Source: Clostridium sp. 12(A) (GTDB lineage: Bacteria; Bacillota; Clostridia; Lachnospirales; Lachnospiraceae). From it: a DNA stretch of 64,000 bases. The notes under the pieces were generated by a model that saw only the letters and a list, made by a program, of their open reading frames with translations, was not told the origin of the DNA and did no database searches. The stretch is taken from positions 1-64,000 of the forward strand of contig JAGI01000002.1 in NCBI GenBank assembly GCA_000526575.1, given 5' to 3'. Positions 1 through 64,000 of the stretch are shown here, piece after piece (the first letter of the stretch is position 1; each line of letters opens with the position of its first letter). The translations under genes and the position numbers were made by a program.

Positions 1-478
1 CGGTAGGCCCAGTATCGCCAGTGGGTCCTATGCTACCAGTAGGTCCGGTATCACCAGTCGGCCCTTCATTACCAGAATTCTCCTGAATGATAACAAGTGT
101 GGCTTTTACAGGTAAATTGGGACTATAATAAAACATAGCAGAGCTTACGTTAACCAATGATAAAGTTATTGGAGCTTCAGGAACATCTATAACTCCGATC
201 CCCACCACTTCAGTTGTCTTTATCGGTGAATTACCTATCAGGAAATCGCCCTGTGAAGTGACAATAGCAAAAATCACACCAAAGGTGTTGGGGGAAGACT
301 GAGTGGCGACCCACCAGTCAATATAGAATCTGCCTGTTTCATTAATCGTTATGGTACCGGTTAATGGATTATAGCTAATGTTACCAGAGGAATATACCGT
401 GGAATCAAAAAGGACATTGCTATTATTGTCAACAGTACCGTCTGAGGTACGTTCTATTTGAAGTGCAATATTACTCAT
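1..478 (-). CDS. Collagen-like spore-surface (BclA-type) protein, N-terminal part
   Basis: The gene runs leftward and leaves the window, so only about 159 residues are seen. The first ~140 residues form a compact beta-rich domain that aligns throughout with the N-terminus of the protein at 16376-18139; both share an SQGDFL..NSPIKT stretch and an IDWW motif. After this the sequence enters Gly-Pro-Thr/Gly-Asp-Thr collagen triplets ([10 protein letters not shown]). Such proteins in clostridia and bacilli are exosporium or spore-coat glycoproteins whose collagen stalks form surface filaments. The start is ATG at 476-478, preceded on the minus strand by AAAGGAGATATTTGAGG, a good ribosome binding site. 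A sporulation-type -10 lies about 70 bases upstream. The C-terminal domain is outside the window. Confidence 0.8.
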   Translation of the reverse strand, partial: MSNIALQIERTSDGTVDNNSNVLFDSTVYSSGNISYNPLTGTITINETGRFYIDWWVATQSSPNTFGVIFAIVTSQGDFLIGNSPIKTTEVVGIGVIDVPEAPITLSLVNVSSAMFYYSPNLPVKATLVIIQENSGNEGPTGDTGPTGSIGPTGDTGPT

Positions 479-548
479 ATCCTCAAATATCTCCTTTTCC
501 TTATTTTTACTAGATGTATTTAAGAACTAATACCTTAGGTCTATATAA

Positions 549-557
549 TAAAATATG
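549..557 (-). promoter_or_regulatory. Candidate SigK-like -10 of the collagen-like gene
   Basis: On the minus strand this reads CATATTTTA, matching the mother-cell SigK -10 pattern CATANNNTA, with an AC dinucleotide about 15 bases upstream. The paralogous gene at 16376 has CATAAAATA at a similar distance. The rest of 479-955 is AT-rich and shows no gene. The motif is short, so this is suggestive only. Confidence 0.3.
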
Positions 558-955
558 CTGAAAAACAATACGGTTTCGCGATGAGGGATAAAGGAATGGA
601 AAACTAAGAAGAGATAGAAGCAATATTTTATTCTGAATTAAATTAAAAAGGTATTTTCCAGGGAATATTCTTTTAAGAAAATAGGGAAATAATAAAAATA
701 TATTAATTAGTGAGACTTAAGTTTTATTTTATTGTATTTACCTCTCCTACCAAAGACAGACTAAGCCTTAAGATATAAAACAAATGAATATGGTATGCTA
801 GAAGGTATGTTATCATCTATTCAGTCAAATGAGATGTTTTGGGATTGGATACAGCATTAGGAATCATATAAGAAATAACATAAGAAATAAAAAGGTAAGA
901 AAGGTCTACATTTATTTTTAACGTTTTATTAATACCATTCTGTTATAAATTACAC

Positions 956-984
956 TTGACAATAACGAAAATTAAGCCTATGAT
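956..984 (+). promoter_or_regulatory. Consensus vegetative promoter of the potassium importer
   Basis: A perfect TTGACA (956-961) is followed after exactly 17 bases by TATGAT (979-984). Transcription would begin near 991, leaving a leader of about 70 bases. The leader is too short for, and does not show, the conserved core of a c-di-AMP (ydaO) riboswitch that precedes many relatives. Confidence 0.75.
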
Positions 985-1059
985 GATTCATCGGAATATT
1001 TAATTATAGGAAAGTGGCTATAATTAAAATATGTAGTAAAATGCCAGAGAGGAATTATC

Positions 1060-2973
1060 ATGGATTCAAAGAAAAAATTAAAAAATATATTACTGGGGAA
1101 TGCTTTAAAAAGCAATGATCTGGAAGGAGAGAAGCTGGGACCGTTTTGGGGTGTTCCCATTATGGCAAGTGATGCAGTATCTTCGGTAGCATATGCCATT
1201 GAGGAGATGCTGCTGGTGCTGGTTCCGATTATAGGACTTGCTGCAGTGGATTACTTAGGCCTGGTTACTTCACCAATTATTTTGCTTTTCCTGGTGCTTG
1301 CTTTTTCATATTCGCAGATTATTGCCTGCTATCCAAATGGTGGGGGTGCCTATGTCGTTTCTGCTGAAAACATAGGAAAAACGGCCTCCCTGGTTGCAGC
1401 TTCCGCCCTTATGATTGGTTATGTCATGACGGTTGCCGTCAGCCTTTCTGCCGCCACAGCGGCGCTTGTATCGGCATTTCCAGGCTTCATACATTACAGA
1501 CTGTTGTTTGCACTGTTATTCTTGTGCATTATCACACTTTTAAATTTAAGGGGAATGAGAGAGGCGTCAAAGCTCTTTGGTATTCCGACGTATGCATTTA
1601 TACTAATCATGCTGGCTCTCATTGTTACCGGCTTTGTAAAGCTTTTTACCGGCAACTTATCTCCGGTTCAATACCCGGAATCTATGAAGTCCGTAACGGA
1701 CGGCGTGGGCACAGTTTCTCTCTTTCTTTTGCTCAGGGCCTTTTCTTCCGGATGCTCGGCATTGACCGGTGTAGAAGTAGTCAGCAATGCAGTTCCAAGC
1801 TTCCGGGAGCCTTCCCAGAAAAATGCCAAGAATGTACTATTTATTCTGGTAGGAATTATTATCGTCATTTTCGGAGGATCCGTAATCCTTGTAACGTCAC
1901 TGCATATCATTCCGTTAGAAGGAAAGACTGTTATCTCTCAGCTTGGGTCAGCAGTTTTTGGACATGGTATCATGTTTTATATCCTTCAGTTTGCTACCTC
2001 TTTGATCCTTTTGCTGGCAGCTAATACCGCTTATAACGGCTTACCTACTCTGCTTGCTATCCTTGCTGACGATGGTTATGTGCCTCGACAGTTTATGCAT
2101 CGGGGAACCAGGCTCAGCTTTTCAAACGGTATTTTATTTATTTTTTTCCTGGCAGCCTTTCTGCTCATTATTTTTAACGCAGAGACTCATTATCTGATAC
2201 CTCTTTATGCCATCGGAGTATTTTTATCCTTCACTCTTTCCCAAACAGGAATGGTGCTAAGGTGGATTCGTGTAAAAGGAAAAGGATACTGGTATAAGAT
2301 GCTGATTAACGGTCTTGGTGCTTTGATGACCGGAACCGGAACTGTCATTGTATTTGTTACAAGGTTTCATCAGGGTTCCTGGCTTTTAGCAATTGTCATT
2401 CCGGTAATCGTATACATTATGTACCGGATCGAGAAGCATTATCAATTCGTAGGACGCCAGCTAAAGGTCAATAACTTCATGGCCCATTATCATAAAAGCG
2501 TTAGTAAGGATACGAATCTTTGTATCGTGTTAGTGGGTGGAATCAACCGTTCTGTATTAAAAGCTCTTAACTATGCTAATTTAATAACCTCCAACGTTGT
2601 TGCCCTTCATATCTCTACCGATGAAAAGCAAAGTGAACTGCTGAGAAAGAAATGGGTGGAGACGGGCATAGATGTGCCCCTTGAAGTTGTAAACTCTCCT
2701 TACCGGGAGCTTATAGAGCCGGTTGAGGACTATATCAGCAAACGGGAACAGAACTTAGAGCCTGGCGATATGATTACCATTGTCATGTCTCGTTTTATGG
2801 AAGAAAGCTGGTTTGCCAACATCCTGCACAACCAGACCACATATTTTATCATGCAGAGACTGAGGAGACATAGAAATGTATCCACCGTCCTGGTTCCTTA
2901 TCTTTACAGTTCGGCATTTGTGCCTGCTTGTGAAAAGAAAATAGAGCATGAAGAATGGAAAAAAGATAAATAA
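1060..2973 (+). CDS. kimA: APC-superfamily potassium importer, KimA (YdaO)-like
   Basis: At 637 residues this is an APC-family permease with roughly twelve hydrophobic segments up to about residue 470, then a soluble C-terminal domain of about 165 residues. The N-terminal segment (GVPIMASDAVSSVAYA) and the YPNGGGAYVV motif are typical of the KimA/YdaO group, high-affinity proton-coupled K+ importers whose cytoplasmic tail binds c-di-AMP in Bacillus. The tail here (IVLVGGINRSVLKALNYA) has the USP-like fold expected for that role. The start is ATG at 1060 behind AGAGGAA. The gene is monocistronic, with a consensus promoter upstream and a terminator immediately downstream. Substrate is inferred from family; a general amino-acid permease is less likely because of the C-terminal domain and length. 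Confidence 0.75.
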   Translation: MDSKKKLKNILLGNALKSNDLEGEKLGPFWGVPIMASDAVSSVAYAIEEMLLVLVPIIGLAAVDYLGLVTSPIILLFLVLAFSYSQIIACYPNGGGAYVVSAENIGKTASLVAASALMIGYVMTVAVSLSAATAALVSAFPGFIHYRLLFALLFLCIITLLNLRGMREASKLFGIPTYAFILIMLALIVTGFVKLFTGNLSPVQYPESMKSVTDGVGTVSLFLLLRAFSSGCSALTGVEVVSNAVPSFREPSQKNAKNVLFILVGIIIVIFGGSVILVTSLHIIPLEGKTVISQLGSAVFGHGIMFYILQFATSLILLLAANTAYNGLPTLLAILADDGYVPRQFMHRGTRLSFSNGILFIFFLAAFLLIIFNAETHYLIPLYAIGVFLSFTLSQTGMVLRWIRVKGKGYWYKMLINGLGALMTGTGTVIVFVTRFHQGSWLLAIVIPVIVYIMYRIEKHYQFVGRQLKVNNFMAHYHKSVSKDTNLCIVLVGGINRSVLKALNYANLITSNVVALHISTDEKQSELLRKKWVETGIDVPLEVVNSPYRELIEPVEDYISKREQNLEPGDMITIVMSRFMEESWFANILHNQTTYFIMQRLRRHRNVSTVLVPYLYSSAFVPACEKKIEHEEWKKDK

Positions 2974-2979
2974 ATGACA

Positions 2980-3036
2980 AAAACCGTCTTATCTCAGTGG
3001 CTGTCTGGCAGTCATAGAAAGGATAAGGCGGTTTTT
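2980..3036. terminator. Bidirectional intrinsic terminator
   Basis: AAAACCGTCTTATC pairs with GATAAGGCGGTTTT (one G-T pair) and is followed by T5. It starts seven bases after the kimA stop and ends 15 bases before the convergent uppP stop, so it can serve both genes. Confidence 0.8.
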
Positions 3037-3050
3037 ATATGCTTATTTCG

Positions 3051-3884
3051 TTAAAATAGCAGGGTAATCAGTATGACAAACAGTCCAAAGTAAATACGGT
3101 ACCAGCCAAACAATTTAAAATCATGCTTTTTAATAAAGCTCATTAAGAACTTGATGACAAAGATTGAAACCACAAAGGCTGTTACCATTCCAACCACTAA
3201 GATAATTAATTCAGAACCGGAAAATTCCAGGCCGAACTTAAGGATTTTCAGTGCACTTAAGCCAAACATGACAGGGACAGCGAGAAAGAATGTAAATTCT
3301 GCCGCAGCCACACGGGAGACGCCTATGATAAGAGCGCCGATGATGGTGGACCCGGAGCGGGAGGTTCCAGGGATAATAGAAAGAACCTGGAACAAGCCAA
3401 TGAGAAAAGCAGTCTGATAAGTGATATTCGTAAGCTCATTAATCTTAGGTGTTCTATGTTTGTTCCAGTTTTCCACCAGTATAAATGCGATTCCATAGAA
3501 AATCAGTGCCGCTGCAATCACAAATGGAGTATGAAGATGGGCTTCAATAAAGTCATCAAATAAGATAGTGACTGCTGCTCCAGGAATGCAGGCAAAGGCG
3601 GTTTTAAACCACAGAGAGAAAACATCACCCCGAATTACCGGCATATTTTTGTTTTTAAATTGAAAGGGAAACATCTTATCCCAGAAAATACCCACTACAG
3701 CTAAAATGGCGCCAAGCTGAATGACAACAAAAAACATCTCTTTAAAAGCAGCACTTGCATTTAATTGAAGAAACTCATCTACAATCAACATATGGCCGGT
3801 ACTGCTGATCGGCAGCCATTCCGATATGCCTTCCACAATTCCAAGAAAAATCACCTTAAAAATTTCAATTACGTTTAGATTCAT
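3051..3884 (-). CDS. uppP: Undecaprenyl-diphosphatase UppP/BacA
   Basis: This 277-residue membrane protein dephosphorylates undecaprenyl diphosphate to recycle the lipid carrier for peptidoglycan and other cell-wall polymers; overproduction gives bacitracin resistance. Family signatures are visible: the N-terminal GIVEGISEWLPISSTGH (residues ~16-32), which includes the catalytic glutamates and the SSTGH motif, and the later PGTSRSGSTI motif (around 168-177), which binds the diphosphate. Around seven hydrophobic helices are present and the length matches the family. The start ATG (3882-3884) has a strong GAGGAGG site eight bases upstream. It is a single gene, convergent with kimA. Assignment is firm. 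Confidence 0.95.
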   Translation of the reverse strand: MNLNVIEIFKVIFLGIVEGISEWLPISSTGHMLIVDEFLQLNASAAFKEMFFVVIQLGAILAVVGIFWDKMFPFQFKNKNMPVIRGDVFSLWFKTAFACIPGAAVTILFDDFIEAHLHTPFVIAAALIFYGIAFILVENWNKHRTPKINELTNITYQTAFLIGLFQVLSIIPGTSRSGSTIIGALIIGVSRVAAAEFTFFLAVPVMFGLSALKILKFGLEFSGSELIILVVGMVTAFVVSIFVIKFLMSFIKKHDFKLFGWYRIYFGLFVILITLLF

Positions 3885-4019
3885 GAATAAAAATCCTCCT
3901 CTTTATTGTTGATAATATAGTTATCCCTTGGCAAAATTTTATGCCGGGTACGTTGTTTTATTTTATTTCCCAGGCAGAAAATATACAAGAAACCAGTCGT
4001 CGCTATCATAAAATACGTT

Positions 4020-4034
4020 GACACGAAACGTGTC
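4020..4034. promoter_or_regulatory. Small perfect inverted repeat
   Basis: GACACG-AAA-CGTGTC lies 24 bases beyond the stop of the leftward regulator gene. It could be a short terminator stem or an operator. No U-run follows on either strand, so neither role is clear. Confidence 0.3.
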
Positions 4035-4057
4035 ATAGGCCGTAAAGTGCCGTTTTA

Positions 4058-4675
4058 TCACGTATGCTGCCATTTCGCCTGTTTCACCAGCAGTATCGTC
4101 TTAATAATAAGAAGCAGAAAAGAAAATGCTGTAATATAAGGCTGGCGAGTCATGATAAAGATCAGAATGGCAATGGAATGCAATAGAAAGGATCCTAAAC
4201 GGAATGTCTTTAATGCTTTTTCTTGTTGTAGTGATCGGAGTATCAGTTGGGCGGCTCCCCAGACGCATATTAAAATCAGTAAAATAAAATATACGAGGCG
4301 TATGGACTCTGATTCATAATAGGAAAATAGTGTTACTGATCTAATGTGATCGCCATCAGGCTGGCCGTATAAGGGAAGAAATATAAATAAAATAGTAAAT
4401 ACATCCAGCAGGCCGTAGATTAAATGAGTGATACTATTTATATTAGTACGGTTTTCTGCTTCCGCAAGTACAATCAATTCCTCCCCTGATAGTAAATCGT
4501 CAATGGTGACGGAAAAAAGTCTGGATATGCATTTAAGGGATTCGATATTTGGATATCCTTTGCCGCTTTCCCATTTGGAGACAGCAGTTCGCGATACATA
4601 TAGCTCATTGGCAAGCTGTTCCTGGGTCAGCTGTTTTTGTTTTCTCAGCTGCTGCAGTTTTTCATGAAATTCCAT
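4058..4675 (-). CDS. XRE-family transcriptional regulator with C-terminal membrane domain
   Basis: The 205-residue protein begins with a Cro/CI-type helix-turn-helix (residues ~4-60; LTQEQLANELYVSRTAVSKWESGKGYP), close to the many Firmicute regulators with this core. The C-terminal ~120 residues contain four likely membrane segments, so the protein is probably a membrane-tethered regulator. An ATG 19 codons further upstream is in frame, but the ATG at 4673-4675 is chosen because AACAGGAGGACTGCC directly precedes it. The gene diverges from the serine recombinase at 4841, so it may regulate that gene or be the remnant of the same acquired element. The target is unknown. Confidence 0.8.
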   Translation of the reverse strand: MEFHEKLQQLRKQKQLTQEQLANELYVSRTAVSKWESGKGYPNIESLKCISRLFSVTIDDLLSGEELIVLAEAENRTNINSITHLIYGLLDVFTILFIFLPLYGQPDGDHIRSVTLFSYYESESIRLVYFILLILICVWGAAQLILRSLQQEKALKTFRLGSFLLHSIAILIFIMTRQPYITAFSFLLLIIKTILLVKQAKWQHT

Positions 4676-4840
4676 GGCAGTCCTCCTGTTGTATCTTTCT
4701 ATAAGCTTAACTGATATCATCTTCATAATCAAGCAGTTCCTGTTACAGATAGGTCTGTTCTGAGAATGCTCAAAATCTCATAGGACAAACAAGGGATTGC
4801 ATATATCTAACCATGGAAAGAAAGGGGAGAAACAAGCTTC

Positions 4841-6499
4841 ATGGCAAGGTCAGCGGACAGGCAGAATCAAAATATAACGCCTTTAAGGACAAAGGTATGG
4901 CTTGTAGGGTTTTACATTCGCCTATCCCGTGAAGATAAGCGTGGAAGGGATGAATCAGAGAGTATCACCAATCAAAGGCTAATTTTGACCGATTTTTTAG
5001 AACAGCAAGACGATGGTGATCAATATATATTTGCAGGAGAGTATGTGGATGACGGCGTAAGTGGGACAACGGATGAAGAACGGGAAAATTTTCAGCTTCT
5101 TTTAAAAGATATAGAAAAGGGGAAGGTCAATTGTGTCATAGTCAAGAATCTGGCCAGAAGCTTTCGTAACAACGGAGATCAAAGCTATTACCTGGGTGAT
5201 TGGTTTCCAAGAAATAACGTGCGGTTTATTTCTCTTTACCAGCAACCCATTGATACCTATAAAGAACCCAGGAATGTGCAAAACCTGGCGGTTCCGGTTC
5301 AGGGAGTTCTAAATGAAGAGCATGCGAGAGGAACCTCAGAAAGCGTAAGAAGGACATTTGATAAAAAAAGAGAAAAAGGGCTGCACATCGGTTCCTTCGC
5401 TGTATACGGCTATGAAAAGGACCCGAAAAATAGAAATGCTCTTATCATAGATCCGGAGGCTGCAAAGCAGGTAAAAAGGATTTTCTCCTGGTATCAGGAA
5501 GGAAAGAGTAAAAATGCAATCGTCCACCTTCTCAATGATTATGGCATTTTATGTCCTTCCGCCTATAAAAGGCAGAAAGGATTGAAATATCAAAATCCAA
5601 ATGCGGATATGGGCAAAGGTCTATGGAGTGTGATGACCATCACTGGGATTTTAAAAAACCAGATTTATACAGGGGATATGGTTCAGGGACGTTACCGCAA
5701 GAAAAGTTACAAAATCCATGTGCAGGAAGCGGTCCCGGAGGAGGAATGGTTCGTTGTGTCAAATACCCATGAGCCAATTATTAAACGTGAGGATTTTAAG
5801 CAGGTTCAGGAGCTGCTAAAAAGAGATACAAGGACGGCACCGAATCAAAACAGCCTTTATTTATTCAGCGGTTTTTTACGCTGCGGAGATTGCGGCAAGG
5901 CGATGACACGCAGCAAGGTCAAAAATAATGTTTATTATCATTGCAGCACCTATAAGAACCAGTCGAAAAGTGCCTGTACGAAGCATACCATAAGACATAG
6001 GGATTTGGAGCGGGCGGTCTTAGATGTGATCAGACAGCTGATCTCTGTTGGTGTTTGTTATCGGGAAGTGATTGAAGAAATAGATGCAGATCCAAAAAAG
6101 GAAAGCCGTTCTGATCCGTTAGAGGGTCTGATAAAAAGCAAAGAAAAGGAGCTGTACAGGATTACACATTATAAGCAGAGCCTTTATGAAGACTGGAAAG
6201 ATGGTGAGATCACTAAAAGGGATTATCAGCAGATGAAGGAAGATTACGAAAGAAGGTCAGAGGCCATACAGCGTATATTAGATCATCTGCAAGGCAAAAA
6301 GGAAGAACTTGATACGTTGAGTGAGGTGGAGAATCCTGCTTTGGCGGCATATAGAAAAAGTGGAAATATCAACGAATTGACCAGAGATATTATAATTCAA
6401 TTGGTGGATCATATCAGGATATATGAAAATGGCTCTATCTGTGTTAAACTTAGGTTTGCCGATGAATTTCATGTTATGAAGGAGGAATCAGATGTATAA
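4841..6499 (+). CDS. Large serine recombinase
   Basis: The 552-residue protein has the three domains of large serine recombinases: an N-terminal resolvase catalytic domain (~20-170, YIRLSRED with nucleophile Ser29, and the VKNLARSFRN segment carrying active-site arginines), a recombinase domain (~180-300) and a zinc ribbon (CGDCGKAM..CSTYKNQSKSAC) with a coiled-coil-like C-terminus. Relatives (TndX/TnpX type) excise and integrate conjugative or mobilisable elements. No other mobile-element genes or clear flanking repeats lie nearby, so this is an orphan. The ATG is preceded by AAAGGGGAGA. The last eight bases overlap the HIT gene, whose ribosome binding site lies inside this reading frame. 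Confidence 0.9.
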   Translation: MARSADRQNQNITPLRTKVWLVGFYIRLSREDKRGRDESESITNQRLILTDFLEQQDDGDQYIFAGEYVDDGVSGTTDEERENFQLLLKDIEKGKVNCVIVKNLARSFRNNGDQSYYLGDWFPRNNVRFISLYQQPIDTYKEPRNVQNLAVPVQGVLNEEHARGTSESVRRTFDKKREKGLHIGSFAVYGYEKDPKNRNALIIDPEAAKQVKRIFSWYQEGKSKNAIVHLLNDYGILCPSAYKRQKGLKYQNPNADMGKGLWSVMTITGILKNQIYTGDMVQGRYRKKSYKIHVQEAVPEEEWFVVSNTHEPIIKREDFKQVQELLKRDTRTAPNQNSLYLFSGFLRCGDCGKAMTRSKVKNNVYYHCSTYKNQSKSACTKHTIRHRDLERAVLDVIRQLISVGVCYREVIEEIDADPKKESRSDPLEGLIKSKEKELYRITHYKQSLYEDWKDGEITKRDYQQMKEDYERRSEAIQRILDHLQGKKEELDTLSEVENPALAAYRKSGNINELTRDIIIQLVDHIRIYENGSICVKLRFADEFHVMKEESDV

Positions 6500-6974
6500 T
6501 CACGCACCAGATCATTATATCTGCCCGTTTTGTCAAGTTGCTCAGGGAATAGAAAACCAATTTATCCATACAAAACAGTCGGACATTATATACCGGGATG
6601 AATACATAACAGCGTTTATTAATGCAGGATTTTTTGAGAATAACAAGGGAAATGTAATTATCATACCCAATGACCATTATGAAAATATTTATGATCTGCC
6701 TGATGACATCTCAGCAAAGATACACAAACTGGAAAGGGAAGTTGCTATTGCACTGAAAGAAGTCTATCAGTGCGATGGGGTATCATCAAGGCAACATAAC
6801 GAACCTTACGGAAATCAGGAGGTCTGGCATTATCATTTGCATGTATTTCCGAGATATAAGGATGATAATCTATATTCATCAGGCAGAATGTATTCAAAGC
6901 CAGAAGAACGAATCCAATACGCCGATGGGCTAAAAGAATATTTTAGAAATAATTACCCTTTGAATGAAAGATAA
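6492..6974 (+). CDS. HIT-family hydrolase/nucleotidyl-binding protein
   Basis: This 160-residue protein carries the histidine triad HYHLHV (His113, His115, His117), in which the central His is the nucleophile acting on nucleoside phosphate bonds, and an N-terminal CPFC that may bind zinc. Family members hydrolyse adenylated or dinucleoside substrates such as AppppA or AMP-amidates. The start ATG lies behind GAAGGAGGAATCAG, located in the last codons of the recombinase gene, so translation is probably coupled. A strong terminator starts inside the stop codon. The exact substrate cannot be told from sequence. Confidence 0.85.
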   Translation: MYNHAPDHYICPFCQVAQGIENQFIHTKQSDIIYRDEYITAFINAGFFENNKGNVIIIPNDHYENIYDLPDDISAKIHKLEREVAIALKEVYQCDGVSSRQHNEPYGNQEVWHYHLHVFPRYKDDNLYSSGRMYSKPEERIQYADGLKEYFRNNYPLNER

Positions 6975-7010
6975 GGGAAGCCGGTCATGGCTTCCCTTTA
7001 TGTTTGTTTT
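6973..7010 (+). terminator. Intrinsic terminator after the HIT gene
   Basis: AAGGGAAGCC pairs perfectly with GGCTTCCCTT across a six-base loop, followed by TATGTTTGTTTT. The stem begins within the HIT stop codon and ends just before the stop of the convergent MerR gene. Confidence 0.85.
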
Positions 7011-7795
7011 TATGAAGTATGTAAGGGTAAAAATAATTCGATATAATAAACCGGTTCCACTGTCTTTTCATCTGACTTATTTTGAAATGTGTAACCTGGA
7101 AGATGGCAGCTATAGGCGGCACCAGTTAAATGGTATCCCTGCTCCCTTGCCCAGTTAGCTGCTTTTGTGATTGAAAGAGAATCAGGAACAGGCTGACTGG
7201 AGGCAATGATAGTATAAACGCAACGGTTATGCTGGAGCATGGGGAAGTCCTCTAATTCTTCCTGCAGATCCATGACAGCCGCAGTATGGCTTGCCAGTAC
7301 CGTATATTCTTTTGTATTTTCTGCGGAATCCTTAATGATCTGGTATTCTTGAAAACGATAACACAGATCAGAGATCTCTTTTTCTTGTATAAAACTAGTA
7401 TCTGGAATAATATAATGCCTGCGCAGCGGACGGATATCGTACCGGTTTAAACATAATTCCACATTTTTTGATAACTGCTTTAAATGGGCCAGGTGGACCA
7501 GAGATTGCTTGTGCTTTTCCACTTCCTGCTTTTCTTTTGCAATTTTCTCCTGAATGATAGAACTGTAGGAGGGAAGTGAACTATGAGACAGAATCCGGTC
7601 AATGTCTTCCAGGCTGAAGTTAAGTCTGCGGTAAAATAAAATGCTGGAAAGCTTGTGAATGTCATCATAAGTATAGGCCCGGTATCCGTTTTTTTCTTTT
7701 TTAGGTTTAATGATTCCCTTTTTTTCATAAAATCGAAGTGCATCCCTACTTATGCCCAAACGGTCTGAAACTTCGCCAATGCTGTAATGTTTCAT
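7010..7795 (-). CDS. MerR-family transcriptional regulator with effector-binding domain
   Basis: The 261-residue protein has an N-terminal MerR winged helix (residues ~3-70: YSIGEVSDRLGISRDALRFYEKKGII), a coiled-coil dimerisation helix (~75-120) and a C-terminal ~140-residue region resembling GyrI/BmrR-like small-molecule-binding domains. MerR proteins of this shape activate promoters with long spacers in response to hydrophobic drugs or redox-active compounds. ATG at 7793-7795 is preceded by TAAGGAGTTATCT. No adjacent efflux gene is seen; asnB lies upstream in the same orientation. The ligand is unknown. Confidence 0.85.
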   Translation of the reverse strand: MKHYSIGEVSDRLGISRDALRFYEKKGIIKPKKEKNGYRAYTYDDIHKLSSILFYRRLNFSLEDIDRILSHSSLPSYSSIIQEKIAKEKQEVEKHKQSLVHLAHLKQLSKNVELCLNRYDIRPLRRHYIIPDTSFIQEKEISDLCYRFQEYQIIKDSAENTKEYTVLASHTAAVMDLQEELEDFPMLQHNRCVYTIIASSQPVPDSLSITKAANWAREQGYHLTGAAYSCHLPGYTFQNKSDEKTVEPVYYIELFLPLHTS

Positions 7796-7937
7796 AGATA
7801 ACTCCTTAGTTTCAGTCTCATGTTTTGTTATTCATATATTAACATAAAACGGGAATGAATGGTCTTACAGTTTTCTTTCTATGTTTACGAAAAAATGACA
7901 AAGCCTGTAAAATAAAGTTTTTTTATGGCAAATATTG

Positions 7938-7972
7938 GAGGTGCTGACCTGGGTATTTTGAGTCAGCACCTC
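7938..7972. terminator. Hairpin terminator downstream of asnB
   Basis: GAGGTGCTGAC pairs perfectly with GTCAGCACCTC around a 13-base loop, just beyond the asnB stop. The T-rich flank (TATTTTTA) is on the plus-strand side, so it is a better terminator rightward than leftward; it may simply protect the asnB 3' end. Confidence 0.6.
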
Positions 7973-7977
7973 TATTT

Positions 7978-9825
7978 TTATTCCACTGAAATATGGTAAG
8001 TTTCCAGCCAGTTGTTGATCTGCAGGAGATAGGCAAGCATCTGAGGACCTGCCATCAACTGACCGTACCATGGTTTTCCGTAATCGGAAGGACTTGTTAA
8101 GAATTTTTCCAGATGTTCCCTGTCAAGGAACTGCATGACTGGGGAGGAAGCCAGTGCCATTTCTTTTACCCGGTCGACTAAAAGTGCCTCGTAGTTGGTG
8201 TCATAGGTTTTTGGATAAGGTGACTTTCTTCGGAACAGGACTTCATCTGGAAGCAGCCCTTTTCCAGACTCCCGAAGGAGATTCTTTACAACCCCATTTT
8301 TTGTTTTCATATTCCATGGCACGTTCCAGACGTATTCGATAATGCGGTGGTCGGCAAAGGGAACTCTTGCTTCCAGGCCGGAGTACATGCTGGTACGGTC
8401 CATACGATTTAATAAAGTCTGCATGAACCAGCGAAGATTTAAGTAGGAAATCTCCCTTCTTCTTGCTTCCGTTTTATTGTCTTCCAAAAGAACCGGCGTC
8501 TCGGCTATGGATTTTTCATAAGTTTTCCTCGCATAATCCTCCATATTCAGGTAATCGAGAAACTCCTCATTTAACATGGCCTTTCGTGGCTTTAAATCCA
8601 TGGTCCAGGGAAATGCGTGGGCATTAAAGCATTCCTCTTTATGGAACCAGGGATAACCGCCAAAGATTTCATCGGCACATTCTCCCGTCAGTGTTACTTT
8701 GTTATAAGGTTTTACCAGAGAGCAGAAGTGGAGCAGAGAAGAATCAATATCCCCCATGGCAGGCAGGTCGTGGGCTCTTACGGAATCATAGAGCCGGTCT
8801 GCCTGAGTCAAGTTGTCGCATTCCAGGTAATGATGATCAGAATCCAGAAATTTTACCATCTGGTCTACATAAGGGCGATCCTGTGACGGCTGAAAGTTGT
8901 TGGCCTTAAAAAACTTGTCGTTGTTGACAAAGTCAAAGGAAAAGGTAGAAAGCCTTTTGCCCTGTTTTTTTAGCTCCTGGGCACAGACAGCGGAAACAAG
9001 ACTGGAATCAAGTCCCCCGGATAAAAAAGTACAGATAGGGACATCAGAAACCATCTGGCGGCGGATAGAATCCCGAACAAGAAATGAGGTCTTTTCAATG
9101 GTCTCCTCATAGCTGTCCTCATGGGGGTGGCTTTCCAGCTTCCAGTAGCTTTTTAAACGGAAGCCATCCCTGGAACAGAAGAGAAAGTGTCCGGGAAGAA
9201 GCTCTTTCATTCCTTTTAGGATTCCAGAGCCAGGGGTTCGGGCTGGGCCAATGGAAAATACCTGGTTCAGTCCATCCCGGTCTAACACAGGCTTTATACC
9301 CGGATAAGCAAGAATCCCCTTTAATTCCGAGGAAAAGATGATCTCTTCATCCTGAATGGTGTAGAACAAGGGCTTAACCCCGGAGCGGTCCCGAAAGAGA
9401 CATAATCCGTCGCGATAGGGATCTTGAATGGCAAACGCAAAAATTCCGTTCAGCTGCTTCACAAAATCAGGCCCGAATTCCATGTATCCAGTAAGAATAA
9501 CTTCTGTATCGCAGGTGGTGGCAAAGGAGTGACCTCGTTTGATTAAATCCTTGCGAAGTTCCTCTGTATTGTATATTTCCCCGTTATATACAATGGCAAA
9601 GGTTTTCCCAGCCTCAGTTTTTATCATGGGCTGGCTCCCATTTGCCAGGTCAATAATGGATAAGCGGGCATGGGATAGTCCACCGTGCTCAAAAAGCCAG
9701 ATTCCTGAATCATCAGGACCCCGATGCTTTTGGGCTGCTGACATAGATTCCAATACATTTTCATAATAAGTTCTGTCTTTAAAATAATTCCTGTTCGGAT
9801 TGTAAAAACCAGCAATTCCACACAT
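7978..9825 (-). CDS. asnB: Asparagine synthase (glutamine-hydrolysing)
   Basis: This 615-residue enzyme makes asparagine from aspartate, glutamine and ATP in the cytoplasm. The N-terminal class II glutaminase domain starts MCGIAGF, giving the N-terminal Cys2 nucleophile after Met removal; it also contains the RLSIIDL and NGEIYN stretches. The C-terminal ATP-pyrophosphatase domain has the LSGGLDSS loop. The start is fixed by the required Cys2 and by AAAGGAGGAATTGCT upstream. Only 27 bases separate it from the upstream permease gene, so the two are probably co-transcribed, although no link in function is obvious. Related amidotransferases that modify cell-wall or peptide products look similar, but length and motifs fit AsnB. 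Confidence 0.92.
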   Translation of the reverse strand: MCGIAGFYNPNRNYFKDRTYYENVLESMSAAQKHRGPDDSGIWLFEHGGLSHARLSIIDLANGSQPMIKTEAGKTFAIVYNGEIYNTEELRKDLIKRGHSFATTCDTEVILTGYMEFGPDFVKQLNGIFAFAIQDPYRDGLCLFRDRSGVKPLFYTIQDEEIIFSSELKGILAYPGIKPVLDRDGLNQVFSIGPARTPGSGILKGMKELLPGHFLFCSRDGFRLKSYWKLESHPHEDSYEETIEKTSFLVRDSIRRQMVSDVPICTFLSGGLDSSLVSAVCAQELKKQGKRLSTFSFDFVNNDKFFKANNFQPSQDRPYVDQMVKFLDSDHHYLECDNLTQADRLYDSVRAHDLPAMGDIDSSLLHFCSLVKPYNKVTLTGECADEIFGGYPWFHKEECFNAHAFPWTMDLKPRKAMLNEEFLDYLNMEDYARKTYEKSIAETPVLLEDNKTEARRREISYLNLRWFMQTLLNRMDRTSMYSGLEARVPFADHRIIEYVWNVPWNMKTKNGVVKNLLRESGKGLLPDEVLFRRKSPYPKTYDTNYEALLVDRVKEMALASSPVMQFLDREHLEKFLTSPSDYGKPWYGQLMAGPQMLAYLLQINNWLETYHISVE

Positions 9826-9852
9826 AGCAATTCCTCCTTTGAGCTTAATGGG

Positions 9853-11229
9853 TTATAAAAGAACACAGGCGACCAGAAATGTTGCAAGGAAGCCTATGAC
9901 GACTGGAAGAAAGTTCTTTCTGGCAAGCTCCAGAGGGCTTACATTACAGATGGCGGCAACTGGTATGAGCCCCCATGGAACAATGGTTCCCCCGCCTACG
10001 AAGATGGCAGTGATCTGTCCAAGAGAGGCCAGGATAGGAACAGAGGCTCCTACCGCAGTCCCGAAGGTGTTGGCGAGAGAGCCGGTCAGGGGCAATCCGG
10101 AAAAGCCGGAACCGTCTAAACCGGTCAGGCAGCCTGCCGCCATTTCTAGAATTGCTGCCATATATTTGTTAAGAGGGGTATTATGTGCAAGCCATAAGGC
10201 CCAGTCATTCATAATGCCTCTTTGAAAGGAATCTCCCATAATAGCAGTAATCCCATTTCCGCCTAAAAAGAAAAATGCCCCAATAATGATGACAGGAGCA
10301 AAGATGCGGATGGCAAACAGGAAGCCGTCTGTAATATAAAAGGTAATCCGTTCCAGAGAATGAATGCCAAAACCCAGAACCGTACCAATACATGTGAGCA
10401 GAATGGCAGTACCTGATATCATACTGGTGGCATCGGTCCCTTTCAAATGATAAACAAGCATAAAGACAATATTGGCAAGAAGGGCGAGGGGCGTTAAAAT
10501 CGCCATAAACAGGGAGGTATAATCCCAGGTCTTATATTCCGGCTCAGGTGTTTCCTGAATGTATAGCTGGGGGCAGCAGGCAGAGATTTCCTTTCTATTT
10601 AGAAAATATGCGGAGCAGACAGTAACAATACCCATAACCAGGAATAAAGGACCACCTTGAGTCAGGATATCAGAGGTCTCAATAGAGGCGGCTCCTGCGG
10701 AGATGGAAGGTGCGCCCTGAATGATAATATCAGAGCTTAAGGCAATTCCATGACCAAAAAGATTCATGGCCATGGCGGCAAAAAGAGGGTCTAATCCTGC
10801 CTTTACTGCAAAAGGAAAGGCAATGGCTCCGACCAGGGCCACCGCTGGGGAGGGCCAGAGAAACAGAGAGAACACCAGCATGGTAAGCCCTAAAATCCAC
10901 CAGGTGATGGAGGGGGATTTCATGATTTTTGACATAGGCGCCATGATTAAATAATCGCTTCCCAGCTCCTTTAAGCATTTAGAAAGGGCGATGATCAGGG
11001 CAATGGTGGCAATGATATCCATAAATTCCCTGGCAGCATACACAATAGCATTGAAAACAGTCATGATGCCGCCGGTCACAGATCCATACCCAGCTACCCC
11101 CAGAAAGAAAAGAAATGCAATGCAGACAAGAAGGGTATCTTTTCTTAAAATCATTACGGCCAGAATTACGATGACGCCCAAAAGATATAGATAGTGCATT
11201 GGTGTTAGCACCAGATTAGGATCAAACAT
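9853..11229 (-). CDS. Multi-pass permease, ion-transporter-superfamily-like
   Basis: A 458-residue protein with about 11-12 hydrophobic segments, reminiscent of GntP/DcuC/CitMHS-type anion permeases (paired repeats with Gly/Pro/Ser-rich re-entrant stretches such as WPSPAVALVG and GLDGSGFSGLPLTGS). I do not recognise the exact family. The ATG at 11227-11229 is chosen over a GTG three codons earlier because CAGGAG lies eight bases before it. It is divergent from the sugar-kinase operon across about 210 bases, so it may import the substrate of that operon, for example a sugar acid or polyol; this is inference. asnB follows 27 bases downstream. Confidence 0.6.
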   Translation of the reverse strand: MFDPNLVLTPMHYLYLLGVIVILAVMILRKDTLLVCIAFLFFLGVAGYGSVTGGIMTVFNAIVYAAREFMDIIATIALIIALSKCLKELGSDYLIMAPMSKIMKSPSITWWILGLTMLVFSLFLWPSPAVALVGAIAFPFAVKAGLDPLFAAMAMNLFGHGIALSSDIIIQGAPSISAGAASIETSDILTQGGPLFLVMGIVTVCSAYFLNRKEISACCPQLYIQETPEPEYKTWDYTSLFMAILTPLALLANIVFMLVYHLKGTDATSMISGTAILLTCIGTVLGFGIHSLERITFYITDGFLFAIRIFAPVIIIGAFFFLGGNGITAIMGDSFQRGIMNDWALWLAHNTPLNKYMAAILEMAAGCLTGLDGSGFSGLPLTGSLANTFGTAVGASVPILASLGQITAIFVGGGTIVPWGLIPVAAICNVSPLELARKNFLPVVIGFLATFLVACVLL

Positions 11230-11401
11230 AGAAGCCACTCCTGTGAAAAAGATATAGTGTATTCTATGTCAGAAATTTTTCACGGTACATAGTTCGCACA
11301 TTTGATTTATTTTTAAGGCCATACCTTCAGAAAATAATAAAAGTGCAAGAAAGTGCTATTACTTGGACAAATAAGAGCACGCTTTTTTTCTCCGTTTATA
11401 T

Positions 11402-11407
11402 TATAAT
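11402..11407 (+). promoter_or_regulatory. -10 element of the sugar operon
   Basis: TATAAT lies 32 bases upstream of the kinase start codon. No good -35 sits 17 bases upstream (the stretch is ACGCTT followed by a T-run), which suggests activator dependence. The divergent permease gene shares this intergenic region. Confidence 0.4.
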
Positions 11408-11439
11408 CAGGGTATGATACTTAACGAGGAGGTATGGGG

Positions 11440-12963
11440 ATGAATTATCTGATTGGGATCGATGTAGGAACATCGGCCACAAAGACAGTTCTGTTTGAAG
11501 AAGGGGGAAAAGTAGTAGCTTCCGCATCAAAGGAATATCCTCTTTACCAGCCAAACAACGGCTGGGCAGAGCAAAAGCCTGAGGACTGGAGAGATGCGGT
11601 TTTAGAGACACTTTCCCAGGTGGTTTTAAAGTCAGGGGCATCAAAGGAAGACATCAAAGGAATTGGAATCTCCGGTCAGATGCACGGGCTTGTCATGCTT
11701 GATGAGAACAATGAAGTGCTGCGCCCTTCTATCATCTGGTGCGATCAGAGAACCGGGGCAGAAGTAGAAGATATGCTGCGGATTATGCCAAGAGAACAAT
11801 GGATTGAGATCACAGCCAATCCCCCTCTTACCGGCTGGACGGCTGCAAAGATACTATGGGTGAGAAAGAATGAGCCTGAGCTTTATAAAAGATGCAGACA
11901 TATTCTTCTGCCAAAAGATTACATACGATTTGTGCTGACGGGCGTTTTTGCCACCGAGGTTTCCGATGCCAGCGGCATGCAGCTGTTAAATGTTGCAAAA
12001 AGGTGCTGGTCCGAGGAAGTCCTGCATAAACTTGATATCGACGGAGAGCTTTTAGGGACAGTCTATGAATCCTGTGAGGTAACTGGAACACTCCTTCCGG
12101 AGATTGCCGCGCTTACTGGTCTTTCCAAGGAAACAAAGGTGGTTGGAGGAGCTGGGGATAACGCAGCAGCAGCAGTGGGAACCGGAGTTGTAAGAGATGG
12201 TACTGCCTTTACCACCATAGGAACCTCTGGTGTGGTTTTTGCTCACAGCAGTCAGGTCACCATAGACCCGAAAGGAAGAGTCCATACCTGTTGCTGTGCG
12301 GTACCAGGTGCATGGCACGTAATGGGGGTTACCCAGGGTGCAGGCCTTTCCTTAAAATGGTTTAAAGATAATTTCTGTCAGGATTACATCGAAGAAGCCG
12401 ATCGACAGGGCGTTGATGTATACGATTTAATCAACCGGGATGTAGCCATTATCAAGGCAGGAAGTGACAAGCTTCTCTATCTGCCTTACCTGATGGGAGA
12501 GAGAACCCCCCATCTGGACCCGGATTGCAGAGGTGTTTTCTTTGGATTATCTGCCATTCATACAAAAGCTCACATGCTCAGAGCTGTCATGGAGGGAGTT
12601 TCCTATTCTCTTAGTGATTGCAACGACATCTTAAAAGAGATGGGAATTGAAGTAGATGAGATGATGGCCTGTGGAGGCGGCGGAAAAAGCCCTATCTGGC
12701 GGCAGATGCTTTCGGATATGTATGAATGTGGAGTTAAAACTGTAGAACAGACAGAAGGCCCGGCACTTGGCGTGGCAATTTTAGCCGGTGTTGGCTGCGG
12801 AATCTATGAAAGTGTGGAATCGGCCTGTGATACCATGATTTCTGAAGATAAGTCTACGGAACCGGAATCAGAACAGGCGGAGCTTTATAAAAGATATCAC
12901 TCATTATACAAAAAGCTTTATGAAGATTTAAAAGACAGCTATAAAAAACTGGCATCTTTATAG
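11440..12963 (+). CDS. xylB: FGGY-family carbohydrate kinase, xylulokinase-like
   Basis: This 507-residue protein has the actin-like FGGY fold: N-terminal YLIGIDVGTSATKTVLF phosphate-1 loop, GISGQMHGLVMLD, and the C-terminal ATP-binding GGGGKSPIWRQM. GQMHG and length fit xylulokinases, which phosphorylate D-xylulose, but close relatives use other ketoses. Two in-frame ATGs exist; the second (11440) has GAGGAGG seven bases upstream whereas the first abuts it, so the second is used. It opens an operon with transaldolase, DUF4867 and an isomerase-like gene (gaps 32, 19 and 66 bases). Isomerase, then kinase, then transaldolase would make a short ketose pathway; the true sugar is unproven. Confidence 0.85.
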   Translation: MNYLIGIDVGTSATKTVLFEEGGKVVASASKEYPLYQPNNGWAEQKPEDWRDAVLETLSQVVLKSGASKEDIKGIGISGQMHGLVMLDENNEVLRPSIIWCDQRTGAEVEDMLRIMPREQWIEITANPPLTGWTAAKILWVRKNEPELYKRCRHILLPKDYIRFVLTGVFATEVSDASGMQLLNVAKRCWSEEVLHKLDIDGELLGTVYESCEVTGTLLPEIAALTGLSKETKVVGGAGDNAAAAVGTGVVRDGTAFTTIGTSGVVFAHSSQVTIDPKGRVHTCCCAVPGAWHVMGVTQGAGLSLKWFKDNFCQDYIEEADRQGVDVYDLINRDVAIIKAGSDKLLYLPYLMGERTPHLDPDCRGVFFGLSAIHTKAHMLRAVMEGVSYSLSDCNDILKEMGIEVDEMMACGGGGKSPIWRQMLSDMYECGVKTVEQTEGPALGVAILAGVGCGIYESVESACDTMISEDKSTEPESEQAELYKRYHSLYKKLYEDLKDSYKKLASL

Positions 12964-12995
12964 AGTAATAATAAAACATACAGGAGGCAAAGGAT

Positions 12996-13649
12996 ATGCG
13001 TTTTTTTATTGATACGGCAAATGTGGAAGAAATTAAGATGGCTGAAGAGATGGGAATCATCTGTGGTGTAACCACCAATCCGTCCCTGATTGCAAAAGAG
13101 GGAAGAGATTTTAATCAGGTAATTGCTGAGATTGCTTCCATTGTAGACGGTCCAATAAGCGGTGAAGTTAAGGCTACCACTGTGGATGCAAAAGGGATGA
13201 TTGCAGAAGGACGTGAAATCGCTGCCATTCACCCCAATATGGTAGTAAAGATACCAATGACCACGGAAGGCTTAAAAGCAGTAAAGGTCCTGACAGCAGA
13301 AGATATTAAGACCAATGTCACTTTGGTATTTTCCGCAGCTCAGGCACTTCTTGCAGCAAGAGCAGGAGCCACTTACGTATCTCCATTCCTTGGACGCCTG
13401 GATGATATATCAATGCCTGGAATCGATTTAATCGCAGATATTATGGAAATCTTTGAAATCCACGGAATTGAGACAGAAATCATTGCTGCCAGTGTGAGAA
13501 ATCCGATTCATGTCATTGACTGCGCTAAGGCAGGAGCTGACATTGCAACGGTTCCATACAAAGTATTAGAGCAGATGACAAAGCACCCTCTTACAGATCA
13601 GGGAATTGAAAAGTTCAAAAAGGATTACCTGGCTGTATTCGGAGAATAA
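12996..13649 (+). CDS. TalC/MipB-type transaldolase
   Basis: At 217 residues this belongs to the short transaldolase subfamily that includes fructose-6-phosphate aldolase (FSA). The Schiff-base lysine is Lys85 (VVKIPMT). Two residues that separate the activities can be read: the position equal to FSA Gln59 is Glu (Glu57, GEVKATT) and the one equal to FSA Tyr131 is Phe (Phe131, VSPFLGR). Both are the transaldolase state, so it most likely transfers dihydroxyacetone between sugar phosphates rather than acting as an aldolase. SD is AGGAGGCAAAGGAT. It sits between a sugar kinase and a DUF4867 gene; sulfofructose transaldolases belong to the same family, so a non-standard substrate is possible. 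Confidence 0.88.
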
Positions 13650-13668
13650 AAAAGGAGAGGACGCATTT

Positions 13669-14295
13669 ATGGGTTTAGCAGTCAAGCCGGTGACAGATGA
13701 AGCATTTCGTGCTTATGGAAAAGTCATAACTGGCTATGAAACAGGGGAATTATTAAAAAAGATGGGCAGCACGCCCCTTCCTGATGATGTCATCTATGTA
13801 CCTTCCGTTAAGGAACTGGAGGAATTAGAAGTCACAAAGGAATTTGCTAAAAGGGTTTACGGCCAGATGCCAATACAGGTTGGCTTCTGCAACGGCCATA
13901 ACAAAAAATTGAACGCGGTAGAATATCACAGGGATTCAGAGGTCAATATTGCGGTGACCGATCTAATCTTAATCCTTGGAAAGCAGCAGGATATTACCAC
14001 GGAATTTACTTATGATTCCGGTTTGATGGAAGCATTTCTCGTGCCTGCTGGTACTGTAATTGAGGTATATGCAACCACGCTGCATTACGCCCCCTGCCAT
14101 GTTGAGGACGGTGGATTTCGCTGTGTGGTAATTCTTCCAAAAGGAACAAATATGGAACTGGAATCTCTGGGCGAAGCCGTATACAAGGAGGATCAGCTGC
14201 TGTTTGCAACGAATAAATGGCTCATTGGCCACGAGGAAGGCGGACTTCCAGAAGAAGCTTATATTGGTATCACCGGGGAGAATCTCTCCGTATAA
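13669..14295 (+). CDS. DUF4867-family protein
   Basis: A 208-residue soluble protein of the DUF4867 type found next to sugar isomerase and transaldolase genes in clostridia. It has a cupin-like feel: a conserved VEYHRDSEVNIAV stretch with His/Glu, and a later EVYATTLHYAPC segment with a second His, spacings that could bind a metal. The annotated function is unknown; from context it may be an isomerase, epimerase or mutarotase for the operon's sugar. The start ATG at 13669 has AAAAGGAGAGG upstream; a longer frame starting inside the transaldolase gene is rejected because it overlaps and lacks this site. The downstream gene starts 66 bases later. Confidence 0.65.
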   Translation: MGLAVKPVTDEAFRAYGKVITGYETGELLKKMGSTPLPDDVIYVPSVKELEELEVTKEFAKRVYGQMPIQVGFCNGHNKKLNAVEYHRDSEVNIAVTDLILILGKQQDITTEFTYDSGLMEAFLVPAGTVIEVYATTLHYAPCHVEDGGFRCVVILPKGTNMELESLGEAVYKEDQLLFATNKWLIGHEEGGLPEEAYIGITGENLSV

Positions 14296-14361
14296 CACAA
14301 TGAAACATAAGAAAAGAAGGCGTAATTCATAAAATGTCTTAATAATAGGAGGAGTCATATC

Positions 14362-15840
14362 ATGTATAATATCCCTGAATTAAAAGTAGGTATTGTAGCG
14401 GTCAGCAGAGATTGTTTCCCGGAATCACTGTCAGTGAACAGAAGAAAAGCTTTAGTTGAGGCTTATGAGGCAAAGTATAATGGGGACAATATTTATGAAT
14501 GTCCCGTTTGTATCGTTGAAAGTGAAATCCACATGGTTCAGGCCCTTGAAGATGTAAAGAATGCCGGCTGTAATGCCTTAGTGGTCTACCTTGGTAACTT
14601 CGGACCAGAGATTTCTGAAACTCTTTTAGCAAAGCATTTTGATGGACCTGTCATGTTTATTGCTGCCGCAGAGGAAAGCGGAGATAATTTAACTCAGGGC
14701 CGTGGTGATGCCTACTGCGGAATGTTAAATGCCAGCTACAATTTAAAGCTTAGAAATGTAAAAGCATACATACCGGAATATCCTGTTGGAACAGCAGCAG
14801 AGTGTGCTGATATGATTGAAGAATTCCTTCCGGTTGCCAGATCACTTGTTGGACTTTCCAGCTTAAAGATTATTAGCTTTGGTCCTCGTCCATTAAACTT
14901 CCTGGCATGCAACGCTCCGATTAAGCAGCTTTATAACCTGGGAGTGGAGATTGAAGAAAACTCTGAGCTGGATTTATTTGAGGCTTTCAATAAGCATGCG
15001 AATGATCCAAGAATCCCTGATGTGGTAAAAGATATGGAGAAGGAACTTGGATCTGGAAATCAGAAGCCTGAGATTCTTCCAAAACTTGCTCAGTATGAGC
15101 TTACTCTTTTAGACTGGGTAGAAACACACAAGGGCTATCGCAAATACGTTGCCATTGCCGGGAAATGCTGGCCAGCATTCCAGACCCAGTTTGGCTTTGT
15201 ACCATGCTATGTAAACAGCCGTCTGACCGGAATGGGTATTCCAGTATCCTGTGAAGTGGATATTTACGGAGCACTCAGTGAGTTCATCGGAACCTGCGTC
15301 AGCCTTGATGCAGTAACACTTCTTGATATCAACAATACAGTTCCAGCTGATATGTACGAAGAAGATATCAAAGGAAATTATGATTACACCCACCAGGATA
15401 CCTTTATGGGATTCCATTGTGGAAATACCTGCTCAAGAAAGCTGTCTGCCTGCTCTATGAAGTATCAGATGATCATGGCAAGAACCCTTCCAGAAGAAGT
15501 TACCCAGGGTACCTTGGAAGGCGATATTGCTCCTGGAGATATTACATTCTTCCGTTTACAGAGCACTGCAGATAATTTACTCCGTGCTTATGTTGCTCAG
15601 GGAGAGGTCCTTCCGGTTGCAACCCGTTCCTTTGGTTCTATTGGCGTATTTGCTATTCCGGAAATGGGAAGATTCTACCGCCATGTTCTGATTGAAAAGA
15701 ACTTCCCACATCACGGAGCAGTTGCTTTTGGACACTATGGAAAAGCAATCTTTGAAGTGTTTAAATACCTTGGTGTAGAAGAAATTGGATTTAACCAGCC
15801 AAAGGGAATGCTTTATAAATCAGAGAATCCATTTTCATAA
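14362..15840 (+). CDS. L-fucose/L-arabinose isomerase-family protein
   Basis: This 492-residue protein shows the Rossmann-like N-terminal halves and C-terminal metal site region of the fucose/arabinose isomerase superfamily (LKVGIVAVSRDCFPES at the start; ALVVYLGNFGPE; SFGPRPLNFL; MGFHCGNTCSRKL near residue 350). Such enzymes interconvert aldoses and ketoses with Mn2+. It is the last gene of the sugar operon, with AGGAGGAGTCATATC before ATG, and is followed by a strong terminator. Combined with the FGGY kinase and transaldolase it suggests aldose to ketose, phosphorylation and C3 transfer. It is not close enough to AraA or FucI signatures to name the sugar. Confidence 0.75.
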   Translation: MYNIPELKVGIVAVSRDCFPESLSVNRRKALVEAYEAKYNGDNIYECPVCIVESEIHMVQALEDVKNAGCNALVVYLGNFGPEISETLLAKHFDGPVMFIAAAEESGDNLTQGRGDAYCGMLNASYNLKLRNVKAYIPEYPVGTAAECADMIEEFLPVARSLVGLSSLKIISFGPRPLNFLACNAPIKQLYNLGVEIEENSELDLFEAFNKHANDPRIPDVVKDMEKELGSGNQKPEILPKLAQYELTLLDWVETHKGYRKYVAIAGKCWPAFQTQFGFVPCYVNSRLTGMGIPVSCEVDIYGALSEFIGTCVSLDAVTLLDINNTVPADMYEEDIKGNYDYTHQDTFMGFHCGNTCSRKLSACSMKYQMIMARTLPEEVTQGTLEGDIAPGDITFFRLQSTADNLLRAYVAQGEVLPVATRSFGSIGVFAIPEMGRFYRHVLIEKNFPHHGAVAFGHYGKAIFEVFKYLGVEEIGFNQPKGMLYKSENPFS

Positions 15841-15866
15841 AAGGTAATTTCATAATTAGTTTCGAA

Positions 15867-15917
15867 TAAAATAGCTGTCTTCGTACGGAAGCGATTCCGT
15901 ATGCAGGCAGCTATTTT
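15867..15917 (+). terminator. Terminator of the sugar operon
   Basis: Two-tier hairpin: AAAATAGCTG pairs with CAGCTATTTT, and an inner TACGGAA pairs with TTCCGTA around GCGA. It starts 27 bases after the isomerase-like stop. The T-run is the arm end itself, followed by CATAGG. Confidence 0.75.
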
Positions 15918-16308
15918 CATAGGAACTTTACGACAGCTTGGCGTAGGTCAAATAGCCAAAAAAGATTTATAACTGGTTCATATATAATTACAAGAAAAGG
16001 AAAAATATAAATTAGTATGATAAGCAAATTATAATGAATGCCGTAAGTAATAAGCAGGATCGGATATGTAAAATTGCAATCGCTTTTTTATCTTAATTTT
16101 TTGTTATTCTTTAAATGTTTTAGATAAATAGTTAATTGTAATAAGAATGTGTTTACTTACATTCTCTCTTTTATTCAAAAAACATTGATATTTTACTATA
16201 AAATTATAATTGAATACAGGATATTGGTAAAATAAATGGACGGATAGCCATTGCTGAAAAATCAAATTAATCTTAATGTTAGTACAGTTGCCAAAACATA
16301 AAACCATT

Positions 16309-16317
16309 CATAAAATA
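16309..16317 (+). promoter_or_regulatory. Candidate SigK-like -10 of the collagen-like gene
   Basis: CATAAAATA matches the SigK -10 pattern CATANNNTA 58 bases before the ATG; a clear AC -35 is not seen at the ideal spacing. The remainder of 15918-16375 is AT-rich and shows no coding frame or RNA gene I can support. Confidence 0.3.
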
Positions 16318-16336
16318 GTTATAGGCATGATTCTAA

Positions 16337-18139
<1,803 letters not shown>

Positions 18140-18159
18140 TTTTTTACTATAGTTTAAAT

Positions 18160-18190
18160 CCCCCTCCTCTAATGGGAGGGGGAACTTTCT
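18160..18190 (+). terminator. Terminator after the collagen-like gene
   Basis: CCCCCTCC pairs with GGAGGGGG around a loop of about seven bases (18160-18182) and is followed by AACTTTCTT. It lies 21 bases past the stop codon. Confidence 0.75.
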
Positions 18191-18215
18191 TAACCTGTTA
18201 TGAGGAAATGTCAGG

Positions 18216-18244
18216 TTTCCATTTTTATTAATATCAGTTATAAT
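18216..18244 (+). promoter_or_regulatory. Promoter of the leader peptide and MFS exporter
   Basis: TATAAT at 18239-18244 with TTTCCA 17 bases upstream (18216-18221). Transcription would begin near 18251, about 36 bases before the leader peptide start, giving a 190-base leader before the exporter. Confidence 0.5.
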
Positions 18245-18286
18245 ATAAAAGTATCTGGATACTAGATTAGATGAGAGGTTGAGTGT

Positions 18287-18379
18287 ATGAAAAAGCATCC
18301 TAAGGTAATTTATATGAGCGCACATTTCTGTACAAGGTCTGATTCATGGACGAGGCTTGTACAGAATCAATTGTTTTAA
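18287..18379 (+). CDS. Leader peptide (30 aa) controlling the MFS exporter
   Basis: A 30-codon frame with ATG 18287 behind AGAGGTTGAGTGT, ending in TAA at 18377-18379. It reads MKKHPKVIYMSAHF then CTRSDSWTRLVQNQLF. Its second half is embedded in an inverted repeat that can pair in alternative ways with sequence just before the exporter gene, the arrangement seen for leader peptides whose drug-stalled ribosomes induce resistance genes (erm, msr, cat). I do not recognise the peptide from a known resistance gene. The function is inferred from RNA architecture and the exporter downstream. Confidence 0.5.
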   Translation: MKKHPKVIYMSAHFCTRSDSWTRLVQNQLF

Positions 18380-18435
18380 TCGATCTCGTCCCCATTGGGC
18401 CTTGTACTTATAAGACTAAATACTTATAAGGAAAG
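18328..18435 (+). promoter_or_regulatory. Attenuator with mutually exclusive hairpins
   Basis: Segment A (CTGTACAAG, 18328-18336) is fully complementary to segment B (CTTGTACAG, 18356-18364), and seven of its bases can also pair with CTTGTAC at 18401-18407. GGACGAG (18348-18354, overlapping the A-B hairpin) is complementary to CTCGTCC (18385-18391). Just before the exporter start, two self-complementary copies of CTTATAAG (18407-18414, 18423-18430) form a stem reaching into the GGAAAG ribosome binding site. This is the logic of translational attenuation: ribosome stalling in the leader frees the exporter start. Confidence 0.55.
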
Positions 18436-18441
18436 AGAACA

Positions 18442-19764
18442 ATGGAAAATAATAAAAATTATATTATATTTTGGCTGGGACAATCCATGTCGCAGCTCGG
18501 AAGTGCAATGACATCATTTGCCCTGACAATATGGGCTTATGAAAGAACACAGTCTGCAATGACAGTCTCACTTATGACATTTTGCACGTATTTACCATAC
18601 ATAGTAATCAGCATTTTTGCAGGCGCCTTTATAGACAGACATTCTAAAAAGAGTATCCTAATTATATCAGATACGATTGCAGCCTTATTAACCGTAGGAG
18701 TTTTCTTTGCTCTGAGGCAAAATCAGCTAACCATAGAACATATCTATGCGGTTAATACCCTGATAGGATGCTCCAATGCTTTTCAGTCTCCGGCATCTGC
18801 CATTGTTACCGGAATATTGATACCTGCCGGACAGTATAAAAAGGCAAGCGGTCTTCAATCATTCTCAAGCAATCTAATCATGGTTACAGCCCCTATGTTA
18901 TCTGGAATGATTACAGGGGCAGCAGGGCTTTCGCCTGTTTTATTGGCAGACTTAATTACATTTATATTTTGCATGCTTACATTAATCGTGATCCCAGTGA
19001 AACAGCCTTCTCTAAATGAGGAAAAGACAAAAGTGCGGGGTATGATAATTAGCAGTCTGAAGGAGGGCATTTCATTACTAAACAATGAAAAAGGGATACT
19101 GCACATTATGATAAGTCTGGCAATTATTAATTTCTTTTCCAGACTGACGTATGAAAATATCTTATCACCAATGATTTTAGCCAGGAGCGGAAATGATATT
19201 AAGGCACTCTCTTTTATAAGCGGAGTAATGGGGGCAGGAGGTATCATAGGAGGGATTATGGTTACATGTGGAAGAGCCAAAGCCAATCCGATTAAGCTTA
19301 TTTATGTTTCTGCTGGAATATCATTCCTGTTTGGAGACCTAATTATGGGAAGCGGCCAAAGTATATTTGCATGGTCTTTAGCTGGCTTAGGAGCAAGCAT
19401 TCCAATTCCGTATATCATAGCTGGACAGTCCATAATTTTATACCAGATGATTCCGCAGAGTAAGCAAGGAAGCATCTTTGCACTTCGTAATGCAATTCAA
19501 TATTCCACCATTCCAGCAGGGATACTTTTAGGTGGCTATCTGGCAGATTTCGCATATGAACCATTTATGATGTCTGACCACCCTATCGCAGGTTTATTAC
19601 ATAAGGTCGTAGGAACTGGAGCAGGAGGTGGTATGGCGGTCATGTTTCTTTGTACCGGTATTCTGGGGACATTCTCTTGTATTGCTGGATATAAAAACAG
19701 GCATATTAAAGTGTTGGCAAAACAACTGATGGATAAGAAGGATTCAGACAGAACTTCAAGGTAA
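18442..19764 (+). CDS. MFS efflux transporter, macrolide-efflux (Mef)-like
   Basis: This 440-residue protein has about twelve membrane helices and the N-terminal FWLGQSMSQLGSAMTSFALTIW segment characteristic of Mef-type/MFS_3 exporters, which expel macrolides or other antibiotics by proton antiport. GAFIDRHSKKSILI between helices 2 and 3 is the family version of MFS motif A. The ATG is preceded by GGAAAGAGAACA, which lies in a hairpin (see the attenuator). It is transcribed alone; the next gene follows after ~110 bases. A drug-inducible leader strongly suggests a ribosome-targeting antibiotic as substrate, but this is inference. Confidence 0.8.
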   Translation: MENNKNYIIFWLGQSMSQLGSAMTSFALTIWAYERTQSAMTVSLMTFCTYLPYIVISIFAGAFIDRHSKKSILIISDTIAALLTVGVFFALRQNQLTIEHIYAVNTLIGCSNAFQSPASAIVTGILIPAGQYKKASGLQSFSSNLIMVTAPMLSGMITGAAGLSPVLLADLITFIFCMLTLIVIPVKQPSLNEEKTKVRGMIISSLKEGISLLNNEKGILHIMISLAIINFFSRLTYENILSPMILARSGNDIKALSFISGVMGAGGIIGGIMVTCGRAKANPIKLIYVSAGISFLFGDLIMGSGQSIFAWSLAGLGASIPIPYIIAGQSIILYQMIPQSKQGSIFALRNAIQYSTIPAGILLGGYLADFAYEPFMMSDHPIAGLLHKVVGTGAGGGMAVMFLCTGILGTFSCIAGYKNRHIKVLAKQLMDKKDSDRTSR

Positions 19765-19876
19765 TCAAATTATAATGTTAAATATTCGTTATATTTACTG
19801 GTAATCCTATTTCTATCGTGTTACAATTGCAGAAACAAACAGGGATAGAACAAGAATCATGTGGGGGATGCCGAAT

Positions 19877-20863
19877 ATGAAAAAGTGGGTTTACGGATGT
19901 ATGACATGCTCATTAATAAGTCTCTTGGTGTTTCAGACGAAATATTTTAATAAGCAAAAAGCCATGATTTTGGAAACAGAATATTCAAGTCATGAAATCT
20001 TGACCCATTCGGCTGACCCTACAGTAAATACACCAATAAGTGACAATGAGGAACGTACAATTTCTGTCAATAGCACAACAATAAAAAAGACTTTGATCCA
20101 TTCTGCTGGAACAACGCTGGAGGAACGATTTGCTCCCCCTGATGGCTTTGTCAGAGTGGAAAAACCATTGGGCAGCTTTCAGGGATATTTAAGAAAATAC
20201 GAACTCAAACCGGATAAGAGCCCTGTACTTTTGCATGATGGAAGCGAAAAGAGAAATCAAAAGGCCCATGCTGCAGTTTTCTCAATGCCATTAGTAAATG
20301 GGGATTTACAGCAGTGTGCAGACAGTGTCATTCGTATGTATGGGGAATATCTATGGTCGGTCGGTGCATTTAAAGACATTTCATTTCAGCTCACCAATGG
20401 CTTTCTCATGGATTATTCTTCCTGGAGAGAGGGAAAGCGCCTGTCAGTGGAAGGAAATAAAGTTTGGTGGGAAAAGCGGGCTTCTTATGATGACTCCAAA
20501 GAAAGTCTGATAAAATATTTAAGGCAGGTTATGATTTATGCGGGAACTATTTCCCTTGAAAGAGAGAGCAGCAGTGTTGATTTAACACAGCTATTATCGG
20601 GAGATCTGCTGATCCGAGGAGGAAGCCCCGGTCATTGTGTTATGGTGGTTGATGTAGCAGAGGATGAAACAGGAAATAAATGCTTTCTTCTCGCCCAGGG
20701 ATACATGCCTGCTCAGGATTTTCACGTTCTTAATAATCCTCTCCATGAAGACGATCCATGGTATTATGTTACAGAAATAAAAGATTCTATTGTTACTCCG
20801 GAGTATACATTTGGGATTGATGATTTAAAGCGTTGGAAAGTATTTATGGAATCGATTAAATGA
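19877..20863 (+). CDS. DUF4846-domain secreted/membrane-anchored protein
   Basis: The 328-residue protein starts with a short basic end and one hydrophobic helix (residues ~3-20), probably an uncleaved anchor or signal. A low-complexity spacer is followed by a globular domain from ~85 that matches the DUF4846 pattern: PPDGFVRVE, FQGYLRKYELKP, QCADSVIRMYGEYLW, GDLLIRGGSPGHCVMVVDVA. The family has no established function; the conserved GSPGHCVMVVD segment with Cys/His invites comparison with cysteine-peptidase-like folds. Two ATGs lie upstream in frame; 19877 is chosen because GGGGG is nine bases upstream, but the start is uncertain. It has no clear partner gene. Confidence 0.65.
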   Translation: MKKWVYGCMTCSLISLLVFQTKYFNKQKAMILETEYSSHEILTHSADPTVNTPISDNEERTISVNSTTIKKTLIHSAGTTLEERFAPPDGFVRVEKPLGSFQGYLRKYELKPDKSPVLLHDGSEKRNQKAHAAVFSMPLVNGDLQQCADSVIRMYGEYLWSVGAFKDISFQLTNGFLMDYSSWREGKRLSVEGNKVWWEKRASYDDSKESLIKYLRQVMIYAGTISLERESSSVDLTQLLSGDLLIRGGSPGHCVMVVDVAEDETGNKCFLLAQGYMPAQDFHVLNNPLHEDDPWYYVTEIKDSIVTPEYTFGIDDLKRWKVFMESIK

Positions 20864-20979
20864 TTAGAAGCGGTTCTTTTTTGAAGTAAAATAAGTATAA
20901 AATATTCAAATAAAATGTCTGGGAATATTTAAAAGAGATTTTTTATATTTGACAGGAACAGAAACTTAGATTTAGATAG

Positions 20980-21030
20980 ATGCGTAGAATTTGCAGTCAT
21001 GAAATTGATTTGCATTTTCTACGCATTATT
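20980..21030. terminator. Bidirectional hairpin between DUF4846 and ribU genes
   Basis: ATGCGTAGAA pairs perfectly with TTCTACGCAT; TGCA/TGCA near the loop extends the stem. It lies between two convergent stop codons, with TATTTCATTT on the plus side. Confidence 0.65.
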
Positions 21031-21057
21031 TCATTTAGAAATGAAAGTTAAGTTAAA

Positions 21058-21726
21058 TTAAATGACCCCATTTAAAACAAGAATTACCATAACGATTGTC
21101 ACTAAAATAACTCCTACAATCAGTGTCATGCCTAAACTGATTGTTCCATTTTTACTCGTGTCTTGCGTCTGAAAAGACAGGAGATTAGATTTTCTCAGTG
21201 TAGTAACAAGTGGTTTATAAATAAGAAGAGTCAGGACTGTATTGATACCGCTTTTTAAAAGATTAAATGGTATAATAGCTGGTAACAAAAGTTTTACGAC
21301 AGCTTCCCTGGGGTAGCCCATATAAATAGGTGTAATCAGATAATTCCATAACACCATGACAACTGTCATAAGCAGACAACCGATCACCATACCTACAAAG
21401 CCGCCAGTCATGGAATGGCGTTTTTTATAAAGATAAGCGGCAGGGCAGACAAAGGCAACTGTGGACAAGATATTCATGATCAGGCCAATGATTCCAGTGC
21501 TGCTGATGGTAAACATTTCAATAAAAGAAACGATAACGGATATAATGACGGCTGACATGGGACCAAATATAAATCCTCCAGTCAGTATAATAACGTCTTT
21601 TGGTTCATACTCCAAAAATGGGGCGACCGGGACAATAGGAATTCGGATAATTAAAACGGCTACAAAAGCCAAAGCACATAACATGGCCATTATGGTTATT
21701 TTACTAGTTTTCTTGCTCATATTCAT
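21058..21726 (-). CDS. ribU: ECF transporter S component, riboflavin-specific (RibU)
   Basis: A 222-residue integral membrane protein with six hydrophobic helices, the size and pattern of ECF S components. The N-terminal ALAFVAVLIIRIPIVP region and the EYEPKDVIIL motif match RibU proteins, which bind riboflavin with picomolar-nanomolar affinity and work with the shared EcfAA'T module, not present here. The assignment is strongly supported by the FMN riboswitch in its leader. The ATG at 21724-21726 follows CAGGAGGAAAGTATT; a longer frame starting ten codons upstream would run into the riboswitch terminator. It is a single-gene unit. Confidence 0.92.
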   Translation of the reverse strand: MNMSKKTSKITIMAMLCALAFVAVLIIRIPIVPVAPFLEYEPKDVIILTGGFIFGPMSAVIISVIVSFIEMFTISSTGIIGLIMNILSTVAFVCPAAYLYKKRHSMTGGFVGMVIGCLLMTVVMVLWNYLITPIYMGYPREAVVKLLLPAIIPFNLLKSGINTVLTLLIYKPLVTTLRKSNLLSFQTQDTSKNGTISLGMTLIVGVILVTIVMVILVLNGVI

Positions 21727-21751
21727 AATACTTTCCTCCTGAAAATAAAGT

Positions 21752-21780
21752 AACACCTGAAAGTGTGCCCTTCAGGTGTT
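21752..21780 (-). terminator. Riboswitch-controlled terminator before ribU
   Basis: On the minus strand AACACCTGAA pairs perfectly with TTCAGGTGTT, followed by ACTTTATTTTC. It sits between the FMN aptamer and the ribU ribosome binding site, so it is the likely expression platform: ligand-bound aptamer permits this hairpin and stops transcription. Confidence 0.75.
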
Positions 21781-21813
21781 AATAATAGACAGGTGTATTA
21801 TCTCTATTTAACA

Positions 21814-21921
21814 CATCTTCTTTCATCCAGACTTTACTGTCGGTATTGGAGTTACACCAATTCTGCGTGATACACGCTCGCGGACTTTACCGCCGGTCGG
21901 GAATTTCACCCTGCCCTGAAG
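21814..21921 (-). ncRNA. FMN riboswitch (RFN element)
   Basis: Read leftward, the aptamer shows conserved RFN blocks: CTTCAGGGCAGGGTGAAATT at the 5' end, CCCGACCGGCGGTAAAGTCC, CGCGAGCG, CCGACAGTAAAGTCTGGATG and the closing AGAAGATG. FMN binding switches off the riboflavin transporter gene downstream. Both the blocks and their order are those of the family, so identification is secure. Confidence 0.97.
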
Positions 21922-21948
21922 ACAACTATATGCAAATGTTCTGGATAC

Positions 21949-21976
21949 ATTATATCACCCAATAAAAAAATTGCAA
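21949..21976 (-). promoter_or_regulatory. Promoter of the FMN riboswitch-ribU transcript
   Basis: On the minus strand TTGCAA (21971-21976) and TATAAT (21949-21954) are separated by 16 bases. Transcription would start close to 21942, about 20 bases before the aptamer. The -35 is one arm of a palindrome whose other arm forms the -35 of the tRNA promoter. Confidence 0.6.
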
Positions 21977-21983
21977 GATGTAG

Positions 21984-22012
21984 TTGCAATTTTTTTATTG
22001 GTTTGCTATAAT
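21984..22012 (+). promoter_or_regulatory. Promoter of the tRNA-Ala locus
   Basis: TTGCAA (21984-21989), 17 bases, TATAAT (22007-22012). The start would be near 22019, directly before a truncated tRNA copy, with the intact tRNA ~120 bases further on. The palindrome AAAAAAATTGCAA / TTGCAATTTTTTT (21964-21997) contains both divergent -35 elements. Confidence 0.6.
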
Positions 22013-22021
22013 AGCGTCCAT

Positions 22022-22047
22022 GGGGGTATAGCTCAGCTGGGAGCGCG
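22022..22047 (+). pseudogene. Truncated 5' copy of tRNA-Ala
   Basis: The first 22 bases (GGGGGTATAGCTCAGCTGGG plus AG) are identical to the 5' end of the intact tRNA-Ala at 22139, then similarity ends after losing AG (GGGAGCGCG). It lies at the expected start point of the tRNA promoter, so it appears to be the original 5' end, cut off from its body by an insertion or duplication of about 117 bases. Confidence 0.7.
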
Positions 22048-22138
22048 AGATGTCCGGTAAACGACCCCTCAAAGAAGAAGTAGATTTGAAGAAGTAAAAT
22101 GCTGGAAACCTGCGTAAATAAAGGGTTTTCGGCCATAT

Positions 22139-22211
<73 letters not shown>

Positions 22212-22231
22212 TCGTAAAAGTCTAGTATATA

Positions 22232-22372
22232 CTAGGCTTTTTTATTTTTGTGTTGCATTTCATGTTGCATTGATTCAAAATGTTTTATAGTTACATCTTC
22301 ATATTTCTGCTCATAATCATTAATTGTTCCGCGATAAACCTGCTTTAAGGTTTTATCTGAAGACCACCCTCC
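22232..22372 (-). pseudogene. C-terminal remnant of a tyrosine integrase
   Basis: The minus strand encodes GGWSSDKTLKQVYRGT, then a charged tail ending QHEMQHKNKKA and a TAG stop 21 bases from the tRNA 3' end. The GGWSS..LK.VYRHT pattern is the catalytic-tyrosine segment at the end of many clostridial phage/ICE integrases, and the Met-Gln-His-rich tail is common there. Everything upstream of it is replaced by the hairpin repeat at 22372. About 47 codons remain of an expected ~380. Confidence 0.8.
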
Positions 22373-22440
22373 ACTTAAACAATAAGCCGCAGGCATGAAT
22401 GCTTGTGGCTTAAATTAGAATTTTTAGGGACGGGACACTT
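22372..22440. repeat. Hairpin repeat element, copy 1 of 3
   Basis: Core AATAAGCC(A/G)CAGGC, loop, GCTTGTGGCTTAA followed by TTTTAGGGACGGGACACTTG. The same ~65-base unit occurs at 40464-40535 and 42319-42393. It abuts the broken end of the integrase remnant. Confidence 0.75.
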
Positions 22441-22782
22441 GATAAATCAAGGAAAAAATGGTACATATCATTTAGGTCCAACTTTTGGGGGCCAGTTCAC
22501 AATGTGCCTTTTTATTGATTTAAATTCTACTAATGATTACTTTTAAAAATCAGAAGATATATATTCTGATAGGAGGCAAATGGAGGTAATAACTCTGCTG
22601 CAGAGAGCCTGAGGCAGAAGTATAGAAAAGTTATCCAATTTGACATATTAAAACGGGTAAGTAAAAAATACAGATAATAAAGATAATCATTCGTGTGATT
22701 GATACCGTAGGGTAAATACACATTAATATCTTTTTTATAGCATAAAGTGAGTTATAAAGCCGTTTCGTTTAGAAGATTAATA
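22441..22782. other. Intergenic stretch without recognised gene
   Basis: About 340 AT-rich bases between the hairpin repeat and the end of the histidine kinase gene. I see no coding frame with a ribosome binding site and no strong hairpin. Confidence 0.5.
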
Positions 22783-24303
22783 TTAATTGCTTATATTTAA
22801 GCTTTGGCGAAATTCCGCTTTATCATAATAGGTGTTCAACATAACCTGGGGATAACTGTCGACTATTTCTTTGACAATTTGCAATCCTTTCCCGCTATGT
22901 CCTATCTTATCTGATTTTCTCAGTATCATATGTTCAAACTGATGACCTGCACGTACACTGTTCTTTATAGAGTAAGAGACCAGGTTTTCTTGATTGCGTA
23001 TATTTATATTTATATGTGAGTCAGGGAGGTTTTCACATTCATCGATAGCATTATCCATAAAAATTCCGAGTATCCTTGTCAGATCAATAATATCCATTCC
23101 TAAGAAAAATAAATCTTCATCGATTTGAATATTCAGTGATATATTTACATTGAGATTAAATGCTTGAAATAGTTTCATGTGCAAAAAAGAGCGCAGCGTT
23201 TCGGAAGGAATTTGATACAGCTGCGAAAACTGATAGTTCTTCTCAATCTGATCTAATGCAAATGGATATATTTTTCCTTGATAAAAGATCTTCATTGCAG
23301 AGTCACTGCTTTTTTCTACAAATCCACCCATTGTCATAAAGAGATTTTTGATATCATGACGGAGGTTTTCCATATCTTGAAGATTTTTATTCAAGTTTTG
23401 ATAGTATTCAACTGTGCTCTTTTGTGACTGTTTCATGTAATCTAATGTAATTCGATAATCCTCTATGAAGTATAACATATATACAAATGCTACCTGAAAA
23501 ATCAAAAGAAACAAATGAAAAATATTGATATAAATTAGAAGCAGATCACTAACCGTTCTGGTCAATAGGAATGGAAGCGGTATAACTACAATAGAAATAG
23601 TGGTTATGGCAGCGAAGAAAGAGATTATTTTATCAACAACAATAAATTTTCTGCTAATTCTTCTTGCGGTGATTATAATCCGGTTATACTTTTTGCTAAC
23701 CAGGTAGACTGTTCCAAAAGCAAACAATAAGGCTAAGGTCAAAAATAATACCATTGCTGCTCGGTCCAGCGACTTCCCGGTTTGAAAATGGTACATGATG
23801 TATTCCATGATTGGGAAAAAAATTAATGCTGAGAATGACAGATAAATAAAGGAGATATAAACACTAAGAATTCTTCCCCTCAAGGTACCAGCATTGAGAA
23901 ATTCAAAGGTTAATAATGTAAAAAGAATAAGCAGATACCAACTACCATAACCCATAGTAGTTAAGCTTGAATTTAATAGTCTATAAGGTAACAAAAAAGC
24001 AGCAAAAAGAAATAGAGCGTTTTCAGTCGAAACATCGCATAGCCTTAGCTGTTTAAACTCAATAGAAAATAATGCTGCAGTTACAATAACGAGCAATAAT
24101 TGTGATTTTGAAGTGATATTCCAGATATAGAAAGCCTGCACCAGAACAATTGCAATCCCTATCAGGAATTGTAGTTGTTTTGGTGCTTTTTTGGTTATTG
24201 TCATGCAAAGTAATATAATAAATGAGTGTAAAAAGCTTAGTACAATTTCTATAAATCCTGTACTAAATAAATCTGTTAAGCTACCAACGGGATAAGGCAT
24301 CAT
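22783..24303 (-). CDS. GHKL-type sensor histidine kinase (AgrC-like)
   Basis: The 506-residue protein has six to seven hydrophobic helices in the first ~270 residues, then a cytoplasmic kinase part. The phosphoacceptor is His316 in LRHDIKNLFMTMGG and the ATP-binding GHKL domain has an N-box (GIFMDNAIDECENLP) and G-box (KIGHSGKGLQIVKEIV). This layout is that of AgrC/ComD-like sensors of peptide or membrane signals. It follows the LytTR response regulator gene by 12 bases, forming one leftward operon that is divergent from the lipoprotein-redox operon it may control. The signal is unknown; no autoinducer peptide gene was found nearby. Confidence 0.85.
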   Translation of the reverse strand: MMPYPVGSLTDLFSTGFIEIVLSFLHSFIILLCMTITKKAPKQLQFLIGIAIVLVQAFYIWNITSKSQLLLVIVTAALFSIEFKQLRLCDVSTENALFLFAAFLLPYRLLNSSLTTMGYGSWYLLILFTLLTFEFLNAGTLRGRILSVYISFIYLSFSALIFFPIMEYIMYHFQTGKSLDRAAMVLFLTLALLFAFGTVYLVSKKYNRIIITARRISRKFIVVDKIISFFAAITTISIVVIPLPFLLTRTVSDLLLIYINIFHLFLLIFQVAFVYMLYFIEDYRITLDYMKQSQKSTVEYYQNLNKNLQDMENLRHDIKNLFMTMGGFVEKSSDSAMKIFYQGKIYPFALDQIEKNYQFSQLYQIPSETLRSFLHMKLFQAFNLNVNISLNIQIDEDLFFLGMDIIDLTRILGIFMDNAIDECENLPDSHININIRNQENLVSYSIKNSVRAGHQFEHMILRKSDKIGHSGKGLQIVKEIVDSYPQVMLNTYYDKAEFRQSLNISN

Positions 24304-24315
24304 TATTTCTCCAAT

Positions 24316-25053
24316 CTATTTATTTTTAAAAATATTTTTTTTGCTAATTGCACATGTAACTAATTCTCCATTTGATAATTTTAATTGTCCATCTGCTATG
24401 CCAACAACACAGCGTCTATTCACTACAACGGAACGATGGCTGAGCGCAAAGTCTTCCCCCAATAATTCAAGAGCGTGAGAAATGGAATCTCGTACAGTAA
24501 TTTGTGAACCATCAATAGTGTGATAGCAGATATTATGCGGCTGTCCCTTTAATGTTTCGACATATGCAATTCGTTCAACTGAAATACTTACATATTCGTC
24601 AATACTAATCTGAAGTTCAACTGTATTGCTTGGCACATCGATGGAACTATTTTCTAAATTCATACATTTTGTTAAACAGTTTTCAAATTCCGTTGTCATC
24701 ATTGCTAGGTTAAAATTTTTTTTAATAAAATCAAATGGTTCAACTCCACTTTTTAGGAGTGCCATGCTTTTTTCAATATGGCTTGTGACAAAAACAATTT
24801 TAGCCGGAATTGCTTTTTCACGGAGCTGTTGCGCCAAGTCAATGCCATTTAATTGGTGATTCCCCATATCAAGGTCTAGAAAAAATAAGTAGGAATCGGG
24901 ATTGCTGTTTAAATACGCCAATACCTCTCCGGCCGAAGATGCAAGGCAAGCTATCTCTGCTTCCATCTTTAAAGTACGAATTATATTATTAAGAATATCC
25001 GATATCATGGATAGGGTAAAAGCATCATCGTCGCATACAATTATTTTTAGCAT
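24316..25053 (-). CDS. LytTR-family response regulator
   Basis: The 245-residue protein has a receiver domain (IIVCDDDAF; phosphoacceptor Asp in YLFFLDLDMG) and a C-terminal LytTR DNA-binding domain (~145-245, ERIAYVETLKGQPHNICYHT and LSHRSVVVNRRCV), like AgrA/VirR. LytTR regulators bind pairs of ~9-base direct repeats. ATG 25051-25053 with TAGGAGGTTCGGCC is selected; a longer frame would add 55 residues with no homology. The direct repeats TTTTGTCCTGAA at 25121 and 25141 lie in the divergent promoter region, so it likely controls itself and the redox operon. Confidence 0.88.
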   Translation of the reverse strand: MLKIIVCDDDAFTLSMISDILNNIIRTLKMEAEIACLASSAGEVLAYLNSNPDSYLFFLDLDMGNHQLNGIDLAQQLREKAIPAKIVFVTSHIEKSMALLKSGVEPFDFIKKNFNLAMMTTEFENCLTKCMNLENSSIDVPSNTVELQISIDEYVSISVERIAYVETLKGQPHNICYHTIDGSQITVRDSISHALELLGEDFALSHRSVVVNRRCVVGIADGQLKLSNGELVTCAISKKNIFKNK

Positions 25054-25106
25054 GGCCGAACCTCCTACATAATAAAAAAGCAATAATAAATTATACCATA
25101 TTATTG

Positions 25107-25152
25107 TTTTGTCGCAAATATTTTGTCCTGAATACTGCATTTTTGTCCTGAA
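25107..25152. promoter_or_regulatory. Putative LytTR binding repeats
   Basis: TTTTGTCCTGAA occurs at 25121-25132 and again at 25141-25152, exactly 20 bases apart (about two helical turns). Partial copies of TTTTGTC lie at 25107 and 25210. Direct repeats at this phasing are what LytTR dimers recognise. Confidence 0.5.
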
Positions 25153-25293
25153 CATATTTTTAAAAAAGATGTTTCGAGACGTAAAGCCACTGTTAACGTA
25201 GAAACGCTGTTTTGTCATAATTTTTGTAGTATACTTTGCACTATTACAGGTGAAGCACTTGTGAAAAAACTTTGAATAAAAGGAGAATTATTA

Positions 25294-26376
25294 ATGAAAC
25301 GAATTAAAAATTATGTGGCGATTGCACTGGCTACAGTAACAATTTTAACAACAGTATCTGGTTGTAGTCCTACACAAAAAGTTGAAACAAATGGTGCGCT
25401 TCCAGTAAATTCTGACGGTAATGTTACCACTGAGGTAAAGGAACGGGGACTTAAATTCACCATATCTCAGGAATATATGGATAAAGGTGTCACTTTGGAA
25501 GGGTATAACCAAAACCTGGATGGATACCGCATAGTTAGTATTACATATTATAGTCCGACTGCCACAGAAGCTTTAGAAACAATTATCAATATGGATGAAG
25601 AGAAAAGAACCAAAGAAGTCTCTGATGAGTATACGCAGAAGATATGGAATACAAGCCGTACCATTATGGACATTGTAATGCTGGAAACGGATGAGTATAA
25701 GAAGTTAGTTGACTCTGGAACCAGTTTGGATAAAATTACCGGATATTCACCTTCTGAAGAACTGGGAACCAACGACGGCTATACCTACATTATCTCTATT
25801 CCGGATTTGGATAATGGTGATCTCAGTGAGGATGAAATCAAGCAATATAATCAGTGCAAGGAATATATGAAAACAGTTAAGGAGAATCTTTCTTTTATTC
25901 CGGTTGAATTGGAAAACACAGATACTGTACTTGGAGAAACCATGCCCTCTTTCACAACAAATGATTTAAACGGCAATGCGGTTACAAATGATATTTTTGG
26001 TAAGAAAAAGCTGACGGTTGTTAATGTATGGGGAACTTTCTGCGGTCCTTGTATTGAGGAAATGCCTGAACTTCAAAAGTGGTCTGAAGAAATGTCTGAT
26101 AATGTTCAGATTATTGGCTTGGTAGGTGATATTGAAGGGGAAAATGATAAGAAGCATTTAGACTTAGCGAAAAAGATTGTTAATAAAGCGGGTGTTAATT
26201 TTACAAACTTGATTGCAAACGATGATTTTAAAGACATGATGAGTGGGATTATTGGATTTCCTACAACATTTCTTGTGGATCAGAACGGTGCAATTGTGGG
26301 AGATCCTATTGTCGGAGCTGAAATGGATTCCTACAAATCAGCTGTGGAGGCATACTTAAATGGAAACGCAAACTAA
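25294..26376 (+). CDS. TlpA/ResA-like thioredoxin lipoprotein
   Basis: A 360-residue lipoprotein: signal peptide with lipobox VSGC (Cys24), a ~190-residue unassigned domain, then a C-terminal thioredoxin fold (from ~215) with VWGTFCGPC (Cys250, Cys253) and a cis-Pro segment IIGFPTTFLVD. It would reduce or oxidise thiols outside the membrane. Ribosome binding site is AAAGGAGAATT. It heads an operon with a CXXC mini-protein (17-base overlap), a NapH-like Fe-S membrane protein and an acyltransferase-like protein, suggesting electrons pass from cytoplasmic Fe-S centres across the membrane to this thioredoxin. The function of the N-terminal domain is not recognised. Confidence 0.85.
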   Translation: MKRIKNYVAIALATVTILTTVSGCSPTQKVETNGALPVNSDGNVTTEVKERGLKFTISQEYMDKGVTLEGYNQNLDGYRIVSITYYSPTATEALETIINMDEEKRTKEVSDEYTQKIWNTSRTIMDIVMLETDEYKKLVDSGTSLDKITGYSPSEELGTNDGYTYIISIPDLDNGDLSEDEIKQYNQCKEYMKTVKENLSFIPVELENTDTVLGETMPSFTTNDLNGNAVTNDIFGKKKLTVVNVWGTFCGPCIEEMPELQKWSEEMSDNVQIIGLVGDIEGENDKKHLDLAKKIVNKAGVNFTNLIANDDFKDMMSGIIGFPTTFLVDQNGAIVGDPIVGAEMDSYKSAVEAYLNGNAN

Positions 26377-26509
26377 GAGAAGATTCCTTTCAGCATTTGT
26401 TCTCCTGTTAGCCGCTGCGTTTTTGTGCTTCGGGGTGCAGCGGGGAGAGGTAGCCACTGTTCTTAATAAAGCTGTCAATATCTGTTTAGAGTGTATAGGA
26501 TTGGGGTGA
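26360..26509 (+). CDS. CD1871A-type CXXC mini-protein
   Basis: A 49-residue peptide in the gap between the lipoprotein and the Fe-S protein; it starts inside the lipoprotein gene and ends four bases before the next start. It has a basic start (TQTKRR), one hydrophobic helix (residues ~9-25) and ends with ICLECIGLG, the CXXC close to the C-terminus. This matches the clostridial family described as CD1871A-like CXXC motif-containing proteins, found in the same gene order beside TlpA-like and 4Fe-4S genes. It may relay thiols or ligate a cofactor in the membrane; the role is unknown. Confidence 0.75.
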   Translation: METQTKRRFLSAFVLLLAAAFLCFGVQRGEVATVLNKAVNICLECIGLG

Positions 26510-26513
26510 ACAT

Positions 26514-27404
26514 ATGAATATTCCAAATAAATTAAAAAGAAAACTAATACAGATAACAGCTTTTGGATTCTCCAATTCACATGTCGGTAATTTTGCTTCA
26601 GGTAAGATCTACACTGGGCAGTGGAAACAATTTTGTAATCCCGGGTTGAACTGCTATTCCTGTCCAGCAGCTTCATTTGCGTGTCCAATAGGAGCATTAC
26701 AGGCAGTAAGTGGTTCAATTGATTTCAAATTCAGTTTCTATGTTATAGGTTTCTTGCTTGCGGTTGGTGTCTTTCTGGGACGCTTTGTATGTGGCTTCTT
26801 ATGTCCCTTTGGTTTTTTTCAAGAATTGTTAAACAAGATACCTAGCCCAAAATTCAAGGTGCCAAGGCCATTTTTATATATCAAATATGTCATATTAATT
26901 GTATTTGTAATTTTGCTGCCAGTCGTTCTTACAAACTATATGGGCATCGGAAAACCTGCATTTTGTCAGTTTATCTGTCCCGCAGGGACACTAGAAGGCG
27001 GAATCCCATTGCTCAGTATGCATGACGAACTTCGTCAGACAATTGGCTCGCTCTTTAGTTTAAAATTGACAATTTTGATTATCACAATAATTGGATGCAT
27101 TTTGAGCTATCGGTTTTTCTGCAAAACACTTTGTCCACTTGCAGTTATATATGGTCTTTTAAATAAAATCAGTTTTTATCATCTAAATGTAAATGAACAT
27201 AAGTGCATCCACTGTGGAAAGTGTGCAAAGACATGTAAGATGATTGTTGATCCTGTGAAATCTCCGAATTCAGTTGAATGTATTCGATGTGGAGAGTGCG
27301 CAGAGGTGTGTCCAACTAAAGCGATTAGCATAGGCTATAAATTTGAGAAAAAAATAGTTGAGAACGTAGAGTTAATACAAAATACCCAAGAGGAGAACGT
27401 TTGA
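26514..27404 (+). CDS. NapH/CcoG-like membrane 4Fe-4S protein
   Basis: A 296-residue protein with about five membrane helices bearing paired cytoplasmic Cys motifs (GRFVCGFLCPFGFFQE and CQFICPAG, typical CX3CP of the NapH/YccM/RdxA group) and a C-terminal 2[4Fe-4S] ferredoxin domain (CIHCGKCAKTCK and CIRCGECAEVCP). Relatives pass electrons from ferredoxin or quinol pools across the membrane. The C-rich N-terminal stretch (NCYSCPAASFACPIGAL) is also conserved in the family. Start ATG has TTGGGGTGAACAT upstream. It would be the electron source for the neighbouring extracytoplasmic thioredoxin. Confidence 0.85.
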   Translation: MNIPNKLKRKLIQITAFGFSNSHVGNFASGKIYTGQWKQFCNPGLNCYSCPAASFACPIGALQAVSGSIDFKFSFYVIGFLLAVGVFLGRFVCGFLCPFGFFQELLNKIPSPKFKVPRPFLYIKYVILIVFVILLPVVLTNYMGIGKPAFCQFICPAGTLEGGIPLLSMHDELRQTIGSLFSLKLTILIITIIGCILSYRFFCKTLCPLAVIYGLLNKISFYHLNVNEHKCIHCGKCAKTCKMIVDPVKSPNSVECIRCGECAEVCPTKAISIGYKFEKKIVENVELIQNTQEENV

Positions 27405-27405
27405 A

Positions 27406-28527
27406 ATGAGCGATAATAAAACCGAATTGAACATTATACCAAGAAAGCAGCGTTCTAAGCGGCTCCTTGCATTGGATGCTGCAAGAGGGCTGGCGGTAGT
27501 TGGAATGTTTGTGCAGCACTTTGCACTGAATCAGATAAATAGCTTTGTGTCAGGAAATACAATGATTCTCTTTATCCTTTGTTCAGGTATTTCTTATTCC
27601 ATTATGTCACAGAGTATGAAAGAGCACGGGATAGAGCCTACTACATTCCGTTCACGTGTTTTGGCACGGTCTGTATTTATTGATTTCATTGGATATTTAA
27701 TACTCATGCTTAACGGCCCTTTTGGAATGGTTTTGTCTGCTTATGCAATGCTGTTTATTCTGTCGCTTGCATTGGTTCACTATTCTGCCCGTACTTTGAT
27801 CATTCTTTCCGGAGTACTATTTTTGGTAAGTCCACCACTCATGTTGATTGGCCTAAGCTTATTTGCAGATACTGCCTTATTAGGTGATATTGCAGGTGGT
27901 CCATTATCAGCACTGGCTTGGGCACCTGTTTTTATAGCAGGTATGGCAATAGGAAAAATGGATCTTTACAAGTTTAAAACAGCAATCAAGTTTGTAGTGA
28001 CAGGGCTCACAATTTTGATTCCATTCAAACTGATTGCGATATTTTTACTACCTGGATTACGTCAGAAGTTTGAAAATTGGCTTGTACAGTTTCCAGCCTA
28101 TGAAAATCCTCCTATGGTAGATCAATACGCTATTTGGCCATTAAACACACAGCCAATACAATGGCAAATGCTTTTTCTTGATTCCCCACAAAGTGGTGCA
28201 GCTTTTGAATTGCTGATTGGATTAGGTGGCACACTAATTCTTCTTGGACTGTTGCTTCTGATAGAAAATAAGCTTAAAGTCGTACTTCGACCTTTTGCTG
28301 CTGCCGGGCGTGTAGCCCTGACGCTGTATGTTGCTCAGTTCGTTTTGGTTTGGGGCACTACTCTGATTGGGGTAGACATTACAAGTATTGATATAGGAGC
28401 TATACCCTTTGGTGATATTATGGTGGTATTATTTACACTTCTGATTGGCTGGCTATTAGCCAAGCTTCCTAATGGGCCATTAGAGAGTGCTATTCGCCGA
28501 TTTGAGGGGTTGTTTTACAAAAAATAA
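27406..28527 (+). CDS. DUF1624/DUF418-like membrane acyltransferase-family protein
   Basis: The 373-residue protein has about ten hydrophobic helices and begins with RLLALDAARGLAVVGMFVQHF, the signature opening of heparan-alpha-glucosaminide N-acetyltransferase-like (DUF1624) and DUF418 membrane proteins. These carry acyl groups across membranes in known cases, with the helix 1 His as a catalytic candidate. It starts one base after the Fe-S protein stop, so it is in the redox operon. Its substrate is not evident; modification of a surface polymer is only a guess. Transcription of the operon may end in the following 370-base gap. Confidence 0.65.
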   Translation: MSDNKTELNIIPRKQRSKRLLALDAARGLAVVGMFVQHFALNQINSFVSGNTMILFILCSGISYSIMSQSMKEHGIEPTTFRSRVLARSVFIDFIGYLILMLNGPFGMVLSAYAMLFILSLALVHYSARTLIILSGVLFLVSPPLMLIGLSLFADTALLGDIAGGPLSALAWAPVFIAGMAIGKMDLYKFKTAIKFVVTGLTILIPFKLIAIFLLPGLRQKFENWLVQFPAYENPPMVDQYAIWPLNTQPIQWQMLFLDSPQSGAAFELLIGLGGTLILLGLLLLIENKLKVVLRPFAAAGRVALTLYVAQFVLVWGTTLIGVDITSIDIGAIPFGDIMVVLFTLLIGWLLAKLPNGPLESAIRRFEGLFYKK

Positions 28528-28684
28528 ATGTTCGTTAGATTGCTAAAAAAAGAATCATTCGTTGACAATTAATCATTGATGAGTAGGAGTACCATTATAA
28601 CAGTAAGAAAAGTTTGTGTGAAGAAATGTCGGCTATGGTATCTATATTGCTAAAATACTCACGTTTGATTTTAGTTTTCTTCGA

Positions 28685-28852
28685 ATGGAGGATATGGAAA
28701 TTAGTAGAGTATTTCTTAAGTTTGTTCTTTTTGATAGCGGTGTCTTGATTGTATCAGTAACTATTTTGGCCTTAAAGTTTCGTATTTTTCAGGCGGGTGT
28801 TAAAAAGAGTCCCTGCAGGGAAGAACATTATTTCACAACCAACTCTAAATAG
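28685..28852 (+). CDS. Possible small membrane protein (55 aa)
   Basis: In the 372-base gap between the acyltransferase-like and DsbA-like genes a 55-codon frame encodes one convincing membrane helix (FVLFDSGVLIVSVTILALKF) followed by a basic stretch and a Cys (KKSPC). It has no good ribosome binding site before the first ATG; the internal ATG at 28694 follows GGAGG with only two bases between. It could be a small redox-operon peptide or chance. Nothing else is seen in 28528-28899. Confidence 0.25.
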   Translation: MEDMEISRVFLKFVLFDSGVLIVSVTILALKFRIFQAGVKKSPCREEHYFTTNSK

Positions 28853-28899
28853 AAATAACAGTTGGTGATAAGAGTTCAGTAGAAAGGAGTTTTATAAAT

Positions 28900-29616
28900 A
28901 TGAAAATAGAAATTTTGTCTGACATTGCGTGTCCATTTTGTTATATTGGCAAGCAACGCCTGGAAATAGCATTGGAGCGGTTTGAGCATAAGGAGGATGT
29001 TAAAATATCTTTCCGTAGTTTTCAATTAGACCCTTATGCGAAAAAGAATACCGGCATGGATATTCATCAGGTATCATCTTCCAAGCATGGAATACCATAT
29101 GAAAAAGCAAAGCAATGGAACAATCAGCTCGCACAGCAAGCGAGAGAAATTGGACTGGATTATCATTTTGATACATTAATACCCACCAATTCCTACGATG
29201 CAATCCGCCTTTCATATTTTGCAGAAGAGAAAGGCAAAATGAAAGAAATGATGGAACGCCTTATGAAGGCATATCTGGTAGATTCGCTGGATATTGGTGA
29301 TCATGCCACGCTTGCTGGATTGGCAGGTGAAATAGGACTTAATGAGAAAGAGGCTTTGGACGCTTTAGCAGGCGATTGGTATAGTGAAAATATTGCAAGA
29401 GATAGGGCAGATGGATTAAAAATCGGTATTCAGGGTGTTCCCTTTTTCATTGTAAATGACAAATATACCATCACTGGAGCACAACCTAGTGAAACTTTTT
29501 TAGAGATACTACAAAAGGTATGGAAAGAAGACTATGACAATGCTATGACCAAAGAGAATAAATCTGAACCATCGTCCGATGAGTATTGCTCTGATGGAAC
29601 ATGCAAATTAGGTTAA
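28900..29616 (+). CDS. DsbA-family oxidoreductase, FrnE-like
   Basis: A 238-residue thioredoxin-fold protein without a signal peptide. It has the CPFC active site (Cys11-Cys14) after a short strand, an all-helical insertion (~40-150) and the cis-Pro loop GVPFFIVND, the layout of FrnE/2-hydroxychromene-2-carboxylate isomerase relatives. FrnE proteins act as cytoplasmic disulfide reductases/isomerases in stress and in polyketide biosynthesis. Three extra cysteines near the C-terminus (EYCSDGTCKLG) are an unusual tail and may be a second redox pair. SD is AAAGGAG. It is followed by a strong terminator. Its closeness to the thioredoxin operon suggests a shared thiol-stress role. Confidence 0.85.
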   Translation: MKIEILSDIACPFCYIGKQRLEIALERFEHKEDVKISFRSFQLDPYAKKNTGMDIHQVSSSKHGIPYEKAKQWNNQLAQQAREIGLDYHFDTLIPTNSYDAIRLSYFAEEKGKMKEMMERLMKAYLVDSLDIGDHATLAGLAGEIGLNEKEALDALAGDWYSENIARDRADGLKIGIQGVPFFIVNDKYTITGAQPSETFLEILQKVWKEDYDNAMTKENKSEPSSDEYCSDGTCKLG

Positions 29617-29661
29617 TGCATAGTATCATATTTTAATTGAACATTTCCTATAGAAAAACTC

Positions 29662-29703
29662 AAAGGCATCGGAATGCAAAATTTCGGTGCCTTTGTTTTT
29701 TTT
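29662..29703 (+). terminator. Strong intrinsic terminator after dsbA-like gene
   Basis: A 13-base stem, AAAGGCATCGGAA with TTTCGGTGCCTTT, seven-base loop, then GT8. It is the clearest terminator in the window. Confidence 0.9.
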
Positions 29704-30235
29704 ATATAGAGCAAAGCTTAAAATTATCGCTCAGCTGGAAGAGCATAAATAGGGGTAACAGCCTGATTAGAAGTGGTGTGTGTGATTTCACAGCATACGG
29801 CAGGCCATTTTTTGCCTGCGAAGACTTTTCGGTCAATTTTTGGAGTAACGGCGACTATAGCTCTTGGTATGGATGTACTGTTACATATAAACATATACTT
29901 GTGCTGCAGAATATAATGACTAGGAGTGTCGTTTTTTTTACAACTTACAAAAAATATACATAAAAAATGTTATTTTAATAGTATAAATCAATACTTTTTC
30001 AGAAGAAACATTTTTTGTACAGGTTGGTATTTGTGAAAATGGTATAAAAATTTATAAATAAATCACCGAATTTGGTAATTGTGATAGATATAAAAATAGA
30101 GAATTGGTTTAAGTGCTTCTTAATTTTTGTTCGAAAATTTTGAAATTAATAAGTGTAATGATGTTGATGTAAGATATATCCCAGTTGTTACGAACACCTT
30201 ATATCTATGAAAATGAAACTTAAGTATTTTGGCGA
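29704..30235. other. AT-rich gap with a tRNA D-arm-like fragment
   Basis: No supported gene. At 29726-29746 the sequence TCGCTCAGCTGGAAGAGCAT is identical in its core to a tRNA D arm, without anticodon or T arm behind it. The remainder is very AT-rich. Confidence 0.5.
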
Positions 30236-30600
30236 ATGGAAGCTAAAGTAGCCCTGATGATGGGGTATGCAACTGAACAAGGGGGTGTCGGCGTTCACGA
30301 TTTAGTTGGCTATAATTACTTCCCGTATACGTATGACAGCGGGCATCCTGGGTGGAAGTCTCCACAGACAATACCAACTGGACTCTGGCAGCGGACAAGA
30401 CTGCCAATATCAGTACTGACCAGACCCAGAGCGACGACTTCAGCGCTGCGGTAAGATATGTGCGAAAGGCTTTCAGGCTGGAGCCGCCAATACCAATAGT
30501 GGTTGGAATACTGGGATCCGACTGGAAGGTATTGCGTATACTCTAATCATTCTGCCGTGCATCTTCCCCTTCGGGATATCGGCGGTTTAAAGATAAGTTT
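30236..30600 (+). pseudogene. Fragment of a discoidin/CBM-bearing secreted enzyme
   Basis: Pieces of protein-like sequence appear in shifting frames: one frame gives GVHDLVGYNYFPYTYDSG, the next VEVSTDNTNWTLAADKTAN then DDFSAAVRYVR, and a third GFQAGAANTNSGWNTGIR. The middle part is typical of an F5/8-type C (discoidin-like) carbohydrate-binding domain. At least two frameshifts separate the pieces and there is no start. It is probably the 3' end of another polysaccharide-active gene that decayed beside the CBM6 cluster. The tail (30530-30590) resembles the leader of the esterase gene at 35783. Confidence 0.55.
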
Positions 30601-30747
30601 ATTTTATAATACACAATAAGGCAGTGAAAGGGGGGGCTGAAAACTTAAAGATAAGCAATACGAGTGCAGTGTACTTACTAAAAATGAAGGAGGTGAAAAT
30701 GGTAACGTAACAATGAATTTATTCAAAGGTGGGTTTTTGTTAAATAA

Positions 30748-32862
<2,115 letters not shown>

Positions 32863-32897
32863 GTTGGCATGTAATATTAAACCAGGAGGAAACGGGT

Positions 32898-35546
32898 ATG
32901 TTAAAAAAGAAGGCTTCCCAAAAAAGTGTTTTATTGATTCTCTCTTTGATAACTGTTTTATGCAGCATATTCACTTTTACTGTCTTTCCGATAGCTACAT
33001 CCGCTGCGACTCAAGCAAACTATTATGTTTCGCCGACAGGAAGCGACAGCAACCCAGGAACGCTTGCAGCACCCTTCCAAACAATCACAAAGGCGCGTGA
33101 CGCTGTACGCATAATCAATAGCAATATGACCGGAGATATCTATATTTATTTGCGGGGCGGAAACTACAGCATCACCAGTACCGTTACTTTCGGACCACAG
33201 GATTCAGGGACAAACGGATACAGGATCTATTACCAGGCATACCCTGGTGAAACGCCTATCTTAAACGGTGCAACAAAAGTTACAGGCTGGACTCAGCATA
33301 GCGGCAATATTTATAAGGCTGCGCTCAATCGTTCGACCAAATTGAGAAACCTTTATGTGAATGACCAGAGGGCTTCAATGACCAGCAAAACCGTTACAGC
33401 CCGCGGAGGTTACGGGACTTATTCCGTAACTGCAGGACAGGCTAGTTGGGCATGGACAAGCGGCAGTAAGAGCGACGGAGTTCAGTATAATACATCGGAT
33501 GTACCGGCAATTGCCAGCAACAAAGATGACCTTGAGATTGTAAACGGTACTACCTGGAATGAGAATATAGTTTGTACCAGGGATGTGATTACATCCGGCA
33601 GTAATAGAGTGCTTCTTTTGCAGCAGCCTTATGGGGCGATAGCACAGACTCCGGGGTGGGGGGCGGCTTTTAGTGCTTCCGGTACCCATACGATTTATAA
33701 TGCCTTCGAATTCTTAAATTCTCCTGGACAATTTTATTTTGATAAGACGGCCAAAACGCTTTATTACTATATCCGTCCAGGTGAGAATATGGCCACTGCC
33801 GATGTAGAGGCTCCTGTTGTAGAGAAGCTGTTAGACATCGCAGGAACATCAACGACTAACAGGGTCAAGAATATCACCTTCCAGGGCATTACTTTTGAAA
33901 ATACGGATTACAGCCTTGTGAATGTTGCAGGCTCACACGGTAAATCTACATGTCAGGCGGCACAGGCATTTACCGCTTTTTATAACGACAATTGGCACAA
34001 CACCAAGTATGATCTTGTTGATACATTGCCTGGAATGATCAACGTAAGCAGCAGTGATTCCATCAACTTTATAAGAAATATAGTGAAGCACAGCGGCAAT
34101 GATGGAATTTCCATGGTAAACGATGTTATAAATTCCAATCTTATCGGCAACTACATCACGGACATCACATCCAGTGGCATTACGATAGGGCATCCGCAGC
34201 ATGTTTATATCGGAGATGGTGGAAACCATGCAAAATATGCTCCCGGAGTAGAAGGGGTTTGTAAGAATATCACCATCAACAACAATTTCCTGTACAACAT
34301 AAGCACGTCTCACGGATTTGGGGGCTGTGCCGCCATCACGGCTTACTTTGTCGATACCACCAAAATAACGAATAACCATGTTCAATCAACAGCATACAAT
34401 GGAATTCATTTAGGATGGGGATGGCGTAATTTCACTGACTCCACTACCTGTAAAAACAACACAGTAAGTAATAACCGGATTATTAATACCTTAACCAGGC
34501 TTCATGACAGCGGTGCCATCTATACCATTGGACAGATGCCAGGTACGAACATTAACCAGAACTATGTCAGAGGAATTCCTCCTGCAACCTCCGGTCCGAC
34601 CTATGGTTTGCATAACGATGAAGGAACTGCCTATATCAATGAAAATGACAACGTACTGGATATTGATCCGGGGGTAAAGTATACCATCAACTGTGAGGAT
34701 TTTGGAGAAAAACACGATTTAACCATACTGCGGACCTTTGCCACCGTAAATAAAATGGGCGTTAATCCTCCAAACAGTAAAATTGATCCCCCGGTTGCTG
34801 TACCGGATAACGTATGGCCTTTGACACAGTACACTACCTGTTTGAATTCGGGAATCCAGGAAGCATACAGGGATATTATCCCGGCGAACTTACTTTCAAC
34901 ACCGGATTATGTATTCCCAGCAAGTTGCGCTGCTGCAGCCGAAACTAGCATTAGTATAAGGAGCAGCGGCAATTCTTCCAATACGGTATGGTTTGCCCCG
35001 GCCGGGACAACCAATTTTGTCGAGGGATCTACGATGACGAAAGCGGAAGGAACTGCGACAACGATTACAGCCCCGGCCACTGCTGGTACGTACAAGTTGT
35101 GTGTAGTAAATTCACAAGGCGTGAAGATGGGTGAATCGGCGGCACTGCTCCGAGTAAGCGGAACGTCTTCACAGATTGAAGCGGAGAGTTTCAGTAGCCA
35201 ATCGGGTATTCAAACGGAAAACTGCAGCGAAGGCGGAAAGAACATTGGGTATATTGAAAATGGGGATTATGCCGTATACAACAATATCAATTTCGGCTCC
35301 GGAGCTGCAAGCTTCCAGGCCAGAGTAGCCAGCGGCGCCAGTGGAGGGAATATTGAGATCAGACTGGATAGTCTTACTGGTCCTTTAGTAGGAACTTGTT
35401 CTATCACCGGGACTGGCGGTTGGCAGACGTGGGCCACCAGAACCTGCAGTGTCAGCGGAGCAAGCGGGACGCATAACGTATACTTGAAATTTACCGGTGG
35501 AAGCGGCTACTTATTTAATCTAAACTGGTTCCAATTTAACAGGTGA
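32898..35546 (+). CDS. Secreted right-handed beta-helix glycosidase (GH141-like) - CBM6
   Basis: The 882-residue protein has a signal peptide (~1-37), a parallel beta-helix domain (YYVSPTGSDSNPGTLAAPFQTI start, then many short Asn/Gly-rich turns such as NNFLYNISTSHGFGG to ~650), an Ig-like domain (~690-760) and a C-terminal CBM6 (~760-882). This order resembles GH141 enzymes such as the xylanase of Clostridium thermocellum, also CBM6-linked; GH120 or a lyase are alternatives. ATG 32898 has AGGAGGAAACGGGT upstream. Behind the stop lies a broken linker and dockerin, so the ancestor was probably cellulosomal. It acts outside the cell on xylan-type polymers; activity is inferred. Confidence 0.78.
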   Translation: MLKKKASQKSVLLILSLITVLCSIFTFTVFPIATSAATQANYYVSPTGSDSNPGTLAAPFQTITKARDAVRIINSNMTGDIYIYLRGGNYSITSTVTFGPQDSGTNGYRIYYQAYPGETPILNGATKVTGWTQHSGNIYKAALNRSTKLRNLYVNDQRASMTSKTVTARGGYGTYSVTAGQASWAWTSGSKSDGVQYNTSDVPAIASNKDDLEIVNGTTWNENIVCTRDVITSGSNRVLLLQQPYGAIAQTPGWGAAFSASGTHTIYNAFEFLNSPGQFYFDKTAKTLYYYIRPGENMATADVEAPVVEKLLDIAGTSTTNRVKNITFQGITFENTDYSLVNVAGSHGKSTCQAAQAFTAFYNDNWHNTKYDLVDTLPGMINVSSSDSINFIRNIVKHSGNDGISMVNDVINSNLIGNYITDITSSGITIGHPQHVYIGDGGNHAKYAPGVEGVCKNITINNNFLYNISTSHGFGGCAAITAYFVDTTKITNNHVQSTAYNGIHLGWGWRNFTDSTTCKNNTVSNNRIINTLTRLHDSGAIYTIGQMPGTNINQNYVRGIPPATSGPTYGLHNDEGTAYINENDNVLDIDPGVKYTINCEDFGEKHDLTILRTFATVNKMGVNPPNSKIDPPVAVPDNVWPLTQYTTCLNSGIQEAYRDIIPANLLSTPDYVFPASCAAAAETSISIRSSGNSSNTVWFAPAGTTNFVEGSTMTKAEGTATTITAPATAGTYKLCVVNSQGVKMGESAALLRVSGTSSQIEAESFSSQSGIQTENCSEGGKNIGYIENGDYAVYNNINFGSGAASFQARVASGASGGNIEIRLDSLTGPLVGTCSITGTGGWQTWATRTCSVSGASGTHNVYLKFTGGSGYLFNLNWFQFNR

Positions 35547-35707
35547 AGTGTAACTCCTATACCGACTTAGACGCCAACTCCCTAATATGTGGTTGGAAAT
35601 CTCGATTCTCGGGTCCATTAAAGATTTAAGTCCCTGTACGAAGTGACCTTTTAGCCGGGGACTTAAATCTTGATGGTGTTATATCCAATTCACCTTATTC
35701 ACCTTAA
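35547..35707 (+). pseudogene. Decayed linker and dockerin behind the beta-helix enzyme
   Basis: Past the TGA, another frame reads SVTPIPT-stop-TPTP, a Pro/Thr linker, then GNLDS..GSIKDLS and, at 35657-35707, GDLNLDGVISNS. The last fits the DxNxDGxIxxxD calcium-binding F-hand of type I dockerins, and the first is a broken first repeat. Several stops and frameshifts prevent translation as part of the enzyme. Confidence 0.6.
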
Positions 35708-35779
35708 AGATAGTGTACTCTAACCATACTGCCGTGTATCCTGTATGGGATACGGCGATATAAAAGAAAGGGGAAATAA

Positions 35780-36808
<1,029 letters not shown>

Positions 36809-36872
36809 GCTAAAGAAGGCCGCTAGCGGAGGGTGCTATTACGAAATTATCATATAGATTGGAGGTAAATCT

Positions 36873-38678
36873 ATGAAAAAAGTATGTAGAGTTGTGGTTT
36901 TCCTATTGACTATTTCCCTATTTCATTCAACAGAGTCTTATGCAGACAATCCAATCGTACAAACGAATTATACTGCGGATCCTGCCCCGATGATCTATAA
37001 CGGGACTTGCTATTTGTATACCACTCATGACGAGGACACCACCGTCAATAATTTTTATACTATGAATGACTGGAGATGCTATTCATCCACCGACATGCAA
37101 AACTGGACGGATCATGGATCACCGTTGTCTTACAATACATTCAGTTGGGCGCAAGGCGATGCATGGGCTGGACAGGTTATTAATAGGAACGGAAAGTTCT
37201 ATTTCTACGGTCCGATGACCCGGAAAAATGCCGGAGGCGCAAGGGTAATCGGTGTAGCGGTATCAGACAGTCCTACCGGGCCGTTCACCGATCCTCTGGG
37301 GAAACCTTTAATTACCAATAACGGGGCACAGGATATCGACCCTACCGTATTCATTGATGACAACGGACAGGCGTATCTCTATTGGGGGAACGGAAACCTC
37401 TATTATGTGAAGCTGAATCAAGATATGATTTCATACTCAGGCGGTATTGTCCAAGTATCTCCGAAACCAGCAAACTTTATCGAAGGTCCGTGGTTCTACA
37501 AGCGCAATAATTTATATTACATGGTATACGCAGGTATGACTGGAGGATCCGAAAATATCTCTTATGCTACCAGCAACAGTCCTACCGGGCCATGGACCTC
37601 CAAGGGAACTTTAATGGGTTCGAAAAACAGCTATACAAATCATCCGGGAGTAATCGATTATAAAGGAAATTCCTACCTCTTTTATCATACCGGCATCTTA
37701 CAGGGTGGCGGAAGCTACCATCGTTCTGTTGGCTTGGAACAATTCAAGTACAATGCAGATGGCACAATTCCCAGTATTCCAATTACCCAAAATGGTCCGA
37801 ACCAGCTTAGCAATCTAAACCCATATGTCAAAACGGAAGCTGAAACAATTTGCTGGGAATCCGGCGTTGAGACAGAAAAATGCAGTGAAGGCGGAATGGA
37901 TGTATGCAATATCGAAAACGGGGACTGGATTAAAGTAAAGGGTGTAGATTTTGGTTCTGGTGCGGCCTCTTTTGAAGCAAGAGTAGCTTCAGCAACGAAC
38001 GGCGGGAATATTGAACTCCGCCTAGACAGCCCGACAGGGAAACTGGTGGGAACTTGTGCCGTTCCAAGTACCGGAGGCTGGCAGACCTGGATAACTAAGA
38101 CCTGTAATGTAAGCGGTGCAACAGGGGTACATGACCTATACCTGAAATTTACTGGAGGAAGCGGTTATCTATTTAACTTTAACTGGTGGAAGTTCACTGG
38201 CACAGGTGTAACTCCAACTCCTGGCCAGACATCGGCTTTTTCACAGATTGAAGCGGAAAGCTACAACAACCAATCTGGAATCCAAACTGAGAGCTGCAGC
38301 GAAGGAGGAGAAGATGTCGGCTATATCGAAAACGGGGATTATGTAGTTTACAACAATATCGATTTCGGCAATGGTGCAGAAAGCTTTAAGGCTAGGGTAG
38401 CCAGCGCCGCCAGTGGAGGGAATATTGAGATCAGGCTTGATAGTCTTACCGGTCCTCTAGTAGGGACTTGTCAGGTTACCGGAACCGGAGGCTGGCAGAC
38501 TTGGGCTGATGCAACCTGCAGTGTTAGCGGAGTAAGTGGAAAACATGACTTATACCTAAAATTTACAGGAGGAAGCGGATACTTATTCAACCTTAACTGG
38601 TTCAAGTTTACCGGTAAAAGTGTAACCGCCGGAGCTCTTGAGGAAGATGAGAGTGTCAATGAACAGACTATGCCTTAG
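36873..38678 (+). CDS. Secreted GH43 glycosidase - CBM6 - CBM6
   Basis: The 601-residue protein has a signal peptide (~1-24), a GH43 five-bladed propeller (~25-310) and two CBM6 modules (~317-443 and ~455-580). Catalytic residues visible are Asp in TADPAPMIYNG (base), Asp in DIDPTVFIDDNG (pKa modulator) and Glu in FIEGPWFYK (acid). The subgroup resembles arabinoxylan arabinofuranohydrolases and beta-xylosidases of cellulosomal clostridia. SD is TTGGAGGTAAATCT. The two CBM6 copies differ, the first being more diverged, so the duplication is not recent. The tail after the second CBM6 (KSVTAGALEEDESVNEQTMP) is not a dockerin. Confidence 0.88.
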   Translation: MKKVCRVVVFLLTISLFHSTESYADNPIVQTNYTADPAPMIYNGTCYLYTTHDEDTTVNNFYTMNDWRCYSSTDMQNWTDHGSPLSYNTFSWAQGDAWAGQVINRNGKFYFYGPMTRKNAGGARVIGVAVSDSPTGPFTDPLGKPLITNNGAQDIDPTVFIDDNGQAYLYWGNGNLYYVKLNQDMISYSGGIVQVSPKPANFIEGPWFYKRNNLYYMVYAGMTGGSENISYATSNSPTGPWTSKGTLMGSKNSYTNHPGVIDYKGNSYLFYHTGILQGGGSYHRSVGLEQFKYNADGTIPSIPITQNGPNQLSNLNPYVKTEAETICWESGVETEKCSEGGMDVCNIENGDWIKVKGVDFGSGAASFEARVASATNGGNIELRLDSPTGKLVGTCAVPSTGGWQTWITKTCNVSGATGVHDLYLKFTGGSGYLFNFNWWKFTGTGVTPTPGQTSAFSQIEAESYNNQSGIQTESCSEGGEDVGYIENGDYVVYNNIDFGNGAESFKARVASAASGGNIEIRLDSLTGPLVGTCQVTGTGGWQTWADATCSVSGVSGKHDLYLKFTGGSGYLFNLNWFKFTGKSVTAGALEEDESVNEQTMP

Positions 38679-38817
38679 TGAAAATGTACCTTCTTGGGTC
38701 TATTGCGGATTTCCTGCCGGGTACTATTACGAAATTACCTTTTTACCTTAAAGACGTGAGCTCTTAAGTTGTTTACAGCAATACCGCTAAATTCAAATAA
38801 GGAGGTAATTGTGGATT

Positions 38818-40341
38818 ATGAAAAAAATCTCTATATTAATGATTGGATTGGTTTTATCAATGGCATCTTTCAAGGAAGTACATGCTGCTTCATCGTATAT
38901 TGATTATTTTAAAGCGACGCCAATAATAGATTCCCTATCGTCGTCCTGTTGGGGCGCAGCAGCAGTGGGCCCTCGTGATCAATCGAATGGTTTGGAAGAC
39001 AGGACCATGTCAAAGTATGCTTATTGGGATGGAGGAATCATCAAGGGGCAGGATGGCACGTATCATATGTTTGCCAGCCGGTGGAATCAATCTGCTGGTC
39101 ATAACGGGTGGTTTGGTTCTGTGGCTGTTCATGCGACGAGCTCCAATCTGTATGGACCATATACGGACAAGGGTTTGTGCTGGCCCAACGATCAGGGCGG
39201 TAAAGGTCACAACGTGGTTCCGTTTCAACTGAAAGACGGGCGGTATGCTATTCTTGTGAGTGAAACCAGGCGGCCGGCGGAAATTTTTGTCTCCAATTCC
39301 CTGGATGGGCCATGGTCAAAGCTGGGTAGTGTATCGATTGCTTCCAATGCTTACTCATCCAATTATACAGCGTCGAATGTTTACATTATGCTTCGTCCGG
39401 ATGGACGTTATGGGTTGATTGAAAGAGATGGGGTCATTGGTATTGCTGATAATGTCCTTGGACCTTACACCATTCAAGGAACCAATATTTATGCGAGGAT
39501 TCCCGGTTGTCCGACAGTCAACATGGAAGATCCCGTTATGTGGTATAGTGGTGGACTTTATCATATTATTGTCAATAAGTGGGACACACGTAAGGCGTAT
39601 CACATCACATCCAAAGATGGTATCAGCAACTGGAAATTAGAACCTGGATATGCCTATGACCCGACAGCAAATTTTATCCGCTATTCAAATGGTACGGTCA
39701 ATCATTGGAATAAATTAGAACGTCCCAATGTGTATATGGAGAATGGCCATGTGGTTGCAATGACTCTCTCGGCGATAGACGTTGCAAAAGACAAAGACTT
39801 GGGCAACGACAGTCATGGCAGTAAGGTTATCGTCATTCCGTTTGATGGTGCAGCATTAGATTCTGGGAGTGTTCCGCCAGCTCCTGATCCAAAATCGGCC
39901 TTTACACAAATCGAAGCGGAGAGTTACGATAACCAATCGGGAGTTCAAACCGAAAGCTGTTCGGAAGGTGGGGAGAATGTCGGATATATCGAAAACGGGG
40001 ATTATGCCGTTTACAGAAATATTGATTTCGGCAGTGGTTCTGCAAGCTTTCAGGCCAGAGTCGCCAGTGCTGCCAGCGGAGGGAATATTGAAATCAGGCT
40101 GGATAGTCTTACCGGGACTTTGATAGGGACTTGTCCAGTCGCCGGGACTGGGGGTTGGCAGACTTGGGCGCTTGCAAGGTGCAATGTTAGTGGGGTGAGC
40201 GGAAAGCATGACTTATATCTGAAATTTACGGGAGGAAGCGGATACTTATTCAACTTAAACTGGTTCAAATTTGGTACAGGAAGTAATTCAGGAATCTTGA
40301 GTGAATTAAATTCCGATGGGCAAATAGACTCCGTTGATTAA
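38818..40341 (+). CDS. Secreted GH43-like propeller glycosidase - CBM6 - dockerin stub
   Basis: The 507-residue protein has a signal peptide (~1-24), a catalytic part (~30-345) with a propeller pattern (KYAYWDGGIIKGQDGTYHMF, VNMEDPVMWYSGGLYHIIVN) and a CBM6 (~362-485). The catalytic part resembles the GH43/GH62/GH117 superfamily but I cannot assign the family. After CBM6 the protein ends ELNSDGQIDSVD, the first calcium-binding loop of a type I dockerin, then stops. The dockerin continues in shifted frames downstream. ATG 38818 is chosen with AAGGAGG twelve bases upstream; a TTG three codons earlier is possible. It is the last gene of the polysaccharide set. Confidence 0.8.
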   Translation: MKKISILMIGLVLSMASFKEVHAASSYIDYFKATPIIDSLSSSCWGAAAVGPRDQSNGLEDRTMSKYAYWDGGIIKGQDGTYHMFASRWNQSAGHNGWFGSVAVHATSSNLYGPYTDKGLCWPNDQGGKGHNVVPFQLKDGRYAILVSETRRPAEIFVSNSLDGPWSKLGSVSIASNAYSSNYTASNVYIMLRPDGRYGLIERDGVIGIADNVLGPYTIQGTNIYARIPGCPTVNMEDPVMWYSGGLYHIIVNKWDTRKAYHITSKDGISNWKLEPGYAYDPTANFIRYSNGTVNHWNKLERPNVYMENGHVVAMTLSAIDVAKDKDLGNDSHGSKVIVIPFDGAALDSGSVPPAPDPKSAFTQIEAESYDNQSGVQTESCSEGGENVGYIENGDYAVYRNIDFGSGSASFQARVASAASGGNIEIRLDSLTGTLIGTCPVAGTGGWQTWALARCNVSGVSGKHDLYLKFTGGSGYLFNLNWFKFGTGSNSGILSELNSDGQIDSVD

Positions 40342-40461
40342 TGTCAATGAAAAACACCTTTTAGGATTGGAAACGATTGGAGATCCGATATTGGCTGATT
40401 AGATGCGAGAGATACCGTTGACGCACTCGAATTTTCACTGCTCAACAATATTTGTTGGGAA
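40342..40461 (+). pseudogene. Rest of a decayed type I dockerin
   Basis: Restoring single bases at a few short homopolymer runs re-creates a full duplicated dockerin: first repeat LNSDGQIDSVD plus LMSMKKHLLG, then LDASDTVDALDFSLLKQYLLG. In the sequence as given, bases are missing at GATTAATG, GAAAAACAC, GATTAGATG and CTCAACAA. The coding stub lies inside the upstream gene. Either true decay or repeated homopolymer under-calling would explain it. Confidence 0.7.
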
Positions 40462-40463
40462 TT

Positions 40464-40535
40464 TCCACTTAGATAATAAGCCACAGGCAAGAATGCCTGT
40501 GGCTTAACTTATAACTTATAGGGATGGAACCTTTG
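40464..40535. repeat. Hairpin repeat element, copy 2 of 3
   Basis: CCACTTAGAT then AATAAGCCACAGGCAAGAATGCCTGTGGCTT, a perfect 11-base stem, then ATAACTTATAGGGATGGAACC. This copy has the best-preserved hairpin and may act as terminator for the polysaccharide genes. Confidence 0.8.
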
Positions 40536-40572
40536 TCCAGCACTTATATTATAGATTCTACATTACTTATTG

Positions 40573-40911
40573 TCACTGCTTTAACATTTTTTCATATTCG
40601 ATTGCCCATTTTTCCAGGGATTTCAGCACTGGTAAAAACTTTATGCCCAACTCTGTTAATGAATATTCCACTTTAGGAGGAACTTCTTTATATATTTCTC
40701 TATGTATAATCCTATATTCTTCCAGCGTTCTAAGTTCTTTCGTTAAGTTTGCCTGCGTTACCTGTGGTATTTTCCTACTAAGTTCCCCAAATCTCAAAGT
40801 ACCTTGGCTTAAGAAAAACACGATAACCATGGTCCACTTTCCACGGACTATCTTTTGCACATTTGATATTGGACAATTTTCCACATAATCATCTTCAGAC
40901 TTTTTTCCCAT
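40573..40911 (-). CDS. HxlR-family transcriptional regulator
   Basis: A 112-residue winged-helix protein with the HxlR pattern: NCPISNVQKIVRGKWTMVIVFFLSQGTLRFGEL, then IPQVTQANLTKELRTLEE and a wing ending PPKVEYSLTELG. The Cys before Pro near the N-terminus is the conserved redox- or electrophile-sensing Cys of this family (HypR, YodB, HxlR). The ATG at 40909-40911 is used; a TTG start 13 codons upstream with AAGGAG further away is an alternative. It lies between the polysaccharide set and an MBL-fold gene transcribed away from it, the likely target. Confidence 0.85.
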   Translation of the reverse strand: MGKKSEDDYVENCPISNVQKIVRGKWTMVIVFFLSQGTLRFGELSRKIPQVTQANLTKELRTLEEYRIIHREIYKEVPPKVEYSLTELGIKFLPVLKSLEKWAIEYEKMLKQ

Positions 40912-40950
40912 ATGCCCCCCATTACTATCACATATAATAGTACCAATCAA

Positions 40951-41329
40951 ATAATATTGTACTCCTTAGTAATTATTATACATTGTAATATTCAAAAGTA
41001 AAGATAGATGGATATAAAGTCCTTTATCCTTGTTACCTCTGAATGAATGGCAGGAATCTTATTTTCAATATGTAGCTTCACTCATTTTCTAACTTAATAC
41101 TATCATTTTCAATAGTATATATTAGATATTATAGTACTTGATATAATAATTGTTCAAACATAAAATGTGTATATAGATGAAATTTTAAATATACCGCACT
41201 ATCTGAGTTCGTGATAAAGAAATATTTTGGTAGGGAGGTGAAATCAATTCGTAGTAATTCCAATGAATTACATACAGTCCTTGGAGAGGGACTATAAAAA
41301 ATACTATTAATACGGGGAAGGTGATAATC
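40951..41329. other. Intergenic region between HxlR and MBL genes
   Basis: AT-rich, about 380 bases. It includes TTGATATAATAATTG around 41140 with a possible -10, and a small hairpin AGTCC-TTGGAGAG-GGACT near 41277. No coding frame with a ribosome binding site. Confidence 0.4.
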
Positions 41330-42218
41330 ATGATTACATCAACAAATTTCTGTAAGGTACAAAAACTGGACGATGATTTATATGTCATTACTCAAGCTGG
41401 ACTTGTGCATCTTTATCTTATCCTGGGGCAAAAAAAAAGCGATCTTAATTGATGCTGGTTATGGATTCGAGGACATAAGGCCTATCATTCGAAGTATAAC
41501 GAGTCTGCCAGTTATGCTGGTATTGACTCATGGCGATCCTGACCACAGCTACGGAAGTGAATATTTTGGAGATATATGGCTGTATCAGCCTGACTACGGT
41601 CAGATTATAGGCTTTGACACGAAAAAGGAAAGACAGTTCATAGCTGAGATGGGAGTGAATTATCTGAAGGAAAATAAGCCTGAAGCCATTGAAGAATTTG
41701 ATAGCAAGGCATTTGCTGAAAGGAGCCTGCTTCGAATCTTGACTCCGCATTTTGTAAAGGACGGAGAAATGTTTGACTTAGGCGGAAAAACCTTGGAAGT
41801 AATATTTACACCAGGGCATTCTTATGGACATATCATGCTGCTGGATAGGGAAAAAAAGAGACTTTTTTCAGGAGATATGATTTGTGATTATGTCATCATT
41901 TACTTTTTTGAATCTGATAGAAGCGCACCATTTTTCATGGCACTAGACAGCTGGAAAAAGATAAAAAGATTGGAAAATGATATCAAGGATATTTATAGCG
42001 CCCATGGAATGCTCCCAATTACAATTGATTACGTCGACGCATACATCGAATGCTTTTCGGGAGAATTTCAGCAGAATTATCTAATGGATAAACCGTTTGA
42101 CCGAGGGCCTTTAGGCCGCGGATACCAGCATATCTATAAAACAGTAAATATTCAATACTCCGATAAGAGACTTGAGGAATTTTTAGGACACAAAGTGGAA
42201 CGAATTGAAAACCTATAA
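41330..42218 (+). CDS. MBL-fold metallo-hydrolase, frameshifted near the start
   Basis: The natural start is ATG 41330 (GGGGAAGGTGATAATC upstream), giving MITSTNFCKVQKLDDDLYVIT and LVHLYLILGQKK; then a run of nine A (41430-41438) puts the frame out and it stops. Removing one A continues perfectly into AILIDAGYGFEDIRPI and a ~260-residue metallo-beta-lactamase fold: LTHGDPDHSYGSEYF (zinc motif HxDPDH), PGHSYGHIMLLD, SGDMICDY. As given, only the part from 41373 is open. Hydrolase of unknown substrate; the family acts on esters, thioesters or lactones. The regulator HxlR gene is divergent. The frameshift may be real, slippage-corrected, or an error. Confidence 0.75.
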
Positions 42219-42266
42219 ATTAAAGATTAACCGAGTCATGCATACTCGGTGCACACATGACATATC

Positions 42267-42321
42267 GGGAGAACGCTTGAATGGTATTCGAGAGGTCATG
42301 GTTTGAATCCCTCTATCTTTA
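42267..42321 (+). pseudogene. Decayed 3' part of tRNA-Ala (possible att site)
   Basis: Fifty-five bases match positions 22156-22211 of the intact tRNA-Ala with seven substitutions and one deletion (GGGAGAACGCTTGAATGG, GAGGTCATGG, GAATCCC are recognisable). The anticodon is now GGT and the T arm is broken. A repeat of the 3' part of a tRNA at a distance is the footprint of integration at that tRNA. Confidence 0.75.
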
Positions 42322-42393
42322 CTTAATCAATAAGCCACAGGCATGAATGCTTGTGGCTTAAATTATATCTTATAGGGGATGGGACCTTGATTC
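42319..42393. repeat. Hairpin repeat element, copy 3 of 3
   Basis: ACTTAATC then AATAAGCCACAGGCATGAATGCTTGTGGCTTAA, then TTATATCTTATAGGGGATGGGACCTTG. It directly follows the decayed tRNA copy, mirroring copy 1, which directly follows the integrase remnant beside the real tRNA. Confidence 0.8.
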
Positions 42394-42675
42394 TAGACAA
42401 CAAGGGGTATTCTTGAGTTTGCTGGGCTTTCATACTCCAATGATGCTGAATAACTTTGTACAGAGAAGTGTACTATTTTACTGGTCATGCCTTCATCATA
42501 AGAATTTGTTACATTATTAATAAATACATTATAGTAGATCTGCAAGAATTGGTGGAAATTTATGGTAACTTGTAGAAATATGTAGAAGTTTGTAGAAATT
42601 TATGGTAATTTTTAACTATGTTATTAAACAAAATAAAATTTCCAGAACTTCTTTTTAGTTGATTGTGTTATGCCA
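42394..42675. other. Intergenic stretch with short degenerate repeats
   Basis: No gene is seen. From 42550 to 42615 the unit TGTAGAAATT(TATGGTAA) recurs several times in degenerate form. Confidence 0.5.
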
Positions 42676-44568
42676 TCAAATTTCCAGTTCAAATGCGCCT
42701 GTATAAAGCTGATAATACGTCCCTTTTTGTTCGATCAGGCTTTCGTGGGAGCCCCTTTCGATAATTTTTCCATGATCCAGAACCATAATCGCATCACTGT
42801 TTTTTACAGTCGAAAGCCTGTGTGCAATGACAAATACAGTTCTTCCTTTCATCAGGTTATCCATACCTGCCTGAACCAGGGCTTCTGTTCTCGTATCAAT
42901 GGAGGAAGTTGCTTCGTCTAAGATCATAGCTGGCGGGTCAGCGACGGCTGCACGGGCGATGGATATCAGCTGTCTCTGTCCCTGGGAGAGACTGGAGCCA
43001 TTACCGGTCAATATTGTTTCATAGCCATCTGGAAGTCTGGTTATAAAATCATCCGCATTGGCTAATTTTGCAGCAGCGATACATTCCTCATCCGTCGCAT
43101 CCAGACGGCCGTAGCGGATATTATCTATGACAGAACCTGTAAATAAATTGACATCCTGTAATACTACGCCCAATGAGCTTCTAAGAGCTGGCTTTTTGAT
43201 TTTAGAAATATTAATTCCATCATAACGAATCTTACCTTCCATAATATCGTAAAAACGATTGATCAGATTCGTAATGGTAGTCTTTCCAGCACCGGTAGCG
43301 CCAACAAATGCTATTTTTTGTCCTGGCTTTGCAAACAGGGATACATTGTTTAGCACCAGTTTTTCAGGCACATAGCCAAAGTCAACATCTTCTAATCTGA
43401 CGTCTCCAGTAAGCTCGGTGAGAGTAACCGTTCCATCCTGGTGAGGGTGCTTCCAAGCCCACATTTCTGTGTTTTCTTTCGTTTCTATCAAGTTGCCCCC
43501 GGCATCCTTTTTCACATTTACCAGAGTCACATAGCCGTGATCTTCCTCAGGCTGTTCATCCATTAACTCAAACACCCGGGTTGCACCGGCAAGTCCCATT
43601 GCAATCATGGAGACCTGCATAGATGCCTGACCAATGGTCTGGGAAAGCTGTCTTGACATGCCTAAAAATGAAACAATAATACCAATTGACACAATGCTGA
43701 CACCAGTAAGACTAATGTTTGGTGCCTTTAAATAGACCATAAGTCCACCAATGACTGCAAGAAGAACATACATAAGGTTTCCCACATTACCTAGAATCGG
43801 CATCAGAACATTTCCGTTCTGGTTTGCTTTTTCTCCGTCTTTAAAAAGCTGTTCATTCAGTTTTTTAAATGCTTCTTTATTCTCTTCTTCATGGCAGAAT
43901 ACTTTAACAACTTTCTGCCCCTGCATCATCTCTTCAATAAAGCCTTCTTCTTTTGCTAAAGATTTTTGCTGCTGAATCATGAAGGCTGCAGTGATACTAC
44001 CCAGTTTTTTTGTAATCTTTAGCATCAGGAAGATTACAAGTACTACCACGAGGGTAAGCCAGATACTGTAGTATAACATGGTAAGGAACATGACCGTAAT
44101 AGTCAAAGCAGACTGAAAAAGTGTAGGAAGGCTCTGTCCGATGAGCTGTCTTATGGCATCGGTATCGTTGGTATAAGTACTCATGATATCTCCATGTGCA
44201 TGGGTATCAAAATACTTGACTGGAAGTGTTTGCATTTTATCAAACATATCATTTCTTAAATTTCTAAGCGTTCCCTGTGTCACAATTGCCATGATCTGAT
44301 TATAGATGATAGATGCAATGGTACCGCAGATATAGATGAAGCCCATGGTTAACAGTATGGATGTAAATTTGCCTGCAACAGCTTCAAATCCCTGATTCAC
44401 GCCAGGAGTGATACATTCATCAATTAACCTCTGAATAAAAATCGTTGCAATGGAAGAGGAGAATGCACTGATTACAATACAGATTAAAGTTACAATTAAC
44501 TGAATTTTATAATGTGAAAATAAATAGCGGACCAGACGCCCAAAGCTGTGCTGTTTTTTCTGATTCAT
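42676..44568 (-). CDS. ABC exporter half-transporter, subunit with canonical catalytic Glu
   Basis: The 630-residue protein has six membrane helices (~20-320) and a nucleotide-binding domain (~395-630): Walker A GATGAGKTT, signature LSQGQRQL, Walker B AMILDEATSSID with the catalytic Glu, and the H-loop in VFVIAHRLS. The signature has SQGQ rather than SGGQ. About 40 extra residues (NVKKDAGGNLIETKENTE..) sit between the membrane and nucleotide domains, unlike the partner. It pairs with the upstream gene, whose stop lies three bases before this start (SD GGAGGACTAACCC), as a heterodimeric TM287/288-like multidrug or lipid exporter. The divergent TetR gene likely regulates it. Confidence 0.9.
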   Translation of the reverse strand: MNQKKQHSFGRLVRYLFSHYKIQLIVTLICIVISAFSSSIATIFIQRLIDECITPGVNQGFEAVAGKFTSILLTMGFIYICGTIASIIYNQIMAIVTQGTLRNLRNDMFDKMQTLPVKYFDTHAHGDIMSTYTNDTDAIRQLIGQSLPTLFQSALTITVMFLTMLYYSIWLTLVVVLVIFLMLKITKKLGSITAAFMIQQQKSLAKEEGFIEEMMQGQKVVKVFCHEEENKEAFKKLNEQLFKDGEKANQNGNVLMPILGNVGNLMYVLLAVIGGLMVYLKAPNISLTGVSIVSIGIIVSFLGMSRQLSQTIGQASMQVSMIAMGLAGATRVFELMDEQPEEDHGYVTLVNVKKDAGGNLIETKENTEMWAWKHPHQDGTVTLTELTGDVRLEDVDFGYVPEKLVLNNVSLFAKPGQKIAFVGATGAGKTTITNLINRFYDIMEGKIRYDGINISKIKKPALRSSLGVVLQDVNLFTGSVIDNIRYGRLDATDEECIAAAKLANADDFITRLPDGYETILTGNGSSLSQGQRQLISIARAAVADPPAMILDEATSSIDTRTEALVQAGMDNLMKGRTVFVIAHRLSTVKNSDAIMVLDHGKIIERGSHESLIEQKGTYYQLYTGAFELEI

Positions 44569-44571
44569 GGG

Positions 44572-46308
44572 TTAGTCCTCCTTCTTTCCATTGGTCTGAG
44601 ACTGGTAAACTTCGTAATAGATTCCCTTGTGTGCAAGCAATTCTTCATGGGTTCCCTGCTCCGAGACCTTACCGCCATCTAAAACAATGATCTGGTCTGC
44701 ATCTTCCAAAGAAGAGGTTCTCTGTGCAATGATGATTTTGGTTGTTTCGGGAATCTCTTCACGAAGTGCCTTCCGAATCATGGCATCGGTCTTTGTATCG
44801 ACTGCAGAGGTGGAATCGTCCAAAATGAGAATCTTAGGTTTTTTTAATAAGGCCCGTGCGATACAGAGCCTCTGCTTCTGTCCACCTGAAACATTGGTTC
44901 CGCCCTGCTCTATATAGGTATCATATTTGTCAGGGAACTGCTGAATGAATTCATCTGCCTGTGCCAGCTTACATACTCTCACAAGCTCTTCGTCACTGGC
45001 GTCTTTCTTTCCCCAACGGAGATTTTCCTTGATTGTTCCGGAGAATAAGACATTTTTCTGTAATACGACTGCGACCTCATCACGGAGGGATTCCAGATCA
45101 TAATTTCTCACATCGACTCCGCTAACACAGACCTTGCCCTCTGTGACATCGTAAAGTCTGGAGATCAACTGAATCAAGGATGTTTTGGAGGAACCGGTTC
45201 CTCCAAGGATGCCAATGGTCTGCCCCGATTCAATATCCAAATTGATATTCACCAATGCAGGTTTTTTGCTCTTTTCAGAGTAGCTGAATGAAACATTCTC
45301 AAACTGAATCCTTCCGTTCTTTACCTCCGTCACACCATTTTTAGGAGAGGTTAATGTACTTTCATGATTTAAAACCTCACAGATACGACTGGCCGATTCT
45401 TTTGCCATGGAACAAATAACGAAGACCATGGATAACATCATGAGGGAGGAGAGAATCTGCACCCCGTAGTTGATTAATGAAGATAACTGTCCCGTTGTTA
45501 ATTCTGCTGCACCACTGTTTATGATAGTCTTCGCTCCAATAAAGCTTACAAGAAAGATAGCAAGAGAAATACAAAACATCAGAATGGGATTGTTCAAAGC
45601 AATAATTCTCTCCGCTAATGTAAATTCCTTACACACATCAGCGGCTGCCTTTTGAAACCGTTCTCGTTCATAGTCCTCTCTTACGAAAGATTTCACAACA
45701 CGAATACCTTGTATATTTTCCTGAACCGAATTATTCATAGCATCATATTTCTTAAAAATGCGTTTAAAAATAGGAAATACAGTAAATACAATTGAAAATA
45801 ATGCAACGGCTGCAAAAGGGATCATAATTAAAAAGATGAGGGACATTTTCACGCTAATTGTCAGACTGAGAATGACTGAAAAAATAAGCATAAGCGGAGT
45901 TCTTACTGCAATCCGGATAATCATTTGATATGCATTCTGTACATTGGTCACATCCGTTGTCATTCTTGTGACCAAAGATGAGGTGGAGAACTTATCGATA
46001 TCGGCAAAAGAAAAGTCTTGTATTTTAAAAAATACATCCTGTCTTAAATTCTTGGCAAAGCCACAGGATGCAGTGGCACCAATCCTTCCTGACATGTACC
46101 CAAATAGCAGGGATAACATTGCCATAATAATTAACATAATTCCATAACGTATTATTGGTATCATTGATTGTCCAGTCATTTTATCAATTAAATTAGCCAT
46201 GACCAGAGGTAATAAGCATTCTAATATTATTTCCAACGTTATATATAATGGCGTTAAAATAGAGGCTCTTTTATATTCTCTAATACTCTTCATCAGCGTC
46301 TTTATCAT
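44572..46308 (-). CDS. ABC exporter half-transporter, subunit with degenerate site
   Basis: A 578-residue half-transporter: six helices (~15-300), then an ATPase domain with Walker A GGTGSSKTS, signature VSGGQKQRL and Walker B ILILDDSTSAVD. The residue after Walker B Asp is Asp rather than Glu, which marks the subunit that contributes the non-hydrolysing site in heterodimeric exporters. The H-loop is also changed: IIAQRTSS has Gln for His. ATG 46306-46308 is used because AAAGGAGAAAGTAAC precedes it; ten more codons exist upstream without a site. Promoter TTGACT-17-TAAAAT is just upstream. It is the first gene of the operon. Confidence 0.9.
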   Translation of the reverse strand: MIKTLMKSIREYKRASILTPLYITLEIILECLLPLVMANLIDKMTGQSMIPIIRYGIMLIIMAMLSLLFGYMSGRIGATASCGFAKNLRQDVFFKIQDFSFADIDKFSTSSLVTRMTTDVTNVQNAYQMIIRIAVRTPLMLIFSVILSLTISVKMSLIFLIMIPFAAVALFSIVFTVFPIFKRIFKKYDAMNNSVQENIQGIRVVKSFVREDYERERFQKAAADVCKEFTLAERIIALNNPILMFCISLAIFLVSFIGAKTIINSGAAELTTGQLSSLINYGVQILSSLMMLSMVFVICSMAKESASRICEVLNHESTLTSPKNGVTEVKNGRIQFENVSFSYSEKSKKPALVNINLDIESGQTIGILGGTGSSKTSLIQLISRLYDVTEGKVCVSGVDVRNYDLESLRDEVAVVLQKNVLFSGTIKENLRWGKKDASDEELVRVCKLAQADEFIQQFPDKYDTYIEQGGTNVSGGQKQRLCIARALLKKPKILILDDSTSAVDTKTDAMIRKALREEIPETTKIIIAQRTSSLEDADQIIVLDGGKVSEQGTHEELLAHKGIYYEVYQSQTNGKKED

Positions 46309-46347
46309 GTTACTTTCTCCTTTACATTTGTTTTTCAAACGAGTATT

Positions 46348-46376
46348 ATTTTATTGAACTATGGTTGTTTAGTCAA
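46348..46376 (-). promoter_or_regulatory. Promoter of the ABC exporter operon
   Basis: On the minus strand TTGACT (46371-46376), exactly 17 bases, TAAAAT (46348-46353). Its spacer overlaps one arm of an inverted repeat that may be the TetR operator. Confidence 0.65.
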
Positions 46377-46403
46377 TGGTCAATGATTATATTTTGTTCA
46401 ATA
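46352..46403. promoter_or_regulatory. Candidate operator arms for the TetR regulator
   Basis: TATTGAAC (46352-46359) and its exact inverse GTTCAATA (46396-46403) lie in the divergent promoter region; one arm overlaps the exporter promoter. The 36-base separation is longer than a usual single TetR site, so these may be two half-operators or chance. Confidence 0.3.
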
Positions 46404-46474
46404 TGAGACGAATTTAAGAAAGCGTTGATTATCTCTTGATAAATGAATCAATTTAATTGGAGGATGGGGGCTAT

Positions 46475-47008
46475 ATGAAAGAAGATTTGAGAGTTGTTAA
46501 GACAAGAAGAAACATAAAAAGTGAAATGATGGAACTATTACAGAAAAAGCCTGTAGAAAAGATTACGGTTACTGAGCTTGCCTCCCAGGCTTTTATAAAC
46601 AAAGGGACATTTTATCATCATTACTCCGATATTTATGATTTATATCACGAACTTGTGTCTGATTTTATTGAGAACACGATCGGTTCCCTTGATTATTATG
46701 AAGAGTTCTTTACAGAACCAGAACGTTTTCTTCAAAAATTTCTTTGTGATTTCAGGGTAAATGACATAAAGAAAACATTTCCCTTTTATACGGAGGGAAC
46801 TCATAGTCTTTTCCTGCCATACTATGTAACGGAAGTACTTCTAAATAGGCTTATGTCTGTAAACTATGTGGAAAATACTATTGAAAATCGTGTAAAAGTT
46901 CAATGCTGTATTACTGCCATGACAGCAACAAAGGCTCATTTTGATGAGGCATATAATAACATTATTGTTAAGGTTGTTAGTAAGATGATTCGTTCAACAT
47001 TTGAGTAA
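46475..47008 (+). CDS. TetR/AcrR-family transcriptional regulator
   Basis: The 177-residue protein begins with a TetR helix-turn-helix (~8-55: NIKSEMMELLQKKPVEKITVTELASQ, INKGTFYHHYSDIYDLY). The C-terminal ~110 residues match the TetR_C_7/DhaS-like ligand domains of clostridial regulators. ATG 46475 with GGAGGATGGGGGCTAT upstream is used; a TTG further up has no better site. The gene is divergent from the ABC exporter operon and ends in a terminator, so it most likely represses that exporter and is released by its substrate. The ligand is unknown. Confidence 0.88.
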   Translation: MKEDLRVVKTRRNIKSEMMELLQKKPVEKITVTELASQAFINKGTFYHHYSDIYDLYHELVSDFIENTIGSLDYYEEFFTEPERFLQKFLCDFRVNDIKKTFPFYTEGTHSLFLPYYVTEVLLNRLMSVNYVENTIENRVKVQCCITAMTATKAHFDEAYNNIIVKVVSKMIRSTFE

Positions 47009-47032
47009 AAATTAATGATATTATGAATGAAC

Positions 47033-47066
47033 AGCCATAGGGTCAAAGCTCTATGGCTATATTTTT
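47033..47066. terminator. Bidirectional terminator between TetR and LysR genes
   Basis: AGCCATAG pairs with CTATGGCT around a ten-base loop, followed by ATATTTTTA on the plus strand. The two neighbouring genes are convergent. Confidence 0.7.
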
Positions 47067-47098
47067 ACCTAAATTAGTTACATCTTCCATATAGAAGG

Positions 47099-47995
47099 TC
47101 AAGCATTACAGCTTTTGGAATATTCGTCCGCCACCTCCAGTAATTTCTCAATACAATCGTTGGATTCCCTGTTATAAAGGCATGTCACCCTAAAATAATC
47201 CTCAAATCCCGTCAAAGGAACAAAACGCACCGTGTCATTAGCAAACTGCTTCATATGACTGGCAAGAAGAGAGATGCCAATCTGGCAGTCTACCATGAGC
47301 ATCATATTAAGAAGAGAGTTAGCCTCGTAGACCGTATTTGGAGAAAAGCCTTCTTTTGAATAAATGTTGTCGATTAAATTGTGGTCGGTTCTGGAAAACT
47401 TTGGATCCATATGGATAAATGGCTCGTCCTTAATCATGGTGAGAGAGACGGATTTAAGCTCTGAAAATTTGTGGCTTTCAGGAAATACCACGCACATGTG
47501 GTCTGTGAAAACAGTCTTTTTTAAAATATGAGGCGGGCAGTCGATCTCGATATCCGGCAGGATGGCAACATCGATCTGTCCGCTTATTAAAGTTTCCATA
47601 ATGTGATTGTAGGTGTAGTCCATGGGATTGACCTTGATGGTTGGGTAAAGCTCATGGAACCGCTTGATAAGCTTAGGGAAATGATGGACAAGGGCAGTGC
47701 CTAAAAGACCGATGCTTATGACTCCTGTTGTCCCATTTTCCAAGTCTTTTACTTTTTTTACAGCAGAATCATAAGAGTGGAGGGTCCTTTTTATTTCATG
47801 GTAAAAAACCTTTCCGGTAGGAGTCAGTTTTACCTCCCTTTTGTTTCGTATGAAAAGCTGGGAACCGATGGAGTGCTCCAAGTTGAGGATCAGCTTGCTA
47901 AGGGTCGGTTGGGTGATGTGAAGCTGCTGGGAAGCCTTTGTGTAACTGAGGGTTTCAGCCAGGACAATAAAGTATTCTAATTGAAAAAGGTTCAT
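47099..47995 (-). CDS. LysR-family regulator of the phloroglucinol operon
   Basis: A 298-residue LysR-type protein: N-terminal winged helix (MNLFQLEYFIVLAETLSYTKASQQLHITQPTLSKLI) and a two-lobe ligand-binding domain (~90-295) of the CysB/BenM kind. Start ATG 47993-47995 follows GGAGAGTGTAA. It is divergent from the dehydrogenase gene across 241 bases, the classical LysR arrangement, so it probably activates the phloroglucinol operon in response to phloroglucinol or an intermediate. The inverted repeat ATTAC-A-GTAAT at 48111 is a candidate site. Ligand assignment is inference. Confidence 0.88.
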   Translation of the reverse strand: MNLFQLEYFIVLAETLSYTKASQQLHITQPTLSKLILNLEHSIGSQLFIRNKREVKLTPTGKVFYHEIKRTLHSYDSAVKKVKDLENGTTGVISIGLLGTALVHHFPKLIKRFHELYPTIKVNPMDYTYNHIMETLISGQIDVAILPDIEIDCPPHILKKTVFTDHMCVVFPESHKFSELKSVSLTMIKDEPFIHMDPKFSRTDHNLIDNIYSKEGFSPNTVYEANSLLNMMLMVDCQIGISLLASHMKQFANDTVRFVPLTGFEDYFRVTCLYNRESNDCIEKLLEVADEYSKSCNA

Positions 47996-48110
47996 TTACA
48001 CTCTCCATTTCACTAAAAAAGTCTCATATTTACTCAACTATCATATCATAAATTCTCTTAAAAATCTCAATAACCCCTAAAATCATAGTCAAAATACATG
48101 AAAAAATGTT

Positions 48111-48121
48111 ATTACAGTAAT
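48111..48121. promoter_or_regulatory. Candidate LysR box
   Basis: ATTAC-A-GTAAT is a perfect inverted repeat in the LysR/dehydrogenase intergenic region, roughly matching the T-N11-A core of LysR sites. It is 115 bases from both genes. A computed motif search against orthologous regions would be needed to support it. Confidence 0.35.
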
Positions 48122-48236
48122 GAAAATTATCAATTTATTATAAAAACAAAAGGATGATACACTGGAATTACGATGTGAAGACGTGACAAATGCGAATTCA
48201 TGGTCACAGGGAAGAAAGAGAAAGAAGGTGTTACAT

Positions 48237-49181
48237 ATGATTCAAACGATTGCCGTCATAGGAGCCGGTACCATGGGGCATGCCATTGCGGGATGCTTTG
48301 CCTTATATGGATATCATGTTTCCATATACGAAAGCTTTGAAGAGGTACGAAGTACCTGCAAGGAAAAAATCAGAAAACAGTTTGAATTTCTCCAGGAGGA
48401 AGGGCTGATGGAGCCAGCCAAAGCAGAACCATCTTTGGCTAACATAGAGACCTATGATGATCTTGAGTCCGCCGTAAAGGAGGCAGATTATATTATTGAA
48501 GCCATTCCGGAAAGACTGGATTTAAAGCAGCAGCTTTTTGAGAGCCTTATTAAGCATGCACCCGCTGACGCGATCATCGCCAGTAACACATCAAGCATAG
48601 GGTTTTCAGATTTAACTGCCAATATGGCTGAGAAGGATAAAGCCAGGACCATGGTATGCCACTGGTATAACCCGGCTCATTTAATTCCTCTGGTGGAGCT
48701 GTCATTTTTCGGAAATATGCCGGAAAGCCGCTATCAGGAGGTGGAGGACCTTTACCGCTCCATTGAGAAACGTCCGGCAAAGGTAAAAAAGGACATTCCT
48801 GGACTTTTAGCCAACCGGATACAGCAGGGAATTGCAAGAGAGGTATTTTCTCTCATGGCTATGGGAGCGGCTGATCCAAAGGATATAGACACCGCTTTAA
48901 AATACGGACCGGCTTTTCGATATGCCACCACAGGACAGCTTGAGGTGACGGATTTCGGCGGGCTGGATATCTGGTGCACAGTTGGAGATAACCTCTTAGC
49001 TGTTATGGACCGGTCGGCAGAGGCAAGTCCACTGCTTCGGCAAAAGGTCATGGAAGGGAAGCTGGGCTTTAAGACGGGAGAGGGGTTCTTTACCTATCCG
49101 GAGGAGGAAAAGCAGGAGCTTCAGAATCAGTTTCATAAGCGTCTGATCAGGCAGCTTAAGGCCAGCAAGAATTACGATTAA
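48237..49181 (+). CDS. 3-hydroxyacyl-CoA-dehydrogenase-family, likely 3-hydroxy-5-oxohexanoate dehydrogenase
   Basis: A 314-residue dehydrogenase: N-terminal Rossmann motif AVIGAGTMGHAIAG, EAIPERLDLKQ and the ASNTSSIGFSDL segment of the 3HCDH family, C-terminal helical domain from ~185 (VKKDIPGLLANRIQQGIAREVF). Family members oxidise 3-hydroxyacyl-CoA, but those in phloroglucinol clusters oxidise free 3-hydroxy-5-oxohexanoate to 3,5-dioxohexanoate (triacetate) with NAD+ (HOHNDH). ATG 48237 has AAGGTG seven bases upstream; an upstream in-frame ATG gives 18 unrelated residues. First gene of the operon. The pathway role follows from its neighbours; carnitine-dehydrogenase-like activity is an alternative. 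Confidence 0.8.
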   Translation: MIQTIAVIGAGTMGHAIAGCFALYGYHVSIYESFEEVRSTCKEKIRKQFEFLQEEGLMEPAKAEPSLANIETYDDLESAVKEADYIIEAIPERLDLKQQLFESLIKHAPADAIIASNTSSIGFSDLTANMAEKDKARTMVCHWYNPAHLIPLVELSFFGNMPESRYQEVEDLYRSIEKRPAKVKKDIPGLLANRIQQGIAREVFSLMAMGAADPKDIDTALKYGPAFRYATTGQLEVTDFGGLDIWCTVGDNLLAVMDRSAEASPLLRQKVMEGKLGFKTGEGFFTYPEEEKQELQNQFHKRLIRQLKASKNYD

Positions 49182-49214
49182 AAGCAGAAAAATATATAAC
49201 ACGGAGGGGAAATT

Positions 49215-49562
49215 ATGATAAAGAGAACCATGGAAGAATTAAAAACCTACAACGCCCCAGGCCACTTCGGTATGACGGCTATGAGAATTCATGGGAAAGA
49301 GGAGACAGGAGCGGAGAAGTTCTGGATGGGGCTATCCACCTTTTTACCAGGTGGCGGTGCGGAATATGCCTATGAAGATAATCCCTTAGAGAAGGTCTAT
49401 TACGTCCTGGAAGGGGAAATGACGGTGACGGACAAAGCAGGGACGAAGTATGTGGTTCATCAGAACGAAAGCATTTCCTTAAGGCCCAATGAGGGACGGT
49501 ATTTAGTCAATGAATCCAACCGTCCGGCAAGTATGCTGGTCATCATCAACTATCCGGAATAG
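49215..49562 (+). CDS. Single-domain cupin protein
   Basis: A 115-residue protein with a single cupin barrel: GGGAEYAYEDNPLEKVYYVLEGEMTV for motif 1 and NEGRYLVNESNRPASMLVII near motif 2. Motif 1 lacks the usual second His (GxHxHxE reads GGGAEYAYEDN), so metal binding may be altered or absent. It is 33 bases after the dehydrogenase and 15 before the reductase, so it is tightly embedded in the phloroglucinol operon. Its role is unknown; it might bind or stabilise a reactive diketone or enol intermediate, or be a sensor. I would not assign an enzyme activity. Confidence 0.8.
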   Translation: MIKRTMEELKTYNAPGHFGMTAMRIHGKEETGAEKFWMGLSTFLPGGGAEYAYEDNPLEKVYYVLEGEMTVTDKAGTKYVVHQNESISLRPNEGRYLVNESNRPASMLVIINYPE

Positions 49563-49577
49563 GAGGAAGAAATACAT

Positions 49578-50366
49578 ATGGTAAGCAAGGAATTTATGGG
49601 GGATTTATTTGACGTATCCGGCAAGGTTGCTCTTGTGACGGGAGCCACAGGAGCTTTGGGAAAAGCAGTCTCCATCGGTTACGGGCTGGCTGGAATGAAG
49701 GTCATGGTCACGGGACGCAAGGAAGAAACCTGCAAAGCGCTTTGTGAGGAGTTAAAGACACAGGGCATTGAGTGCGGATATTCCACAGGGGATCCGGCAG
49801 TGGAAACAGATGTCATTAAGGTGGTAAAGGATACCATCACCACATTTGGGGAAATCAACGTGCTGGTGACGGCAGCAGGATATAATAAGCCTCAGCCTAT
49901 TATAGAACAGGATTTATCAACCTGGAAGCAGATTATGGATTCCGACGTTCAGGGAACCTGGCTTTTTTGCAAATATGCAGGCGAACAGATGATTAAGCAG
50001 GGCAAGGGAGGAAAGGTCATTATGGTTTCCTCTGCCCGCTCCAAGATGGGCATGGCAAATTATACAGGTTACTGCACCGCAAAGGGCGGCATTGACTTAA
50101 TGGCTCAGTCTCTGGCCTGTGAGTGGACGGCGAAATATCACATCAATGTTAACACCATTAACCCTACGGTGTTCCGCTCTGACTTGACGGAGTGGATGTT
50201 TGATCCGGAAAGTGCTGTTTACCAGAATTTCTTAAAGCGGCTTCCCATCGGACGTCTGGGCGAGCCGGAAGATTTTGTGGGACCCTGCATTTTCCTGGCA
50301 TCAAAGGCCAGCGATTTCATGACAGGGGCCAATGTGGCAACAGACGGCGGGTATTGGGCCAATTAA
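49578..50366 (+). CDS. SDR-family reductase, likely phloroglucinol reductase
   Basis: A 262-residue short-chain dehydrogenase: NAD(P)-binding TGATGALG near residue 22, NAG-type AAGYNKPQ, catalytic Ser in VSSARSK and Tyr165-x3-Lys169 in TGYCTAKGG. In anaerobes the NADPH-dependent reductase of phloroglucinol to dihydrophloroglucinol (PGR) belongs to this family and sits beside a cyclase, BKACE and 3HCDH gene, exactly as here. TGRKEE after strand 2 (Arg in TGRK) fits NADPH preference. SD AGGAGGAAGAAATACAT. The alternative is a generic 3-oxoacyl-ACP reductase-like or gluconate dehydrogenase; context favours PGR. Confidence 0.82.
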   Translation: MVSKEFMGDLFDVSGKVALVTGATGALGKAVSIGYGLAGMKVMVTGRKEETCKALCEELKTQGIECGYSTGDPAVETDVIKVVKDTITTFGEINVLVTAAGYNKPQPIIEQDLSTWKQIMDSDVQGTWLFCKYAGEQMIKQGKGGKVIMVSSARSKMGMANYTGYCTAKGGIDLMAQSLACEWTAKYHINVNTINPTVFRSDLTEWMFDPESAVYQNFLKRLPIGRLGEPEDFVGPCIFLASKASDFMTGANVATDGGYWAN

Positions 50367-50425
50367 TTGGAGCCAAACCATTAAAACATACATAAATATA
50401 AAGTTAAATTTGGAGGTATACACCC

Positions 50426-51361
50426 ATGAGCAAGAAAGTATTTGTTGACTTAACCCATCCATTCAGTGCTGATATTCCCCGCTGGCCATATTTTGATAAG
50501 CCAGTCATTGACAATAAACATTCCCTGGCAAAGGGCGGTGTTCTCACCCAGTACATAGGCTGTACCATGCATACCGGAACCCATTGCGACGCGCCAAGAC
50601 ACGTCATGGAAAAGGAATTTGACGGGAAGCGTGCCCGTTATACTCATGAGATGCCTGTCGACGCTTATACCGGAGACGCTGTCTGTCTGGAAATTGAGAT
50701 TGAAGCCTGGGGGCTTATTACAGGTAAGCATTTGGAAGATGCATGCAGAAGAGCCAATATCAAACCAGAAGAACTGGAAGGCATGATTGTCTGCTTAAAC
50801 ACAGGAATGCACCGCAAGTTTGACGATTCCAAGGAGTATTACCATTATTCCTGCGGCACCGGTATTGAAGCCGGAAAATGGTTTGTGGAGCACAAGGTAA
50901 AATGTGTTGCCATGGATATGCAGGCCTTAGACCATCCCCTACACACCGCTATGGGCAACAACGGCATGACAAGAATGAATTTACTCGGCGCTTCCGGTAG
51001 ACCCATCACCGAGGAATATATTGAGAAATTCGGTGAGGAGGCCTATGCGGAATTCGATAAGGAATTGTACATCAAGCTTCACGGCAAGGAGGCTTATGAC
51101 AAGAAGTTCGGTGAACTGGAAGAGATCGGATGCTGGGGCACCTGGGAGCCATGTCATAAGGAAATGCTGGGACACGGTATTGTGGGTGTGGAGAACTTAG
51201 GCGGCAATTTAGATAAAGTTTCCGGAAAACGGTTCCGTTTTTATTGCTTCCCTCTCCGCTGGTACTTAGGCGACGGTTCCATGGCCCGTTGTGTGGCAGA
51301 AATCGAAGAGGATGATTTAAATGATGTTCCTGAAAGAACCTATCAGTATGGAGGATTTTAA
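50426..51361 (+). CDS. Cyclase-family hydrolase, likely dihydrophloroglucinol cyclohydrolase
   Basis: The 311-residue protein has the cyclase (PF04199-type, kynurenine-formamidase-like) metal motif HTGTHCDAPRH (His49 to His59) that binds divalent metals and activates water, and further conserved regions GTGIEAGKWFVEH and MQALDHPLHT. In phloroglucinol degradation a family member (DPGCH) opens the dihydrophloroglucinol ring to 3-hydroxy-5-oxohexanoate. It is longer than formamidases (about 210-260) with a C-terminal extension (~210-311) of its own. SD TTTGGAGGTATACACCC. The next gene's ribosome binding site lies in its last codons. A ring-opening role is from family and context. Confidence 0.85.
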   Translation: MSKKVFVDLTHPFSADIPRWPYFDKPVIDNKHSLAKGGVLTQYIGCTMHTGTHCDAPRHVMEKEFDGKRARYTHEMPVDAYTGDAVCLEIEIEAWGLITGKHLEDACRRANIKPEELEGMIVCLNTGMHRKFDDSKEYYHYSCGTGIEAGKWFVEHKVKCVAMDMQALDHPLHTAMGNNGMTRMNLLGASGRPITEEYIEKFGEEAYAEFDKELYIKLHGKEAYDKKFGELEEIGCWGTWEPCHKEMLGHGIVGVENLGGNLDKVSGKRFRFYCFPLRWYLGDGSMARCVAEIEEDDLNDVPERTYQYGGF

Positions 51362-51362
51362 C

Positions 51363-52196
51363 ATGGGAGATTTGAGCAATAAGGTGATTCTGACCGTAGC
51401 CACTACAGGCGCCTGGCCCACAAAAGAAATCACCCCCTACGTGCCCATTCAGCCTGCAGAGATCGCAGAAGAGGTTTACGCCTGCTGGAAAGCCGGAGCC
51501 TCCATGGCCCATATCCACGTAAGGGATGACGAAGCGAAAGCTTCCATGGATTACAGTAAATTCGAAGAGACTGTCCGCCTCATCCGTGATAAGAAGGATT
51601 GCGACATTGTGTTAAATTTAACAACCTCAGGAGGAATCGGATTAGACGATGAGATGAGAATCAGGCCCTTTAAAGAATTAAAGCCTGAGCTGGCTTCCTA
51701 TGACTGCGGCTCCATGAACTGGCAGAACAACTGCGTATTTGAGAACAGTCCTGCCTTTTTAGAAAAACTCGGCAACACCATGCAGGAAGCCGGTGTGAAG
51801 CCTGAAATTGAAATATTTGATGTCGGCATGATTTACAATGCCCTTTATTATTTAAAAAAAGGTGTCTTAAAAGCGCCTCTTCATTTTCAGTTCGTCTTAG
51901 GCGCGGCAGGAGGAATGCCTGCTACCGTAGAGAATCTGGTTTATTTAAAAAATCTCATACCCGAGGACTCCACCTGGAGTGCCCTTGGTATTGGGAAAGG
52001 CCATCTTCCTATTCTATACACAGCTCTGGCCCTTGGAGGAAATATCCGCGTGGGCATGGAAGATAACATCATGTACGGAAGGGGTGAGCTGGCAAAATCT
52101 AATGTGGAATTTGTGGAACGGGCAAAACGCATCATTCATGAATTCGGTAAAGAGGTAGCCACACCAGAGGAAACCAGACAGATTCTTGGTGTGTAG
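51363..52196 (+). CDS. BKACE (DUF849) enzyme, likely triacetate acetoacetate-lyase
   Basis: A 277-residue TIM-barrel beta-keto acid cleavage enzyme: zinc motif HIHVRDD (His50, His52), Glu in EIEIFDVGMI and the later ALGIGKGHLPIL and GGNIRVGMEDN. BKACE enzymes cleave beta-keto acids with acetyl-CoA, giving acetoacetate or acetoacetyl-CoA and a truncated product. In the phloroglucinol pathway (TAL) triacetate plus acetyl-CoA becomes acetoacetyl-CoA and acetoacetate. ATG 51363 is used with GGAGGATTTTAAC upstream, inside the cyclase stop region, one base after its stop, so translation is coupled. Other BKACE substrates (dehydrocarnitine, keto-aminohexanoate) are less consistent with the neighbours. 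Confidence 0.88.
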   Translation: MGDLSNKVILTVATTGAWPTKEITPYVPIQPAEIAEEVYACWKAGASMAHIHVRDDEAKASMDYSKFEETVRLIRDKKDCDIVLNLTTSGGIGLDDEMRIRPFKELKPELASYDCGSMNWQNNCVFENSPAFLEKLGNTMQEAGVKPEIEIFDVGMIYNALYYLKKGVLKAPLHFQFVLGAAGGMPATVENLVYLKNLIPEDSTWSALGIGKGHLPILYTALALGGNIRVGMEDNIMYGRGELAKSNVEFVERAKRIIHEFGKEVATPEETRQILGV

Positions 52197-52217
52197 CAAG
52201 GGAAGGGAAGAGAGAAC

Positions 52218-53396
52218 ATGAAAGAAGTAGTTATCGTAAGTGCTGCCAGGACAGCCATCGGCAGCTTTGGCGGCAGTCTTTTAGCCATCCCGGCGGTGGA
52301 ATTAGGAACTATAGCAGCAAAGGGTGCAATGGAACGGGGCCAAATAAAACCGGAACAAATAGATGAGGTCATTGTAGGAAATGTATTAAGTGCAGGCCTG
52401 GGGCAAAACGTGGCACGTCAGATATCCTTAAAGGCAGGAATTCCAGTGGGGATTCCTGCCATGGGAATCAGCAAGGTCTGTGGGTCAGGCTTAAGAGCAA
52501 TCACCCTGGCCACCCAGATTATTAAAGCTGGAGATGCAGACATCATCCTGGCAGGCGGAGCCGAGAGCATGTCAAATGCTCCCTATGTCTTAAGGAATCA
52601 CCGGTTGGGGCACAAGATGGGGAATGAAACTTTAGTGGATACCATGATTCAGGACGGACTTTGGGATGCATTTAACGATTATCATATGGGCGTCACAGCA
52701 GAAAATATTGCTAAGAGGTACAATATCACCAGACAGGAGCAGGACGCGTTTTCCGCAGAAAGCCAGCAAAGGGCTCAAAAAGCCATAGAAGCAGGCCGCT
52801 TTAAAGAAGAAATTGTTCCGGTTTCCATCCCAGTAAAAAAAGGTGAGCCAAAGATTTTTGATACCGACGAATTTCCCAGGTTTGGAACTACAGAAGAAAC
52901 CCTTTTAAAGCTTCGGCCATCGTTTTTAAAAGAAGGTACCGTTACCGCGGGCAACGCATCCGGCTTAAATGATGGGGCAGCCATGGTGATTCTTTGCTCC
53001 AAAGAAAAGGCTGAGGAATTAGGGTTACCGGTTATGGCACGGATTACGGGCTATGGCTCCGCAGGCGTGGAGCCGGAAGTTATGGGACTTGGCGTTGTGC
53101 CGGCTGCAACACTTGCCATGAAACAGGCCGGTATCACCTCGAGTGAGCTTGATTTGGCAGAAGCAAACGAAGCATTTGCAGCCCAGGCCATAGCGGTGTG
53201 CCGTGATTTAGGACTTGACCCGGCAAAGACGAACGTAAATGGCGGCGCCATCGCCTTAGGCCACCCAATCGGTGCATCCGGAGCAAGAATCCTGACCACC
53301 CTCCTTTATGAGATGGAGAAGCGGAATGCAAAAAAGGGCCTTGCCACCTTATGTATTGGCGGTGGAATGGGTACAGCAATCGTAGTGGAACGATAG
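52218..53396 (+). CDS. Acetyl-CoA acetyltransferase (thiolase)
   Basis: The 392-residue thiolase has the acyl-accepting Cys88 ([12 protein letters not shown]), His349 ([10 protein letters not shown]) and the second Cys379 (CIGGGMG), with the [10 protein letters not shown] motif. It would split acetoacetyl-CoA with CoA to two acetyl-CoA, the last step of phloroglucinol degradation; the reverse reaction also feeds butyrate formation. ATG 52218 with AAGGGAAGAGAGAAC upstream. It follows BKACE by 21 bases and precedes the CoA-transferase by 11 bases. Family identification is firm; direction in the cell is inferred. Confidence 0.95.
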
Positions 53397-53407
53397 GAGG
53401 AATGCGC

Positions 53408-54067
53408 ATGAAACAAGTTTCGACCCAGGAAGCGGTCGCTTCCATCAACGACGGAGCCATAATCATGATTGGAGGTTTCATGTCAAATGGAACTCCGGAA
53501 ATCCTGATTGATGCGCTGATAGAGAAAGATTTAAAGAATTTAACCATTATTGCAAATGACGGAGGTACTCTTGACACAGGAATCGGCCGTCTCATTAAAA
53601 CGGGAGCGGTCAGCCGTCTGATTGCCTCCCACATCGGCTTAAACCCGCTGACCGGACAGCTGATGAACGAGGGTAAGATGGAGGTGCAGCTTGTGCCCCA
53701 GGGAACTCTCGTAGAACAGATTCGTGCGGGAGGAGCAGGCCTTGGAGGCGTACTGACCCCTACAGGACTGGGGACGGAGATAGAAGAGGGGAAGCAGGTG
53801 ATTGAAGTGGATGGGAAGAACTTTATCCTTGAAAAGCCCCTAAAAGCTGATTTTGCTCTGATTCGTGCTTCGGTTGCCGATGAGAAAGGCAATTTATTTT
53901 ACCGGGCTACCACCAGGAATTTCAATCCCATGATGGCAACAGCGGCAGAAACAGTCATTGCAGCTGCCGAAGAGATTGTGGAAGTAGGAAGCATTCAGGC
54001 AGAAAGCGTAGCCACGCCTGGAATATTCGTGGACTTTCTTGTAGGAGGAGAACCTTATGTCGATTAA
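53408..54067 (+). CDS. atoD: Acetoacetate/butyrate CoA-transferase subunit A (AtoD-like)
   Basis: A 219-residue CoA-transferase alpha subunit: GAIIMIGGFMSNGTPE N-terminus with the family glycine-rich loop, GAGLGGVLTPTGLGTE (the conserved GxGGFLTPTGxGT) and the end EEIVEVGSIQ. It pairs with the beta subunit, whose start lies 11 bases before this stop. The pair moves CoA from acetyl- or butyryl-CoA to acetoacetate, needed to activate the free acetoacetate made by the BKACE step. ATG 53408 has AGGAGGA six bases upstream; an earlier in-frame start would overlap the thiolase gene. Confidence 0.92.
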   Translation: MKQVSTQEAVASINDGAIIMIGGFMSNGTPEILIDALIEKDLKNLTIIANDGGTLDTGIGRLIKTGAVSRLIASHIGLNPLTGQLMNEGKMEVQLVPQGTLVEQIRAGGAGLGGVLTPTGLGTEIEEGKQVIEVDGKNFILEKPLKADFALIRASVADEKGNLFYRATTRNFNPMMATAAETVIAAAEEIVEVGSIQAESVATPGIFVDFLVGGEPYVD

Positions 54068-54704
54068 GGAAACCATAGCAAGGCGTGTGGCAAAGGAGTT
54101 AAACGACGGAGATGTGGTGAATCTAGGAATAGGGCTTCCCACTATGGTTGCTGATTATATACCGGAGGGAATGACGATTCATCTCCAGTCTGAAAATGGA
54201 ATACTGGGTATGGGACCTGTGCCTGGAGCCGACGGCTATGATTCCAATATCGTCAATGCAGGAGGAAAACCTGTGACCGTGGAACATGGAGCCAGCTATT
54301 TTGACAGCGCGTTTTCTTTTGCTATTATACGAGGTGGACACGTGAATGTAACCGTTTTGGGAGCGCTGCAGGTGGATAAGCAAGGAAGCCTTGCAAGCCA
54401 TATTATACCTGGCAAGATGGTTCCGGGCATGGGGGGAGCCATGGATTTGGTTACAGGCTCTAAAAAAGTAATCATAGCCATGACCCACACAGCAAAGGAC
54501 GGTTCTCCTAAGATATTAAATAACATCACACTGCCCCCCACCGCAGTTTGTAAGGTCCACATAATAGTGACAGAGCTTGCTGTCATTGAAGTGACAAAGG
54601 AAGGCCTTCTCCTTACGGAGGTTTCTGTACATACAACGCCAAAAGAGGTGGCCGCAAAGACAGAAGCACCTCTCATTATGGCAGAAAACATTGGGCGCTT
54701 CTAA
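54057..54704 (+). CDS. atoA: Acetoacetate/butyrate CoA-transferase subunit B (AtoA-like)
   Basis: A 215-residue beta subunit with the catalytic glutamate motif SENGILGMGP (Glu in ENG forms the CoA thioester), VNLGIGLPTMVADY and GAMDLVTGSKKVI. The start overlaps the alpha subunit by 11 bases with GTAGGAGGAGAACCTT upstream. Together they form an alpha2beta2 or alpha4beta4 enzyme that couples acetoacetate activation to acetate release. It ends the core pathway; after it comes a 108-base gap before the PhlG-like gene. Confidence 0.92.
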   Translation: MSIKETIARRVAKELNDGDVVNLGIGLPTMVADYIPEGMTIHLQSENGILGMGPVPGADGYDSNIVNAGGKPVTVEHGASYFDSAFSFAIIRGGHVNVTVLGALQVDKQGSLASHIIPGKMVPGMGGAMDLVTGSKKVIIAMTHTAKDGSPKILNNITLPPTAVCKVHIIVTELAVIEVTKEGLLLTEVSVHTTPKEVAAKTEAPLIMAENIGRF

Positions 54705-54812
54705 CATGTTATGGAGCTTGAATTATTTAGTAAAATGAATTATAAATAGAGTTTAAAGAAACAATTGGGGTTTCTAATACCAACAATAAAATTAAGAACA
54801 GGAGATTGGAAT

Positions 54813-55604
54813 ATGGGGAAAAAAGTGGGCGTAAGCCAGGAAGAAAAGAACTTATCCTATTACAAATTTTTTGAACGACCTATGGCAGAGATTCCAGAGG
54901 AAAAACTGGCTCTGTTAGAAGGTCAGGGGGACAGGAAACCAGGAGTTCCATTTGAAAAAAGAAACCTCTATCTTGCCGGGGATGATGAAGCATACTGCCA
55001 GAGCGGCTATGGTGTCCATGAAGATGGTACTGGCTACGTATGCAATACCACCTACATGCCCGGAGTCACAGGAGAGATGCTGGATTGGTGGTTCCCATGG
55101 CATAGTGTAGGTTCTGATCTCCGTTATAAAATCTGGGACCCTGAGGATCATTGTTTTGCCAGAGCTGACCGCCCGGATTACGTCTGTGACCCGTTGGTCC
55201 CAATGAGGGAGAAGACATGGGGGGTCAACCACTACATAATGGAAGACATAGGCCCTGGTTTTGAATTCCTTAAGCTGTGCTTTAAAAGTCCGGCTGACTT
55301 TGGTTATGATTCCGCCATCGTCGGAAGTAAAGCCTGTGAGTCCCTGATTTGTGCCATCGGAGAGGGCTCCTGTGCCGCTGCCATGACTCATAAATGGTAC
55401 CCCTGTGAGGGAGGGGTGATGTTCTGCTCCCGCTTCTGGATCGGCTTTAAAATGGAACAGGGAGTCATGAAAAAAGCCCTGCCTGAAGGCGTAAAGGTCC
55501 CGGAAATCGTTACAAAAAGTCTTTTTGCCCACAACATTAAGGAATTTTCCAATCTGGCAGCCATTTTGCCGGAAGTGTACGCTCAGAACAAAGATAGTTT
55601 CTAA
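54813..55604 (+). CDS. PhlG / phloretin-hydrolase-like C-C hydrolase
   Basis: A 263-residue protein resembling the PhlG (2,4-diacetylphloroglucinol hydrolase) and Eubacterium ramulus phloretin hydrolase family, Zn enzymes that cleave the C-C bond between an acyl group and the phloroglucinol ring. Candidate ligands sit in the right segments: WWFPWHSVGSDLRYKIWDP (His97), YIMEDIGPG (Glu144), MTHKWYPCEGG (His193, Glu199). The fit with the neighbouring pathway is striking: its product would be phloroglucinol. ATG 54813 has CAGGAGATTGGAAT upstream. Its stop overlaps that of the convergent PucR gene by three bases. The acyl substrate (phloretin from flavonoids, or diacetylphloroglucinol) is not determined. 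Confidence 0.82.
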   Translation: MGKKVGVSQEEKNLSYYKFFERPMAEIPEEKLALLEGQGDRKPGVPFEKRNLYLAGDDEAYCQSGYGVHEDGTGYVCNTTYMPGVTGEMLDWWFPWHSVGSDLRYKIWDPEDHCFARADRPDYVCDPLVPMREKTWGVNHYIMEDIGPGFEFLKLCFKSPADFGYDSAIVGSKACESLICAIGEGSCAAAMTHKWYPCEGGVMFCSRFWIGFKMEQGVMKKALPEGVKVPEIVTKSLFAHNIKEFSNLAAILPEVYAQNKDSF

Positions 55605-57118
55605 AAATCCATGACCCGAAAGGAAAATTCATAGGAAAAAAGAATCTGTGCATTGGCGGGATCGAATGACGTCAAGTCTGCAATTTTACCGATGCGGTAA
55701 AAAAAGGTGCTTTTATGTATATGAAGGTAATTGGAAGTATTTAAGGCATTGCGGTTATTTAAAAAATAAGCCTTTAACGTTTTTATATATTCTGTATTAT
55801 TTTCCTGGTCATATTTTTGCAGAAACAAAAGATCCGGGTGAATGATGGTCTCAGCATTGATGTCATTTTGAGCGGCCTCCAGAAGATGGTTCAAATAGTT
55901 GTCTTCGTAATTGAGACAGCGCTCCTTCCTCACACATTTTTTATTCTTCAACATGAATATGACCTGGTTATAATAACGCCAGGTGTCCAGAATTTTTTCG
56001 AACCGATAACTGATTGCAGCATTAATCTGGTTCAGTTGTAGAAAATGAGTCAGCTTATGTTTGTCAATTGACTGATAGGGGTCTTTGTAGCTACTGGTGT
56101 GCAAAAGAATTACAGTCCCTTTGTAAAAGAAAGCCATGCTGTGTTTAAAAATTCCTGATAGCTGGTCTATATAGTAATTGGGGTTCAACTGGTGGTTGGA
56201 AAAACCATGAAAGGTGAATCCCAGCACCCAGAAGTACTGGTAAAAAGGTTCCCCCAGTTGTACTAAGTGCCGAACTGCAATGGTCTCACTGTGCAGATTC
56301 TGCTCTATTAAGTCGGTTAAGAAACACTCATATTTCAAACCTGTTTTTTCTGCATAACACTCAGCCTTTTGCATTTCTAAGGATATCAGCTTTGATAAAT
56401 TCATAACAAAGGCACTGTCCGCAGCTTCAAAGGGGCGGTAAAGGGAGCTTATACATAAGTATCCGACAGCGGCACGTCTGATATGGATGCTGCAAAAAAG
56501 GTAAGCGATTCCGGGAGAATCATCAATTTCCACAACCATGGGAGAGGAAGAGGTGAATAAATGCTGAAGAACCTCTTTTTCTTTCATATTCCGAATAAAC
56601 TCATTTTTTAGATAGAATTTCTTTTCATAAACATCAAATTTATCATCAAAACGTTCTTTCGGGCTGGAGGCAAGGACGGAAAAGCTTGTGGTACATAAGG
56701 TTATGGGGTTATTCAGATAGGACCTTGCCGTGTCAAGCATACTCTGGTAACCATATCCTGCCTGCAATACTTGAAAAACTTCATCAATTTTTAAATCTGC
56801 TTTGCGGCTGGCATATAATTCCTGTTGTATGCAGTTTAGGACCGCAAACGAGTCCAGGTCTTCGTTGATGTATAATCGGCTTAAGTCTTTACACTCCCCA
56901 CAGCAGTTGAGTAATAGAATGCAACCGTCTGGAATGGGAGGAGGAAAATCCTTATAATTTCCTATGTAAAGGGTATGGGGGTCAAGGGGTAACTGGTCGT
57001 CATGAGGAGGCAGCAGGTAATAAACACTCTCTATCCGCTGGTCGGAAAAAACGGGTCCATGAACATGAATCTGAAAGGTATCTTGAATATTTCTTATAAT
57101 AGTTTCTAAACAAGCCAT
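55601..57118 (-). CDS. PucR/CdaR-type transcriptional regulator
   Basis: The 505-residue protein has an N-terminal sensory region, a middle GAF-like region (~130-250) and a C-terminal PucR helix-turn-helix (HTH_30) in TLKAYFLNNRNALNTSNYLHIHKSTFFYRIGKI. Such regulators activate catabolic operons (purine, sugar acid, xenobiotic). ATG 57118 is chosen with AAAAGGAGATAAA upstream, rather than the 27-codon longer frame. It is divergent from the flavoprotein operon across ~230 bases and tail-to-tail with the PhlG-like gene, so it most likely controls the flavoprotein operon. Ligand unknown; a polyphenol derivative is plausible. Confidence 0.85.
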   Translation of the reverse strand: MACLETIIRNIQDTFQIHVHGPVFSDQRIESVYYLLPPHDDQLPLDPHTLYIGNYKDFPPPIPDGCILLLNCCGECKDLSRLYINEDLDSFAVLNCIQQELYASRKADLKIDEVFQVLQAGYGYQSMLDTARSYLNNPITLCTTSFSVLASSPKERFDDKFDVYEKKFYLKNEFIRNMKEKEVLQHLFTSSSPMVVEIDDSPGIAYLFCSIHIRRAAVGYLCISSLYRPFEAADSAFVMNLSKLISLEMQKAECYAEKTGLKYECFLTDLIEQNLHSETIAVRHLVQLGEPFYQYFWVLGFTFHGFSNHQLNPNYYIDQLSGIFKHSMAFFYKGTVILLHTSSYKDPYQSIDKHKLTHFLQLNQINAAISYRFEKILDTWRYYNQVIFMLKNKKCVRKERCLNYEDNYLNHLLEAAQNDINAETIIHPDLLFLQKYDQENNTEYIKTLKAYFLNNRNALNTSNYLHIHKSTFFYRIGKIADLTSFDPANAQILFSYEFSFRVMDF

Positions 57119-57347
57119 TTTATCTCCTTTTTGATTAAGACAACTGTAGGAAATGATCCCATCCATATGAGAAAAATATTCGATAACTGTTGGAAGCATC
57201 TTCTATTATATCATGTTACTATTTTAACAAGTACCAATAAATAAGTATTTTATAGATAGTTACATAACAGAGATATTTACAGAGGTATTAAAACGTTACT
57301 TTCTATGATTGTACTAAATTTTATAAAAATAGAAAAGGAGAATATGT

Positions 57348-58292
57348 ATGTCAGTAAAAATTTTAGGAGTCAGTACGGGGCGTAAAAACAGCAATTGTGA
57401 TATTTTGTTAAAGGAGGCACTTCTTGCATGTCAGGAGGAGGGAGCCGATGTTACAATGATCAATTTGAGAGATTACAACATCATAGATTGTACCGGATGC
57501 ACTTCATGTACTATAGGCATGTCACAAGGAAAAAACACGGGCTGTGTACTAGATGAAAAGGACGATAAGAAGAGAATTATGGAAGTGCTGTTAAAAGCTG
57601 ACGGTGTTATTTTTGCAGCTCCCACCTATGACTTACAGGCGTGTTCCGTATTTGCAAAGTTTGCCCAGAGAAGCTTAAGCTATGAGAACGCATTTCTTGA
57701 GTCCATTGGAGCAATTGAGCACAAGGACAGAGTCAGCGCTTTGATCGCTGTAGGGGGGTCTACCCGTTCCTGGCAGTCTATGGCGCTGGAATCCATGCAG
57801 GCAGCAATGTTCACATCGGACTTTAAAGTTGTAGATATGTATCTTGCGACCAGAGTGCCAGCTCCGGCTCAATGTCTCCTTCATGACGATATGTTAGAAC
57901 GGATGGTGCAAATGGGGAAAAACATTATGACTGCAATCCAGACTCCTGTGGAAGAGCGCAAATGGCTGGGAGAGGAAGACATGGGTTGGTGTCCGAATTG
58001 CCATTCCAATGCGCTGATTTTGGGAGAGGTGCAGTGGGATGGACTCCATTTTCCCGTCGAATGCCAGGTATGCGGTGCCGGTGGAACCCTTGAAAAAGCA
58101 GAGGGTGGAAAGTGGAAATTTGTAATTCAAGAGGATGGGCTTATCAGAGACCGCACCACACTGGAAGGCAGAGGACATCATCTGGAAGAAATTATACATA
58201 CACAGGGTGGGTTCTTCTCTGATCCAGAGAAACGAAAAATCGCCAAAGAAAAGTTAGAAAAATACAAAAACTTAAATTTTAAAACCATATAA
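57348..58292 (+). CDS. Flavodoxin-fold NAD(P)H:FMN reductase-like protein with C-terminal zinc-ribbon-like domain
   Basis: A 314-residue protein: N-terminal flavodoxin-like FMN domain (ILGVSTGRKNSNCDILLKEAL, ~1-190, with DGVIFAAPTYDLQACSVF as phosphate/FMN region) having the TGCTSCTIG Cys pair typical of clostridial FMN reductase relatives, followed by a CPNC..CQVCG four-Cys segment (~218-250) resembling a small zinc ribbon or rubredoxin-like site. It could pass electrons between the NADH module and the FAD protein next door. SD AAAAGGAGAATATGT. First of four genes spaced 24, 41 and 12 bases apart. Exact partner and reaction are unknown. Confidence 0.8.
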   Translation: MSVKILGVSTGRKNSNCDILLKEALLACQEEGADVTMINLRDYNIIDCTGCTSCTIGMSQGKNTGCVLDEKDDKKRIMEVLLKADGVIFAAPTYDLQACSVFAKFAQRSLSYENAFLESIGAIEHKDRVSALIAVGGSTRSWQSMALESMQAAMFTSDFKVVDMYLATRVPAPAQCLLHDDMLERMVQMGKNIMTAIQTPVEERKWLGEEDMGWCPNCHSNALILGEVQWDGLHFPVECQVCGAGGTLEKAEGGKWKFVIQEDGLIRDRTTLEGRGHHLEEIIHTQGGFFSDPEKRKIAKEKLEKYKNLNFKTI

Positions 58293-58316
58293 ATACGAAG
58301 AGACGGAGGTATTTCA

Positions 58317-59798
58317 ATGAAGCAGTTACAGACAGATGTTATTGCGGTTGCAGCAGGACTTTCTGGTTTGGCAGCAGGCATTTCTGCAGCTGAAAATGGG
58401 GCGAAAGTAATTATATTTGAAAAATCCAATACAACGGGCGGCGCTGCCAATATGGGAATGGGACCTCTTGGGGTGGGGTCTCCCATACAGAAGGAGCATA
58501 TGATTTCCCTGACAGCTGGCGAAGCATTCCGTAAGCACATGTATTATACCCATTACCGGGTAGATGCGCGTCTGGTCCGGGATTACTATTTCAAGTCAGG
58601 AGAGACCATTGAATGGCTCATGGACATGGGAGTCGAATTTTTGGGCGTACAAAGGGCGTTTAATGCACCGGAAGCTACTAGGGCATATTCGGATGGGGAG
58701 TTTACCTGGCATGTAGTAAAACCAGAAGGCGGTGGAGCACCCGGCCCCCGCTGTGCAACGGCTATGATAAAGAAAATGACGGAACGGGCCAAGGAACTGG
58801 GAATTGAATTTTACATGGAGACTCCTGTTTCAAAAGTGATAATGGAAGATGGTAAGGCTGTAGGTGTCATTGCCAGAGACAGAGCTGGAGAAGAAATAGA
58901 GGCTAGGGCTAAGTCCGTGATTCTGGCAACCGGTGGGTTTGGGGATAATCCGGAAATGATTCGGGAACAGACTGGATATGAATTTGGTAAGACTATCTTT
59001 AATTTCGCCATCCCCGGAATGAAGGGAGATGGAATCAAAATGGCATGTGAAGCCGGTGCCGGACAGGCTCCCTGTACCATGGAGCTGATGTACCAGCTTC
59101 CAGATAACATGAATCATTTTATCCTGGACGGAGCATTTCGTCAGCCATGTCTCTGGGTCAATCGTAATGGATACCGCTTTATGCCGGAAGACCAGATTGC
59201 CAACACTACCTTTACAGGCAATGCCATTTCCACTCAGCCAGGGTATGTAGCGTATTCTATTTTTGACAGTAAGTTATTAAAGAAATATAAGAAAAAAGGC
59301 CCGGATATCATATCTCATGTGCATCCTCACGATTTATTTGACCACTTTGACGATCAGTGGGAGCGGGATCTGGCGGCTGGATATGAACCCATCTGCCAGG
59401 CGGATACCATAGAAGAATTGGCAGAGAAAGCCGGAATAGATCCGGAGGGGCTCGTGAAACAAGTGGAAGAGTACAATGAGATGTGCGATGGTGGATTTGA
59501 TGAGATTTTTGAAAAAAACAGAGCCTATATGCAGCCCATTGAGAAGGGACCATTTTATTGCTGCCGTCAGAATGTAGGAGCTTACGGCACTTTGGGCGGA
59601 GTAAAGATTAATCATAAGACGCAGGTTTTGAGCAAAGAGGCAAAGGTCATTCCGGGACTTTATTGTGTGGGCACAGATGCGTGCAATATTTTTGGAGATA
59701 GTTACCCATTCATCCTTTCGGGAAATTCAATGGGATTTTGCTTAAACAGTGGAAGAATTGCAGGAGAAAATGCAGCAGAAGAAGCGGTTGAGTATTAA
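58317..59798 (+). CDS. FAD-binding fumarate-reductase-family oxidoreductase
   Basis: A 493-residue flavoprotein of the soluble fumarate reductase/flavocytochrome c/urocanate reductase group: N-terminal FAD-binding strand (AVAAGLSGLAAGISAAENGAKV), FEKSNTTGGAAN, the large active-site domain, and C-terminal FIL SGNSMGFCLNSGRIAGENAA. The first Gly of the usual GxGxxG is Ala (AAGLSG), a noticeable change. No heme or Cys-rich electron domain is fused, so electrons must come from the Fe-S partners encoded next. It likely reduces an activated C=C bond of an unknown compound; no signal peptide, so cytoplasmic. Reduction of a chalcone, hydroxycinnamate or similar enoate is inferred only from the neighbouring pathway. 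Confidence 0.82.
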   Translation: MKQLQTDVIAVAAGLSGLAAGISAAENGAKVIIFEKSNTTGGAANMGMGPLGVGSPIQKEHMISLTAGEAFRKHMYYTHYRVDARLVRDYYFKSGETIEWLMDMGVEFLGVQRAFNAPEATRAYSDGEFTWHVVKPEGGGAPGPRCATAMIKKMTERAKELGIEFYMETPVSKVIMEDGKAVGVIARDRAGEEIEARAKSVILATGGFGDNPEMIREQTGYEFGKTIFNFAIPGMKGDGIKMACEAGAGQAPCTMELMYQLPDNMNHFILDGAFRQPCLWVNRNGYRFMPEDQIANTTFTGNAISTQPGYVAYSIFDSKLLKKYKKKGPDIISHVHPHDLFDHFDDQWERDLAAGYEPICQADTIEELAEKAGIDPEGLVKQVEEYNEMCDGGFDEIFEKNRAYMQPIEKGPFYCCRQNVGAYGTLGGVKINHKTQVLSKEAKVIPGLYCVGTDACNIFGDSYPFILSGNSMGFCLNSGRIAGENAAEEAVEY

Positions 59799-59839
59799 TG
59801 TCTTAGAATCTGAGCGCTGATCCGTTCAATGGAGGAAAT

Positions 59840-61930
59840 ATGTGGTTAACAATTAATGATAAGCAGATAGAGGCAAACGAAGGAATGTCTGTCTTAAATG
59901 CTGCTTTGGAGGCAGGAATATACATTCCACATCTTTGCGGACATCCTGATTTGGAGGCTGTAGGTGGATGCCGTCTGTGTTCGGTAGAAATTGAGGGCAT
60001 GAATCAGGCAGTTCCTTCCTGTATGATAAAGGTGCAGGAGGGGATGAAGGTTACTGTTAATGGACCCAAAGCAGAAAAAACCAGAAAGACGGCAATGGAA
60101 CTGATCCTTGCAACCCATCCGGCAGACTGTACCGGATGTCCAAAGTACGGAAAATGTGAATTGCAGTCCATGTATCAATATCTGGGTGTGGGTCCTGAGC
60201 GGTGGAAAAAGAAGACCAGAACAGTTCCCACCGATGAGAGCAATCCCCTGATCAGGCATTTGTTTACCAGATGCGTCCGTTGCGGACGCTGTGTGCGTGC
60301 CTGTCGGGAGCTTCGTGGAGTGAAGGTGCTGGATTTCCAAACAACCGAGGAAGGAGTTCGTATCGGAACTGACGGTAACATCTCCTTAATAGAAGCAGGG
60401 TGTAAATTTTGTGGGGCCTGCATTGAAGTTTGCCCTACCGGCTCCATTATGGATGCCTTGGGACAGATAAGCGAAGACGTGTCTTACGGGGAGCACGTGG
60501 TTCCTTGCAGGACGGCATGTCCAGCGCACACAGACATTCCCAGGTACTTGAGGTACATAAAAGAGGGAGATTATGAAAAAGCAACGTCCGTCATCCGAGA
60601 AAAGCTTCCTTTTCCGGAAACACTGGGTTGTATCTGCAATCACGTATGCGAAACAGCCTGTAAGCGCAATGAACTTGGAGAGCCTCTTTCTATCTGTAAG
60701 TTAAAAAGAGCCGCTGCTGCCTCACATTCTGATGAATGGAAGAAAAACAGAAAGAGTGCAGCTCCCACAGGAAAAAAGGCAGCCATTATCGGAGCCGGTC
60801 CGGCTGGTCTGACAGCGGCCTATTATCTGGCAAAGAAAGGCCATGAGGTAACCGTTTTTGAGGCCAACGAAAAAGCGGGGGGACAGTGTCGTTATGGCAT
60901 CCCCTCCTACCGGCTGCCAGATGAGGTTCTGGACCGTGAGATTAGTGATATCCTGGAAGTAGGCGTCAAGCTCAAGGTAAATACTACGTCAGAAGCACCA
61001 GAAGTTCTTTTAAAACAGGGATATGATACGGTTTTGATTGCAATTGGTACCCATAAGGGTATCTTGCTGCCTCTGGAGGGAAATAAGCTTTCCGGAGTCA
61101 TTCTTAATACGGATTTCCTAAAAAATGCACGAAGAGACCAGATTAGTGATCTTGGTAAAAAAGTGATGGTGCTGGGCGGTGGAAATGTTGCTTATGACTG
61201 CGCAAGAACAGCCCTCCGTCTGGGAGCAGATGAGGTACATATTGCTTGCCTGGAAAGCAAGAATAACATGACTGCGGATGCAGAAGAAATCAAGGAGGGA
61301 AAGGACGAAGGAATCATTCTTCATTCCGGCTATTCGTTTCTTCGCATTACAGGAAATACAAAGGTACAGGGCGTAGAGCTTCAAAAAGTAGATCAGTTTT
61401 ATTTTGATGAAAACAGAAAAGCAGTGATAAAACTTGTAGAGGGGTCCCAGGAAATCATTCCTGTGGATCATGTGATTTTTGCTGTAGGACAGGCTCCTGA
61501 TGGGACGAATACGTTGGGAGTCGAGCTGAATCACGGTTCCTATGTAAAGGTAAACAGCTCATTTTCTACCAGCGTGCCCGGAGTTTATGGGGCAGGTGAT
61601 GTGGTAACGGGAACAAAATCTGTGATAGAAGCAATTGCAGCCGGGAGACAATCTGCCATAGAGATGGACCGTTATCTTGGTGGGGACGGAGATATCTCAG
61701 AAGAACTGCTTAAAAAGGAAATGGCGGATCCGTTTCTTGGAAGAACGGAAGGTTTTGGAAACTTAGAACGGCTCACCCCTTCTCGATTGGAACCTCAGGA
61801 GCGGAAAAAAAGCTTTGCTGCGGTGGAGCAACCCTTTACCTGTGGAGAAGCATCATGCGAGGCCGGACGCTGCCTGCAATGTGATCTTAGGCTGAATATA
61901 ACAAATCCAAAGCTTTGGAACGAATATTAG
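59840..61930 (+). CDS. NuoG/GltD-like Fe-S flavoprotein (NAD(P)H oxidoreductase)
   Basis: The 696-residue protein fuses a 2Fe-2S ferredoxin (~1-78, CGHPDLEAVGGCRLC), a NuoG-type His-Cys cluster motif (HPADCTGCPKYGKCELQ), two 4Fe-4S motifs (CVRCGRCVRACRE and CKFCGACIEVCPTG) and a GltD-like NAD(P)/FAD domain (~310-620: AAIIGAGPAGLTAAYYLAKKG, VMVLGGGNVAYDCARTA, VYGAGDVVTGT), with four more Cys at the C-terminus (CGEASCEAGRCLQCD). Such fusions appear in electron-confurcating formate dehydrogenases, hydrogenases and sulfide/glutamate-synthase-like enzymes. ATG 59840 with AATGGAGGAAATAT upstream. It probably feeds electrons from NAD(P)H or ferredoxin to the FAD protein just upstream. Confidence 0.85.
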   Translation: MWLTINDKQIEANEGMSVLNAALEAGIYIPHLCGHPDLEAVGGCRLCSVEIEGMNQAVPSCMIKVQEGMKVTVNGPKAEKTRKTAMELILATHPADCTGCPKYGKCELQSMYQYLGVGPERWKKKTRTVPTDESNPLIRHLFTRCVRCGRCVRACRELRGVKVLDFQTTEEGVRIGTDGNISLIEAGCKFCGACIEVCPTGSIMDALGQISEDVSYGEHVVPCRTACPAHTDIPRYLRYIKEGDYEKATSVIREKLPFPETLGCICNHVCETACKRNELGEPLSICKLKRAAAASHSDEWKKNRKSAAPTGKKAAIIGAGPAGLTAAYYLAKKGHEVTVFEANEKAGGQCRYGIPSYRLPDEVLDREISDILEVGVKLKVNTTSEAPEVLLKQGYDTVLIAIGTHKGILLPLEGNKLSGVILNTDFLKNARRDQISDLGKKVMVLGGGNVAYDCARTALRLGADEVHIACLESKNNMTADAEEIKEGKDEGIILHSGYSFLRITGNTKVQGVELQKVDQFYFDENRKAVIKLVEGSQEIIPVDHVIFAVGQAPDGTNTLGVELNHGSYVKVNSSFSTSVPGVYGAGDVVTGTKSVIEAIAAGRQSAIEMDRYLGGDGDISEELLKKEMADPFLGRTEGFGNLERLTPSRLEPQERKKSFAAVEQPFTCGEASCEAGRCLQCDLRLNITNPKLWNEY

Positions 61931-61942
61931 GAGGAACAAAGG

Positions 61943-63031
61943 ATGATGGATATAATTATTTGCAATGCAGTGCCGGCTTATCATGAGGCACCTGTTTCTC
62001 CTAAGCTTTTAAACGATAACAAGGAAAAAGTCTTGGAAGCGTTATTTAAGAAACCTGCCAGTAATCGATATCTGATAGTACCAAAAGACGGTTGGGGCTG
62101 GGATAAACCTGAGGGCCTGACAATTATCGAGGCCAGTCATAAATCCGGTTTTACTTATGGAAATTTATCTGCCTTAAAAAAGGTATCAGAGGGAGAAAAA
62201 ACCATTCCACTATGCCGTAACGATGCGTTTACGGCGGGGGAAAGCATGGTGGTAACGGTTGAAGAATTGCTAAATGCCGGGAAAAAGAACGTATACGTTG
62301 GAGGTAAGGCAGAGAATAAGGGGATTCTTGATTTTGGAAGGATAACAACTCCGGCAGAAATACTAGCTTCCTCTGGTGTACAGGGGAATTTTAAGGCAAT
62401 GTACTTCGGTCATCCAATGGGAATCTTTATCAATGAAACCATGTTGAATCAACCCATGGAACTAACCACGGATTATATTGAAATTCTGAACGAGACAGAT
62501 TGCATGCTGGATTTTCTTCTTAAGACCGCAGACAGATACGGAAAAGAAGCTTGTGGAAGATGTTTATTTGGTCATGAAGGTGTATTTCAGATACGCATGT
62601 TTTTAACGGATATGACCTTAAAAAAAGGGAAAATATCCGATCTGGACCTAATGTTAGAATTATGCCATGAGATGCAGCAGCAGTCTCTGTGTGAGGCGGG
62701 TGTTTCCATTGCCAATACGGTGGAGAGTGCTCTTGAGCATTTCAAAAGTGAGATAGAAGAACATATCACAAGGAAAAGCTGTAAAGCAGGAGTGTGCCAG
62801 AAGTTTTTAACGTTTCATATTCTGCCTGATCTGTGTACTGGCTGTAATGAATGCTCGGATGTTTGTGAGGATGATGCCATTCTTGGGAAAAAGAAATTTA
62901 TCCATATCATCGACCAGGAAGAATGCTCCGGGTGTGGTGATTGCATAGATGCCTGTGAGGAGAAAGCAATTATAATAGCAGGAGTAGTTAAACCCAAATG
63001 TCCTAAAAAGCCAATACCATGTAAAAATTAA
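61943..63031 (+). CDS. NuoF C-terminus-like protein with two ferredoxin clusters
   Basis: A 362-residue protein with SLBB-like/NuoF features in the middle (AEILASSGVQGNFKAMYFGHPMGIFI) and a Cys segment (CGRCLFGHEG) that resembles the 4Fe-4S motif of NuoF (CGxCxPCR) but with Leu-Phe-Gly in place of the later Cys, then a C-terminal 2[4Fe-4S] domain (CTGCNECSDVC and CSGCGDCIDAC). It lacks the NuoF N-terminal FMN/NADH domain, so it cannot be a full NADH dehydrogenase subunit. Start ATG follows AGGAGGAACAAAG. Last gene of the operon, followed by a terminator. Likely the electron wire between the Fe-S flavoprotein and the FAD reductase. Confidence 0.8.
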   Translation: MMDIIICNAVPAYHEAPVSPKLLNDNKEKVLEALFKKPASNRYLIVPKDGWGWDKPEGLTIIEASHKSGFTYGNLSALKKVSEGEKTIPLCRNDAFTAGESMVVTVEELLNAGKKNVYVGGKAENKGILDFGRITTPAEILASSGVQGNFKAMYFGHPMGIFINETMLNQPMELTTDYIEILNETDCMLDFLLKTADRYGKEACGRCLFGHEGVFQIRMFLTDMTLKKGKISDLDLMLELCHEMQQQSLCEAGVSIANTVESALEHFKSEIEEHITRKSCKAGVCQKFLTFHILPDLCTGCNECSDVCEDDAILGKKKFIHIIDQEECSGCGDCIDACEEKAIIIAGVVKPKCPKKPIPCKN

Positions 63032-63054
63032 AAGATAGTATATCGTTTTATAAA

Positions 63055-63100
63055 GACAGAAAGCAAGCCGAATCATTCCCGGTCTTTGCTTTCTGTTTTT
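63055..63100 (+). terminator. Terminator of the flavoprotein operon
   Basis: ACAGAAAGCAA pairs with TTGCTTTCTGT (18-19 base loop), followed by T4. It lies just after the last Fe-S gene and just before the convergent lipoprotein stop. Confidence 0.8.
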
Positions 63101-63107
63101 ATGAAAC

Positions 63108-63518
63108 TTAATATAATTTTCCGTCTATTAACACCATGGGAATTCTGGCCCATTGAGTGCTTTGCTCAGACTCAATCAAGGAGATATGGAATACTTCATT
63201 GATTTTGGCAGGGTAGCTCTCTTTTATGTCATCCATGTATCCAATCCGGATCTTATCTCCTATAGCAGCTTTGCTGAGATATAGAAGAGAGTCCTCATCA
63301 TCTATATTTGATGTTGAGATTTCAATTTTGTCAGCGCTATTTCTCTCCGTCGTTCCTTCTGCGGGCTCAACAAGTAAGCTGTTTGAACTTACAGACAGAA
63401 CCGTAGCTTCAAAATATTTTTCCTTATTAGATACTTTTGAGGCTTTATTCCAATCACATCCTGTCAATGCGAAACTGCCTATCAGTGAAATTATAAATAG
63501 AGTAATAATCCGATTCAA
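63108..63518 (-). CDS. Small lipoprotein of unknown function
   Basis: A 136-residue protein with a clear lipoprotein signal (TLFIISLIGSFALTGC, lipobox LTGC) followed by a short linker and a globular domain of ~105 residues (EATVLSVSSNSLLVEPAEG, IGDKIRIGYM) that has an OB-like feel. The start is a TTG at 63516-63518, preceded by AAAAGGATGTGTTTTA; no ATG is available in a suitable place. The motif EATVLSVSSNSLLVEP suggests a DUF3221-type domain common in Firmicute lipoproteins. Function unknown; no genetic partner is seen. Confidence 0.75.
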   Translation of the reverse strand: MNRIITLFIISLIGSFALTGCDWNKASKVSNKEKYFEATVLSVSSNSLLVEPAEGTTERNSADKIEISTSNIDDEDSLLYLSKAAIGDKIRIGYMDDIKESYPAKINEVFHISLIESEQSTQWARIPMVLIDGKLY

Positions 63519-63667
63519 TAAAACACATCCTTTTCCTGTTAATGAGATTTCAACCTTATTTAATTCCTTATTTTATAGAAAAAAGTATACCATAAGTGGA
63601 TGAGGGGTTACAAGGAATAACTTCTTACATTAATTTGAAGACAAAGATATCTTTAGACGCAGCAAAA

Positions 63668-63711
63668 AGAATGTTGGAAGTGCGCTGTTTAAGTACACCT
63701 CCAACATTCTG
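63668..63711 (-). terminator. Terminator of the peptidoglycan-binding gene
   Basis: On the minus strand AGAATGTTGGA pairs with TCCAACATTCT and T5 follows. It lies 13 bases past the stop of the leftward gene. Confidence 0.8.
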
Positions 63712-63723
63712 ACTGTGCCAATA

Positions 63724-64000
63724 TTAATTGTAAAGCGCATACATCGTATCGGCGCCTGCGAGACCATCTGCTGTAAGCCCTTTACTTGACTGAAAACTCT
63801 TTACAGCGGCTGTTGTTCCAGAGCCAAAGGTTCCATCTACCCCATTGGGATTAAATCCCCGGCAATAGAGCATTCCCTGTAGGAGGTGAACGGCATTTCC
63901 TGTACTGCCAGATTTTAAGGTTTTTACAGCTGCCTTTGAATTTGCACCGAAAATGCCGTCGGCAGTCACGCCAAGAACTTTTTGATAAGCTTTTGTGGAC
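63724..64000 (-). CDS. Peptidoglycan-binding protein (C-terminal part)
   Basis: The gene enters from the right edge; about 91 C-terminal residues are seen. They contain one whole peptidoglycan-binding domain type 1 (GSTGNAVHLLQGMLYCRG, VDGTFGSGTTAAVKSFQ, LTADGLAGADTMYAL) and the end of another (TADGIFGANSKAAVKTLK). Such domains tether cell-wall hydrolases and spore cortex enzymes to peptidoglycan; the catalytic domain, if any, is beyond the window. Codon phase continues to the last base (STKAYQKVLG), so no start is in view. Confidence 0.85.
   Translation of the reverse strand, partial: STKAYQKVLGVTADGIFGANSKAAVKTLKSGSTGNAVHLLQGMLYCRGFNPNGVDGTFGSGTTAAVKSFQSSKGLTADGLAGADTMYALYN

Follow-up and report, generated by a model that had tools for sequence, protein, structure and literature searches.

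Gene content and conservation of the locus

Within the 64,000 nt stretch of Clostridium sp. 12(A) DNA analysed here (the window), nine genes are tightly packed on the forward strand between positions 48,237 and 55,604 (operon 1), with a LysR-type regulator gene transcribed divergently. Rechecking of the open reading frames and their order, together with a Pfam search that verified every operon 1 family and LysR, agreed with a preliminary description of this DNA, which had reported the tight gene order, a PhlG-like gene at its end and the divergent LysR gene. That description also proposed a link with flavonoids in one locus, but stopped before a further set of genes at 57,348–63,031 (operon 2), which provides the stronger link of this kind. 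The features, with their predicted products, are:

47099..47995, minus strand: LysR-type regulator, divergent from operon 1 (Pfam HTH_1 and LysR_substrate), at the same position in 6/6 other cyclase-bearing genomes of the genus
48237..49181, plus strand: 3-hydroxy-5-oxohexanoate dehydrogenase (TfD), alternative clade (Pfam 3HCDH)
49215..49562, plus strand: conserved cupin without the usual metal histidines (Pfam Cupin_2)
49578..50366, plus strand: phloroglucinol reductase (PGR; adh_short, SDR)
50426..51361, plus strand: dihydrophloroglucinol cyclohydrolase (DPGC; Pfam Cyclase)
51363..52196, plus strand: triacetate acetoacetate-lyase (TAL; BKACE family, 358.7 bits)
52218..53396, plus strand: acetyl-CoA acetyltransferase (Pfam Thiolase; NCBI family models)
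53408..54067, plus strand: acetate/acetoacetate CoA-transferase subunit A, ctfA (Pfam CoA_trans; NCBI family models)
54057..54704, plus strand: acetate/acetoacetate CoA-transferase subunit B, ctfB (Pfam CoA_trans; NCBI family models)
54813..55604, plus strand: C-C hydrolase of the PhlG/phloretin hydrolase family, last gene of operon 1 (DAPG_hydrolase 228.6 bits, cut-off 22.7)
55601..57199, minus strand: PucR-type regulator lying between operon 1 and operon 2 (Pfam HTH_30)
57348..58292, plus strand: flavone reductase (FLR)-like ene-reductase (sole PDB match at E ≤ 0.01: 7d38/39/3a/3b, E 1.6e-28)
58317..59798, plus strand: FadR, FAD flavoprotein of the fumarate reductase superfamily (vinyl phenol reductase as closest NCBIfam model; orthologues beside PhlG)
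59840..61930, plus strand: fusion of NuoG-like Fe-S and GltD-like NAD(P)H-FAD parts, proposed electron entry (Fer2_4, NADH-G_4Fe-4S_3, Fer4_Nqo3, Fer4_20, Pyr_redox_2)
61943..63031, plus strand: NuoF-like Fe-S protein (Pfam NADH_4Fe-4S and Fer4)

The starts of the operon 1 genes are the most likely ones, chosen from translations and ribosome-binding sites, and the intergenic gaps range from -11 to 105 bp, those before ctfA and PhlG being 3 bp longer with the chosen starts. The cyclase recurs at 96–100% identity in 7/24 genomes of the genus searched (own included), and the order LysR-TfD-cupin-PGR-DPGC-TAL-thiolase-ctfAB-PhlG-PucR is intact in all six others that carry it, so the gene set is not a chance assembly.

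Predicted phloroglucinol enzymes and a conserved cupin

The genes for PGR, DPGC, 3-hydroxy-5-oxohexanoate dehydrogenase and TAL are co-located in operon 1, and the four proteins passed the family tests and most of the tests on signature residues that have been published for Clostridium scatologenes. The complete anaerobic phloroglucinol operon proposed earlier is supported by protein families, by signature residues and by synteny, and this half of the locus is very probably of the C. scatologenes kind. The reductase is 59.3% identical over 258 aa to a chain of 5g4k, a PGR of solved structure; for comparison, 59.54% identity is given for CsPGR and the PGR of Clostridium BAA-442 (PMC10470551). 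The published cofactor motif of PGR in C. scatologenes-type clusters is TR(S/N), and the corresponding site reads TGRK in our protein and TGRN in 5g4k. Among 63 PGRs of named cyclase loci with at least 50% identity we counted TGRN in 18, TGRS in 14, TGRK in 12, TARN in 5 and TGRG in 3, with 11 unmatched. DPGC has W20 and Y22, the published signature at positions where isatin hydrolase has Ile/Leu (PMC10470551), and 77 of the 80 named relatives have a W.Y pair among their N-terminal 60 aa. TAL carries Trp at the Kce Glu14 site, as do 54/58 TALs from named loci, and scored below both NCBI cut-offs (316 vs 382 bits for Kce, 233 vs 430 bits for dioxohexanoate transferase). The dehydrogenase has 4om8 (5-formyl-3-hydroxy-2-methylpyridine 4-carboxylate dehydrogenase) as its best PDB match; it retains the catalytic S/H/N, and the equivalents of the CoA-binding K56/N221 are missing, as the signature expects. 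Its earlier naming as 3-hydroxy-5-oxohexanoate dehydrogenase agrees with family and signature residues, but the protein does not group with the main TfD clade found in the named loci and belongs to a separate clade of 10.

That position, and the scores of the BKACE protein, would suit an operon for another cyclic 1,3-diketone or 3-hydroxy-acid, with SDR, cyclase and BKACE merely resembling the phloroglucinol pathway. We consider this very improbable, as all four steps occur together with signature residues, the reductase is about 59% identical to a solved PGR, and PhlG would provide the phloroglucinol. Compared with the C. scatologenes pathway (PGR-DPGC-TfD-TAL) as described in the cited parts of PMC10470551, the four enzymes, thiolase and CoA-transferase are common to both, W20/Y22 and the Trp for Glu14 are kept, and the same chemistry is expected; our locus differs in the clade of its dehydrogenase, in having PhlG as last gene and in the conserved cupin. 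A cupin is present in 56/80 named cyclase loci, and in 29/37 of those of at least 20 kb, where it adjoins a pathway gene in every case (29/29). Its predicted structure (pLDDT 95) has TM1459 as nearest fold, and the word "cupin" is absent from the main text of the C. scatologenes pathway paper (PMC10470551).

The PhlG-like hydrolase and the FLR-like gene

The PhlG-like protein matched 5xe5 (E 3e-21, 79.0 bits) and 3hwp (E 3e-16, 62.5 bits) in the PDB. Alignment showed that the zinc ligands of PhlG, which we take to be H129, E160, H270 and E274, are retained together with Y121. The preliminary description had phloretin or other acylphloroglucinols being taken to acetyl-CoA; the family assignment stands, but such acyl substrates are only putative, because the protein shares 38% identity with its best match among the PF18089 proteins in Catenibacillus scindens (treated as the predicted phloretin hydrolase of that species) and reaches 70.5 bits against a cut-off of 600 for the NCBI DAPG-hydrolase equivalog NF047887. 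Identity to the PhlGs beside Fcr-like genes is only 25–41%. The family includes the 2,4-diacetylphloroglucinol hydrolase 3hwp, and with the low identity to the C. scindens protein this would allow acylphloroglucinols of microbial or plant origin, such as acetylphloroglucinols or hop acids, as substrates rather than dihydrochalcones, with FLR and FadR as accessories. This is unlikely given the higher score for the phloretin hydrolase 5xe5, the replacement of Asn132 of PhlG by Ala (Asn being found in none of the relatives aligned), that of Tyr229 by Phe here and in 42/50 relatives, including the PhlGs beside Fcr-like genes, and the linkage with FLR.

The joining of such a hydrolase to a phloroglucinol operon, as claimed previously, is borne out by the PhlG-family last gene but is not new in kind, since a phloretin hydrolase family gene lies inside Mycobacterium phloroglucinol clusters (PMC10470551, section 12) and the 80 named cyclase loci that we retrieved include 14 with PhlG inside 10 kb. 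The FLR/FadR/NuoGF set is present here, whereas the cited part of PMC10470551 describes none for the Mycobacterium clusters.

The matches of the FLR-like protein are the structure codes of FLR (PMC7862272), to which it is 32.7% identical over 278 aligned positions of a 291-residue fragment. This exceeds the 30% identity of the membership rule in that paper, which also asks for 80% coverage computed in its own way. The substrate-site residues W149/H271/I275 are retained, as are V144, G146 and S147, and the FMN-contact residues are changed in the alignment (M10R, S14N, N15C, I89T, E91D, K92L, D103Q). FLR G106, of which the Ala mutant is reported to have reduced or lost activity, faces Ser in one alignment and a gap in another, and the gap also occurs in FLR-like proteins adjoining Fcr-like genes at four loci, among them that of C. 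intestinale, which is 72% identical to ours and adjoins both PhlG and an Fcr-like gene.

FLR lay within 6.5 kb of PhlG in 9/40 PhlG loci (4 with FadR, 5 with an Fcr-like gene, none with neither; hypergeometric 1.8e-4) and within 9 kb in 11/40 (5, 6 and none; 1.4e-5), values that are not true probabilities because the loci are not independent. None of FLR, FadR and Fcr-like was found inside 6.5 kb in 22 of the 40, and mutual exclusion of FadR and Fcr-like genes, taken alone, is weak (0.07; 40 PhlG loci). PhlG, FLR, FadR, NuoG/GltD and NuoF occur together in Proteocatella, Alkalibaculum and Tissierella, and Clostridium sp. DSM 17811 has PhlG and the FadR set without FLR. A full-length Fcr-type gene (OYE plus pyridine-nucleotide domain) was not found in the own genome when an Fcr-like protein from C. 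puniceum served as query instead of the Fcr of E. ramulus, the best match being 33% over residues 7–351 only.

FadR, its Fe-S partners and the proposed route

FadR orthologues 79–82% identical to ours lie beside PhlG in four other genera. By score the closest curated family is vinyl phenol reductase VprA, but FadR is not a member (NF053717, 332.4 bits against a cut-off of 600) and has Fe-S partner genes. The signature of fumarate reductase is absent as well: the catalytic Arg and carboxylate-binding His/Arg of flavocytochrome c3, which we take to be R402, H504 and R544, are replaced (1qo8 alignment; nine FadRs aligned). The NuoF-like protein has no Pfam match to the FMN/NADH domain of NuoF; most of its cysteines are invariant among seven aligned sequences, and NuoF is fused to FadR in two genomes.

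FadR paralogues (46–49%) are encoded elsewhere in the genome, one of them (C2:1557027) without adjoining FLR or PhlG, and the complex may therefore serve other phenolic alkenes. The phloroglucinol operon with phloretin-type hydrolysis could be one function, and FLR-like/FadR/NuoGF a separate neighbouring operon that acts on different plant phenolics such as hydroxycinnamates, vinylphenols or isoflavones. The set has its own PucR regulator parting it from operon 1, the nearest FadR model is vinyl phenol reductase, additional FadR-NuoGF sets are present elsewhere in the genome, PhlG was found in 0/9 FLR loci fetched with wider flanks, and one same-genus genome has FLR and PucR in a retrieved stretch of 20 kb that contains neither FadR nor phl genes. 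We give this alternative a lesser but appreciable probability, as PhlG directly precedes FLR-FadR-NuoGF in Proteocatella, Alkalibaculum and Tissierella, and hence belongs to both sets.

On balance we lean towards a route in which the two operons together lead from flavones or dihydrochalcones to acetyl-CoA, a reading based on gene content, families, residue signatures and synteny; the FadR substrate, the electron path and the joint working of the operons are predicted from these. Homologues of FLR, PhlG/Phy and the enzymes of the four phloroglucinol steps have shown functions elsewhere. The FLR-like protein would turn a flavone into a flavanone by reducing its C2-C3 bond. More tentatively, FadR, NuoG-GltD and NuoF may form a previously undescribed, NAD(P)H-fed Fe-S flavoprotein complex that takes the place of Fcr between FLR and PhlG as a non-homologous substitute: electrons from NAD(P)H would enter at the GltD-like FAD domain and travel over Fe-S clusters of the NuoG type and the NuoF-like protein to FadR, which would make a dihydrochalcone, for example phloretin, from the flavanone/chalcone, with the complex also reducing FLR, and one locus would lead from flavone to acetyl-CoA. 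The zinc-dependent PhlG-like enzyme would then remove the acyl chain, yielding phloroglucinol and an arylpropionate, after which PGR would form dihydrophloroglucinol, DPGC 3-hydroxy-5-oxohexanoate, the 3HCDH protein triacetate, and TAL acetoacetate and acetoacetyl-CoA, with CoA-transferase and thiolase completing the steps to acetyl-CoA. The flr-fcr-phy cluster of Clostridium butyricum, as presented in the cited part of PMC11868195, likewise has FLR, a reductase and phloretin hydrolase side by side, but its reductase is the FAD-dependent, alpha/beta-barrel type Fcr instead of FadR, NuoG-GltD and NuoF, and in our locus the phloroglucinol genes are joined on.

The phloroglucinol half adds one further member to a pathway already described, and the cupin a conserved member without an assigned role in a pathway thought complete. 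Beside PhlG in five genera there is a concrete candidate complex which, if the proposal is true, would name the dihydrochalcone-making reductase of bacteria that have FLR and PhlG without Fcr. It would also account for the reduction of FLR, whose full electron transfer chain is still to be explored according to the paper that discovered the enzyme (PMC7862272), and genome surveys that rely on Fcr could then find further flavonoid degraders.

The probable phloroglucinol operon

The window is situated in contig C2 of the 4.6 Mb genome of Clostridium sp. 12(A). Among named organisms, its cyclase is closest to those of [Clostridium] aerotolerans (100%) and Lacrimispora species (96–98%).

Features discussed, in window coordinates
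47099–47995, minus strand: LysR regulator gene
48237–55604, plus strand: operon 1 (3HCDH/TfD, cupin, PGR, DPGC, TAL of the BKACE family, thiolase, ctfAB, PhlG-like)
49215–49562, plus strand: cupin gene of operon 1
57348–63031: operon 2 (FLR-like gene, FadR, NuoG-GltD fusion downstream of FadR, then a NuoF-like protein whose Pfam result is without the FMN/NADH domain)
57348–58292: FLR-like gene

The preliminary description had proposed operon 1 from its gene order and families, with a divergent LysR gene; the order is present, the genes all run in the plus direction and are spaced by −11 to 105 bp, the families agree with our family searches, and the LysR gene is indeed divergent. Chance co-location of these genes was ruled out, as synteny is kept in six other genomes of the same genus. 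Clostridium aerotolerans DSM 5434 (L037) shares this layout. Rfam gave no matches in 46000–64000, promoter-like matches were close to the shuffled level (31 found versus 28.4 expected), and terminator-like matches exceeded it (27 versus 16.3) and were mostly intragenic.

Enzyme comparisons rest on named relatives, solved structures and the residue numbers given in the literature, as stand-ins for the C. scatologenes and E. ramulus sequences. PGR shares 59.3% of 258 aligned residues with the 5g4k chain, which we take to be the PGR of Clostridium BAA-442, and the published motif TR(S/N) reads TGRK in the window, as in 12 of the 63 PGRs from the 80 cyclase loci of named relatives (named loci). 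The C. scatologenes pathway paper, which supplied the residue tests, gives 59.54% identity between CsPGR and the Clostridium BAA-442 enzyme (PMC10470551). In DPGC both W20 and Y22 are exact, and its PDB matches are weak ones to cyclase-family proteins. TAL scores below both curated NCBIfam cut-offs and carries Trp at the Glu14 site, a replacement on which a BKACE role in lysine metabolism (3-keto-5-aminohexanoate) was rejected. The 3HCDH protein retains Ser, His and Asn but is without the CoA-binding Lys and Asn, and for this reason was rejected as a fatty-acid 3-hydroxyacyl-CoA dehydrogenase; it belongs to a 10-member clade (support 1.0) that is separate from the main TfD clade and groups weakly (0.435) with the 4om8 dehydrogenase, and its step may represent parallel recruitment. 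The thiolase and CoA-transferase are predicted to finish the route to acetyl-CoA. Operon 1 is very probably a real phloroglucinol operon, of an already known kind.

The cupin gene is conserved, being found in 29 of the 37 named cyclase loci of 20 kb or more, and its product has invariant Lys60 and Arg95 at sites where TM1459 carries histidines. Its fold resembles the TM1459, DddK and RemF cupins, from which no function follows, and none of the papers listed for phloroglucinol together with cupins concerned this pathway, going by title and abstract opening.

The PhlG-like hydrolase

The last gene of operon 1 encodes a PhlG-like protein with 228.6 bits on PF18089 (DAPG_hydrolase), which resembles 5xe5, the phloretin hydrolase from M. 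abscessus (E 3e-21), more closely than PhlG 3hwp (E 3e-16). In the alignment Tyr121, His129, Glu160, His270 and Glu274 are retained, and Tyr229 of PhlG is Phe in the window protein and in 42 of 50 aligned relatives. Catenibacillus scindens turns phloridzin into 4-HPP and has a phloretin hydrolase predicted in its genome (PMC11170127); the best PF18089 protein of that species (L135), which we assume to be this predicted hydrolase, is 38% identical to the window protein. In 14 of the 80 named loci (six of them Lacrimispora-type) the distance between PhlG and the cyclase is at most 10 kb, and a PF18089 match over cut-off occurs in 20/26 genomes reached via cyclase loci versus 20/299 in a sample of the family. 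The likely role of the protein is to release phloroglucinol from an acyl compound resembling phloretin.

A second, remote PhlG-like gene (PF18089, 42 bits), followed by an MFS-like gene, is found in the same genome (G000:C2, approximately 123.8–141 kb; L036:9796–10662, L235). About 10 kb from it is a second set of FadR (46%), NuoG/GltD (51%), NuoF (32%) and FLR-like genes, the last retaining W149, H271 and I275. In two other Lachnospiraceae (L180:8428–10866, L181:8676–11129) a flavoprotein of the fumarate-reductase type ends in a fused C-terminal PhlG domain (FAD_binding_2, Succ_DH_flav_C and DAPG_hydrolase), and a standalone relative adjoins PhlG in five loci (L073, L071, L258, L259, L263).

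The FLR-like gene and its neighbours

The only PDB match of the FLR-like protein at E ≤ 0.01 is the FLR of Flavonifractor plautii (codes as assigned in PMC7862272), with 32.7% identity over 278 aligned positions. It retains V144, G146, S147, W149, H271 and I275; the remaining FMN contacts of PMC7862272 differ, and at G106 there is Ser or a gap depending on the alignment. That paper describes reduced or lost activity for G106A, W149A, H271A and I275A, and states that each of 11 additional putative FLRs, drawn from homologues with at least 30% identity, converted apigenin. It also states that FLR does not use NAD(P)H directly, its electron chain being described as unexplored. FadR has a FAD_binding_2 domain, and its nearest NCBIfam model, vinyl phenol reductase, scores below cut-off; a fumarate reductase function was rejected on residues. 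In a same-genus genome (G023, L028), which L042 identifies as Lacrimispora xylanisolvens, the FLR-like gene is split in two pieces and approximately 1.6 kb of additional DNA lies between FadR and NuoG-GltD, so the module may be decaying there.

Just past the window, an OYE-family gene is followed by an amidohydrolase_2 gene (contig 66.8–69.2 kb; L035:2754–4199 and 4211–5224), possibly another aromatic-compound pair. Within the window, 30772–40341 holds a row of secreted-looking proteins with a common C-terminal module, by eye like esterases and glycosidases for plant polysaccharide.

Linkage of PhlG, FLR, FadR and Fcr-like genes

Proteocatella sphenisci (L183), Alkalibaculum sporogenes (L184) and Tissierella pigra (L253) carry the order PhlG-FLR-FadR-NuoG/GltD-NuoF, and in Clostridium sp. 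DSM 17811 (L079) PhlG-FadR-NuoG/GltD-NuoF immediately precedes cupin-PGR-DPGC; in these four loci FadR is 79–82% identical to the window protein, versus 33–49% for PhlG. NuoF and FadR form a single protein in two Lachnospiraceae (L174, L179).

Neighbourhoods were counted at 40 PhlG loci with fetched flanks, leaving out six other Lacrimispora-type loci of the same layout, L065 (nearly a copy of L057) and L073 (the same place as L249); PF18089 matches fetched with wide flanks are a subset, those omitted being mostly low-scoring. Genes were labelled Fcr-like, after the OYE-type flavanone/flavanonol-cleaving reductase, by family and position, not by identity to E. ramulus Fcr. Within 6.5 kb of PhlG, FLR, FadR and Fcr-like genes occur at nine loci each and none of the three at 22; the nine FLRs are accompanied by FadR (four) or Fcr-like (five), never by neither, and FadR and Fcr-like never occur together. 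Within 9 kb there are 11 FLRs, five with FadR, six with Fcr-like and none with neither, of which 10 retain W149, H271 and I275 (that of L266 keeps H271 only). Assuming independence, the FLR pattern would have a hypergeometric chance of 1.8e-4 (6.5 kb) or 1.4e-5 (9 kb), but some genomes and genera contribute several of the loci; the missing FadR/Fcr overlap is by itself a weak signal (0.07). In C. intestinale (L255), PhlG is accompanied by an FLR sharing 72% identity with that of the window and by an Fcr-like gene at the place of FadR.

A search of the own genome with the Fcr-like protein of C. puniceum found no full-length Fcr-type homologue, and the OYE gene 11 kb downstream (contig 67363–68121, L035) was set aside as Fcr, matching at 34% over query residues 131–392 only.

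On the opposing side, all nine further FLR loci fetched (44–93% to the window FLR) are without PhlG in their flanks, and FadR sets without adjoining PhlG exist, two of them in the own genome. Titles and abstract openings, with most subscription papers and all supplements outside this search, nowhere connected FLR or phloretin hydrolase with Nuo subunits or with a protein resembling fumarate reductase. The word 'fumarate' did not turn up when the text of PMC7862272, PMC10470551 and PMC11868195 was searched for it. In C. puniceum (L256), PhlG, Fcr-like, NuoG-GltD, NuoF and FLR are all together, a hint that NuoGF is able to serve FLR. We tentatively put forward the new proposal that FadR-NuoGF could be both a substitute for Fcr and the electron donor of FLR.
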